Shown piece by piece: positions 1 through 41,505 of a DNA stretch of 41,505 nucleotides. The stretch is from a virus, in IMG/VR virus record IMGVR_UViG_3300008259_002692, positions 1-41,505 of that record; one strand, given 5' to 3'. Position 1 is the stretch's first letter, and each line of letters opens with the position of its first letter. The position numbers and the translations under genes were made by a program. The notes under the pieces are model-generated. The model saw only the letters and a program-made list of their open reading frames with translations. It was not told the origin of the DNA and ran no database searches.

Positions 1-816
1 GTGGCGGAAGGCTATAATTTAGGTGGTCTAGAACAAGGCAAGTATTATCTTCACAGCATATACCAGAACAGTCAAATTTTTATGGATCCTGTATCAGGCG
101 ACCCTATGTCATTTGACAATTATGATGAAGCAGAAAGTTTCCACAATGGATTGGGCGGCAGAGAGCATGACGAATATCAAGTATCAGTATTCAACCAAGG
201 AAAGTTACTACCCGCAGATCAAGGTGTGGCGGAAGGTTTCGATAATGATCCCACAGGACCTGCAACATGGAACGGCCATAGAGTCGTTGCTAATAGAAGA
301 ACTCCTAAAGGAGATTTTCTAATACTTCAAAATAAAAACGACGGCAAATACGAAATTCATAAACAAAATCCCGGCGTTGTTGGGGGCTTAGAGTTTGTGT
401 CCGTCCATAAAACTCCTGATGAGATGCAGTCTGCTTTTAAGAAATTAACTGGTATTGACGAAAGCAATCAAGGTGTGGCGGAGGCTTCACCACGTGTGGA
501 TTCGCTTGTTACTGATGCACTAAAAATAATGCGTGGTGCAGAAGTAAGTGATGCTGTATCAGCATTAAAGACTGTGCTGGGCGATAGAGAATACAACAGT
601 CGCCGTGGCCATTACAATTTCTATGTTAGACAACTGATGGATATGTATAATCAGCAAGATATAGCGGAAGGCAGCGAGTTTGGTGCTTACTACCATGAGC
701 AATTGGCACAAAAAGTCTCAACGCCGAAGACTTTGCTGGCGACTTTGTTAGTGCCTACACCTGGCTACAAAAGCAAGCGAAAGATAAAAAAATTACCAAG
801 GAGACGCAAGCCGTGA
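1..816 (+). CDS. Polyprotein-like virion/internal protein with repeated VAE(G/A) sites (5'-partial, frameshifted)
   Basis: The reading frame is open from the first base, so the true start is probably upstream. Four (V/I)-A-E-(G/A) motifs lie at 1-12, 226-237, 475-486 and 661-672 and separate three unrelated-looking globular segments of about 62-83 residues. The DNA around the second and third motifs is a 16-base exact repeat (218-233, 467-482). T4-type prohead protease gp21 cuts after Glu in (L/I)-x-E-(A/G), so the motifs fit processing sites; this is inference. The frame breaks near 710-715: after that point the +3 frame continues a sensible protein into the next entry, and the lysine/arginine-rich tail read here to 816 is an artefact. 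The sequence of the segments does not reveal their function. Most likely a capsid-internal or structural protein. Confidence 0.6.
   Translation: MAEGYNLGGLEQGKYYLHSIYQNSQIFMDPVSGDPMSFDNYDEAESFHNGLGGREHDEYQVSVFNQGKLLPADQGVAEGFDNDPTGPATWNGHRVVANRRTPKGDFLILQNKNDGKYEIHKQNPGVVGGLEFVSVHKTPDEMQSAFKKLTGIDESNQGVAEASPRVDSLVTDALKIMRGAEVSDAVSALKTVLGDREYNSRRGHYNFYVRQLMDMYNQQDIAEGSEFGAYYHEQLAQKVSTPKTLLATLLVPTPGYKSKRKIKKLPRRRKP
709..722 (+). other. Frameshift point in an A-run between the two polyprotein reading frames
   Basis: Five A residues at 710-714 mark where the frame starting at 1 stops looking protein-like and the frame ending at 2069 begins to. Read continuously, HEQLAQK joins SLNAEDFAGDF and on to the frame used from 813. 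One extra A would restore a single open frame of about 689 residues. There is no canonical X-XXY-YYZ slippery heptamer in the zero frame (A-CAA-AAA), so a homopolymer sequencing or assembly error, or a natural one-base deletion, is likelier than programmed -1 frameshifting. Confidence 0.6.
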
Positions 817-2069
817 CTGACAACAGTTTAGGTTATAAAAACACACTAGCAGTCATGAAGGCTGCGGACAGCAGTCAAGAAGCCACCATAAACCTAGGTG
901 ATGAACCTGTTACGCTGGACTATCCAGAAGCACGTTTCATTGCTGGCAAATACAAAGCATTCCTCCGTGCAGGACGGCAGGAAGAATTCTTTGGCCTAAT
1001 GGCTAATCCTGCCAAGTTTGATGGCATGATGAAACAGTTGCGGGGACTTGTTGACAAGCAGAAAAACTTCAAAGGTAGCGTGCCTGGTGATCGCGGAGTT
1101 CCTGGTGAAACTCAAACTCCTTGGATTCGCGAAGGAGTAGACAATGACAGTCCGGTAGCAGGTGCTATTACTCATCGTATCATGATTCAACGTCATGATT
1201 TACTCAGCAAATACGGCCCTGCAAAAGTCATGGCCGCCATTGATGATGTTGCTGACTTTGTAGGCGACGTTGAAGAAATTGGTAGCAGTGATGTAAGTGC
1301 TTGGGTTAAACAAGTTGAACAATCATTGGCCGGCATGGGAGAGAGCGAACTTGACGAAGGGTGGAAAGAAAAGTTAGGTGCGGCCGCACTAGCAGGCACA
1401 TTGGCATTTGGAGCCGCAGGTAACGCTATGGCTCGTGTTACTCCTGACGGTCAAGGTGGCTACACTGGTGGCAAGCCTGTGGCAACTCAAATGGCTCCAG
1501 CCGCTACTCAGGCCGCACAACCTGGTGCTGAAATGCCTGGTAAAAATTTACAAACAGTTGACAACATAGAAGGCAACAAGTCCAGCGGCTATACCATCAC
1601 TCAAGATGGCAAGTCATATGATGTCAAAGTAGTGCCCAAAGGTTCGCCTACTCCCAGAGGCGCTAAAATGATGAAGGTAAGTCAAGCACAAGTTGGCGAA
1701 CGAGGTATTGGAAATTATGTGGTATATTTGCTCAACAGCGGAACAGCATATCTTTACATGGGCGGTAGCGTTTCTGAATCCATGAAACTAATAGGCAAGC
1801 ATGGCGAAGGCGCCAAAACTGCCAAGGTCTACAAGGATCACGAGTGGGGCGAATTCCGTGTCAAGTTCTACACTGACGGCAAGCACGAAGGCGAAGAAGC
1901 AGACTATCACACCGATGACCGAAGCGATGCCAACGATACTGCTAAAAGTTGGACTACCAAAGGTGAGAAAGTTGCTGAGTCAACTTACTGGTGCAGACAA
2001 GAAAAAACAAGAAAACTCATTCCCGAAGGCTATAAGAAAACAGCCCAGGGCTACATTACAAAAGTATAA
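813..2069 (+). CDS. C-terminal part of the punctuated polyprotein, with internal signal-peptide-like segment
   Basis: The GTG at 813 is probably not a true start: the same frame is open and protein-like from about 711, continuing the upstream entry. Further protease-like motifs are IREG (1125-1136), LDEG (1350-1361), VAES (1971-1982) and IPEG (2019-2030). Between them lie a charged domain (813-1130), a helical domain (1137-1345) and a domain of about 200 residues (1362-1970). Directly after LDEG comes WKEK, a run of about 15 small hydrophobic residues and GNAMA, which looks like a signal peptide or membrane helix, followed by a Pro/Ala/Gln-rich linker. The last 13 residues would be released by the IPEG site. 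Late gene, nine bases before a radical SAM gene. Exact role unknown. Confidence 0.6.
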   Translation: MTDNSLGYKNTLAVMKAADSSQEATINLGDEPVTLDYPEARFIAGKYKAFLRAGRQEEFFGLMANPAKFDGMMKQLRGLVDKQKNFKGSVPGDRGVPGETQTPWIREGVDNDSPVAGAITHRIMIQRHDLLSKYGPAKVMAAIDDVADFVGDVEEIGSSDVSAWVKQVEQSLAGMGESELDEGWKEKLGAAALAGTLAFGAAGNAMARVTPDGQGGYTGGKPVATQMAPAATQAAQPGAEMPGKNLQTVDNIEGNKSSGYTITQDGKSYDVKVVPKGSPTPRGAKMMKVSQAQVGERGIGNYVVYLLNSGTAYLYMGGSVSESMKLIGKHGEGAKTAKVYKDHEWGEFRVKFYTDGKHEGEEADYHTDDRSDANDTAKSWTTKGEKVAESTYWCRQEKTRKLIPEGYKKTAQGYITKV

Positions 2070-2077
2070 GGACCACA

Positions 2078-3385
2078 ATGGCTTTTTGTAGACTTCCTTG
2101 GCAAGGGCTGATGATCACTCCATTGGGTGACTTCCGCCTTTGTGCATTGACCAACAGCAAAGAAATGAATCAGGGCATGGCCACCGACGAAAACGGCCAA
2201 CTCATGAACATCATGACTCACACTCCCAACCAAGGCCTAAACGGCAAGTGGCACAGGATGGTGCGACTAAATGATGTCAAAAATGCAGGTGACTGGCATG
2301 ACATTTGCTCCTGCTGTGAAGACAGAGAAATTGCCACAGGCGGTGACCCAAAACATATTGCTGCCAGTCGCCGTCAAAGCATGGAACGCAGAAATCCCAG
2401 CAGAGACATTGTAAATCCTGACAACTATCAATCTGTTGACATGGATGAAAATGGCTATGTAAAATGGAATCCAACCACTCTGGATATACGTTTTGGCAAC
2501 CTTTGCAACATGAAGTGTGTGCATTGTGGCCCCAACTACTCCAACATGTGGTATGATGACTGGGTTGGACACTATGGCATGAATGCTCCTTGGGGGTTTG
2601 GTCATCGCCAAATCAGATTGGAACGCAATCAGCACGGAAAGATCGTCAACCCCAAAGAAGTCAAGTGGTGGGAAAGCGATATTTGGTGGCAAAAGTTTGA
2701 TGAGATGTTGCCTACCTTGGAGCACATTTATCTCACCGGCGGTGAACCCATGATTGTGCCTGCACACGATGAAATGCTGGATCGTATTATTGCCAGTGGC
2801 CGTGCCCGAGAAATTTACCTAGACTACGACAGCAATCTGTCAGTGGTCAACGACAAAATTGCACGTCGTTGGGAACACTTCAAGCATGTAGAAATTGCTG
2901 GCAGTATGGATGCCAGCCACGAACACTATGAATTCATTCGTAGTGGCGGCAAGTGGGACACATTTAGCAATAACGTAAAACGCATCAAAGAATATGAAAA
3001 AAATGGAGTGGTAAAACTCTATCGCTTGACCAGTTGCACACAGCCTTCAACACTCTACACCATGCTACGCTCAGAAGAGTGGTGTGCAGAAGTAGGCGTG
3101 CCTTTTCAGGTGCGCTTTATTGACAGCCCACTGATGCACAGTATCATGAGTCTACCTAAATCAGCCAAAGAAGAAGTCATTGAATACTATTCACACCACG
3201 ACACAGTGACATCAAGATTGATCCAAGAATGGACTCGTGAACACTTGGATGAAAAATATGAGCATCCTGAGGATGTCAAAAAGTATGTTCAACTCATGGA
3301 CTACTTGGACGGTGCCAGAGGCACACGCTGGAGAGAAATCATTCCAGAAACATGGAGCCTAATCAGTAGGCATTGTAAACTTTGA
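2078..3385 (+). CDS. Radical SAM enzyme with N-terminal SPASM/twitch-like cysteine module
   Basis: The radical SAM cluster motif CNMKCVHC (C143, C147, C150) binds a [4Fe-4S] cluster and SAM, and YLTGGEP follows as the SAM-binding segment. Ahead of the core is a cysteine set (C4, C22, C77, C80) around PW and a glycine-rich turn, resembling half of a SPASM/twitch auxiliary-cluster domain, but N-terminal instead of the usual C-terminal place. It is a clear paralogue of the minus-strand gene at 9181-10548: both share LCNMKCV, WYDDW, DIWWQ, TGGEP, SAKEE and a C-terminal MD-LD-R-T-WR pattern. The ATG at 2078 has AAGGA about six bases upstream. Substrate unknown; related families modify peptides or sugars. 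Confidence 0.85.
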   Translation: MAFCRLPWQGLMITPLGDFRLCALTNSKEMNQGMATDENGQLMNIMTHTPNQGLNGKWHRMVRLNDVKNAGDWHDICSCCEDREIATGGDPKHIAASRRQSMERRNPSRDIVNPDNYQSVDMDENGYVKWNPTTLDIRFGNLCNMKCVHCGPNYSNMWYDDWVGHYGMNAPWGFGHRQIRLERNQHGKIVNPKEVKWWESDIWWQKFDEMLPTLEHIYLTGGEPMIVPAHDEMLDRIIASGRAREIYLDYDSNLSVVNDKIARRWEHFKHVEIAGSMDASHEHYEFIRSGGKWDTFSNNVKRIKEYEKNGVVKLYRLTSCTQPSTLYTMLRSEEWCAEVGVPFQVRFIDSPLMHSIMSLPKSAKEEVIEYYSHHDTVTSRLIQEWTREHLDEKYEHPEDVKKYVQLMDYLDGARGTRWREIIPETWSLISRHCKL

Positions 3386-3395
3386 GGATTGAAAT

Positions 3396-4016
3396 ATGTT
3401 GACACTAGAAATATTGCAAGAATGCTTGCCCAAGGCAAAGGTATCTAAATTAGAAGAATTCATTGAAGGTTTCAATGAAACCTTTGATACTTTTGAAATG
3501 AGCACACCTGAGCGCCAGGCCATGTTTTTGGCGCAGACTGCACACGAGTCAGGCAACTTTAACTTCACTGAAGAAAACCTGAACTACAAGGCAGCGAGCC
3601 TGAGCAAAATTTGGCCAAAAAAGTTTCCGCCAGACATTGCTGGTCAATACGGAGGCAAAGCAGAAAAGATTGCTAATCGCGCTTACTGTGACCGTATGGG
3701 CAATGGCAACGAAGCATCAGGCGACGGCTTCAAGTATCGTGGTCGTGGTATCATCCAACTCACAGGCAAGGACAACTATCGTGCCTGCGGCGACGCTCTA
3801 GGTGTTGACCTATTGGCAGAACCAGATCTAGTGGCCAAGAATCCTTATGCTGTGCTGAGTGCAGGATGGTTCTGGGAAACACGCAAACTCAACCAATGGT
3901 GTGACAAAGGTGATATTCTAACTGTTACCAAACGTATCAATGGCGGAACCATTGGTTTGGAAGATCGTAAACATCACTACGAGCACATTCTTGAAGTTCT
4001 AAAAAATCATTCTTAA
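3396..4016 (+). CDS. GH19-family endolysin (chitinase-like lysozyme)
   Basis: This 206-residue protein carries glycoside hydrolase family 19 hallmarks: AHESGNF with the catalytic Glu near residue 51, TEENLNY with a second acidic pair near 59-60, the [10 protein letters not shown] loop and a C-terminal RINGG segment. Phage GH19 enzymes of this size are peptidoglycan hydrolases that degrade the cell wall at lysis. No signal peptide or membrane segment is seen, so release would need a holin; none is recognised next to it. A GAGG ribosome site precedes the ATG. It lies among late genes, as expected for lysis. Confidence 0.85.
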
Positions 4017-4029
4017 AAGGAATAACACA

Positions 4030-4764
4030 ATGGGCAAGATTTTACGGTTAGGAAAAACTCCTTCAGACAATCAGACTGGAAGCAGTGGCGGTGCCGCTGT
4101 CACAAAGAACATCTCAGGTGAATACAGCCCATTCAACGCTCCCAATGCTAGTTTGACAATAGGCACAGCAGGCAGCGGAAACAATTTGTTTCTGTGGGGG
4201 ACCAACAGCAGTGAAGACAATGTGGAGCAAGAGATTGCTGACTTGGCTTCTGCGTTGGGAGTGACCACTGCCAACCTGGTTGGTGTGTCTATTACCAGCC
4301 CTAACTTGCCCGCAGGTGCCACAATTCGTGGCGTAGGTAGATGGAATAGAGGCTACACCAATGGTATTAGTCCGGCAATCTGGGCCAGTTCAGCACTGAC
4401 TGGATCAGCCAGTGGAACTGTCACGTTTGGAGGAATCGTATCTGCTTCTTCTATCACTGCTAGACTACCAGCGGCTTCCACAACCAAGTCCATCACTGGA
4501 TTCAAAGCAATCAATGACTATAAGTTTCGTGTTATCAATGCCGACGGTGTTGGAACATGTCAACTGACAGCGTCTGCACCTGGTGCTGGTGAAATGAGCA
4601 TGATCGCCACTGACTCCACTGGCAACACCTACTATGTTACCAGGTTGCACGAAAATCATGCTTGGATCACTCGCAAGACTGGTAGTTCATACCAATTTGC
4701 TTCAGGCAAAAAAGTAAAATGGAATGAGATTGCCGCAGTGGCCGGAACCACAGTCAAGATCTAA
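4030..4764 (+). CDS. Putative virion structural protein
   Basis: A 244-residue protein rich in Gly, Ser, Thr and Ala, with short alternating hydrophobic stretches that suggest beta structure, and no signal peptide, helix-rich region or catalytic motif. Such composition is typical of phage decoration, tail or fibre proteins. It follows the endolysin by 13 bases with AAAAGGA as ribosome site and is the last gene before a strong terminator, which fits an abundant late product. I do not recognise a named family, so the call rests on composition and position. Confidence 0.45.
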   Translation: MGKILRLGKTPSDNQTGSSGGAAVTKNISGEYSPFNAPNASLTIGTAGSGNNLFLWGTNSSEDNVEQEIADLASALGVTTANLVGVSITSPNLPAGATIRGVGRWNRGYTNGISPAIWASSALTGSASGTVTFGGIVSASSITARLPAASTTKSITGFKAINDYKFRVINADGVGTCQLTASAPGAGEMSMIATDSTGNTYYVTRLHENHAWITRKTGSSYQFASGKKVKWNEIAAVAGTTVKI

Positions 4765-4782
4765 TCAACTGGTAATTCAACT

Positions 4783-4806
4783 AAAAGGGCGGCAACGCCC
4801 TTTTCT
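4783..4806 (+). terminator. Rho-independent terminator with GCAA tetraloop
   Basis: A perfect nine-base-pair stem (4783-4791 with 4796-4804) closes a GCAA loop of the stable GNRA class and runs into a T-rich tract (4801-4809). The run of A on the left arm also makes it a plausible terminator on the minus strand. It separates the structural gene from the late promoter that follows. Confidence 0.92.
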
Positions 4807-4821
4807 TTTATCTACCTACAT

Positions 4822-4829
4822 TATAAATA
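4822..4829 (+). promoter_or_regulatory. T4-late-type promoter box TATAAATA
   Basis: An exact match to the T4 late promoter consensus, which occupies -13 to -6 and is read by the gp55 sigma factor. This spacing puts +1 at 4835, the A of the next gene's ATG, predicting a leaderless transcript. It sits just after the terminator, where a new transcription unit is expected. Confidence 0.75.
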
Positions 4830-4834
4830 TCCCA

Positions 4835-6211
4835 ATGCAATATACTAGAACTAGAAATCCTGCCAGCGTTCCTACCAATTGGGCAGGTTTTGATCGCACC
4901 GAAAAGAAAGTTCGTAATACTGACCCAATAATCTTTTATTGCGATCATCGTGGCATGGAATTAGACAACATTCATACCATGAATAGATTTTTAATGCAAG
5001 ATATTCCTACACGTGACGGAACCATTGATCGCCTTAACTTTACACATCATCCATTGATAGACGTCGGTGTGTTAGAAGACATTGAACGCGGTGTAGAAAT
5101 ACGCACCTTCAAGGATGGCATTTTGCCTGGCAGAGACAGTATCATACACATTGGTCTAATGAGTGGTTGGACCCAAGAAAAACTCAATAATATTTCACGC
5201 TGGCTTAATCAGCCCAATCGTCGAGCATTGCTGGATGATCCTAGATGTCACATTGTGTTGGACTATAGTTTAGAAGGTTTTACAGACTACGCCTACGATG
5301 ACATTTGGTCCTGGATTGAACAAAACTTTCTACACGAACGTGTGATCTATGTCAGTGGTGCCAGTAACTGTGAAGAAATATATCGAAGATGGTGCAGTTA
5401 TAATCGTGTTCAACCAAACATGCGATGTGCTTGGTATGGTTTTTTTGCTGACTGGGTAGCAAGACGTGTGCCCAAAGACAAAACCTTGGCAGTGAATTAC
5501 AAACCTGGCAGTAAAAGAATCATGTGCTTGAATCGTCGACCGCACGAACATCGCATGCTGTTGGCCGCCATGATTGAACGCAACCATTTAACTGAAAAAA
5601 TTGCACTGAGTTTTCCTCGCGGACTCAATGAAGATCAAGACTACCAATTGCCAGGCTATGACAATGTTGGCCGTTTATGGAAAAAGTTTTGTCGTAAAAG
5701 CGATGGCTGGCTAGATTACCTAACCCCTGCTTGGCAATCACTGGAAGAAAAACTGCCATTGGTTGCCGACACCAGTGACTTTGATACCAATCATGCAGGT
5801 GATTTGAATATTGGACTGTATGAACAATACCCTGTCAACGTCATCACTGAAACTATATTCTTTACACGTGGAACTTTTCCCAGTGAAAAAATCTGGAAGC
5901 CCATTGCCATGGGTCAAATTTTTATCCCCATGGCAGGCAGTTTCTTTTTGCGAGAGTTACGAAAAATGGGCTTTGAAACTTTTAGCCCTTGGATCAACGA
6001 AGACTACGATACCATAGATGATGATCACGACCGTGCCACTGCCATTGTTGCAGAAATGCGTAGGCTTGTGGAAATGCCCGAGCACGAATTTGTGGAATTG
6101 TTGAGCCAGTGTCAAACTCGTATTCAGCATAATCAAAGACTATTTTTGGAAAGAAACAATTTACAGAAGATTGTGGCACAGCAGTTTCTTGACAAGGTCA
6201 ATGCCATATGA
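4835..6211 (+). CDS. Putative glycosyltransferase-like protein (SEKIWKP motif)
   Basis: I place the start at ATG 4835 (458 residues); the open frame extends upstream, but only across the terminator and promoter. The C-terminal half has ITETIFF, PSEKIWKPIAMGQIFI and an LRELRKMGFET stretch. This E-K-I-x-K-P-I-x-x-G layout resembles the nucleotide-sugar-binding part of exostosin/fucosyltransferase-like GT-B enzymes. The same motif recurs in the gene at 11458-12672, so the two are distant paralogues. No SD sequence precedes the ATG, in keeping with leaderless initiation. It opens the sugar island and overlaps the next gene by four bases. Donor and acceptor are unknown. Confidence 0.5.
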   Translation: MQYTRTRNPASVPTNWAGFDRTEKKVRNTDPIIFYCDHRGMELDNIHTMNRFLMQDIPTRDGTIDRLNFTHHPLIDVGVLEDIERGVEIRTFKDGILPGRDSIIHIGLMSGWTQEKLNNISRWLNQPNRRALLDDPRCHIVLDYSLEGFTDYAYDDIWSWIEQNFLHERVIYVSGASNCEEIYRRWCSYNRVQPNMRCAWYGFFADWVARRVPKDKTLAVNYKPGSKRIMCLNRRPHEHRMLLAAMIERNHLTEKIALSFPRGLNEDQDYQLPGYDNVGRLWKKFCRKSDGWLDYLTPAWQSLEEKLPLVADTSDFDTNHAGDLNIGLYEQYPVNVITETIFFTRGTFPSEKIWKPIAMGQIFIPMAGSFFLRELRKMGFETFSPWINEDYDTIDDDHDRATAIVAEMRRLVEMPEHEFVELLSQCQTRIQHNQRLFLERNNLQKIVAQQFLDKVNAI

Positions 6212-6990
6212 AAAACGTCCGCAAGTTCAAGCGATTGTTTACATTTGGGTGCAGTTTTACACAGTATCATTGGCCAACTTGGGCTGACATATTAGGCAAT
6301 GACGCAAACTATTTTGAAAATTGGGCTTTGGCCGGTGGCGGCAATGATTTCATCTTAAACAGACTGGTTGAATGTAATCAACGCAACAGATTGACCAAGG
6401 ACGATCTGGTCATGATTATGTGGAGTGGTGTCACAAGAGAAGATCACTATAATGAATTCTGGCAATTGCGTGGCAATATCTATACTTGTCACGATGCAGG
6501 TGACATTTTAAAAAATCGAAGTCCACAAGGTTATTTGCTTAAATCATTGAACTACATTGCCGCGGCCAAATCAATATTGGATTCCATTGGTTGTGAATAT
6601 CATTTTTTAAGTATGCTACCCATTGGGGCCTTGGAATTTGACGCACAACAGCCCAATAGTGAAATGTTGGATCTATATCAAGATGTGTTATCAAGCGTCA
6701 AGCCCAGCGTGTTTGAGGTGGTCTATGACTGTGATTGGTCCAGCACCGAGCCCAAAGTTTGGTTAAACTTTAATGGACGTCAAGGATACGATCCTCATCC
6801 TGCGCCATCACTGCACTTGGAATATTTGATGAAAACCTTTCCAGATTTAAGATTAAGTAAAAGCACGAAAGTTTTTGTTGAGTCTTGGACTCAACGGGTG
6901 GTAAATTTGACACGTGAAGAACACGACAAAATTATTGATCCTATAGGGCGTGGTAGATTATTCCCGTTACCTAAAATTAAAGCATTTTAA
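6208..6990 (+). CDS. SGNH/GDSL-like hydrolase
   Basis: The N-terminal FGCSFT matches the block I nucleophile Ser motif of SGNH hydrolases (GDS, here GCS), AGGGND resembles block III with its oxyanion Asn, and DPHPAPSLH supplies the catalytic Asp-x-x-His near the C terminus. Members remove acyl or acetyl groups from sugars and lipids. The ATG overlaps the upstream stop (ATGA). Position between a glycosyltransferase-like gene and a UDP-sugar dehydrogenase suggests de-O-acylation or acyl transfer on a glycan; this is inference. No signal peptide, so it probably acts in the cytoplasm. Confidence 0.65.
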   Translation: MKNVRKFKRLFTFGCSFTQYHWPTWADILGNDANYFENWALAGGGNDFILNRLVECNQRNRLTKDDLVMIMWSGVTREDHYNEFWQLRGNIYTCHDAGDILKNRSPQGYLLKSLNYIAAAKSILDSIGCEYHFLSMLPIGALEFDAQQPNSEMLDLYQDVLSSVKPSVFEVVYDCDWSSTEPKVWLNFNGRQGYDPHPAPSLHLEYLMKTFPDLRLSKSTKVFVESWTQRVVNLTREEHDKIIDPIGRGRLFPLPKIKAF

Positions 6991-6998
6991 GGAGCGTC

Positions 6999-8225
6999 AT
7001 GAAAGTAGCAATGATTGGATGTGGCAAACTGGGTTTGCCTTGTGCAGAAGTAATGAGTCAACACTATGATGTTGTTGGTTATGATGTAGCACCTGACCCT
7101 ACAGCACAAATACCAATGGTCAACACTATTGCAGAAGCAGTGGCCGGCAGAGATTTGATTTTCGTTGCTGTGCCAACTCCTCATGATCCTGCATACGGTG
7201 GTAGCAGTCCCATTGCCGACATGCCTCCCAAAGACTTTGACTATTCAATTGTGCGTCATGTGTTGCGCGATATCAATCCGCATGTTAATCGTAGTCAATT
7301 GGTGGTGTTGATTTCCACTGTGCTACCAGGAACTGTGCGTGAATACCTGGCGCCCAACATTACCAACGCACGTTTCATTTACAATCCTTATCTGATTGCC
7401 ATGGGTAGTGTCAAATGGGACATGGTCAACCCAGAGTGTTTGATCATTGGCACCGAAGATGGTGCTGAAACCACTGATGCCAAACTACTGGTAGATTTTT
7501 ATCGCCCGCTAATGGAAAACAGTCCTACCATCAACATTGGCAATTGGGACGAAGCCGAAGCAATTAAGATTTTCTACAACACCTTTATCAGTGCCAAAAT
7601 TGGGTTGGTCAACATGATTCAAGACGTTGCTGAAAGCAATGGCAACATCAATGTTGATGTTGTCACTGACGCACTCAAACGTGCCACACAGCGCATTACA
7701 GGACCACGTTATCTCACCGCAGGCATGGGTGATGCTGGTGCTTGCCATCCCAGAGACAACATTGCCTTGCGTTGGTTGGCACGAAAACTAGACCTTGGCT
7801 ACGACCTATTCCATGCTATCATGCACAGTAGAGATCAGCAAGCGGCTCGTATGGCCAAAAAGTTAGTGGCACTACATCACGAAACTTGCTTGCCTGTGGT
7901 AATTCACGGTCGGGCCTACAACCCTTATGTGCCCTATACCATTGGCAGTTACAGTGAACTGGTAGGACACTTCGTTGAAAAGGCCGGAGTTGCTGTGCAG
8001 TATGCAGACCCACTGACCAATGACATCATCAATGGTCCTGTCAAGTGTGTGGTGTTGATGGCACACAATGCTGGTATCACATATTCTGGCACAGGAGTCA
8101 ACGTCCAACCAGAATCGTTCTATTTTGAAATTGCTGAAGGTAGCGTAATCCTAGACCCCTGGAGAACAACGCCTGACATCAATGGTGTTCGCGTTATACA
8201 CTACGGTAACCCAAGAAAAGTCTAA
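6999..8225 (+). CDS. UDP-glucose/GDP-mannose dehydrogenase family protein
   Basis: It oxidises the C6 hydroxyl of a nucleotide sugar to a uronic acid with two NAD. Seen here: N-terminal Rossmann motif GCGKLG, the VAVPTP segment, central dimerisation helix region, and GDAGACHPRD containing the catalytic Cys (C249). At 408 residues it is full length, including the C-terminal UDP-binding domain. AAGGAG precedes the ATG. It ends overlapping the converging minus-strand gene by four bases. A second, shorter family member lies at 30402-31178. The exact sugar cannot be told from sequence. Confidence 0.85.
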   Translation: MKVAMIGCGKLGLPCAEVMSQHYDVVGYDVAPDPTAQIPMVNTIAEAVAGRDLIFVAVPTPHDPAYGGSSPIADMPPKDFDYSIVRHVLRDINPHVNRSQLVVLISTVLPGTVREYLAPNITNARFIYNPYLIAMGSVKWDMVNPECLIIGTEDGAETTDAKLLVDFYRPLMENSPTINIGNWDEAEAIKIFYNTFISAKIGLVNMIQDVAESNGNINVDVVTDALKRATQRITGPRYLTAGMGDAGACHPRDNIALRWLARKLDLGYDLFHAIMHSRDQQAARMAKKLVALHHETCLPVVIHGRAYNPYVPYTIGSYSELVGHFVEKAGVAVQYADPLTNDIINGPVKCVVLMAHNAGITYSGTGVNVQPESFYFEIAEGSVILDPWRTTPDINGVRVIHYGNPRKV

Positions 8226-9181
8226 GTTCTGTCTGGCGCCCGTTTGTTGACTGCTAAATCTGCAGGATGTATACAAATTTCAAACGAGCAGGTGCCAGAC
8301 TGCTCTAATAATTTGAAATTGTCTAGGCGCCCTAGGTTTTGATATTTGCAAATACTGGTCCACACTTGACCATCGTAGTTGACATTGATGCTGTCAATTC
8401 CTACATCGCAACTCCATCCATTGAACCGATTTAGTCCTTCAAGTTTGAGTTTTGTTTCGGACAACAATTTGAGTGGACTTGACTTTCCGTCGTCAAAGAT
8501 AGCCAATGATGTATAAGGATTAAAAATACTCTTGTTTTTTAAGAACAAGGATTGATGACGTTTCATCCATGCCTGTTGTTCTTCGTTGTAGTTGGATACA
8601 TGTCTATTCCTGATCTGAGCCTTGTCATGCACAGGCCAACAGATGATGCAGTTATTAAAACGCTGATCTATCATGTCATACATTTTTACAACCGAGTCCC
8701 AGTTACTGGGGTCGCATACTAGATTGAATTGAAGATCAACGTCGTTGTCAGCCAAGTAATGACACAGTTCATTGAGTTGAGGCAGTTTGTTAACATACTC
8801 GTTGTGCAAACTAAAAGTGCAACCCGACGGCAATTCTTCTAGACTCTTCCACCACTTTAGTGGTCTACTACCATTGGAATTGATACCAATGATTCCATAG
8901 GGCTTTAGCCGTTTAATGATTGTGGAAAACATTGGATGAACTGTGGGCTCGCCACCTGACAATGTTAACCAAAGTGTTCGTCCACGCAGATTCTCAATGA
9001 CCAAGTCAATGAAACGATTGATTTCGTCATCTGTGGGATAGCCGTCTCTGCGACCCATAGCGTAGTCACCTGAATGCAAGTGATCAGGACAGTAACTACA
9101 TTTCCAATTGCAAAAATCAGTTAAATGCCAGAATACATAGAACACTGGTTGCTTACGCTGAATAGCAACAATCTTAGACAT
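8222..9181 (-). CDS. Radical SAM protein, single-cluster type
   Basis: A 319-residue protein with the radical SAM motif CNWKCSYC (C24, C28, C31) and LTLSGGEPTVHP, the SAM-binding GGE element. Additional cysteines near the C terminus (GWSCDVG, SICKYQ, SFEICIHP) are spaced like a degenerate SPASM auxiliary-cluster domain, following a typical NVNYDGQVW strand. Last gene of the minus-strand block; its ATG overlaps the stop of the upstream gene (TAATG), indicating translational coupling. Substrate unknown. Organelle-like class assignment is not possible by eye. Confidence 0.8.
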   Translation of the reverse strand: MSKIVAIQRKQPVFYVFWHLTDFCNWKCSYCPDHLHSGDYAMGRRDGYPTDDEINRFIDLVIENLRGRTLWLTLSGGEPTVHPMFSTIIKRLKPYGIIGINSNGSRPLKWWKSLEELPSGCTFSLHNEYVNKLPQLNELCHYLADNDVDLQFNLVCDPSNWDSVVKMYDMIDQRFNNCIICWPVHDKAQIRNRHVSNYNEEQQAWMKRHQSLFLKNKSIFNPYTSLAIFDDGKSSPLKLLSETKLKLEGLNRFNGWSCDVGIDSINVNYDGQVWTSICKYQNLGRLDNFKLLEQSGTCSFEICIHPADLAVNKRAPDRT

Positions 9182-10548
9182 TAGAGACCCTCAATGAGGT
9201 TAGGGTCACAATGTTTCTTGAGCAGGTCATAAACATCACTGAGTGTTGTCCTCCACGACGTGTTTCTACGCTGGTCGAGAATATCCATGCAACGAACAAA
9301 CTCATTTAACTTTTCATAGTCGGGTTCGGCATCAATATACTTGTTGAGCAAGTTGATGATGGCTTTGAACCATTTTAAATCTCTAGGTTCTTGGCTGGGA
9401 TGATTCTGATAACGTTCAATGATTTCTTCTTTGGCAGACCTTGGCAGATACCTCATGTCTAGCCATTTAGGACCTTCTAAGAATCTAAACTCAGTGGGCA
9501 CATTTAATTCTTTGGCCACTTCACTGACACGCATCATTGCATAAGGTGTAGCAATACCAATGCAACTGCTGATGTATTCGATGGGAATGCCATGTTCTTT
9601 TAATATTTTGATATTCTCAACAAACTTACTGTAGTTGCCAGGATATCTAATCAACTCGTATCTGTCACCAATGTCATCAACGCTGACACACATGATAATG
9701 TCTTGAAATTTTTTGAGTTTTTCAAGCACACGCTTGTGAATCACTGTTAGGTTAGTGTCAAATCGCAATTGAATCTTGTGTGCTACACCAGCGGCAATCA
9801 TCTTGTCAAGGCAAGTTTCTAAAGCAGGCACTAGGAACGGTTCGCCTCCGGTGAAATAGATGTAGCGCAGTTGATGAACAATTTCATCAAAGCGTTGCCA
9901 CCAAATGTCAGTTTCCCACCACGGTTGCATGTTAGACACTGACAACTTATTGTGTCTTTCAGGGTCAGGTGTAATGTAGTAGGTCTTGTAGCGGCCCAAT
10001 TTAAAAATAGGTTCGCCATCGTAGTAATCCATTGCCAACCAATCATCATACCATAAATGACTGTGTTGAGGACTGCACATCACACATTTCATATTGCAAA
10101 GGTTGCCAAAACGCAGATGTAAATTGACCAACGGTGCTGTAGATGAACCATCTTCCTGTGTAAACAAATGTGCATTGTTGACATTGACATATCCACCAGT
10201 GGTTTTAGAAGTAGCCCAAATTACACGCTGACGCTTGCTACGGCCGCCGCCTTTGCTACGATTCCATTCATCTAGACCACGAGTAGAATCTTCTGCGTCA
10301 TAGCAGTTTCTACAACGTTGTGGTTTTTCATTGAGAGACAATTGAAGCCGTTGTTCTCTGTGAGTTTTGCTGTTCAGTGCATCACGAAAACTGTGTGTCA
10401 ATACATTCATGACCTGATCGTTTTCGTCGTGTGCCATGCCAAAATCTTTGTCATAGTTGGCCAAGCAACAAATTGAGTATTCTCCGGCAAAGGAGATTTC
10501 AATTTGACTCCAGGGCTCTGGGCAAAAACTTTCTGGTTTAAATTCCAT
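9181..10548 (-). CDS. Radical SAM enzyme with N-terminal SPASM/twitch-like cysteine module (paralogue of 2078-3385)
   Basis: I choose the ATG at 10548 (455 residues), preceded by a GAGAG ribosome site, over one 42 bases upstream. The radical SAM motif is CNMKCVMC (C151, C155, C158), followed by YFTGGEP. The N-terminal module carries C9, C27, C28, C79 and C82 around EPW and NYD, as in the paralogue at 2078. Shared landmarks are LRFGNLCNMKC, WYDDW, DIWWQ and LPRSAKEE. It lies between a nitronate monooxygenase-like gene and another radical SAM gene on the minus strand. A peptide or sugar modification role is possible, but nothing identifies the substrate. Confidence 0.85.
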   Translation of the reverse strand: MEFKPESFCPEPWSQIEISFAGEYSICCLANYDKDFGMAHDENDQVMNVLTHSFRDALNSKTHREQRLQLSLNEKPQRCRNCYDAEDSTRGLDEWNRSKGGGRSKRQRVIWATSKTTGGYVNVNNAHLFTQEDGSSTAPLVNLHLRFGNLCNMKCVMCSPQHSHLWYDDWLAMDYYDGEPIFKLGRYKTYYITPDPERHNKLSVSNMQPWWETDIWWQRFDEIVHQLRYIYFTGGEPFLVPALETCLDKMIAAGVAHKIQLRFDTNLTVIHKRVLEKLKKFQDIIMCVSVDDIGDRYELIRYPGNYSKFVENIKILKEHGIPIEYISSCIGIATPYAMMRVSEVAKELNVPTEFRFLEGPKWLDMRYLPRSAKEEIIERYQNHPSQEPRDLKWFKAIINLLNKYIDAEPDYEKLNEFVRCMDILDQRRNTSWRTTLSDVYDLLKKHCDPNLIEGL

Positions 10549-10558
10549 GTTACTCTCT

Positions 10559-11521
10559 TTAGTTGTTTGTTTGTCCAAACAAACGTTCAATGATGATATT
10601 TACCGGGAGGATTTCTGTGATTGAGTTTATGCCATGTCCTGCAAAAACGTGTCCTTGGTTGCCAGTTTTAATACCTGCTCTCAGACTCATGGTGTTGTTT
10701 TCAGTGTCTGGGCGATCAAATTTGCCTAACCTCAATGCATTTTGTTTTAGATTGTCTGTGTTGAGTTTTGTCAAGTCAGCGTTACCTGCACCAATCATTT
10801 TTAGTTTTGTTGCTTCAGACACAGGACTTTCCTGGCTGGCAGCAAATAGCGTGCCAGCACCAATGGCCGTGACTCCTAGGTCCAGCAATTGTTTAACATC
10901 CTGGGCATTGCCAACACCACCTACAGCAATAATTGGAATATTGGGATAGTGTTCCTGTGCCCAAACAATCATTTGTTCCAATGATAGATCAGTGTCCATC
11001 ACCCGGCCAGCACTCTTGGGTCCTTTAATTGAGAAAGCATCTACGTGACTTAGACCCGAATCCCAAAAACACCAATTTTCTATATCGTCGAACAATGAAA
11101 CTACTTTTAATATAAGTTTGACGTCTTGACTTTGTAGATAAGTCATCCAATGGTTAATCTTGGCCAACACCACAGGATCACGACGATGTTCTTCAACAGT
11201 AATAATCTCCAGGTGGCTGATTTTAAATTCTCGAATTAGGTCAATGACTTTGGGTGCATTGCTTTGAATAAATGTTGTGTCCAAACTTAGAATAAAATTG
11301 CAATTTCCGACAGCGTCTTGGAATCTTTGAAATTCTGATCGAGCAAGATCCCAACCCATTACGCCTTTGGCAACAAAGTAGTTGAATAGGCTGACACTGG
11401 GGAAGCCACCGGCTTGAGCCACTGCAATGGCCAAGTTGATGTCAGACACCTGGTTCATTGCATAGCATTGCGCCCAATGGTAGCACTTATTGGATTGTGG
11501 CTCATGACCGAGGTATTGCAT
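10559..11521 (-). CDS. Nitronate monooxygenase-like / NPD-family flavoprotein
   Basis: TIM-barrel protein of 320 residues. Near the N terminus, YAMNQVSDINLAIAVAQAGG corresponds to the apM-x-x-VS...LA-x-AV-x-x-AGG start of 2-nitropropane dioxygenases; the C-terminal half has IIAVGGVGNAQDV and GVTAIGAGTLF, the FMN phosphate-binding strands, then a helix with AGNADLTKL and GHGINSI. Family members oxidise nitronates with FMN, and some relatives act on other small carbon acids. The ATG at 11521 is preferred because a start at 11458 would lose the first barrel strand. Its 5' end overlaps the divergent gene at 11458 by 64 bases, so the promoter must lie inside that gene. Confidence 0.65.
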   Translation of the reverse strand: MQYLGHEPQSNKCYHWAQCYAMNQVSDINLAIAVAQAGGFPSVSLFNYFVAKGVMGWDLARSEFQRFQDAVGNCNFILSLDTTFIQSNAPKVIDLIREFKISHLEIITVEEHRRDPVVLAKINHWMTYLQSQDVKLILKVVSLFDDIENWCFWDSGLSHVDAFSIKGPKSAGRVMDTDLSLEQMIVWAQEHYPNIPIIAVGGVGNAQDVKQLLDLGVTAIGAGTLFAASQESPVSEATKLKMIGAGNADLTKLNTDNLKQNALRLGKFDRPDTENNTMSLRAGIKTGNQGHVFAGHGINSITEILPVNIIIERLFGQTNN

Positions 11522-12672
11522 TCAGAGATGCTTTAACCAACCAAGGTGTTGAATGCTGTGTCAGCACCGAATATCAACAGCCCGGAGTCTACATTGTTGA
11601 TGTAAATGGTGGACCAGCATTGTGGACAGGCATGTCATTGCTTTCAGGGTTCAAAACCACGAATGTCCTAGATCTACTACCAGATCATGTTTTGGCAGGT
11701 CTTAGGGATAGAAAGATCAAATTGGTATTGCTGGCCTGGGCCGAAGGACATAGATTCGTAGTTGATTCTGTTGTGAATAAACTTCGCCCTGACATGTATG
11801 GTTGCAACTATGATGCTTTCAGTGAAATACATTCTAAAGCCAAAGAAAAAAGTATACCAATAGAACAGATTATAATTGTTCATGGTAACCATCGCGTCAA
11901 ACAAGAATATCAGCAGTGGTGTCAAGATCACAGTATTGCAACACGGTTGACTGTGACACCTGGTTTGAAGTTCTTTTCTATATTCAATCCTCAGGCCAAA
12001 TCAAACTCCACAGTATTGATTGAAAATGCCGTGTCAAACACACAGGCTCGAGACTTCAACAGTTTGAATAGAATTGTTAAAGTTCATCGCAATGATCACT
12101 TTTATGAACTGATTGCTCGCGGACTACTAGAACACGGACATGTCAGCGGTCAACTGGGTGATTACCATTCTCCTTTGTTTATTGACAGCGACCTAGAGCA
12201 ATGGCAATCTACAGTAAGGCCTCATTTTCCTAGACATATAGACATCAAAGACTTTGAGATAAATCCTGCTGACAACTTTAACCCTTGGATATATGAAAAT
12301 AGTTTGCTGACTGTGATAACGGAAACACACTTTGAAGATGACATTACGTTCTTAAGTGAAAAGATCTTCAAGCCAATCAGTGCAGGGCATCCATTTATTG
12401 TGTTGGGAAATTCAGGCACACTTGCAGTTTTAGAGTCGCTGGGATTTAAAACCAACTTCTGTGGTCTCGGTGCCGACTATGATAAAATTACAGATCCACT
12501 CCAGCGATTTCGGCGTGTGCATGATCTCTTGAGTTATTGGGTGAACCTGCCTAGAGCAACAAAGATAAATTTAATTTGTGCTAGTTTACCCAGCATCCGA
12601 CACAATTTTGAACTGTATCGTAAACTAGATTTTACCAAGGAAATGATAGATGAAATTAAAAGACTCCACTAA
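11458..12672 (+). CDS. Putative glycosyltransferase-like protein (SEKIFKP motif), paralogue of 4835-6211
   Basis: About 400 residues. Near the C terminus, TVITETHF, LSEKIFKPISAGHPFIV and LESLGFKT parallel ITET, SEKIWKP and MGFET of the gene at 4835, supporting common descent and a GT-B nucleotide-sugar-binding region. The start is uncertain: no ATG is in frame near the 5' end; TTG 11458 or GTG 11497 are candidates, without a good ribosome site. If 11458 is right, its 5' end overlaps the divergent flavoprotein gene. The 3' end overlaps the next gene by 23 bases. Acceptor unknown. Confidence 0.5.
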   Translation: MHSIAPNGSTYWIVAHDRGIAFRDALTNQGVECCVSTEYQQPGVYIVDVNGGPALWTGMSLLSGFKTTNVLDLLPDHVLAGLRDRKIKLVLLAWAEGHRFVVDSVVNKLRPDMYGCNYDAFSEIHSKAKEKSIPIEQIIIVHGNHRVKQEYQQWCQDHSIATRLTVTPGLKFFSIFNPQAKSNSTVLIENAVSNTQARDFNSLNRIVKVHRNDHFYELIARGLLEHGHVSGQLGDYHSPLFIDSDLEQWQSTVRPHFPRHIDIKDFEINPADNFNPWIYENSLLTVITETHFEDDITFLSEKIFKPISAGHPFIVLGNSGTLAVLESLGFKTNFCGLGADYDKITDPLQRFRRVHDLLSYWVNLPRATKINLICASLPSIRHNFELYRKLDFTKEMIDEIKRLH

Positions 12673-13432
12673 TGTAGTTGTGATATCGGGAGGGTTTGAC
12701 CCAATTCACGCTGGCCATGTGGCAATGATCAAAGCGGCACGTTCTCTAGGTCAATACCTTATTGTGGGAGTCAACAGCGATGCTTGGTTGGAACGCAAGA
12801 AAGGTCGTGCTTTCATGCCCTGGCATCACAGAGCCTCTGTAATCCGTGCCATGCTGGGTGTCAATGATGTTTTGAGTTTTGATGATTCGGATGGTTCAGC
12901 CTGCGACCTATTAGAAAAAGTAAAACTACAATTTCCCACCAGTCACATTGTGTTTGCCAATGGCGGTGATAGAACCGCACAAAATATTCCAGAGATGTCA
13001 ATCAAAGACGTTGAGTTTCGCTTTGGTATTGGTGGTGAGGACAAACTGGGTAGTTCCAGTGATTTTCTCAGAGAGTGGAAAGAGCCCACAACGCCTAGGC
13101 CTTGGGGCGAATATCGTGTGCTATACCAAGGCGGCGAAATGACCAGGCTGACCAAAGTCAAAGAACTCACAGTTGAACCAGGGCAACGTTTGTCAATGCA
13201 AAGACATCGTAATCGCAATGAATTATGGTTTGTTGTTTCAGGCATGTGTGATGTTTATTCGTCTATGCCCAGCGGCTACACACTACCGCCAAGAACGCTA
13301 GGTCCACATGAAACTGTGGAAATACGAGCCAATGAGTGGCACCAGTTGACCAATCCTTATAATGGACCTTGTCGCATAGTAGAGATCCAATTTGGATCTG
13401 AGTGCGAAGAATCTGACATAGAACGTCGTTGA
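12650..13432 (+). CDS. Nucleotidyltransferase-cupin fusion (sugar nucleotidyltransferase plus ManC/type II PMI-like cupin)
   Basis: Residues about 8-143 form a cytidylyltransferase-fold domain: GGFDPIHAGHV with the HxGH nucleotide-binding motif, a VNSDAWLERKKGR loop and SSSDFLREW equivalent to the ISSTxxR motif, most like heptose-1-phosphate or glycerol-3-phosphate enzymes. From about residue 147, RPWGEYRVL, PGQRLSMQRHRNRNE and LWFVVSG match the cupin of type II mannose-6-phosphate isomerases (C-terminal part of ManC). The metal-binding His and Glu pattern is present. The fusion could join activation of a sugar phosphate with its isomerisation. The final stop lies inside the -35 box of the following promoter. 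Confidence 0.75.
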   Translation: MKLKDSTNVVVISGGFDPIHAGHVAMIKAARSLGQYLIVGVNSDAWLERKKGRAFMPWHHRASVIRAMLGVNDVLSFDDSDGSACDLLEKVKLQFPTSHIVFANGGDRTAQNIPEMSIKDVEFRFGIGGEDKLGSSSDFLREWKEPTTPRPWGEYRVLYQGGEMTRLTKVKELTVEPGQRLSMQRHRNRNELWFVVSGMCDVYSSMPSGYTLPPRTLGPHETVEIRANEWHQLTNPYNGPCRIVEIQFGSECEESDIERR

Positions 13433-13457
13433 CCACTCAACGATTTTGTGCTACACT
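13429..13457 (+). promoter_or_regulatory. Sigma70-type promoter for dsbA
   Basis: TTGACC at 13429-13434, a 17-base spacer and TACACT at 13452-13457, preceded by TGC as an extended -10. The -35 box contains the TGA stop of the upstream gene. Predicted +1 near 13464 leaves a leader of about 29 bases with a GGAG ribosome site before ATG 13493. Confidence 0.75.
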
Positions 13458-13492
13458 TACTACTGTAATCCTTTAACCCACGGAGAATCATT

Positions 13493-13744
13493 ATGAGTTT
13501 TACACCTGAACAAGTTGCTAAGTTGACAAAAGTAATCCAAGAAGGCGTCCAAGTCAAGCGTGAGATCGACGATCTCAATGTTGGACTCAAGGAAACAGTA
13601 GCGGCCATTGCCGAAGAAATGGACATCAAGGCCGCTGTGCTTAACAAGGCCATTACCAAAGCATTCAAGGGCGACTTTGAAAAAGATCAAACAGATCTTG
13701 AGGCTGTTGAAGAAATCCTTATCGTAACTAAAAACAAGGTCTAA
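13493..13744 (+). CDS. dsbA: DsbA-like double-stranded DNA-binding protein
   Basis: An 83-residue, mainly helical, charged protein. The pattern of an N-terminal helix, a central KETVAAIAEEMDI, an LNKAITKAFKGDF segment and an acidic C-terminal VEEILIV closely follows T4 DsbA (89 residues; K-D-I...AKDELGV...FN...HKDNRD), a protein that binds dsDNA near late promoters and can modulate late transcription. The assignment rests on recalled similarity and size. It has its own sigma70-type promoter, which suggests early or middle expression, and it is not next to rnh as in T4. Confidence 0.65.
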   Translation: MSFTPEQVAKLTKVIQEGVQVKREIDDLNVGLKETVAAIAEEMDIKAAVLNKAITKAFKGDFEKDQTDLEAVEEILIVTKNKV

Positions 13745-13746
13745 TC

Positions 13747-13971
13747 ATGCATGACGATGGCTACACTTGGACCATAGATGACAATGAACCTATGATCATG
13801 GTCATCAAGCACTACGGTGCCACTGTCATGCGTATCTTCCTTGGCGAAGCCATAGAGTCTGCAGGACGAGAACAAGTCATGCGGCATGTGCGAGAGTGCG
13901 ATCGTAGTCCATGGCTCAAGCAATGGCGCGAGCATGCTGAAAAAGAGATGGTAGAAAAATTATCACAATGA
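13747..13971 (+). CDS. Hypothetical protein, 74 aa
   Basis: A small acidic/amphipathic protein beginning MHDDGYTWTIDDNEP, with a short beta-like segment and a charged C-terminal helix (KQWREHAEKEMVEKL). No signal peptide, membrane segment or cysteine motif. It follows dsbA by two bases and overlaps the next gene by four bases (ATGA), so it is co-transcribed and probably translationally coupled. I do not recognise the family. Confidence 0.7.
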   Translation: MHDDGYTWTIDDNEPMIMVIKHYGATVMRIFLGEAIESAGREQVMRHVRECDRSPWLKQWREHAEKEMVEKLSQ

Positions 13972-14258
13972 AATCACTATTGGTCAGTGTCAGAGACTAT
14001 GTGCGTCAAGACTGGCAAGAAAACCCTGCACGATGTGTGCTGGAAATAATTGCTTGGGTCATGAGCATTGGCTGTGCTGTGGCCATGGGCGTGACACTAC
14101 CTAATCCACCATTTCTAGTTTTATATCCTATCTTCATTGCTCAGTGTGCAATCTTTGCCTGGGCGGCAAAAACACGTGGTAGCACCGGCATGTTGGCCAA
14201 CTATCTACTGTTGGTGGCCATTGATACAGTGGCGTTGATAAGACTGATAATGCAATGA
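13968..14258 (+). CDS. Small membrane protein, 96 aa, about three TM helices
   Basis: An N-terminal charged stretch (RDYVRQDWQENPAR) precedes hydrophobic segments at about residues 27-45, 49-67 and 75-94, so the protein is probably an inner-membrane protein with two or three crossings. Size and topology would suit a holin or superinfection-type membrane protein, but no family motif decides this and it is far from the endolysin. The ATG overlaps the upstream stop; its own stop overlaps the start of the 37-residue gene that follows. Confidence 0.7.
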   Translation: MKSLLVSVRDYVRQDWQENPARCVLEIIAWVMSIGCAVAMGVTLPNPPFLVLYPIFIAQCAIFAWAAKTRGSTGMLANYLLLVAIDTVALIRLIMQ

Positions 14259-14368
14259 AAAGTGACTGGTCATTTTTGTTAATTGTTGTTGTATTGATGC
14301 TGTTGTTCTGGGGTGAACCAGATTTATTTGATGCAATAAGAGTATACCTAATAAGATTGTTGCAATGA
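14255..14368 (+). CDS. 37-residue single-pass membrane protein
   Basis: The ATG at 14255 overlaps the upstream stop (ATGA), and its own stop at 14366-14368 overlaps the ATG of the next gene in the same way. The product has one hydrophobic segment, FLLIVVVLMLLFW at residues 7-19, and a short charged tail ending in a second amphipathic stretch. The double ATGA coupling and lack of any gap argue that it is real. Function unknown; a regulator or partner of the preceding membrane protein is possible. Confidence 0.6.
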   Translation: MKSDWSFLLIVVVLMLLFWGEPDLFDAIRVYLIRLLQ

Positions 14369-15057
14369 CCCGCGAAGATCAAATTCAACAAGGTAAAGTG
14401 GTTCATGTTGGTTTGAGTTCAACAAAGCAACAGAATAGCATTAAAAAAACTTCCAACGGTTCAATTGATCTTGCACCAGGTGGTGTAGTAGGCGACTATC
14501 ATTTTCAATACAAATTAGATCATGACCTGGATAAGAGATTGAATTTAAATCAATATCCAGAGTTAGACCATCTAATAAAAACACAGGGTGGTAGTGTAAT
14601 ACAAACTCAGCAAATAAGTTTGTATGAAGTTGAAGAAATAAATCGTTTACGTTCGCTTAGACCATACCTAGAAATTTTACAACCTGGTTGGTTAGGAGAA
14701 AACATAACTACCCAAGGCATACGTTTAAATGAAATACGATATGGTAGTATTGTTGTCATCAATGATGTTAGATTAAAAGTTCAGGCAAGGCGTAGTTTTT
14801 GTCGACGAATCTTTGAAGATTTAACAACGATGTCATTACCAGGACCGTATTCGCTTGTGGGAAAGCACATCAATGCCCTAGGAGAAATGCAGATTGGTAT
14901 CATGTGCCAGGTTTTAGATGTTGGTAGCGTTACCGTTGGCAATGCTATTACAGTTTTTCCAAATCCTGATTTGGTTGGTCAACCTTGGAGTAATTTGTCA
15001 ACGCCAGGAGAAGGCCGCACAACACTAGACCGGGTTGAATATTTGCCCAATGAATAA
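14365..15057 (+). CDS. MOSC-domain protein
   Basis: A 230-residue protein with MOSC features: GKVVHVGLS at the N terminus, DLAPGGVVGDYHF (the A-G-hydrophobic-GD-xH segment), QISLYEVEEINRL, PGWLGENITTQGI, GSIVVINDVRLKVQARRSFCRR with the conserved cysteine (R-x-x-C), and KHINALGEMQIGIMC. MOSC domains bind molybdenum cofactor or carry sulfur; YiiM-type members reduce N-hydroxylated bases such as 6-hydroxylaminopurine. Hand counts of two 60-base lines give 35-38% G+C against 43-47% in sampled lines of dsbA and the polymerase, hinting at recent acquisition. Role in the phage is unknown; removal of mutagenic base analogues or sulfur transfer are options. Confidence 0.75.
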   Translation: MTREDQIQQGKVVHVGLSSTKQQNSIKKTSNGSIDLAPGGVVGDYHFQYKLDHDLDKRLNLNQYPELDHLIKTQGGSVIQTQQISLYEVEEINRLRSLRPYLEILQPGWLGENITTQGIRLNEIRYGSIVVINDVRLKVQARRSFCRRIFEDLTTMSLPGPYSLVGKHINALGEMQIGIMCQVLDVGSVTVGNAITVFPNPDLVGQPWSNLSTPGEGRTTLDRVEYLPNE

Positions 15058-15277
15058 CGACAACAATATTGGGAGGTTAATTCCTGTGCCTGGGCACCTA
15101 CATGAAACACCTATGTTGTTTGTTGCTGATCATAAATGGTGGTGCAACAATCAAGAAGAAATAGAAACTTGGATGACTGAAAACTTGCCTAGAGGAGTGC
15201 AACATCTACAGGGCATGGTAATTGCATTTGATTCTGAAGAAGATCGCATGATGTTTATGTTGAGGTTTGGCTTATGA
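15050..15277 (+). CDS. WLxxN/FxLxW small-protein family, member A
   Basis: I take the ATG at 15050, overlapping the upstream stop by eight bases (75 residues). It has a helix-like EEIETWMTENLP and a C-terminal tail IAFDSEEDRMMFMLRFGL. These two elements recur in genes at 15274, 15555, 15839, 16145, 27002 and 34538: a helix ending W-(L/M)-x-x-N and a C-terminal aromatic-rich strand-helix-strand ending near F-x-L-x-(W/F). No known domain, signal or metal site is recognised. First of five in a tandem chain; function unknown. Confidence 0.7.
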   Translation: MNNDNNIGRLIPVPGHLHETPMLFVADHKWWCNNQEEIETWMTENLPRGVQHLQGMVIAFDSEEDRMMFMLRFGL

Positions 15278-15558
15278 AACCAGTGCCCGGTGACTTGCCT
15301 TATCACTTGTATATTGGCGATGCCGATGAGGAAAGTGTTATTGAATGGCTCTGTGAAAATCTTTCTCCTATAGTTCTTACTACCAGAGCAGAACACTCGT
15401 GGACAGACATGTATCATGGAGACTGTGATTTATGGATCTTAAATACACAGGATGTCAGCGACGTCAGAAGTAGGTATGATAACATAACAATGATAAGATT
15501 TTTACGAGACGAAGATAGATTACTGTGTCAATTGACTTGGGGAGGCACACACGGATGA
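15274..15558 (+). CDS. WLxxN/FxLxW small-protein family, member B
   Basis: A 94-residue acidic protein. EESVIEWLCENLSP gives the helix motif, and IRFLRDEDRLLCQLTWGG the C-terminal signature, separated by a longer middle region with MYHGDCDLWIL. The ATG overlaps the stop of member A (ATGA) and its stop overlaps the start of member C, so the three are likely translated as a coupled set. No catalytic motif seen. Confidence 0.7.
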   Translation: MKPVPGDLPYHLYIGDADEESVIEWLCENLSPIVLTTRAEHSWTDMYHGDCDLWILNTQDVSDVRSRYDNITMIRFLRDEDRLLCQLTWGGTHG

Positions 15559-15842
15559 AAGTCAGTATTCATCACTGGCGTTATAGTGATGGCGTTACTG
15601 CTGTTAATCCTGGCAATCCTTTTGGGGAGGTTGTTCCACCTCGAGGCTGGACTTGTTGGGCATATCCCTACAGTGACGATGCCATGTCAAAAGACTTTGA
15701 CGAGTTTGAGCGTTGGCTTGACGAAAATTGTCCCAGCGCAGACTATACTCGCAGGTTCAACAGTGGTGATCCAATGGTGACTATCAGAATCACCAATCAA
15801 GCAGATGCGGCCTTGTTTATGCTCACTTGGGGTGTGCAATGA
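15555..15842 (+). CDS. WLxxN/FxLxW small-protein family, member C
   Basis: ATG 15555 is chosen because it overlaps the upstream stop (ATGA); an in-frame upstream start would lie well inside member B. The 95-residue product has an N-terminal aromatic region (GWTCWAYPY), the helix DEFERWLDENCP and the tail IRITNQADAALFMLTWGVQ. Family membership is by these two elements only. Function unknown. Confidence 0.7.
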   Translation: MKVSIHHWRYSDGVTAVNPGNPFGEVVPPRGWTCWAYPYSDDAMSKDFDEFERWLDENCPSADYTRRFNSGDPMVTIRITNQADAALFMLTWGVQ

Positions 15843-16072
15843 TACACAAACCGTTGTTGGAAGTAAGACAAGGTTGGGGCATAACAGTTAGACTGCATGC
15901 CACTGATCGCCACAGAGACGTCATGGAACAAATGCCAGCAGACTCCTCAGAAGAAATTGAGTGGTCCATAGAGAATGCTCAGGCCCGTCGAATTGCCTAT
16001 GACACCTGGCAATTTAAACGACTAAAGGACGCTGAGCAGTTCATCATGCTGTTTACATTACGCTGGAGTTAA
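15839..16072 (+). CDS. WLxxN/FxLxW small-protein family, member D
   Basis: The ATG at 15839 overlaps the stop of member C (ATGA), giving 77 residues. The helix element is divergent (SSEEIEWSIENAQ, lacking Leu after Trp), while the C terminus WQFKRLKDAEQFIMLFTLRWS is a strong match. It ends the directly coupled chain; a 55-base gap with a late-type promoter separates it from member E. Function unknown. Confidence 0.7.
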   Translation: MIHKPLLEVRQGWGITVRLHATDRHRDVMEQMPADSSEEIEWSIENAQARRIAYDTWQFKRLKDAEQFIMLFTLRWS

Positions 16073-16113
16073 AGCGGGTTTTAAATATACGCATATAACT
16101 TTTATTTTTACAC

Positions 16114-16121
16114 CATAAATT
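16114..16121 (+). promoter_or_regulatory. T4-late-type promoter box CATAAATT
   Basis: A near match to TATAAATA lying 5 bases before an ATG at 16127, the same spacing as the boxes at 4822, 38845 and 39737. Predicted +1 is 16127. Here a leader of 18 bases with AAGGAG would reach the better start at 16145, so this unit need not be leaderless. Confidence 0.5.
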
Positions 16122-16144
16122 ATTGCATGGCAAAGGAGAACGCT

Positions 16145-16366
16145 ATGCGAGTTTTTGTATCAGACAATCAAAAGGTTATAGACTGGCTTACCAAAAACGT
16201 TGGTCCTGTCCAGAATCGCAAAGGTATTACTGAGTTTACTGGCTCAGGTTGGTATATGGTGTCAGGCACTTACTTTCCCAGTGGTAAGAAGCCTATACTG
16301 AAATTTTGCGATATAAAAATTGATGACGAACGTGTAGCCGTTTGGTTCACATTAGTCTGGAGTTGA
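16145..16366 (+). CDS. WLxxN/FxLxW small-protein family, member E
   Basis: Two in-frame starts exist: ATG 16127 at the predicted transcription start and ATG 16145 with AAGGAG six bases upstream. I prefer 16145 (73 residues, starting MRVFVSDN) because of that ribosome site. QKVIDWLTKNVGP gives the family helix and IKIDDERVAVWFTLVWS the tail. The middle, GWYMVSGTYFPSGKK, looks like a beta hairpin. The stop codon lies inside the -35 box of the next promoter. Confidence 0.7.
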   Translation: MRVFVSDNQKVIDWLTKNVGPVQNRKGITEFTGSGWYMVSGTYFPSGKKPILKFCDIKIDDERVAVWFTLVWS

Positions 16367-16391
16367 CTTCCATGAGCACTTGTGTTATACT
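16363..16391 (+). promoter_or_regulatory. Sigma70-type promoter before the 16400 gene and DNA polymerase
   Basis: TTGACT at 16363-16368, 17-base spacer, TATACT at 16386-16391. The -35 box overlaps the TGA stop of the preceding gene. Predicted +1 is near 16398, only two bases before ATG 16400, implying a practically leaderless mRNA. Confidence 0.75.
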
Positions 16392-16399
16392 CAGTGACC

Positions 16400-16831
16400 A
16401 TGGAAGAAAACGACCAAGACCCTATTTCCCCAGCAGGCCAAAACCCAGACCGCGAAAAGGCCCTAGATGCTCTCAGAGAAACCAGTGCGGCATTCCAAGA
16501 AGCCATTGAGCACGAAAAGTCACTGAGTGAAAGTTTCTGGAATGGAATGAATTCAGAGGAACAACTCTGGGCATTCTGCGCTGTCATGCGTAGACTTCAC
16601 AAAGGTGAAATTGAAGATGGACGATCCTATCGCGGTGTCCTATATTCTACCTTTGGCTGGGGACCAGAAGCCTATGCACCTGCCCAATGCTCGGGCTACT
16701 TAGACATTCACAACGCAATACATACTAGTTCAGAACTAGAAACTATTGTCCAGAACACTATCAAAGAACTTGGCATAGAAGCAGATCCTGAGCGCATCCA
16801 CGAAATCATCTTTAAGAGACTCTACTACTAA
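16400..16831 (+). CDS. Hypothetical protein, 143 aa, upstream of DNA polymerase
   Basis: I place the start at ATG 16400; an in-frame GTG at 16382 lies in the promoter. The protein is acidic and mostly helical, with a Pro/Asp-rich N terminus, a central EEQLWAFCAVMRRLHKG helix, an aromatic FGWGPEAYAPAQ segment and a helical tail. No known motif. It is driven by its own promoter and its stop overlaps the polymerase ATG by one base (TAATG), so it may act in replication or simply set polymerase translation. Not recognised. Confidence 0.7.
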   Translation: MEENDQDPISPAGQNPDREKALDALRETSAAFQEAIEHEKSLSESFWNGMNSEEQLWAFCAVMRRLHKGEIEDGRSYRGVLYSTFGWGPEAYAPAQCSGYLDIHNAIHTSSELETIVQNTIKELGIEADPERIHEIIFKRLYY

Positions 16832-19473
16832 TGTTTGTTGACGCATATCACGATAAGGTCAAAGAAATTGTTCATGTTGTTGAACGAGTCAATGGCCAAA
16901 GGCAGTTGAAAGAATATCCTGCCAGATATATTTTCTACTATCCCGACAGCAAAGGCAAATATCAGGACATCGCTGGCAATCGCCAGACCCGTGTGATGGT
17001 ATCGTCGGCCAAGGCCTTCGACAAAGAACGTAGGATTCACAGTCGTAGGCTCTGTGAAAGCGACTACAAGCCATTGAACCGGTGCTTGGAAGAAAATTAC
17101 AAAGGCCAAGAAGCCCCAGAACTCAATGTTGCATTTTTTGACATTGAGGTAGCCTATGACAAAATCAAAGGGTTCTCTGATCCCAGTGATCCATTCAATG
17201 CTGTTACTGCGGTGACCACACACCTTGGCTGGATGGATAGAACCATTACATTGACCATCAAGCCAGAAGGCATGACTCAAGAGCATGCCGAAAGTATTGT
17301 GGCCAAGTTTGATGATACCATACTCTGCGAAACTGAAGCACAGATGCTGGAGATGTGGTTAGACATTATTGAAGACGCAGACATATTGTCGGGTTGGAAC
17401 TCAGAGGGCTATGATATCCCTTACATGACTAACCGCATTACTAGGGTGCTGAGCCGAGAACATACTCGTCGCATGTGTCTTTGGAATCAGTTTCCCAAGC
17501 GTCGCGAGTTTGAAAAGTATGGCAAGATTCTAGAAACCTTTGACACCATTGGTCGTGTGCATCTTGACTATCTTGAACTGTATAGAAAATACAACTATCA
17601 CGAGATGCATACCTATCGCTTGGATGCCATTGGTGAATATGAGATTGGTGAGAAAAAGATTCCCTATGAGGGCACACTGGACCAACTCTACAACAACGAC
17701 TACGAAAAGTTTATTGCCTATAACAGGCAAGACGTTGTGCTATTAAAGAAACTGGATGCCAAACTCAAGTTTATTGATCTAACTAATCTGATTGCACACT
17801 CTAACACAGTGGGTCTCAGAGCCACATTGGGTGCTGTGGCTGTTACTGACCAAGCACTGATCAATGAAGCACATGACCTAGGTATGGTAGTGCCAGACCG
17901 TCCACAGCGTGGATCAGGCTTAGACAATGCCGCGGCAGGTGCTTATGTGGCTGTGCCCAAGGCAGGCATGCACGAATGGATTGGGTCTATGGACATCAAC
18001 AGTCTGTATCCGTCGGTGATTCGTGCGCTGAACATGAGTCCCGAGACCATTGTTGGACAGGTGCGGCAAGTTAGAACTCTAGCAGGCATTCAAGAATACA
18101 TTGATGCTGGCAAGGGCGTTGCTGAATTCTGGGAAGGCAAGTTTGCCTGCTACGAATACGAAAGCGTAATGAATCGTGACGTGGGCACTACAGAAATTGT
18201 AGACTGGAGCGATGGAACCAGCACTGAAATGTCCAGTGCCGAAGTCTATGATTTGGTGTTTCACAGTGGCCAGCCGCTGATGCTCAGCGGCAACGGCACC
18301 ATCTTCAAATACGACAGCAAGGGTATTATTCCAGGCCTATTGGAACGCTGGTATGCTGAACGTAAAGAACTGCAAAAGAAAGCCAAGAGTGCCTCAGATC
18401 CCAAAGAGTTTGAATTCTGGGACAAGCGTCAATTGGTTAAGAAAATTAACTTGAACTCTGCTTATGGTGCGTTGTTGAACGCAGGTAGCAGGTTCTTTGA
18501 TCAGCGACTGGGTCAATCTACAACTTTGTGTGGGCGACTTATTGCTAGACACATGGCTGGTGCTGTCAATGAAATGTTCACAGGCATCAAGGATCATATT
18601 GGCGAAGCCATTATCTACGGTGACACTGACTCAGTTTACTTTAGTGCCTATCCGTTGTTTAAGGACAAGATTGAGTCTGGTGCTGTGGAGTGGACTCGAG
18701 AAAGTGTCATTGACATCTATGATACAGTGGCCGAACAGGTCAATGAAACGTTCCCGTCATTCATGACCGAAGCCTTTAATTGCCCAAGGTCTCAAGGTGA
18801 GATCATCAAAGCAGGTCGTGAAGTGGTTGCCAGCAAGGGCATTTACCATACCAAGAAGCGTTATGCTGTGCTGATCTATGACAAGGAAGGCAAGCGCAAA
18901 GACAAAGACGGCTCCACTGGCGAACTCAAGGCCATGGGTCTTGATATGAAGCGAGCCGATACTCCAGAGTTCATGCAACGATTCTTGGAGGAAGCACTTA
19001 CTATGACCCTAGAAGGTCTAAGTCAACATCAAGTCATGGCCCGTGTCAAACAGTTCCGCGAGGAATTCAAGAGTCGTCCTGGCTGGGAAAAAGGCACTCC
19101 CAAGCGAGTCAACAATTTGACCAAGCATACCTCAGTTTATCAAAAGACTGGCAAGTGTAGCATTGGTCATGCCATGGCGGCTATCAACTGGAATAGGATC
19201 AAGGAAGCATTCTCGGATCGCCGCAGTATGGATATCACTGATGGCCAAAAGGTTATTGTGTGTAAACTCAAAAGTAATCCCATGCAGATCAACTCAATCG
19301 CCTATCCCATTGACGAGTTGAACCTACCAGACTGGTTCAAACAATTGCCATTTGATCATGTGGCCATGGAAGAAACCATCATTGATTCCAAGATTGACAA
19401 CCTTTTGGGTGTTCTCAAGTGGGATTTAAATCTAAGTAAAGACCGCGGCTTTGTTGATGACCTTTTTGACTAA
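16831..19473 (+). CDS. 43: Family B DNA polymerase, T4 gp43-like
   Basis: 880 residues, close to T4 gp43 (898). The 3'-5' exonuclease Exo I motif is FFDIEVAYD (D104, E106), with Exo II within LSGWNSEGYDIP and Exo III in YNRQDVVLL. Polymerase motif A is DINSLYPSVI (D388), motif B KKINLNSAYGALLN and motif C YGDTDSVYF (D598, D600). All catalytic acids are present, so both activities are expected. The following gene encodes the sliding clamp, as part of a replisome that would also need gp44/62, outside the window. Confidence 0.97.
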   Translation: MFVDAYHDKVKEIVHVVERVNGQRQLKEYPARYIFYYPDSKGKYQDIAGNRQTRVMVSSAKAFDKERRIHSRRLCESDYKPLNRCLEENYKGQEAPELNVAFFDIEVAYDKIKGFSDPSDPFNAVTAVTTHLGWMDRTITLTIKPEGMTQEHAESIVAKFDDTILCETEAQMLEMWLDIIEDADILSGWNSEGYDIPYMTNRITRVLSREHTRRMCLWNQFPKRREFEKYGKILETFDTIGRVHLDYLELYRKYNYHEMHTYRLDAIGEYEIGEKKIPYEGTLDQLYNNDYEKFIAYNRQDVVLLKKLDAKLKFIDLTNLIAHSNTVGLRATLGAVAVTDQALINEAHDLGMVVPDRPQRGSGLDNAAAGAYVAVPKAGMHEWIGSMDINSLYPSVIRALNMSPETIVGQVRQVRTLAGIQEYIDAGKGVAEFWEGKFACYEYESVMNRDVGTTEIVDWSDGTSTEMSSAEVYDLVFHSGQPLMLSGNGTIFKYDSKGIIPGLLERWYAERKELQKKAKSASDPKEFEFWDKRQLVKKINLNSAYGALLNAGSRFFDQRLGQSTTLCGRLIARHMAGAVNEMFTGIKDHIGEAIIYGDTDSVYFSAYPLFKDKIESGAVEWTRESVIDIYDTVAEQVNETFPSFMTEAFNCPRSQGEIIKAGREVVASKGIYHTKKRYAVLIYDKEGKRKDKDGSTGELKAMGLDMKRADTPEFMQRFLEEALTMTLEGLSQHQVMARVKQFREEFKSRPGWEKGTPKRVNNLTKHTSVYQKTGKCSIGHAMAAINWNRIKEAFSDRRSMDITDGQKVIVCKLKSNPMQINSIAYPIDELNLPDWFKQLPFDHVAMEETIIDSKIDNLLGVLKWDLNLSKDRGFVDDLFD

Positions 19474-19480
19474 AGATCAG

Positions 19481-19509
19481 TTGACATTTACCACAAGCCA
19501 CCTTATAAT
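19481..19509 (+). promoter_or_regulatory. Consensus sigma70 promoter for the sliding clamp gene
   Basis: Perfect TTGACA (19481-19486), 17-base spacer and perfect TATAAT (19504-19509). Predicted +1 near 19516, then a 21-base leader with GGAG before ATG 19537. It gives the clamp its own strong transcription beyond readthrough from the polymerase gene. Confidence 0.85.
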
Positions 19510-19536
19510 CAAACTATTAAACCTGGAGAGCCTTTT

Positions 19537-20256
19537 ATGCTAAAAGATATCGTGTTAGACGTGTCCAAGAACATTGCAAGTCTTGGCACATTTGAAGAAA
19601 TTCTTGTTGAGAAAGAAACTGACAAGACCAAGTTCACAGCCTATCCTGAAGATTCAACACTTACAGTATTGGCCAATACCCCACAGACGTTTACCGACCT
19701 TCCTGAGAAGTTTGGTATGCTGAATCTGGGCTTCTTGGTAGGTCTCAGTGGCCTATACAAGGATCAAGATGCCAATGTTAACTCTGGCACTAACTCTAAG
19801 AGCGAAGTAGACCGTTTTGTTTTCAGTGATAAAAACGGCAACAACGACCACTATCGATTGACTCCTACCAACCTAATGAAGACCAAGACTCGTAACTTCA
19901 AGGGCACTTCGTGGGATGTGACTGTTCAGCCTGCATCAAATAAGATTTCCGAGTTGGCAGTTCGTGCAGGACTTTATACCAACATTGATCCTAACTTGAC
20001 TGCTACCACAGAAAATGGCAAGTTGGTTTTCACCTTAGGCGGTGCCGCAGGCGGCGGTCACTCAGGCAAGTTTGTTTTTGCTGATACTACTCAGACACTC
20101 AAGCGTCCTGTGGTATTGCCAATCCAACCTTTGATTCTTGCACTAAAGACTGCCAGTCAAGGAACGCCAACAGTCAGTCTCAGTGAGAAGGTTGCTAGAG
20201 TTGAGTTTGATTCTGGTGTTGTTGCTTACGAATACTTGATTATGGCACAGGGCTAA
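19537..20256 (+). CDS. 45: DNA polymerase sliding clamp, gp45-like
   Basis: 239 residues (T4 gp45: 228). It has the alternating strand/helix layout of processivity clamps, with TLTVLANTPQTF early, a MLNLGFLVGLSGLY helix-strand, a charged DHYRLTPTNLM region, and GKFVFADTT followed by VVLPIQPLILALKTA and a final FDSGVVAYEYLIMAQ strand as in gp45, whose last strands form the clamp face. Position straight after gp43 supports the call, though the order is the reverse of T4. It would form a trimeric ring on DNA and, in T4, also activates late transcription with gp33/gp55. Confidence 0.8.
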   Translation: MLKDIVLDVSKNIASLGTFEEILVEKETDKTKFTAYPEDSTLTVLANTPQTFTDLPEKFGMLNLGFLVGLSGLYKDQDANVNSGTNSKSEVDRFVFSDKNGNNDHYRLTPTNLMKTKTRNFKGTSWDVTVQPASNKISELAVRAGLYTNIDPNLTATTENGKLVFTLGGAAGGGHSGKFVFADTTQTLKRPVVLPIQPLILALKTASQGTPTVSLSEKVARVEFDSGVVAYEYLIMAQG

Positions 20257-20257
20257 T

Positions 20258-20467
20258 ATGCCTAAAGACCAACAACTCATTGATCGTGTTAAAAGCGCAA
20301 TTGAAACCATTAACCAATGTTCAGATCAATTGGCCGCCAATAACATCTTCCTTTACATCAGGACTGTTTCTAAGAAAACGTCTTATGAAGGGGATCACAT
20401 TGAGTTGTATGACGTTATCCTTCACAAATCACTTTTAAAAGAACCCGCAGACAATGACAGCCAGTAA
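20258..20467 (+). CDS. Hypothetical protein, 69 aa
   Basis: Starts one base after the clamp stop and overlaps the next gene by 14 bases. An N-terminal amphipathic helix (DRVKSAIETINQCSDQLAANN) is followed by two short strands, with an acidic end. No motif, membrane segment or signal. Likely co-transcribed with the clamp. Not recognised. Confidence 0.65.
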   Translation: MPKDQQLIDRVKSAIETINQCSDQLAANNIFLYIRTVSKKTSYEGDHIELYDVILHKSLLKEPADNDSQ

Positions 20468-22010
20468 AAAAACAAGGGTAGATCTTTGGGCTAGGAACCA
20501 AGACTATGCTATCTTTCTTCCTAGCATCTCAACCTTCTATAATACCATTATCAGCAAGGAACAAAACTCTCCAGGTTCTATTCCTGCTGATCGTGTGCCC
20601 AAGGAATTTGAGACTGGCGTAGAAGGCATGAACTTCCTTAATAAGGAAGCCGCTTACTATCACTATCCCTATGCACTTTACTCGGCTGGTCATGCTCAGT
20701 TGGACTTGAATAAAACTGACACTGACGAATCAATGATTCAAAAGCGCGATCGCAAGAATACTTTTATTCTCGGCGACAGTGGTGGATTCCAGATTGCCAA
20801 GGGTGTTATCAAGTTTGACTGGGAAAACTTCATGGAGAAACCCGGTGACGCAGGATACAAAGGATCGGCTGACAAGACTCGCGGCCAGATTCTCAACTGG
20901 CTTGAGCATACTGCTGATTACAGCATGGTTCTTGATATTCCTACTTGGGCGGCAAGACCTCCACTAAACGAACGCACAGGTCTTAAGAGTTTTCAAGAAT
21001 GTTTAGATGGCACACTTTATAACAATGCTTGGTTCCTGGCCAATCGCAAGCATCAGACCAAGTTTTTGAATGTGCTACAGGGTTCCAACAATCAGGAAGC
21101 AGACATTTGGTATGACAATGTCAAGCACTTTCCTTTTGAAGGTTGGGCCATGGGTGGTAACAACATGCAAGATGCACATCTCTTGTTACGCCGCTTGATT
21201 CAAATGCGCGACGAAGGCATGTTGGCTCCAGGCCGTGATGTGATCCACGTCTTGGGCACCAGCCGGTTAGAATTTGCAGTATTCTTGACAGCAGTTCAAC
21301 GAGCCTTGCGTGAAACGGTGAATCCCAACATGATGGTCACATATGACTGCGCCAGTCCATTTGTTGCCACTGCGTATGGATTGAGTTATACCCAACACGT
21401 TCACAGCAACGATAGGTTCACTTATGTGATGGAGAAGTGTGTAGACAACCGCGATCTCAGTGGCTCTACTATTCCTTGGCCTTGGAACAGCCCTATTGGT
21501 GAGCGCATCACCATGGGAGATGTTTGCTACTACAAGCCAGGTCAGGCCAACAAGAATGGCAAGGTTGCCAAGACTTCTTGGGACACTTTCTCATACAGCC
21601 TGATTATGGGTCACAATGTTTACCAACACATTGAGTCGGTTCAACGAGCCAACGCCTTGGCTGATGTTGCTTGGCGCCTTACTAGGCCCAATCCTACAGA
21701 TTGGAGAAGAACCAAGCAACGTAGCCAGGAAGGACAACTTGACTTATGGGTGCCACGTAATGTATTATACGTTATGGAATTAGTTCACCAAGTATTTCGT
21801 AGCCAAGAACCAATGAAGTTACTGGACCAGTGTTCGCTACTGCTTGCCGAGTTCTCGGGTCGTAAGACTCGCAAGTCGGGTGCAGAAGCAGTCCACGATA
21901 TCTTTGATTCTGGTGACGATGAAGTAATTGTTGACGGAGCCGAAGCCGGCGACTTTGACAATCCTGACGATGAACGTCTTGTAGAACTCGAAAACTCATT
22001 GAAGGTATAA
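20454..22010 (+). CDS. TGT/DpdA-like 7-deazaguanine transglycosylase
   Basis: tRNA-guanine transglycosylases and DpdA exchange a guanine base for a 7-deazaguanine in tRNA or DNA. Seen: GDSGGFQIA with D108 matching the DSGGFQ motif, FLNVLQG and GWAMGGNN matching the VQG and GxAxGG base-binding segments, and TYDCASPFVATAYG with D298 matching the nucleophile in DC-x-x-PTR-x-AR-x-G. The zinc motif CxCxxC of tRNA enzymes is not seen, which favours a DpdA-like DNA-modifying role. At 518 residues it is longer than bacterial Tgt (about 375), with an acidic tail. FolE and QueE in the window fit the same pathway. Confidence 0.75.
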   Translation: MTASKKTRVDLWARNQDYAIFLPSISTFYNTIISKEQNSPGSIPADRVPKEFETGVEGMNFLNKEAAYYHYPYALYSAGHAQLDLNKTDTDESMIQKRDRKNTFILGDSGGFQIAKGVIKFDWENFMEKPGDAGYKGSADKTRGQILNWLEHTADYSMVLDIPTWAARPPLNERTGLKSFQECLDGTLYNNAWFLANRKHQTKFLNVLQGSNNQEADIWYDNVKHFPFEGWAMGGNNMQDAHLLLRRLIQMRDEGMLAPGRDVIHVLGTSRLEFAVFLTAVQRALRETVNPNMMVTYDCASPFVATAYGLSYTQHVHSNDRFTYVMEKCVDNRDLSGSTIPWPWNSPIGERITMGDVCYYKPGQANKNGKVAKTSWDTFSYSLIMGHNVYQHIESVQRANALADVAWRLTRPNPTDWRRTKQRSQEGQLDLWVPRNVLYVMELVHQVFRSQEPMKLLDQCSLLLAEFSGRKTRKSGAEAVHDIFDSGDDEVIVDGAEAGDFDNPDDERLVELENSLKV

Positions 22011-22014
22011 GCAC

Positions 22015-22548
22015 ATGTCTAGCAATTTCATGCGTAACTATGCAGATGGCGAGCGTGATCAGGTTGAAATGTTTGTGGGTGTTGAAGTTGAAAAGTCACC
22101 GGCATATGGCAAACGCACATTGTTTGTTGTAGGTCTACAGGACGCCAAGGAAGTGATTCGTATGGCAACTGAAGAAGGATGTGAGCATGTCTACTTTGGT
22201 GCAAACATGAGTTTCAGTCTTGGCAACAAGGATTATGATGGATGGACTGGATGGGAGCGTATGATCGCCGAAGTTATGGACGCAGGGTTTCTTGCCACCC
22301 TCGATCTTGAACCCGGCCAACTTAATGGTCTTCTTGACGGTGGTCTCACTGACAATCATAGGTTCATTCCAATGATTTCGGTTAAAATGCCATACATCAA
22401 ATTGCTTAATTACAATACAACTATCAAGATCGATGATATTGGTTTTGATGAAACAAACCCAGGTGTTTGGTGCTGGCAGTTGAATGAACTACTTGACCGC
22501 AAGCGTTTTACTTCTTGGGATGAATACAAAAACGATCGTCCACTTTAA
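22015..22548 (+). CDS. Hypothetical protein, 177 aa, next to the TGT/DpdA-like gene
   Basis: A mixed alpha/beta protein with TLFVVGLQDAKEVIRMATEEGCEHVYFG as a strand-helix-strand opening, a GWTGWERMIAEVMDAGF helix and a C-terminal VWCWQLNELLDRKRF. The repeated strand-helix order suggests a barrel or Rossmann-like fold, but no cofactor motif is clear. It begins five bases after the transglycosylase gene and is probably in the same transcript, so a role in 7-deazaguanine metabolism is possible by association only. Confidence 0.7.
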   Translation: MSSNFMRNYADGERDQVEMFVGVEVEKSPAYGKRTLFVVGLQDAKEVIRMATEEGCEHVYFGANMSFSLGNKDYDGWTGWERMIAEVMDAGFLATLDLEPGQLNGLLDGGLTDNHRFIPMISVKMPYIKLLNYNTTIKIDDIGFDETNPGVWCWQLNELLDRKRFTSWDEYKNDRPL

Positions 22549-22559
22549 AAGGAAATACT

Positions 22560-22796
22560 ATGAGCGAAGATATTCAAGTTGGTAATCTCACTAAGCCGGT
22601 AGTGCGAAAGCCCTTGCCCAAGAAGCCTGCGGTAGAAGCGGCACCTGTTGATGCAAAGCCTGCGGCGGCACCAGCAACTTCTAACGATGCTGGCATTGCG
22701 GAACTTAATGCCAAAATGGAAGACGTCCTCAAATTCCTTCAAGCAATTGATTGGAAGATGTGGGTCTATCTCAAAGCCAACAATTATATTGATTAA
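22560..22796 (+). CDS. Hypothetical protein, 78 aa, Pro/Ala-rich linker plus helix
   Basis: The first half is a basic Pro/Ala-rich stretch (RKPLPKKPAVEAAP onwards) and should be disordered; the second half is a helix (IAELNAKMEDVLKFLQAID) that could form a coiled coil, ending KMWVYLKANNYID. AAAAGGA precedes the ATG. This architecture suits an adaptor or scaffold peptide, but nothing specific is recognisable. Confidence 0.7.
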   Translation: MSEDIQVGNLTKPVVRKPLPKKPAVEAAPVDAKPAAAPATSNDAGIAELNAKMEDVLKFLQAIDWKMWVYLKANNYID

Positions 22797-22807
22797 AAAG
22801 GAATAAC

Positions 22808-23179
22808 ATGTCCAAAGACATGATTTGGGTAACGTTCCGCAAGGAAGGAATTCACTGTTACCCAGCGGCGGCTACTGATCCTAAGTTAGCCTCTGGTGAC
22901 GAATTTGATGTGAGTTTTCTTGCAAGCCCACATCGACATATTTTCCACTTCAAGGTCTATCTACAAGTTTTTCACGATGACCGTGATGTGGAATTTATTC
23001 AGTTCAAACGCTGGTTGGAAAAACTATATTCCACTGGCACACTTGAACTGAATCACAAGTCGTGCGAAATGATAGCAGAAGAACTCTATGCTAAAATTTC
23101 AGCACAATTCACTAACCGATCTGTTTGGATCGAAGTCTCAGAGGATGGCGAAAATGGTTGCCTACGGCAGTATGATTAA
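22808..23179 (+). CDS. Possible QueD/PTPS-like T-fold protein (6-carboxytetrahydropterin synthase family)
   Basis: 123 residues. The order PHRHIFHFKVYLQV, EFIQFKRWLEKLY, NHKSCEMIAEELYAKI and RSVWIEVSEDGENG resembles QueD: an H-x-H zinc strand, the DF-x-x-LK helix, the (T/S)-x-E-x-(I/L)-A helix and the V-x-V-x-E substrate strand. The first zinc His and the catalytic Cys are not obvious, so it may be degenerate or only fold-related. QueD converts 7,8-dihydroneopterin triphosphate to 6-carboxytetrahydropterin, between FolE and QueE, both in the window. AAAAAGGA ribosome site. Tentative. Confidence 0.4.
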   Translation: MSKDMIWVTFRKEGIHCYPAAATDPKLASGDEFDVSFLASPHRHIFHFKVYLQVFHDDRDVEFIQFKRWLEKLYSTGTLELNHKSCEMIAEELYAKISAQFTNRSVWIEVSEDGENGCLRQYD

Positions 23180-23600
23180 CAAGCCTAACGTTCGTTTTGA
23201 CAATCGTAACAATTACAATCAACCCCGACGTAGTTCATTGAACTTGGCTCATATCAAGTTTGATCTGCTCAAGATCTCAGAACTCTATGATGGAGTTCTA
23301 ACAGAGGAGTTGGCTATGTTGCCAACAAGGCTCTATGAGCAGTATCTACAAGATCTAGTTCGTGACCAGTATATTCACGAATTTAGGATTGAAGCGCCGG
23401 AACTTCGTGCCAACGAAGAAACAGGTTCGCGTAGTTTTACCTACACTTTCCATGTTCAGGGCACACCTGAGCGCACACCCAAGGTGCTAAAGATCCACGT
23501 GGGTCTTTACAAGAGTGCCTGGGCACCAACCACTCGTCATACTGCTGACGGTATGTGTTGTATGCCCAACCGCTTGGATCGTGAGGACACCAATGCGTAA
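23154..23600 (+). CDS. Hypothetical protein, about 148 aa
   Basis: Start uncertain: ATG 23154 has GAGG nine bases upstream; ATG 23172 gives MINKPNV with a shorter overlap of eight bases. The protein has a polar, Asn/Arg-rich N terminus, a helical middle (EELAMLPTRLYEQYLQDLVRD) and a beta-rich end with SFTYTFHVQGTP. MCCMPNRLDRED closes it. No recognised family. It overlaps the QueD-like gene in front and the glycosyltransferase behind, so all are one transcript. Confidence 0.65.
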   Translation: MVAYGSMINKPNVRFDNRNNYNQPRRSSLNLAHIKFDLLKISELYDGVLTEELAMLPTRLYEQYLQDLVRDQYIHEFRIEAPELRANEETGSRSFTYTFHVQGTPERTPKVLKIHVGLYKSAWAPTTRHTADGMCCMPNRLDREDTNA

Positions 23601-24819
23601 ACTCTACTACATGGGATTAGAACCCTATGAGGGTAGATACACGCTACAACTACAACAATGGAATGAAGCGGTGTTCAAGCGCCGCGGCATCAACTATGTT
23701 GTAGTGCCTGGCAATACCATTGACAATACCAAAGCAATCAGTGTAGGCCAAGTGTTAGATGCACATGGTCGCAGTTACTTTGGTATGAGTCAAATGATGA
23801 ACTTGGTTCAAATGATGCGAAGCGGTGAAGTCACCGGCGAGGATGTTGTCTATTTTGAAGACATGTTTCAGCCTGGCATTGAATCGCTTCCATACATCAT
23901 GGATCAAATTCCAGCCAATCAAAGACCCAGAGTCTTTGTGCGTTGTTTAGCACAGGCCATTGACCCCGATGACTTTGTTCATGTTTGGGGCATGGCTGGA
24001 TGGATGTCAACTTATGAACAAATGGTCAATTGTTTTGCTACAGGTGTTCTTGCCACTAATGAAGAGATGGTTGCTCATATGCGTATTGCTAATTGGACTG
24101 CTCCAATTTACAATATTAGTGGCCTAGCATTTGGCAAAGAAGAAGTTCTTGGTCGTGTCAACAATCAAGTCAAACCTTGGGATCAACGAGCCGACCGTGT
24201 GGTGTTTGCCGCAAGGTTTGATCAAGAGAAGCAACCTGACTTCTTTATGGATCTCATTGAGACTTGGCATGCTGACAAATTTAAACCACATGTGGAATTT
24301 GCCATCTTGTCCGGCGGGCCATTGCGTAGCAACAACCCCAAGTATCTGGAACGTGCTCAAGCACTTGAAAGTCGTGGCATGCTCAAGATCTACAAGGATC
24401 TTAGCAAGAACGATTACTACAATATTGTCAACGACAGCAAAGTTCTCTTTAATTGTGCGTTACAGGATTGGGTTTCAAATACTGTAAGCGAAGCCGATAC
24501 TCTTGGTTGCAATGTGCTGTATCCTGCTTATAGAAGTTTTCCTGAAACCTTTGCCAACGACCACACAAGGATGTATGTGCCTTGGAGTCAACAAGATGCG
24601 CTTGACAAGTTAATTGAACTGTTGCGAGCACCGCATCCAGCACAAGGTAAAATCAGTGATTGGAACAATGGCACCATTGATCGCATTCTAGATATCATGG
24701 AAACTGCTGGAACCGTAGCAGAAGGTGGTATGGAGTGTAAGGCTCAGCAATGGAATCGCGCAGGCAATCGTTATCGCGATCATGTCAGCGAAACAAAATA
24801 TAAACTCTACACACCATGA
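23593..24819 (+). CDS. GT-B glycosyltransferase (family 4-like)
   Basis: ATG 23593 overlaps the previous stop by eight bases, giving 408 residues. The N-terminal half has a strand-rich Rossmann-like region with FEDMFQPGIESLPYI; the C-terminal half shows RVVFAARFDQEKQPDFFMDLIE, the typical start of a GT-B nucleotide-sugar-binding domain, EFAILSGGPL, then KIYKDLSKNDYYNIVNDSKV and NTVSEADTLGC, equivalent to the E-x7-E/EA-x-x-G region of retaining GT4 enzymes. It precedes galE. The acceptor could be DNA, a virion protein or a host glycan; sequence does not say. Confidence 0.7.
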   Translation: MRKLYYMGLEPYEGRYTLQLQQWNEAVFKRRGINYVVVPGNTIDNTKAISVGQVLDAHGRSYFGMSQMMNLVQMMRSGEVTGEDVVYFEDMFQPGIESLPYIMDQIPANQRPRVFVRCLAQAIDPDDFVHVWGMAGWMSTYEQMVNCFATGVLATNEEMVAHMRIANWTAPIYNISGLAFGKEEVLGRVNNQVKPWDQRADRVVFAARFDQEKQPDFFMDLIETWHADKFKPHVEFAILSGGPLRSNNPKYLERAQALESRGMLKIYKDLSKNDYYNIVNDSKVLFNCALQDWVSNTVSEADTLGCNVLYPAYRSFPETFANDHTRMYVPWSQQDALDKLIELLRAPHPAQGKISDWNNGTIDRILDIMETAGTVAEGGMECKAQQWNRAGNRYRDHVSETKYKLYTP

Positions 24820-25814
24820 CAGATAAGTGGGTTGGCATAACTGGATGCAATGGTGACATTGGTGGCCAAACAGTTCTTCGTTTCAAAGACCAGGGCTACA
24901 AGATCATTGGTTGTGATCGTAATACTAACCTAAGTCCTTGGATTCGTGAACACATTGATGTGACCATTCCTGGAGATTTTACTTCGGGTTTGTTTTCCAC
25001 AGCCGTTCAAAGCAAAGATGCCAAAGCAGTGATTCATATTGCTGGCACTAGCCTTGTTGGTCCTAGCATGCAGGATCCAGCAACCTACTACATGAATAAC
25101 GTAGGTAATACTGCCAGACTTATGAAGAATTTGGCAGACAAGGGCTGGACAAAGACTTTTGTATTTTCTAGTTCAGCGGCTACCTATGGTAATCCCATTG
25201 ATAGTAAAATGCTCACAGAAGAAAGCAACAAACTGCCTATCAGTCCCTATGGTCACAGTAAACTTATGGCCGAGCAGGTTATCCGAGACTGTGCTCGTGC
25301 CTATGGTTTTAAGGCTGTGGCATTGAGATATTTCAACGCATGTGGTGCCGACGCTCAGGTTCGTCATGGGCAAGTCAAACAGGCTACTCATGTAATTGCA
25401 CGATTGATGGAGAGTTTGATCTCAGGCGGTGTGTTTACGCTCAATGGCGAAGATTACAGCACCGCTGATGGCACTTGTGTCAGGGATTACCTACATGTAG
25501 AAGACATTGCCCGAGCACATGTTGATGCCACACTCATTGCATCAGACTTTGTAGAACCGTTTCAAGAATTTAATCTAGGTTCAGGTCGCGGCTACAGTAT
25601 TCGAGAAGTCATTGCTGAAGTTGAACGCATCACTGGTCGCACACTATTGATTCATACTGGCCCTAGACGTGCAGGAGATCCTGCAGTTTTAGTAGCAAGT
25701 CCTCAGAAGTTCAAAAACTGGGCAGGCTGGCAAGCAGAAAACAGTCGCTTAGAAAATATTGTTAGAACCAGTTGGGCTTGGTATAATAGCAAAACTTATC
25801 AACACTACGCATAA
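24816..25814 (+). CDS. galE: NAD-dependent UDP-sugar 4-epimerase (GalE-like)
   Basis: Extended short-chain dehydrogenase/reductase of 332 residues. The NAD motif GITGCNGDIGG is at the N terminus; SSSAATYG supplies the Ser and YGHSK the catalytic Tyr-x-x-x-Lys. RYFNACGAD, DGTCVRDYLHVEDIA, FNLGSGRGYSIREV and RRAGDPA are GalE hallmarks. It would interconvert UDP-glucose and UDP-galactose or a related sugar nucleotide, feeding the adjacent glycosyltransferase, whose stop it overlaps (ATGA). Confidence 0.88.
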   Translation: MTDKWVGITGCNGDIGGQTVLRFKDQGYKIIGCDRNTNLSPWIREHIDVTIPGDFTSGLFSTAVQSKDAKAVIHIAGTSLVGPSMQDPATYYMNNVGNTARLMKNLADKGWTKTFVFSSSAATYGNPIDSKMLTEESNKLPISPYGHSKLMAEQVIRDCARAYGFKAVALRYFNACGADAQVRHGQVKQATHVIARLMESLISGGVFTLNGEDYSTADGTCVRDYLHVEDIARAHVDATLIASDFVEPFQEFNLGSGRGYSIREVIAEVERITGRTLLIHTGPRRAGDPAVLVASPQKFKNWAGWQAENSRLENIVRTSWAWYNSKTYQHYA

Positions 25815-25817
25815 ACT

Positions 25818-26243
25818 ATGAAAGTGGGATTTACCTGTTCAACATTTGACCTTCTACATGCAGGTCATGTGGCCATGCTACAAGAAGCCAAAACACAATG
25901 TGACTATTTGATTGTTGGCTTGCAAAACGATCCAACACTTGACCGACCCAACAAGAACAGACCAGTGCAGAGTATTGTTGAAAGACAAATGCAACTCAAA
26001 GGCTCTAGGTATGTTGACGAAGTTTGGGTTTACAATACAGAAAAAGATCTAGAAGATCTATTGCTTACCTTGCCTATTGATGTTAGAATACTGGGCGTGG
26101 AATACGAAGGCAAAGAGTTTACTGGCAGAGAAATTTGCCATAAGCGAGGAATTGAACTTTACTTTAATGGTCGAGACCATAGTTTTAGTTCTAGCAGTCT
26201 AAGACGAAGAGTCTATGAATCTGAAGTGGAGAAAACAAAATGA
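25818..26243 (+). CDS. Cytidylyltransferase-family protein (TagD/RfaE-like)
   Basis: 141 residues with GFTCSTFDLLHAGHV, holding the HxGH nucleotide-binding motif, YLIVGLQNDPTLDR, and FSSSSLRRRV corresponding to the ISSTxxR motif. Length and motif order match glycerol-3-phosphate cytidylyltransferase and sugar-phosphate nucleotidyltransferases. It would activate a polyol or sugar phosphate to its CDP or ADP derivative. It follows galE by three bases; a related domain is fused to a cupin at 12650-13432. Confidence 0.8.
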   Translation: MKVGFTCSTFDLLHAGHVAMLQEAKTQCDYLIVGLQNDPTLDRPNKNRPVQSIVERQMQLKGSRYVDEVWVYNTEKDLEDLLLTLPIDVRILGVEYEGKEFTGREICHKRGIELYFNGRDHSFSSSSLRRRVYESEVEKTK

Positions 26244-26764
26244 AAATCACCGATCTAAAAGAAAACGCAGATATACAACAAATTGCCAGTCAATTAAAGT
26301 TTCTGCCTACACACAAAAAGGACTTGACCTATAGTCCGTTTAACGAGCCTATCAATCAGACCAACATTGACTCAATGCCAGCATTGAGTTTTGGCAAAAG
26401 CGGAGAACAGTTTCAATTAGAAACTGTAACTGAAGACGGCCATGAAACAGTCAAGGCAGTCAATGTTGGCGATGTCATTGTCAGCGGCCCTAGCAAAGAA
26501 AAATACAACATTGGACCAGAAGCCAAGTTGGCCAAGAACTATCCCATTGAAGCAGGCAATGGCCGTCTCAAGCCCGATATCAATGCAGTTAGAATGGTAG
26601 CAAAATACACAGGATCACAACCTGTTAGTTTTACAGCACCTTGGGGTTCACCAATGACACTGAAGCCTGGTGACTACCTAGTCCAGGAGCCTGGCACACA
26701 AGACCAGTTCTATAGAGTTGCTCGTTACGAATACGAGCAAACATACAATCCTCCCGGAGAATAA
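26240..26764 (+). CDS. PGDYG-type hypothetical protein, 174 aa
   Basis: The C-terminal region KPGDYLVQEPGTQDQFYRVARYEYEQTY resembles the small PGDYG domain (PGDYL...YRVA...F-x-x-TY), a fold of unknown function often found in phages and bacteria. A second, earlier segment VNVGDVIVSGPSKEKY is a diverged echo of the same pattern, suggesting an internal duplication. The ATG overlaps the previous stop (ATGA). It lies between sugar and redox genes; function unknown. Confidence 0.6.
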   Translation: MKITDLKENADIQQIASQLKFLPTHKKDLTYSPFNEPINQTNIDSMPALSFGKSGEQFQLETVTEDGHETVKAVNVGDVIVSGPSKEKYNIGPEAKLAKNYPIEAGNGRLKPDINAVRMVAKYTGSQPVSFTAPWGSPMTLKPGDYLVQEPGTQDQFYRVARYEYEQTYNPPGE

Positions 26765-26765
26765 A

Positions 26766-27002
26766 ATGAAAATTGAAATTTGGAGCAAGGACAATTGTCC
26801 TTACTGTGACATGGCCAAGAACTGGTTTCGCAGTAAGGGCATGGACTTTACAGAAAACAAAATTGGTCACAACGGTGTTACGAGAGAAATGCTGTTAGAA
26901 CGAATTCCTGGGGCCAGGACTGTTCCACAGATTTTCATTGATGAAACACTTATCGGTGGCTGGGACGACCTAAGGAAATCAGATTTTTTTGCTAGTCGCT
27001 GA
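26766..27002 (+). CDS. Glutaredoxin
   Basis: 78 residues with the dithiol active site CPYC (C11, C14), cis-Pro motif TVPQIFI and GGWDDL, the glutathione-binding GG-x-D segment: complete for a classical glutaredoxin. T4 has a comparable glutaredoxin/thioredoxin (NrdC) serving ribonucleotide reductase. Start at ATG 26766, just after the preceding stop; its own stop overlaps the next ATG. It may reduce ribonucleotide reductase or support the many Fe-S enzymes of this phage. Confidence 0.92.
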   Translation: MKIEIWSKDNCPYCDMAKNWFRSKGMDFTENKIGHNGVTREMLLERIPGARTVPQIFIDETLIGGWDDLRKSDFFASR

Positions 27003-27322
27003 TGTCAACAAAAAATCAAGTCTGGCACTCGGTAAAACTTGTTTCACCGTTGGCAAATCTAAGTGTGGTTCGTCGATGGTTGGTGGACAACTGTGGACGC
27101 CGTTGGACTGCTACTAATTTTCGTGGACAGCCATTGGACTGGCGATCCTTGGGCCAACTTACAAGAAGCAAAACTGGAGATCTGTATGCCCACATGGACT
27201 ACACTACCTTGATCCATTTTAAACATCGAGACGATATGATGTTTTTCTTGCTAGTTTGGCCAGCCGAAGTCTTGATTAAAGAGCAGAATGAGCGTATAAT
27301 AAACAATGGATCTGATAAATAG
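27002..27322 (+). CDS. WLxxN/FxLxW small-protein family, member F
   Basis: 106 residues. NLSVVRRWLVDNCGRRW gives the family helix and LIHFKHRDDMMFFLLVWP the signature, here followed by an extra 20-residue charged tail. It is 10 kb from the tandem set at 15050-16366. The start overlaps the glutaredoxin stop (TGATG). The late-type box GATAAATA overlaps its own last codons and stop. Function unknown. Confidence 0.65.
   Translation: MSTKNQVWHSVKLVSPLANLSVVRRWLVDNCGRRWTATNFRGQPLDWRSLGQLTRSKTGDLYAHMDYTTLIHFKHRDDMMFFLLVWPAEVLIKEQNERIINNGSDK
27314..27321 (+). promoter_or_regulatory. T4-late-type promoter box GATAAATA before folE
   Basis: The box overlaps the last codons and the TAG stop of the preceding gene. 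By T4 spacing +1 is 27327, giving a 56-base leader that starts in a hairpin and ends with AAGGAAGGA before ATG 27383. Unlike the other late-type boxes it does not predict a leaderless mRNA, and a metabolic gene is an unexpected late product, so confidence is modest. Confidence 0.4.
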
Positions 27323-27325
27323 GCC

Positions 27326-27343
27326 TGCTACACAAAGGTAGCA
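27326..27343 (+). promoter_or_regulatory. 5'-terminal leader hairpin before folE
   Basis: TGCTAC and GTAGCA form a six-base-pair stem with loop ACAAAG, located at the predicted 5' end of the folE transcript. Hairpins at mRNA 5' ends shield against RNase E and pyrophosphohydrolase. A similar hairpin, also with a GTAGC/GCTAC core, lies at 40533-40553. Confidence 0.5.
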
Positions 27344-27382
27344 ACATTTTCAAAAATCATATCCGCGTAAGGAAGGATAACT

Positions 27383-28066
27383 ATGTCATATAACAAAACT
27401 AAAACTGACCCCGAATTGGGTAAACTGGTTCATGAGCACCTGGTCAAGTGCGGAGTAGAAACTCCAACAGAACCCAACACCTTAGATCGCAAAGAAAAGA
27501 TTGATCTCATTGAAGGTCACTTTACCAAGATTATGCAGGCTCTTGGTCTAGATCTCAGCGATGACAGTCTCATTGAAACCCCCAAGCGTGTGGCCAAGAT
27601 GTATGTGAACGAAATCTTCTGGGGGCTTGACTACGATGCATTTCCCAAATGCACCACAGTTGACAACAAGATGAAATACGATGAAATGGTCATTGAACGC
27701 AACGTCAATGTGCAGAGTAACTGTGAACATCACTTTGTTGTGATTGATGGTGTGGCCACTGTGGCCTATATCCCCAAGCAAAAGGTTCTAGGTCTTAGCA
27801 AGATCAACCGCGTAGTTGAATACTTTGCCAAGCGTCCACAGATTCAAGAACGCCTTACCGAGCAGGTCTACCACGCACTACAGTTCATTCTAGAAACTGA
27901 CGACATTCCTGTGGTCATTGATGCTCAGCATTACTGTGTCAAAAGCCGTGGTGTCGAGGATGTTGGTTCATCTACAGTGACCAGCAAGATTGGCGGTGTA
28001 TTCAAGTCAGACCCTAGTGTGCGTTTAGAGTTCATGAACATTGTCAATGCTTGCAAGAGGGCATAA
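27383..28066 (+). CDS. folE: GTP cyclohydrolase I
   Basis: 227 residues. It turns GTP into 7,8-dihydroneopterin triphosphate, first step for folate and 7-deazaguanine synthesis. The active-site zinc motif SNCEHHF, the [14 protein letters not shown] segment and [16 protein letters not shown] are all intact, so it should be active. It has a leader with a strong ribosome site. With the TGT/DpdA-like enzyme, QueE and possible QueD in the window it most likely supplies 7-deazaguanine rather than folate. Confidence 0.95.
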
Positions 28067-28542
28067 TGGACGATGATCAAAAGAAACTTGACAGCGTTAA
28101 GTCACTAGAGTTTACATGGTCCAGTGATGGCGCTAACATGTCTTCGGGATTTATTGCACAGGAAATTGACATTGCCAATATCACTACCACAAACTATGGT
28201 GCCGCAGGCCCAGTTTACACCATTGATTCTGTTGGCACTGACACCATTGATTTAAGTGGCATTACCATTGGCGGTAGTAGCGGCGGCAATTTTTCATTTA
28301 CATCGTCTATGCCAACTAATTCTATCAGTGGTGTCAATGAAATCAATACCGCCAATGGTAAGAGAATTGACCTTGAAGAACTAGCAGACGTTGTTGAAAC
28401 TATTAAAAAGCGTTTGCTGATTCTTGCACCTAATTTTGAATTGCACGAAAAGTATCCCATGCTTAAAGAACTCTACGATGAGTATAAAGCATTGGAAAAA
28501 CTGTTAGGCGGACCTGATCGTAAACTTGACGAAGACCTATGA
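28066..28542 (+). CDS. Hypothetical protein, 158 aa, beta-rich N terminus and helical C terminus
   Basis: ATG 28066 overlaps the folE stop (TAATG). The first 100 residues are Gly/Ser/Thr-rich with repeated TID and GG turns, as in virion fibre or decoration proteins; the C-terminal part is a helix (ELADVVETIKKRLLILAP) followed by NFELHEKYPMLKELYDEYK. It may be a structural protein carried in a metabolic transcript, or a chaperone-like adaptor. No family recognised. Confidence 0.65.
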   Translation: MDDDQKKLDSVKSLEFTWSSDGANMSSGFIAQEIDIANITTTNYGAAGPVYTIDSVGTDTIDLSGITIGGSSGGNFSFTSSMPTNSISGVNEINTANGKRIDLEELADVVETIKKRLLILAPNFELHEKYPMLKELYDEYKALEKLLGGPDRKLDEDL

Positions 28543-29045
28543 GCGATAAACTATCATTGAGTTGGCAAGACATCCAACATTTAGCACAAGAGATTGCTAG
28601 ACAAATACAAACATCAGGCTGGCGTCCTGATCTTGTGATTGGTGTAGATCGAGGTGGTCTAGTTCCTTCTGTAATGTTGAGTCATTACTTGAACGTTCCG
28701 CATGCCAGTGTCAAGGTAAGTTTGCGTGACGGTGGAGAATGTGAAAGCCTAACATGGGCACCAGAAATGGTGTTAGATGGTAAAAACATTTTGTTGGTCG
28801 ACGATATCAACGACTCGGGTGCCACACAAGCATGGCTTAAAGAAGATTGGGCTAGTTCTGTTACTGGTGTAGATCACATGTTTACAGAAAATTTCTGGCA
28901 CGACGAAATACGCTGGGCAAGTCTTGTTGACAACGAAGCCAGCAATGAAACCAGCGACTTTGCTGGTATGTCAGTGAATAAACTTGAAAATGATGTTTGG
29001 ATTGATTTTCCTTGGGAAAGTTGGTGGAATAGGAGCACACTATGA
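28539..29045 (+). CDS. Purine-type phosphoribosyltransferase
   Basis: 168 residues with VIGVDRGGLVPS and NILLVDDINDSGAT, the PRPP-binding signature (DD-x-x-D-S-G) of type I phosphoribosyltransferases; sequence order is closest to xanthine-guanine/hypoxanthine enzymes. It would join a free purine base to PRPP. Near folE, guaC and a MazG-like gene, it fits control of the guanine nucleotide pool, or salvage of bases from host DNA. The ATG overlaps the previous stop. Confidence 0.8.
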   Translation: MSDKLSLSWQDIQHLAQEIARQIQTSGWRPDLVIGVDRGGLVPSVMLSHYLNVPHASVKVSLRDGGECESLTWAPEMVLDGKNILLVDDINDSGATQAWLKEDWASSVTGVDHMFTENFWHDEIRWASLVDNEASNETSDFAGMSVNKLENDVWIDFPWESWWNRSTL

Positions 29046-29644
29046 AAGTGGGATTTAGTTATGGTCGTTGTATTCGTGATATTGTCAAGGGTGACGTAGA
29101 TATCAATGATGTTGTGGTCATTGTGTCGGGCACCATGACTGACCGTAGTAGGCTTGATGCGCTGGTAGACGAATACCTTTATAGAGATGATTACCTTTAT
29201 GGCTTGGATCGAGAGCGTTGCCTTGCTGTTGCTGTTCAACTATGGGAATCAGGCAAGATTCATCAGCCCAGAGATTTTGGTCAATACCGTGGCAAGATCA
29301 TGGAAAACTGTGTATGGGCAGATCTATTTCCTTCGGGCGATACCGAACAGGATCCGATGGTGCAAGCCGCATGGCAAGAATATCGTGCCATGCTGGGCTT
29401 ATCCGGCAAGCGTCGAGATGTAGACAAAGATACTGCAAACGAGTGTATTGACTGTGGCGTTTGTATTCCTGAATGTCCTGTTGAGGCCATTGTTGATGAC
29501 AACACACTTGAAGATAAGTCCTGGGCCGAAATCAACCTGCGCTTGGCCAAGTCTTGGCCTGTTATTACTAAGCGCAAGCCTGAACTTGAATCTGCAGAAG
29601 AATTCAAGACTGTTAAAGATAAAAGGCATTTGTTAGAAGAATGA
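29042..29644 (+). CDS. Fusion of a phage-specific domain with a 4Fe-4S ferredoxin half
   Basis: Residues about 1-130 form a domain starting MKVGFSYGRCIRDIV with a helical YGLDRERCLAVAVQLWESG segment, which I do not assign. From about 137, ECIDCGVCIPECPVEAI gives a CxxCxxCxxxCP [4Fe-4S] motif, followed by an E-IN-LA-x-WPVIT region and tail as in the C-terminal half of the 7Fe ferredoxin FdxA. The N-terminal FdxA cluster is missing, so a single cluster is expected. It could pass electrons to the radical SAM enzymes or the 2OG-oxygenase-like neighbour; this is inference. Confidence 0.75.
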   Translation: MKVGFSYGRCIRDIVKGDVDINDVVVIVSGTMTDRSRLDALVDEYLYRDDYLYGLDRERCLAVAVQLWESGKIHQPRDFGQYRGKIMENCVWADLFPSGDTEQDPMVQAAWQEYRAMLGLSGKRRDVDKDTANECIDCGVCIPECPVEAIVDDNTLEDKSWAEINLRLAKSWPVITKRKPELESAEEFKTVKDKRHLLEE

Positions 29645-30408
29645 AAGTTGATTATAAAAAATTAGAACAACTAATTGATATTGCCAAATGCCCGCAATTG
29701 TCAGAAAAGTATGCGGGCATTGCCGCGTTGCCGTTGGCGTTGCCAAAGTTTGAGCCCGACTCTTGGTCAGACTTTTGGCATATCTGGAACGATGAAAAAG
29801 ATCGTGTATGGCGTAATCACATTGATCGTGGAGCATTAGGTAATACTAATCCTAGCCTTGAGCACACTCAATGGGACGGAATGAGCATTTACGAATTGCC
29901 TGAACTCTACAGTGAAGGTGCCTGGGGATCTAAGATCTGCCAACCAATGATTGATGCCAATCCTAATTTTATCAAGAACATCCTTGAGAAACTGCCGTTT
30001 GTTAAAATTAGATCCGTTAGATTTTGGAGTGCTCACAGAACTATACCATTGCACTACGACGGCAACATGCCTGCGAGTCTAGATGGCAAACTGAGATTTC
30101 CCACCGAAATCAGAATCATGCTTGACGATAAAAATCCCAAGGAAACGTTTTGGTTAGCCAGTGCCAGTGAGTTTGAACCTCACACTGATGTTGAAGAACA
30201 TCGACGTTTATACGTTAAACTTCCCAGTGACACTAATACCTTTGCTTGGAACAACGAGTCGTTTTTACATGCCGCTGACTTTGATCCAGCATATCGAAAA
30301 ATCTTAGTGGTCATTAAAGGCTGGATTGATGTTGCTCGACTGGAACCGCTTTTAGATTACAGTATTAGAAAGTATCCCGAATATATTTTAAAAGGACAAG
30401 CATGGTAA
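29641..30408 (+). CDS. Aspartyl/asparaginyl hydroxylase-like 2-oxoglutarate/Fe(II) oxygenase
   Basis: 255 residues. The Fe(II)-binding His-x-Asp is in TIPLHYDGN, the second His in ESFLHAADFDP and the 2-oxoglutarate-binding basic residue probably in YRKILVVIKG; strand content between them fits a double-stranded beta-helix. Such enzymes hydroxylate proteins or small molecules. The gene follows the ferredoxin fusion with an ATGA overlap, and precedes a UDP-sugar dehydrogenase-like gene. Substrate unknown. Confidence 0.65.
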   Translation: MKVDYKKLEQLIDIAKCPQLSEKYAGIAALPLALPKFEPDSWSDFWHIWNDEKDRVWRNHIDRGALGNTNPSLEHTQWDGMSIYELPELYSEGAWGSKICQPMIDANPNFIKNILEKLPFVKIRSVRFWSAHRTIPLHYDGNMPASLDGKLRFPTEIRIMLDDKNPKETFWLASASEFEPHTDVEEHRRLYVKLPSDTNTFAWNNESFLHAADFDPAYRKILVVIKGWIDVARLEPLLDYSIRKYPEYILKGQAW

Positions 30409-31178
30409 TCATCAAAGGTCGAGGGTTCGTTGGTAAGGCCACAGAAAAGTTTTTATCTTGGCACACTGAAGTAGATGATGTTGAGTTTGACGATCCTCCG
30501 TTGAACATTCACAGTGAACGATTTGATCAAGCCCAGTGGTGTGTAATTTGTGTTCCCAGTCCGTTGGGTAGCAACGGTCTCAATGACGACGAAATCGTAT
30601 TCAAAGCCATTCGCAATGCGGAACTGCACAAGTTTGCAGGAAACTATTTGGTTCGTAGCACACTGAGTCTAGAATCCATTGATAAACTAGAAAAAGTGTT
30701 GGGAGATAGGCTTGTTGTTTGGCCCGAATTTATTCGAGCCAATCATTGGGAAGAAGATGCTGTTAACCCCAAACTTATTGTGCTGGGAGGCTATCATGCC
30801 GCAACATTTGCAAAAACTTTTGATCTAATGCCTAGAACCACTGTGTTTACAGTATCAGCCAAAGAAGCCATGGCAATGAAGTTGGCCACCAATACTTTCC
30901 TTTCTATGAAAGTGGTCTTTGCCAACCAACTGCGAGAATTGTGTGAATCATATGATGTCAACTATGCCAATGTGGCTGGCGTGTTGCGTAGTGAACCTAG
31001 GCTAGGATCAACTCATTGGGACACACCAGGCCCAGATGGATCACGTGGTTTTGGTGGACATTGTTTTCCAAAAGACTCTACAACTTACAAAACAGAGTTG
31101 CAAAATAATGGAATTGATGCTACAATGTTAGAACAGATGTTGAACATTAACCGGAAACTGCGAGATGAAAAAAATTGA
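30402..31178 (+). CDS. Short UDP-glucose/GDP-mannose dehydrogenase-like protein lacking the C-terminal domain
   Basis: 258 residues instead of about 400. It keeps a Rossmann start (IKGRGFVGKA), CVPSPLG, WPEFIRANHW, the K-x-x-x-N catalytic helix region (MKLATNTFLSMK) and GFGGHCFPKDS with the catalytic Cys (C221). The UDP-binding C-terminal domain is absent, with no sign of a frame break before the stop. The NAD motif is non-canonical (GRGFVG). It may use a different, smaller substrate or be a partner of the full-length enzyme at 6999. The ATG overlaps the upstream stop. Confidence 0.75.
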   Translation: MVIIKGRGFVGKATEKFLSWHTEVDDVEFDDPPLNIHSERFDQAQWCVICVPSPLGSNGLNDDEIVFKAIRNAELHKFAGNYLVRSTLSLESIDKLEKVLGDRLVVWPEFIRANHWEEDAVNPKLIVLGGYHAATFAKTFDLMPRTTVFTVSAKEAMAMKLATNTFLSMKVVFANQLRELCESYDVNYANVAGVLRSEPRLGSTHWDTPGPDGSRGFGGHCFPKDSTTYKTELQNNGIDATMLEQMLNINRKLRDEKN

Positions 31179-31470
31179 TCCATGGAACAGTATTGTCAAA
31201 CAACTGGAAAAGGGCGGCAACGACATAGAAGTCAATCCCATTGAGCCGCAGTGGTTCTTTTACTACAATGATGGACATAGAACCATCATGGTAGATCACA
31301 AGGAAGCAGACTTAGGTGAAATTCTACAGATGTTTGAAGATTTTTGCAAGGGCTGTGGATTTGTATTTGATGGATTTGGAATCGTAGACGAAGATGGTAT
31401 TCCTGTAAATGGACTCAATCCTTTGGCAAAACTTGAATCAGGAAATCACGATGAAGATACAACTGGTTAG
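31165..31470 (+). CDS. Hypothetical protein, 101 aa
   Basis: An acidic protein with WFFYYNDGHRTIMVDHKEAD, a LGEILQMFEDFCKGCGFVFDGFG helix with a C-x-x-C pair, and a polar tail. No further metal ligands are evident for a zinc site. Overlaps the preceding gene by 14 bases and the following phosphoesterase by 20 bases. Not recognised. Confidence 0.65.
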   Translation: MKKIDPWNSIVKQLEKGGNDIEVNPIEPQWFFYYNDGHRTIMVDHKEADLGEILQMFEDFCKGCGFVFDGFGIVDEDGIPVNGLNPLAKLESGNHDEDTTG

Positions 31471-32311
31471 TGATCTGCACTTAGAATTCTCAGACATTAA
31501 CATTCGCAATGTTGGCGACACAAATGTCTTGATTCTTTCTGGCGACATTCTCATCGGTAGCGACTTACACGAACATCCTGAAATGGATTACAAGATGTAT
31601 AGCAATGCTAACCTGGCCGATCTTGGTCGGCGCCAAGCCACTGCTCTAAGATTTAGAGACTTTCTCCGGCGTGTGAGTTTTCAATTTCCGCATGTGATCT
31701 ATGTTGCAGGCAATCACGAATTCTATCATGGCAAGTTCTTTGAAACTGTAGAGCATATTCGCAGTGAATGTGCCAAGTTCAGCAATATTCACTTCCTTGA
31801 AAGAAACTCTGTTGAAATCAATGATGTTGTGTTTGTTGGCGGAACACTCTGGACAGATATGAACAAAGGTGATCCATTAACTCAACATTCTATCAGTGAG
31901 AAGATGAATGACTTTAGAGTTATTCGTAATGATCGTGCAGGTTATACACGACTGCGTCCTGCCCATGTCATGGAACGACACATGAGAACCAAAGAATACT
32001 TTGAGAATGTGTTGGATGATCTTCGCAAACAAGGTAGCACCAAAAAGGTTGTTGTTGTGGGTCATCATGCGCCTACATATCAAAGCATTGATGCTCGCTA
32101 TAAAAACGACTTCCATATGAACGGTGGCTATGCCAGTGACCTCAGTGAGTTTATTTTAGATCATCCAGAAATTGTGCTTTGGACACACGGTCATATGCAT
32201 CAACCCTTTGATTATCTAGTAGGAACTACTAGAGTAGTGTGCAATCCTCGCGGTTATGAATCGTGGGGTGAAGTGTCTGAGTGGAATCCTGAATTAGTAT
32301 TGGAAATTTAA
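31451..32311 (+). CDS. Calcineurin-like metallophosphoesterase
   Basis: 286 residues from ATG 31451. The dimetal phosphoesterase motifs are in order: SDLHLEF (D-x-H), SGDI (GD), AGNHEFY (GNHE), VVGHHAP (H) and THGHMHQP (GHxH). All metal ligands are present, so it should hydrolyse a phosphomono- or diester. Sequence does not fix the substrate; T4-like phages use related enzymes on nucleotides or nucleic-acid ends. It lies between a dehydrogenase block and GMP reductase. Confidence 0.88.
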
Positions 32312-32312
32312 A

Positions 32313-33332
32313 TTGCGTATTGAAGAAGATATCAAACTAGACTTTCGCGATGTGCTGATTCGCCCCAAGCGTAGCACATTGTCAAGTCGACGAGAAGTTG
32401 ATCTCAAACGTCGCTATCGTTTCAAATACAGTCAAACTGAATGGACTGGTGTTCCTGTCATGGCCAGTAACATGGACGGAGTTGGCACTATTGGTATGGC
32501 CGAGTCATTGCACGAACACGGGCTGTTTACTTGTCTAATTAAAAACTACGAGCCCGATGATTTACATGATATTGTGACTACCATTGGTGGCAAGTATTTT
32601 GCTGTCAGCACTGGAACCAGTAGAGAAGACTTTAGTAGACTTAGACAAATTCTAACAGCCTATCCTGAAATTCATTTTATCTGTGTTGACGTGGCCAATG
32701 GTTACAGCGAGCACTTTGGTGATTTTATTCATAGTGTTAGAGAAGCGTTTAGTTCTCACACTATCATTGCCGGCAACGTGGTCACGGCTGATATGACCCA
32801 AGAACTTATTTTACGAGGAGCCGACATTGTCAAAGTTGGAATCGGACCGGGATCGGTATGCACGACTCGGATACAAACTGGGGTTGGCTACCCGCAACTT
32901 TCTGCGATCATTGAATGCGCTGATGCGGCACATGGCCTCGGTGCCCATATCATTGCTGATGGCGGTTGCACTTGCCCAGGTGATGTGGCTAAAGCATTTG
33001 GAGCAGGCGCAGATTTTGTCATGCTCGGCGGAATGTTGGCTGGACATGATGAAGGTGGCGGTGAAGTAAAAGATGGCCGTGTTACATTTTACGGAATGAG
33101 CAGTGATACTGCCATGAACAAACACAACGGTGGTGTGGCACAATATCGTAGCAGTGAAGGCCGAACTGTGTCAATTCCTTATAGAGGGCCAGTTAATGGG
33201 ACTGTGCTGGATCTGCTTGGTGGCCTGCGTAGCACCTGCACCTATGTTGGTGCACCAACACTCAAGCAACTGCCTAAATGCACAACCTTTATCCGGGTGA
33301 ATCGACAAATCAACGATGTATTTTTAAAATGA
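32313..33332 (+). CDS. guaC: GMP reductase
   Basis: NADPH-dependent deamination of GMP to IMP. 339 residues; TIM-barrel of the IMPDH/GMPR family with [11 protein letters not shown], the catalytic loop [10 protein letters not shown] (C183, equivalent to Cys186 of E. coli GuaC), [19 protein letters not shown] and [11 protein letters not shown]. The absence of a CBS domain and the GCTCPGD sequence favour GMP reductase over IMP dehydrogenase. Start is TTG 32313. A phage GMP reductase is unusual and, with FolE and the phosphoribosyltransferase, points to redirecting guanine nucleotides. Confidence 0.9.
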
Positions 33333-33610
33333 ACAACATGACACGAGAAGAAGAAATCCTAACGGTGCTACAGGAAGAATGTGCCGAAGTCAGCCAAATG
33401 GTCTGTAAGATCCGTAGGTTTGGCATTGACGAGACTCACCTCAAGGAAGGTGGATCTAACCGTGAACGCCTAACCGAAGAAGTAGGGGATTTACAAGCGG
33501 CGATAGATCTGTTAAAATTATACAATGTAGTTGATGGAAACGAAATTGAACTTGCCAAGCAACGCAAGTTTGAAAAGTTAAAAAGGTGGTCAAGAATCTA
33601 TGAAACTTAA
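33329..33610 (+). CDS. MazG-like nucleotide pyrophosphohydrolase
   Basis: 93 residues from ATG 33329, which overlaps the guaC stop. [19 protein letters not shown] and [17 protein letters not shown] carry the E-x-x-E...E-x-x-D metal ligands of the all-alpha NTP pyrophosphohydrolases. MazG-type enzymes remove aberrant or signalling nucleotides. Short single-domain forms like this are common in marine phages. It ends 11 bases inside the queE gene. Confidence 0.82.
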
Positions 33611-34341
33611 AATTAGCGAACTGTTTTACTCTGCACAAGGCGAAGGACGCTTTGTTGGTGTGCCTAGTGTGTTTTTACGAACCTTTGGTTGCAATTTCCA
33701 ATGTGCAGGCTTTGGCCTGAGAAAAGGAGAGAAGACCAAGGAAGTAGAGCCTATTGCACAAAATGTTGGTATCTACAAAACTTTTGAAGAATTGCCACTG
33801 GTGAGCACAGGCTGTGACAGTTATGCTAGTTGGCATCCAGCATTCAAACATCTAAGCCCCACATATGACAATCAAGAAGTGGTTCAACGTCTATTGGCAT
33901 TGACTCCAAACCAACATTGGCAACAACGCAATGGCAATGATGTTCATCTTGTGATCACTGGTGGCGAACCTTTGTTGGGCTGGCAACGAGAATATGCCGA
34001 CTTGCTGAGTCAACCTGGCATGGAAGATCTAACTGTCGGCCAGTGGCGAACGCTGGGAAGATGCTGTCAAGCCTGATGTGGTAAAATCTTACAATTGGTT
34101 GGGGTTTACCTACTTGAAGTTTGTGGTAGAATCTCTAGAACACTTTGACGAAGTAGATCAGGCGGTGTCTGAATATCGCTATGCTGGATTTACAGGTCCT
34201 GTGTATGTGATGCCCGTGGGTGGTGTTGTTAGTGTGTATGATGGTAATCGTATCAATGTTGCCGATGAAGCACTCAAGCGTGGCTACAACTATAGTCCCA
34301 GACTGCATGTGGATATTTGGGGCAACGGTTGGGGCAAGTAA
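33600..34341 (+). pseudogene. queE: queE (7-carboxy-7-deazaguanine synthase) with internal deletion and frameshift
   Basis: A radical SAM enzyme of 7-deazaguanine synthesis. The N-terminal part to about 34030 has FYSAQGEGRFVGVPSVFLRT, CNFQC (C31, C35), a long loop with TGCDSYASW (C72) as the likely third cluster Cys, and VITGGEPLLGW. After MEDL at 34028-34032 the frame runs out at 34076, while the +1 frame from 34033 reads LSASGERWEDAVKP and on through TYLKFVV and GPVYVMPVGG to 34341, the normal C terminus. The segment expected between, with the ETNGT and SPK elements, is missing. So the gene has lost a length not divisible by three. Unless it is an assembly error, QueE is inactive. Confidence 0.75.
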
Positions 34342-34541
34342 GAGAAACTAGAACCAGAACACTGGTCAAAACCATCATCTATAGGATATGGGTGATACTG
34401 TCAACCTATGTGATGTTGTTGGTCACTGGACAAAGCATGACACAGGCATTGTTGCCTACCATTGTTATCAATTGTGTGTGGATGACATCATATTACCTAT
34501 ATGATAGACTATGGAGCCGTATAGACTGGGGGAGAAAGTGA
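34317..34541 (+). CDS. DUF2061-type small membrane protein
   Basis: About 74 residues. ETRTRTLVKTIIYRIWVILST, a hydrophobic first helix, TGQSMTQALLPTIVINCVW as the second helix, then YYLYDRLWSRIDWG match DUF2061, a two-helix membrane family (K-x-x-xWR...TG...Y-x-x-ER-x-W-x-x-I-x-WG). The start is uncertain: TTG 34317 or TTG 34329, without an ATG. It overlaps the end of queE. Function unknown; its K/R-rich N terminus would face the cytoplasm. Confidence 0.7.
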   Translation: MGQRLGQVRETRTRTLVKTIIYRIWVILSTYVMLLVTGQSMTQALLPTIVINCVWMTSYYLYDRLWSRIDWGRK

Positions 34542-34753
34542 TCAAGCAATTTTGTGTTTATTCGCATAATCCATGTTTTGTTGATGTGCTTGAATGGTTG
34601 CGCGAAAACAAAATCAAACTCGAAGCACATGTGAATAGAACTAGATTTTGGATTGACAGTGACAGTCCTGAGATGACCATGTTCATGCTCACACATCGCA
34701 GAGATTGCGAGCCAGTGGACGAAGATCAAGATTATACAACAGGAAGAAAATAA
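34538..34753 (+). CDS. WLxxN/FxLxW small-protein family, member G
   Basis: GTG 34538 overlaps the preceding stop (GTGA) and has GGGGGAG just upstream; an ATG at 34511 lies inside the previous gene. Of the 71 residues, CFVDVLEWLRENKIK is the family helix and FWIDSDSPEMTMFMLTHRR the diverged tail, followed by an acidic end. Its opening FCVYSHNPCFVDVLEWL resembles member E (VFVSDNQKVIDWL). Function unknown. Confidence 0.65.
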   Translation: MIKQFCVYSHNPCFVDVLEWLRENKIKLEAHVNRTRFWIDSDSPEMTMFMLTHRRDCEPVDEDQDYTTGRK

Positions 34754-34785
34754 TGTTTGGCACAGGATACACAGGAGGAAACCCC

Positions 34786-35130
34786 ATGAAAGCACAAACT
34801 CCAGCCCAAGGCATCAGCATTGATCAAGACTTTGGTGATGCTCAAGTCTTTAATGTAGAATGCGAGTGTTCTGCTGATGAACATGCTGTAAAGATGTGGA
34901 TTGAAGTTCAGCGAGAAAAAGATATTCCTGACGTAGAAGTTAGTTTTTATGTCACTACTTGGACTAGAGGATTTTGGAAGGATTGGCCGGCACGACTTCG
35001 TGCTGTATGGGATATCTTGATTCATGGTGTCCACAAACAAGAACATCACATGCTGTTGAACAAGCAGTCTGCATTGAATTTTGCTGGTGCTATTGTCAAC
35101 ACCGTTAAAGAACTTGAAACTAAGATCTAA
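34786..35130 (+). CDS. Hypothetical protein, 114 aa
   Basis: ATG 34786 is preferred because a strong AGGAGG lies eight bases upstream; an in-frame ATG at 34753 overlaps the previous stop and is the alternative. The protein has a beta-like N-terminal half (DAQVFNVECECSADEHAVKMWIEVQ), VSFYVTTWTRGFWKDWPARLRAVWD and a helical C terminus (SALNFAGAIVNTVKELE). No recognised motif. Confidence 0.7.
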   Translation: MKAQTPAQGISIDQDFGDAQVFNVECECSADEHAVKMWIEVQREKDIPDVEVSFYVTTWTRGFWKDWPARLRAVWDILIHGVHKQEHHMLLNKQSALNFAGAIVNTVKELETKI

Positions 35131-35160
35131 TTTAAACTGTTAGAAAGGCTACATACGCAG

Positions 35161-35406
35161 ATGAATAACACTACTTGGACCCATCTCTGCGGAAATAAGA
35201 TAACACAAGTGCCTTTGGGTAGTTGTTGCCCTGAATGCCATATTAGTAGTGCTGTAGAAAGTCTTAGGTTCGCTGGATTCACACCCAGCACACAACCTGT
35301 TAAAAAAAGTTGGTGGTCGAGATTAGTTTTTAAGAAAAAAACTACGACCAAGAGAAAAAACAAACCTTATGAATTCCAGGACGATTACAATGACCGACAT
35401 GGTTAA
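35161..35406 (+). CDS. Small putative zinc-finger-like protein, 81 aa
   Basis: Cysteines THLCG and GSCCPECH near the N terminus are spaced like a one-sided zinc ribbon (C...CC-x-x-C plus a His). The second half is very basic (KKSWWSRLVFKKKTTTKRKNK), typical of nucleic-acid binding, then acidic. It overlaps the next gene by 17 bases. Function unknown; a DNA- or RNA-binding role is possible. Confidence 0.6.
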   Translation: MNNTTWTHLCGNKITQVPLGSCCPECHISSAVESLRFAGFTPSTQPVKKSWWSRLVFKKKTTTKRKNKPYEFQDDYNDRHG

Positions 35407-35596
35407 CAACGACATTGAACATGCCAACAACACCAACCCTTGCCAGGGTGTTTGTGTAGTTGATGGTGATTTTTGTATTGCTTGTTTTCGAACTTCCAAA
35501 GAGCGCAGTGAATGGTATGAATACACCAACCATCAGCGCGAACAAGTGTTGGAAGAAATCAAAGTTCGAGAACAAAATTTATTTGATGAAAATTAA
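35390..35596 (+). CDS. DUF1289 family protein
   Basis: 68 residues from ATG 35390 with AGGA upstream. NPCQGVCVVDGDFCIACFRTSKERSEW fits DUF1289, a small cysteine-motif family (PC-x-x-VC...C-x-x-C-R-T-x-x-E-x-x-W), thought to bind an Fe-S cluster or zinc. EQVLEEIKVRE follows as the usual C-terminal helix. Its presence beside several Fe-S enzymes is suggestive. It overlaps the next gene by 11 bases. Confidence 0.8.
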   Translation: MTDMVNNDIEHANNTNPCQGVCVVDGDFCIACFRTSKERSEWYEYTNHQREQVLEEIKVREQNLFDEN

Positions 35597-36500
35597 ACAC
35601 AACGTTGATACAAAGTATCTGCGGTTTACTTTGCCTACACTTTTAAAGTCACCAGCCATGCAATTGTCTGGGCCTGTTTCTCCTACATACCTTAATAATG
35701 TTGTATTTGCTCAACTGACACATTTGTTTCAACCCAACACTCTTTTGGATCTAGGCTGTTACTATGGCGCATTGCCAATGATGGTTGAAGATCTACTGGA
35801 ACTGGTTTCCAGTGATCATTGCGGTAAAACTCAATGGTATTTGGTAGATGACTTTTCCTTTTTTAAACTTACCAAACAACACAATCTAAACTACGATCCA
35901 AAAAATCCATGGGTGACAGATGTGATCCGAGATTTCTGCGAAAGTGTAAGAAATCCCAGTGCCGAGGGCGTTCTCAAAGAATTTCCAATACCCACTGACC
36001 CTAAAATGTTAGAATCAGTGATTCGTGGTGTTGCTACTAAGTTCCAAGCATCGTATCCCAACATAGTTCAAATCACAGAAAATGTCGCTAACCTGGCAGG
36101 GACCAAGTTTGACTTTGTTTCTTTTGACCTATCAGCCAGCAATTTTCAAAATAATTTGGCCATACTGAAACTGTTGGTCAATGACTTTTTAAACAAGAAT
36201 GCTGTGATAGCAGTGGACGACATTGCCGCTGAGCATCCGAGCCAGTTGGCTTTATTTTTAGAGGCCATTCAGGATTTAAATTTACAGTTCATTGGTGTTG
36301 CCGGTAAAACTACCTTGTTGTCAAATGTAGACATTAAGGAAAAACATGATTTCATTACCAGCATATATAAAACAAGGGCGTATGCAACCAACGATGGCCA
36401 AAACTTTTTTTGGATTCTTGAAGATACCCAGTCTGAAAAATACGGTTCCTTGTTAAAAATGTTACCCAATCAAACGCACAAAAATGTTAAACTGGTTTAA
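35586..36500 (+). CDS. SAM-methyltransferase-like Rossmann protein
   Basis: ATG 35586 gives 304 residues; the frame is open further upstream but only through DUF1289. NTLLDLGCYYGALPM resembles motif I of class I methyltransferases (LDLGxxxG), FDFVSFDLSASNF motif IV-like, and NKNAVIAVDDIAAEHPSQ a late strand as in FkbM/CmcI-like (class I) enzymes. The G-x-G-x-G is incomplete (GCYYG), so SAM binding is not assured. The acceptor is unknown. The end overlaps the next gene by 17 bases. Confidence 0.55.
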   Translation: MKIKHNVDTKYLRFTLPTLLKSPAMQLSGPVSPTYLNNVVFAQLTHLFQPNTLLDLGCYYGALPMMVEDLLELVSSDHCGKTQWYLVDDFSFFKLTKQHNLNYDPKNPWVTDVIRDFCESVRNPSAEGVLKEFPIPTDPKMLESVIRGVATKFQASYPNIVQITENVANLAGTKFDFVSFDLSASNFQNNLAILKLLVNDFLNKNAVIAVDDIAAEHPSQLALFLEAIQDLNLQFIGVAGKTTLLSNVDIKEKHDFITSIYKTRAYATNDGQNFFWILEDTQSEKYGSLLKMLPNQTHKNVKLV

Positions 36501-36807
36501 AAATCTTTTTATAAAAAACAATGATGCACGTCGCATGCGCGACAGTCCTGATCCTTGGGTCAATGTTGTCAAGGCCCACATTGATCCAAACAATCCCAAA
36601 GAAGGTTATTTTGAACTTGAGTGGAATCCGGCCTTTGTGCGCTATCTAATGGCTCATGGTTACAATGCTCCCACCGCTGAAGCCATTGTAGACATGTGGT
36701 TCACTGAACTATGTAGAAACATCAGCATGGACCAAATTGCCGACGGCAATTTTGTAGCCGATGCGGGTCGTGTCCAAACTCGCAATAAAAGTCAAAAATC
36801 CAGTTGA
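36484..36807 (+). CDS. Hypothetical protein, 107 aa
   Basis: N terminus MLNWFKNLFIKNN is an amphipathic basic helix that could touch membrane; the middle has GYFELEWNPAFVRYLMAHGY and EAIVDMWFTELCRNIS, and the end is basic and polar. No catalytic or metal motif. The TGA stop lies inside the -35 box of the exonuclease promoter. Not recognised. Confidence 0.7.
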   Translation: MLNWFKNLFIKNNDARRMRDSPDPWVNVVKAHIDPNNPKEGYFELEWNPAFVRYLMAHGYNAPTAEAIVDMWFTELCRNISMDQIADGNFVADAGRVQTRNKSQKSS

Positions 36808-36832
36808 CATCTAAGTCTACTCGTGTTAGAAT
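36804..36832 (+). promoter_or_regulatory. Sigma70-type promoter giving a leaderless exonuclease mRNA
   Basis: TTGACA (36804-36809), 17-base spacer and TAGAAT (36827-36832). The TGA of the preceding gene is embedded in the -35 box. Seven bases after the -10 box is 36839, the A of the next ATG, so translation would begin at the 5' nucleotide. Confidence 0.75.
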
Positions 36833-36838
36833 TACTGC

Positions 36839-37822
36839 ATGAGTTATCTTATTGTAGACGCCGCCAATCTCTTCTTCCGTGCCCGCCATGTGATCCGCTC
36901 CGGCGATCCAGAAGAGCGTGTGGCCATGAGTTATCACATTATTCTTGCCTCTGTGCTGAAACAATGGCGAGAGCGCCAAGGTCGCCATGTGGTGTTCTGC
37001 TTTGAAGGTCGCAGTTGGCGCAAGGACGTCTACCGTCCTTACAAGGCTCAGCGAAGCGAAGCCCGTGCGGCTCAAACTCCCAAGGAGCAGGCTGAAGATG
37101 AATTGTTTTGGAAGAGTTTTGACGAGTTCAGAGAATACTTGGAATCCAAGACCAATATCACTGTGCTACGACATGCTCAGGTTGAAGCCGACGATTTGAT
37201 CGCACGTTGGATTGATCTTCATCCCAACGACAATCATACAATTGTATCCAGCGACAGCGATTTTGAGCAACTGATTGCCACCAACGTTCAACTCTACAAC
37301 GGCATTGCTGGTGTGCTGACAACACACGAAGGTTACTATGACGACAAGGGGCGAGCAGTCGTAGACAAGAAAACCAAGGAAGTCAAACCTGCTCCTAACC
37401 CTGACTGGATGTTGTTTGAAAAATGCATGCGAGGTGATGTCAGTGACAACATCTTCTCAGCATATCCTGGTGTTAGAACCAAAGGTTCTAAGAACAAGGT
37501 TGGACTTGAAGAAGCCTATGCTGATCGCAACAACAAAGGATTCATGTGGAACAATCTAATGTTGCAACGTTGGACCGACCATGAAGGCGTTGAACACCTG
37601 GTGCGTGATGACTACGAACGCAATCGTTCAATCATTGACCTTAGAGCACAACCCAGCAACATCAAGTCTATCTTAGACGAAACCATTGCCACTGCTGTTC
37701 AACAACCTAAGAAACCATCAGTGGGTCCGCACTTTATCAAGTTCTGTGGGCGGCATAACATGCAAAAGGCTGTAGACTCGGCTCAACATCACACTGAATG
37801 GTTAAACGCTACCTATGGATAA
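36839..37822 (+). CDS. rnh: RNase H / 5'-3' exonuclease (T4 rnh-like, FEN family)
   Basis: 327 residues (T4 RNase H: 305). LIVDAANLFFRAR, FCFEGRSWRKDVYRPYKAQR, VEADDLIARW, IVSSDSDFEQLI and RGDVSDNI are the PIN/FEN metal-site motifs with conserved Asp/Glu, and GVRTKGSKNKVG follows as the helix-hairpin-helix region. It removes RNA primers from lagging-strand fragments and has 5' flap activity. The promoter predicts a leaderless mRNA; the stop overlaps the ATG of the exported protein. Confidence 0.9.
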   Translation: MSYLIVDAANLFFRARHVIRSGDPEERVAMSYHIILASVLKQWRERQGRHVVFCFEGRSWRKDVYRPYKAQRSEARAAQTPKEQAEDELFWKSFDEFREYLESKTNITVLRHAQVEADDLIARWIDLHPNDNHTIVSSDSDFEQLIATNVQLYNGIAGVLTTHEGYYDDKGRAVVDKKTKEVKPAPNPDWMLFEKCMRGDVSDNIFSAYPGVRTKGSKNKVGLEEAYADRNNKGFMWNNLMLQRWTDHEGVEHLVRDDYERNRSIIDLRAQPSNIKSILDETIATAVQQPKKPSVGPHFIKFCGRHNMQKAVDSAQHHTEWLNATYG

Positions 37823-38135
37823 ACTGCTGATTGGAGTAGTAGCATCCTTCTTGACATTGTGTTCGGCCAATGCCAAAAGTTTTGATATAGAAACCAAATG
37901 GCATTGTGGTGAAACCAACACTATTCGTGACGATTTGGTCAGGCGCGGAGAACAGTTCATTATCTCAGGTGCCATACAAAACAGCACCAGTGCCAAGTTT
38001 TTAATGAGTTTTTGGGTCAATGGCAAGACAGGAAACTGGACTGTATTGGCCACGTTCCTAGAGAAAAATGAAATAACTTGTGTGGTTAGTTTTGGCACAG
38101 GATTTGAAGCAAAACCACCAAGACTCATGATTTAA
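37815..38135 (+). CDS. Small exported protein with signal peptide, 106 aa
   Basis: A typical type I signal peptide: MDK, a hydrophobic LLIGVVASFLTLCS, and ANA as the cleavage site near residue 20. The mature part of about 86 residues has three or four beta strands and two cysteines (WHCGE, ITCVV) that could form a disulfide in the periplasm. It overlaps the exonuclease by eight bases. Export would suit superinfection exclusion or periplasmic inhibitor functions; no family recognised. Confidence 0.7.
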   Translation: MDKLLIGVVASFLTLCSANAKSFDIETKWHCGETNTIRDDLVRRGEQFIISGAIQNSTSAKFLMSFWVNGKTGNWTVLATFLEKNEITCVVSFGTGFEAKPPRLMI

Positions 38136-38160
38136 AAACAAGTTTTAATTCTCTTCTGCT

Positions 38161-38168
38161 CATAAATA
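38161..38168 (+). promoter_or_regulatory. T4-late-type promoter box CATAAATA
   Basis: One mismatch from TATAAATA. By T4 spacing +1 is 38174, three bases before ATG 38177, so the mRNA would be almost leaderless. The upstream gene ended 26 bases earlier. Confidence 0.6.
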
Positions 38169-38176
38169 ACAGCATC

Positions 38177-38488
38177 ATGAGCAGACCTAAACCTACTATT
38201 CTTCTCAGCAACGTTAATCCCCGTTCCTACAAGGCAGAGGAAGTGTTGAGTGCTGACGCAATTTATGCAGTCTTTTACAAAGACAAGCCCATCAACCTAC
38301 GCACCTTAAACAGTTTGGTTTCATACCCTGGACCCAAGTATAAGAAGGTAAGTTTCTCAAATCCTGGCCATGCTTTCAATCTAGCAGATCGCTTAAACAA
38401 AATGTTCCAGACCACAGACTTTTCTGTGGTTGAACTCAAGCAAGGTCGCAAGATCAGTGAGCATGGATCTAGCGGTAAAAATAACTGA
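38177..38488 (+). CDS. Hypothetical protein, 103 aa
   Basis: A basic alpha/beta protein. IYAVFYKDKPINLRTLNS and KKVSFSNPGHAFNLADRLNKMF show strands followed by a helix, and the end is polar (FSVVELKQGRK, then Gly/Ser). No ribosome site precedes the ATG, fitting the near-leaderless transcript. Overlaps the next gene by 26 bases. Probably a late product because of its promoter; function unknown. Confidence 0.7.
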   Translation: MSRPKPTILLSNVNPRSYKAEEVLSADAIYAVFYKDKPINLRTLNSLVSYPGPKYKKVSFSNPGHAFNLADRLNKMFQTTDFSVVELKQGRKISEHGSSGKNN

Positions 38489-38837
38489 GTATCTTCTTCA
38501 ACAGAACCTCAATCTTGACGGCACAGTTGAAGTATCCCCTTACACCCTTTTTAAAAACTATGTGCCGGGTCGCAGTCGCGGTCTAAGACTAACGCCGCTT
38601 GGTTGGGACCTCATGCGCGGTAACTTCCGCTATTGGAGTTATCAGATGACTCCTGGTTGGTCTCCTAAGCCTGGTCATCTCATTGGCTTGCAAGATCACT
38701 TAGACTGGCCTTACTATTTTGGCAACGGCTACTTTAGAGTGTTTGGCGAACAGGACGCCATGGAGATACGACTGGTCAATGACGATGTTATTCTTTGGCT
38801 AGATGGATTGAGTCGTAGAGCGCAAGGTAAAATTTAA
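38463..38837 (+). CDS. Hypothetical protein, 124 aa
   Basis: ATG 38463 follows an upstream in-frame stretch that belongs to the preceding gene. VKITEYLLQQN opens as a helix; RSRGLRLTPLGWDLMRGNFRYWSYQM and WPYYFGNGYFRVFGEQDAMEIRLVNDDVILW suggest a winged-helix-like or beta-rich fold with many aromatics. A role as a small DNA-binding regulator is possible but not shown. A late-type box begins eight bases after its stop. Confidence 0.65.
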   Translation: MDLAVKITEYLLQQNLNLDGTVEVSPYTLFKNYVPGRSRGLRLTPLGWDLMRGNFRYWSYQMTPGWSPKPGHLIGLQDHLDWPYYFGNGYFRVFGEQDAMEIRLVNDDVILWLDGLSRRAQGKI

Positions 38838-38844
38838 ACCACTC

Positions 38845-38852
38845 AATAAATA
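38845..38852 (+). promoter_or_regulatory. T4-late-type promoter box AATAAATA
   Basis: One mismatch from the T4 late consensus. Five bases separate it from ATG 38858, which coincides with predicted +1, giving a leaderless mRNA for the radical SAM gene. Confidence 0.6.
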
Positions 38853-38857
38853 TCATT

Positions 38858-39736
38858 ATGATTGAGTTGGCACATTCAGAAGTTGCTTGGACTATCAATG
38901 GCTACTGCACATTTCAGTGTAGTTACTGTCCAGCAGAATTTAAAAATGGTGCGTTAGATAAAACAGTTGAGCAATATCTAACAGTCATTGAAAAAATACA
39001 AGCGGCACACTATCAGCATCATAACAAGATACACTGGACGCTGGGAGGGGGTGAACCTTTACACTATCCTCATCTCAGCACTTTACTAAAAAAGATAAAG
39101 TCACGCCCTGCCAGCATCTGTCTTGAAACCAGTGGTGATGACACTTGGTTTGGAATCTATCCAATACTGGGTTTAATTGATCGTTTGGAACTGACCTACC
39201 ATCCTTGGCAAAACAACGAGGTGTTTGATTTTATATTTGAAGAAAGTCAAGGCAGAGATATACAAATAGCCATCACTGTGCCATTGGCTCCTGGTGCAAT
39301 CACAGAGTCAAGAGAACATGTTCAACGTTTCCGTAGTCTTGGCTATCAATGTCAAGAGCAGATGTTGCGTGGTGTAGACGGTGAACCACACAGAGAATAC
39401 GATCTTGTTGATGTTAATCGTATCTATGGCCGTCCTGATATATGGCAGGACAACACAGAGCCCTTGCAACCAGGTCAAGCAGATCCCAATTATGTGAGCC
39501 TGGCAAAGGTCAATTCAACAGATCCTATCTACACAGGAAAGCCATGTTATGCTGGTGTTGACTGGATGCAGATCAATGCTCGAGGGTTTGTGTCTTACAG
39601 CCAGTGTGGCGGCAGGAGCGAACCTAGAAATGTATTTGACCCAGACTGGCAACCGCCCACCAGCCATTTTGCCTGTGTCATGAATCAATGCCGCAGTCAA
39701 CAAGACCGCAATAAGATCAGGATTATTACCACCTAG
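38858..39736 (+). CDS. Radical SAM protein with C-terminal cysteine cluster
   Basis: 292 residues. CTFQCSYC (C17, C21, C24) is the radical SAM cluster motif; WTLGGGEPLHYP is the SAM-binding GGE. C-terminal cysteines in GKPCYAG, SYSQCGG, FACVMNQC are spaced like a SPASM-type auxiliary cluster domain. It has a late-type box whose spacing predicts translation from the 5' nucleotide. Fifth radical SAM protein in the window. Substrate unknown. The late-type box of the next gene starts directly after its stop. Confidence 0.8.
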   Translation: MIELAHSEVAWTINGYCTFQCSYCPAEFKNGALDKTVEQYLTVIEKIQAAHYQHHNKIHWTLGGGEPLHYPHLSTLLKKIKSRPASICLETSGDDTWFGIYPILGLIDRLELTYHPWQNNEVFDFIFEESQGRDIQIAITVPLAPGAITESREHVQRFRSLGYQCQEQMLRGVDGEPHREYDLVDVNRIYGRPDIWQDNTEPLQPGQADPNYVSLAKVNSTDPIYTGKPCYAGVDWMQINARGFVSYSQCGGRSEPRNVFDPDWQPPTSHFACVMNQCRSQQDRNKIRIITT

Positions 39737-39744
39737 AATAAATA
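39737..39744 (+). promoter_or_regulatory. T4-late-type promoter box AATAAATA
   Basis: Begins at the base after the preceding TAG. It is identical to the box at 38845 and lies five bases before ATG 39750, so +1 again falls on the start codon. Confidence 0.6.
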
Positions 39745-39749
39745 TCCGC

Positions 39750-40184
39750 ATGAAGCATTGGGAACCATATGTTCGTGCCGGTTGGGAAATGGTCATGGAA
39801 GCACAAGGTGCTAGTAAGACCTATTTGGTTCCAGATGTTGAAGCGTTCCTTGTGCATACCATTGCAAGAACCATAGATCGAACAGATGTGTGGGAAGAAC
39901 CAATTGCAATCAAAATGATGACAGCACAAACCAAACCTGGCCTAACCAAACGCATAGAACTTCGTAATGTAGGAGAAGAATGCTTGTTCATTGATGCTTG
40001 GGAGTTCAAACAACGGCGCTGGCCCTCACCTAACTATTTCAAAGACATGGGCTCCATTGCATTTGGCATGGCCAGCGTGGCTACTAGTCCAATTGACACA
40101 ACCTTAGAGTTGGTTAGCGAGCATTTTACTACTATGAGCCATGTGCTACGTCAAGTCCGTGACCTACATTTGCACAAAAAATAA
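39750..40184 (+). CDS. Hypothetical protein, 144 aa, under a late-type promoter
   Basis: Opening YVRAGWEMVMEAQGASKTY and VEAFLVHTIARTIDRTDVW are helical; then IAIKMMTAQTKPGLTKRIELRNVGEECLFIDAWEF is beta-like, and the C terminus is helical, ending HLHKK. No cysteines beyond one and no known motif. Possibly a virion or assembly protein given the promoter. No ribosome site before the ATG. Confidence 0.65.
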   Translation: MKHWEPYVRAGWEMVMEAQGASKTYLVPDVEAFLVHTIARTIDRTDVWEEPIAIKMMTAQTKPGLTKRIELRNVGEECLFIDAWEFKQRRWPSPNYFKDMGSIAFGMASVATSPIDTTLELVSEHFTTMSHVLRQVRDLHLHKK

Positions 40185-40216
40185 GCAGAAATTGTGGCAT
40201 TTTTACAACAAAAAAG

Positions 40217-40277
40217 CCCTTAAAAATCAACAACTTAGCAGATTAAGCAAAAAACCCTTAAAAATCAATGACTTAGC
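40217..40277 (+). repeat. Two 23-base direct repeats in the 170-base intergenic region
   Basis: Copies at 40217-40239 and 40255-40277 share 21 of 23 bases (core CCCTTAAAAATCAA then ACTTAGC). They start 38 bases apart, between the end of a late-type gene and an early-type promoter. The rest of 40185-40354 is A/T-rich with short inverted repeats. They may bind a regulator or an initiator; no known site matches. Confidence 0.7.
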
Positions 40278-40304
40278 GTGTTGCAAAAATACAACACTTT
40301 TTTT
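40278..40304 (+). terminator. Weak hairpin with T-run, probable terminator
   Basis: GTGTTG pairs with CAACAC around an eight-base loop (40284-40291), followed by seven T. The six-pair stem is weak, but its place after the last late-type gene and before a promoter fits termination. Confidence 0.5.
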
Positions 40305-40316
40305 GGCATTTAGGGG

Positions 40317-40345
40317 TTGACCTTTGACCCAGAATCAGGCATAAT
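40317..40345 (+). promoter_or_regulatory. Sigma70-type promoter for the 54-aa gene
   Basis: TTGACC (40317-40322), 17-base spacer and CATAAT (40340-40345). Predicted +1 near 40352, three bases before ATG 40355. Confidence 0.7.
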
Positions 40346-40354
40346 AAGTGAACT

Positions 40355-40519
40355 ATGCGAAGAACCACTATCACTGTCAAACTGCCCAAAATAAAGCGCC
40401 GTGCCACGGAACTTTATTCAGCAGATACCCCTTTTCGAGGTAGGGTTGAGCGTAACCGTATGGCTTACAAGCGAAAACCCAAGACTCAAAAAGAGGTTGA
40501 CAAGGATCTGGATCTCTAG
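40355..40519 (+). CDS. Small basic protein, 54 aa
   Basis: ATG to TAG, 54 residues, starting MRRTTITVKLPKIKRRATEL. It is about one-third Lys/Arg, with no hydrophobic core segment, and resembles small phage nucleic-acid or host-takeover proteins. It sits exactly between two promoters: its own, with a near-leaderless start, and one whose -35 and spacer lie within its last codons. The consistent promoter-start geometry is the main reason to accept it. Function unknown. Confidence 0.6.
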   Translation: MRRTTITVKLPKIKRRATELYSADTPFRGRVERNRMAYKRKPKTQKEVDKDLDL

Positions 40520-40525
40520 TATAGT
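40497..40525 (+). promoter_or_regulatory. Sigma70-type promoter for the 40582 gene
   Basis: TTGACA (40497-40502), 17-base spacer and TATAGT (40520-40525), overlapping the end of the small upstream gene. Predicted +1 is 40532, with a 50-base leader that begins in a hairpin and carries AGGAG. Confidence 0.75.
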
Positions 40526-40532
40526 AGACATT

Positions 40533-40553
40533 GTAGCGGAATGGTTCTGCTAC
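40533..40553 (+). promoter_or_regulatory. 5'-terminal leader hairpin
   Basis: GTAGCGG pairs with CTGCTAC (one G-T wobble) around the loop AATGGTT, directly at the predicted 5' end. Probably an mRNA-stabilising hairpin, comparable to the one at 27326-27343. Confidence 0.5.
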
Positions 40554-40581
40554 ATTTTACACACTCACAGGAGTTTACATT

Positions 40582-40860
40582 ATGTCCAAGCCCGTTTCTG
40601 CTAAGTCCATCGAAGCCGCTGTTGAGGCTGTTGCCGCTGGCGAGACCTTTGCCTTTGTCGGCTATGCCGTAGACAAGAAGGGTCGTGGCGCTCTGCGTTA
40701 TACCAACGACAAGCGTCGAACCCGCACTCTTGTTCGCGCAGGTTGCACTGACGTCAAGTTTGTGGAACTGCCCAAGCCTATGACTAAGGCTGAGATTGAC
40801 GCATCTGAGTTTGTTGCTCAGGTCCAGCCTGCTGGCGCTAAGGAAGCCACAGCCTCTTAA
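40582..40860 (+). CDS. Hypothetical protein, 92 aa, strong early-type promoter
   Basis: An Ala/Lys-rich protein: SAKSIEAAVEAVAAGETFAFVGYAVDKKGRG is a helix then strand, RRTRTLVRAGC and VKFVELPKPMTKAEIDASEF follow. The gene uses frequent, G/C-ending codons and has a consensus promoter, a hairpin leader and AGGAG, all signs of high early expression. It precedes the MoxR gene. Function unknown; a DNA-mimic or DNA-binding role is a guess. Confidence 0.7.
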   Translation: MSKPVSAKSIEAAVEAVAAGETFAFVGYAVDKKGRGALRYTNDKRRTRTLVRAGCTDVKFVELPKPMTKAEIDASEFVAQVQPAGAKEATAS

Positions 40861-40873
40861 TTGTAGCAGGAGC

Positions 40874-40897
40874 GGGTAGAGGTTGACACTTCTACCC
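40874..40897 (+). repeat. Seven-base inverted repeat flanking a -35 box
   Basis: GGGTAGA (40874-40880) and TCTACCC (40891-40897) are perfectly complementary, and the ten bases between contain the TTGACA -35 box of the next promoter. It could be an operator, or a hairpin that ends the upstream mRNA; there is no T-run. Confidence 0.55.
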
Positions 40898-40911
40898 TGC
40901 CTTGCTATAAT
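40883..40911 (+). promoter_or_regulatory. Consensus sigma70 promoter for the MoxR gene
   Basis: Perfect TTGACA (40883-40888), 17-base spacer ending TGC (extended -10), perfect TATAAT (40906-40911). Predicted +1 near 40918 and a 26-base leader with GAAGGAG before ATG 40944. The strongest-looking promoter in the window. Confidence 0.9.
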
Positions 40912-40943
40912 ATAAACATCATCAACCCCCTGAAGGAGCCACC

Positions 40944-41505
40944 ATGGGAAATCGTAGTCAAGTTGAAACCCGCACCGTTAAGATCAGCGAGTGCAAGCCA
41001 ATTCTTCGCCGTGCCGTTGCAAAACGCCGCCCGGTATTTGTTTGGGGTCCTCCCGGTGTTGGCAAGTCCGACATGGTGAACCAGGTTGCCAGTGAGTTTC
41101 CTAACTCTACTGTAATTGACTTGCGTATGGCCCTTATGGATCCCACAGACATTAAAGGTGTGCCTTACTACAGTCAAGGCGACAATACCATGAAGTGGGC
41201 TACCCCTTCAGAATTGCCCAGCAAAGAATTTGCACAAGAACACGACATTGTGTTCCTGTTCTTGGACGAGTTGAACTCTGCTCCGCCGGCTGTTCAGGCC
41301 GCGGCCTATCAGTTGGTGCTCAACCGCAAAGTAGGCCAGTATACTCTGCCCAACAATGTAGTGATCATTGCCGCAGGTAACCGTATGGGCGATAAGGGTG
41401 TTACCTATCGTATGCCTAGCCCACTGGCTAACCGCTTCATGCACTTGGAAATCCGTGTGGACTTTGAAGACTGGGAGCACTGGGCTCTTGGCCATGAGAT
41501 CCATC
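40944..41505 (+). CDS. MoxR-type AAA+ ATPase (3'-partial)
   Basis: The frame runs off the window end; 187 codons are visible. PVFVWGPPGVGKSDMV holds Walker A (GPPGVGKS), VIDLRMALMDPTDIKG the following strand, VFLFLDELNSAPPAVQAAAYQL Walker B (LDEL) with the ELN-type helix-insertion of MoxR proteins, and VIIAAGNR sensor I. MoxR ATPases work as chaperones, usually with a von Willebrand A protein encoded next; that gene would be beyond the window. The ATG at 40944 has a strong ribosome site. Confidence 0.88.
   Translation, partial: MGNRSQVETRTVKISECKPILRRAVAKRRPVFVWGPPGVGKSDMVNQVASEFPNSTVIDLRMALMDPTDIKGVPYYSQGDNTMKWATPSELPSKEFAQEHDIVFLFLDELNSAPPAVQAAAYQLVLNRKVGQYTLPNNVVIIAAGNRMGDKGVTYRMPSPLANRFMHLEIRVDFEDWEHWALGHEIH

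Follow-up and report, generated by a model that had tools for sequence, protein, structure and literature searches.

The window analysed here is a 41.5 kb fragment of viral DNA (41,505 nucleotides; IMG/VR record IMGVR_UViG_3300008259_002692) that opens inside a gene whose own start is missing. The protein of this gene is a chain of small unrelated modules with V-A-E↓G/A linkers between them (the arrow marks the putative cut), which raises the question of what such a chain is made for and why unrelated modules should be joined by almost the same few residues. A first-pass annotation, made from the letters alone, had listed eight hydrophobic-x-E motifs, the VAE ones at segment borders, and had suggested that a prohead protease of the T4 gp21 type releases a string of capsid-internal cargo proteins at these sites. 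All eight motifs are present, four in frame 1 and four in frame 3, within the following arrangement of the gene.

1 to 12, plus strand: linker VAE↓G, truncated by the contig start; the homologue in L274 reads SMAE↓GYNLGG here.
10 to 225, plus strand: module A, 72 residues, unknown fold; the L274 homologue is 79% identical and has a different neighbour.
220 to 237, plus strand: linker QGVAE↓G, CAAGGTGTGGCGGAAGGT, with VAEG at 226–237; motif and DNA repeat.
235 to 468, plus strand: module B; homologues in L275 and L276 have other neighbours.
469 to 486, plus strand: linker QGVAE↓A, CAAGGTGTGGCGGAGGCT, with VAEA at 475–486; motif and DNA repeat.
484 to 657, plus strand: module C, a predicted four-helix bundle with disordered linkers on either side (80 IMG/VR loci, AF2).
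655 to 672, plus strand: linker QDIAE↓G, with IAEG at 661–672; GVAE, GMAE and GVTE in homologues.
670 to 1127, plus strand: module D, split by the frame break; its frame 3 part matches L021 and L057.
706 to 722, plus strand: frame break, where the reading passes from frame 1 into frame 3; a base is missing or extra near AAAAA.
1125 to 1136, plus strand: diverged linker IRE↓G; module E homologues start here behind other linkers.
1134 to 1349, plus strand: module E; homologues in other orders in L005, L007, L014, L060, L071, L080 and others.
1350 to 1361, plus strand: diverged linker LDE↓G; module F homologues start here.
1359 to 2066, plus strand: modules F and G; F has a hydrophobic signal-like start, G a phrog_7884 match.
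1971 to 1982, plus strand: VAES motif; module border unsupported.
2019 to 2030, plus strand: IPEG motif near the C-terminus; module border unsupported.

The motifs had been listed across about 689 residues, but no single frame stays open for 689 codons. The open part of frame 1 (1–816) has VAEG, VAEG, VAEA and IAEG, and frame 3 carries the protein on to 2069 with IREG, LDEG, VAES and IPEG. Considering that frame 1 meets a stop codon at 814–816 and that the protein continues in frame 3 from about 722, one base has been lost or gained near 706–722, where a run of five A adjoins the switch; the break may be either a sequencing error or a real mutation. The first-pass reading had missed this break, as well as the conservation of the linker DNA and its look of a shuffling joint. 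The 16-base exact repeat that it had reported around two VAE motifs was found again (ATCAAGGTGTGGCGGA, at 218–233 and 467–482). As module borders, VAEG, VAEG, VAEA, IAEG, IREG and LDEG are backed by homologous modules, and for the other two of the eight, VAES and IPEG, the homologues gave no border evidence. In the module B homologues of L275 and L276, the borders read GIEEG/GVAEG and GVNE/SVAEG.

Most modules have no known function. The families that could be named include DUF6321, GNAT acetyltransferases, and ParB-like and nucleotidyltransferase domains. Module C is predicted by AF2 to be a compact helical bundle (pLDDT ~80–87) between disordered linkers (pLDDT <50), and its fold found no PDB match by Foldseek. 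For a second module used as bait below, the PDB yielded no relative by sequence and Foldseek nothing significant; in a structural re-alignment, chains of the ADP-ribosyltransferase fold rank first, with Z up to 8.2, which gives a lead towards an ADP-ribosyltransferase-like fold, the model being one of middling confidence (pLDDT 73). Module F begins, directly behind LDE↓G, with a hydrophobic signal-like stretch (window 1359–1440, GWKEKLGAAALAGTLAFGAAGNAMARV) that cutting at this site would make a new N-terminus; a similar start comes after QGVAE in L113 and L119. Module G (1798–1962) matches phrog_7884, of unknown function, with related stretches in 60 Pseudomonas phage records. Farther along, the window contains several radical SAM, UDP-glucose dehydrogenase, heptose adenylyltransferase and other nucleotide-sugar genes (2078–15000 and 24816–33332), which flank a family B DNA polymerase.

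The linker belongs to a family that extends well outside the window. The 17-base pattern CAAGGTGTGGCGGARGS is matched by at least 120 IMG/VR stretches, against 16 for the reversed pattern, and in the fetched loci all 165 linker copies lie in the longest open frame, reading QGVAE followed by G or A. Copies with at most three mismatches are distributed 346:0:1 across the three frames, and the spacings between neighbouring linkers are multiples of three (90:2:2). The carriers are module chains whose internal modules are mostly 50–270 residues long, and the consensus of a multiple alignment of 64 carriers retains little besides the linkers. The match in L101 looks like a chance match. Among the cultured phages of the collection there are chance-level matches only, and no mention of QGVAEG was found in the literature searched. 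A bacterial origin, or copies in chromosomes, was rejected: the GTDB matches (80 of 114 in the longest frame) are mostly isolated single sites, with no phage-like arrays.

Since sequences fetched by the pattern are biased towards the linker, the tests that weigh most, and are cleanest, are those in which the module sequences themselves serve as bait and the linker plays no part in the search. Module C retrieved 80 IMG/VR loci representing 45 distinct contexts, with 38 different upstream sequences. P1 ahead of the module is Glu in 44 of the 45, the exception, SVVE↓G, having the look of an alignment offset; P3 is V, M or I in 44/45, P1' is mostly A, G, S or N, and the other positions vary. With the second bait module, all 28 contexts showed a [V/M/I]-x-E border when inspected by eye, displaced by a few residues. 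Among 75 module homologues without linker DNA, [LIVMF]xE stands exactly at the border in 36, compared to 0–4 at shifted positions, and P1 is Glu in 42 of 72 (background 5%, p = 7e-36). Some module homologues lie directly behind N-terminal MRAQEFVAE, MIIDDLFE or MNINDIITE, and some modules follow an N-terminal start resembling a capsid-targeting sequence (CTS) in one phage and QGVAE in another. Where the flanks are unrelated, only [hydrophobic]-x-E is retained, in agreement with the first-pass expectation that homologues would keep only the sites between segments. Judged by sequence, the hydrophobic-x-E rule of the linkers is close to the motif of T4 gp21, which cuts after L/I-x-E with a preference for L/I at P3 (PMC9026906); unlike that preference, V dominates at P3 of the linkers, and V and M are commoner than L/I.

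The linker is conserved as DNA as well. At 99 GVAE sites that were not picked by DNA, the codons are GGT in 96, GTG in 84 (background 23%) and, for Ala, GCG in 82 (83%; background 11%); among sites fetched by module C, GCG is found in 15 of 19. In contrast, the four-fold sites of gp23 show 38–56% identity between six carrier genomes. GCG and GTG frequencies so far above background could be expected if the linker DNA were kept by some RNA or DNA signal that has nothing to do with exchange (a hairpin, a pause site or a recombinase site, for example). However, the linker has no stable RNA fold (z −0.15), its flanking GAG and CTC do not covary, and a signal of this kind would have to account for the single coding frame of all 165 copies and for the lack of such arrays among the GTDB matches; we regard this explanation as quite unlikely. 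The first 2500 bases of the window gave no Rfam match. A site-specific recombinase may act at the linker.

When cargo genes from different contigs are compared, the homology stops at a linker on both sides of the pair in 27% of cases, against 2.2% at random. Module C has 22 neighbour families upstream and 25 downstream. In the window the modules run C-D-E; L007 has C-E and L014 has E-C. Border tests were used here because single-linkage clustering of the modules merged many of them into one group. Considering that the linker DNA is conserved and that homologous segments begin and end there, the linker also looks like a joint for module exchange. Whole contigs end near linkers in 16 of 31 cases, compared to 2.4 expected; L004, L031, L049, L052 and the start of the window itself are examples. 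Such ends hint at different module arrangements coexisting in one water, from which they would be expected. The excess of contig ends at linkers might also be taken to mean that the mosaic is an artefact of assembly, with short repeats misjoining contigs. This is hardly credible, as the modules adjoining linkers diverge from contig to contig by tens of percent and all copies are in frame, at spacings divisible by three; the breaks suggest that assemblers stop at linkers and do not join across them.

The linker could, in principle, be a recombination joint only, in which case the chains would be long multidomain proteins that stay uncut, and the Glu and the hydrophobic residue would be by-products of shared DNA. 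The very strong nucleotide conservation and the homology ends at linkers fit this reading, and so does P1', which follows the conserved first base G to give G, A, D, E or V; D, E or V are indeed found there in some linkers. However, when the linker DNA has diverged (counted as at least 5 of 15 bases), the Glu at P1 and the hydrophobic residue at P3 persist while P2, P4 and P5 vary, and modules also sit behind CTS ends of different DNA. A joint without a cut site is thus unlikely, and a linker that works at both levels, as a cut site and as a joint, is the reading we carry forward.

Several observations place the chains in a capsid context. A short N-terminal peptide ending in hydrophobic-x-E is found in 58 of 82 cargo ORFs, compared to 180 of 608 other ORFs. 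The starts MRAQEFITE↓G (L105) and MRAQEFVAE↓A (L118) resemble the capsid-targeting start of T4 IPIII, MKTYQEFIAE↓A; these N-termini are those of relatives, the window's own being cut off. Peptidase_S77, the family of the gp21-type protease, was detected in 6 of 48 records, and gp23 in 6 of 18 records tested, the same six, so that in no large record examined for both was gp23 found without the protease (6/6). Half of the records of at least 100 kb gave no S77; gp23 was not detected in these either, so they are probably fragments. The gp21-like protease gene called for by the first-pass annotation is thus present in all six large gp23-bearing relatives, and none was found in the 41.5 kb of the window, itself a fragment, so the case rests on its relatives. 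In all six records gp23 has L-x-E↓S/N just ahead of its presumed mature N-terminus, and their gp22 contains the motif many times, in some as VAEG and VAES. By gp23, the nearest cultured relatives are giant T4-like phages, e.g. Vibrio phage 2.275 and PA5oct. In one class of cargo protein, the N-terminal domain is a homologue of PA5oct gp278, which is annotated as a virion structural protein (ESI-MS/MS), and the two are syntenic, this class following the large terminase gene (terL) in several loci. It is noted that a gp278-like gene or region lies closely behind terL in L110, L010, L093, L106, L080, L047, L051 and L082, and that in most of these eight loci linker-separated modules extend the gp278-like part.

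Cutting by a peptidase domain within the chain, or by a host protease, has also been considered, as proposed for the polyvalent proteins of phages and plasmids, in which several domains are combined and peptidases are embedded (PMC5512222). A HExxH-like stretch in L003 would be in keeping with it. However, no peptidase family was matched among 64 cargo ORFs, and the site is one that suits the prohead protease of the phage itself, the same motif being present in its substrates gp22 and gp23; such cutting is very unlikely.

We propose that the product of the window gene is a polyprotein of capsid cargo from a large T4-like phage, with gp21-type cut sites and module exchange at the linkers, a reading that the sequence comparisons make probable. 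The capsid-internal cargo suggested at first pass gains computational support in this way, and from the N-termini that resemble T4 capsid-targeting sequences. An N-terminal capsid-targeting peptide would bring the chain into the prohead core, where the gp21-type protease would cut each [V/I/L/M]-x-E↓[G/A/S/N] linker behind its Glu. The modules, mostly 50–270 residues, would be freed inside the head and would enter the host along with the DNA, like the T4 internal proteins (IPs) and Alt. The sequences themselves show the modular chains, a linker kept in protein and in DNA, module shuffling at it, CTS-like starts, and protease together with gp23 in one genome; we infer the cutting, the presence of the pieces in the virion, their injection and their role. 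Recombination at the linker DNA AAGGTGTGGCGGAAG, which recurs in frame between unrelated modules, would swap whole modules with reading frame and cut site intact. Identity of the linker may itself drive the exchange, or the common linker may result from the exchange of modules and not cause it. We see about an even chance that the whole is a cassette system in one reading frame, the linker being a recombination joint as DNA and a prohead-protease site as protein, through which a community of large T4-like phages draws on a common stock of capsid cargo modules and recombines them; whatever their order, a single targeting peptide would suffice to package them, and they would be released in the head. 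Little is settled about the means by which phages change their injected proteins, and what T4 IPII and IPIII do is still unsolved (PMC9026906). Uncultured giant relatives of T4 that trade linker-joined pieces would be able to restock their virion cargo. If the proposal is true, it provides a mechanism for rapid restocking of injected proteins and a sequence tag by which candidates for such proteins can be picked out in uncultured phages; it also makes clear predictions that mass spectrometry and in vitro cleavage could address.

We have compared these chains with known systems. In T4-like cyanophages (Kyanoviridae), homologous basic modules are likewise joined in one protein, but the three chains compared (L271, L272, L273) have no GVAEG linker. 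Fragments common to otherwise unrelated phage proteins are familiar from phage domain mosaicism; in the excerpts of that study (PMC10684548) no nucleotide-conserved linker or cut site is named, and the word 'linker' is absent. Polyvalent proteins, known from phages and conjugative elements and suggested to work at an early stage of infection, also combine many unrelated domains in one phage polypeptide, ParB-like and nucleotidyltransferase domains included, but their processing is ascribed to embedded peptidases, whereas the repeated site here fits a prohead protease (PMC5512222). According to excerpts of the accounts of the ejection proteins of the giant phages SPN3US and phiKZ, these phages have many head-internal proteins, some of which are cut after Glu by a gp21-like protease, and one protein can have several sites, as here; those excerpts mention neither a chain of mature modules that become separate proteins nor a DNA linker common to them (PMC5694885, PMC10052503). 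The prohead-protease cleavages described there for SPN3US, the protease's own excepted, remove N-terminal propeptides and do not yield several mature proteins (PMC10052503). A further likeness is to the T4 internal proteins IPI–IPIII and Alt, a fast-changing set of small head proteins with a short N-terminal targeting peptide that ends in hydrophobic-x-E and a T4-type prohead protease (PMC9026906, PMC5694885). Alt is an ADP-ribosyltransferase, and one module here has a predicted fold of that kind. Unlike T4, in which each gene encodes one cargo protein with one targeting peptide, several modules are strung together here, with a putative cut site at each module border and a linker that is conserved as DNA.
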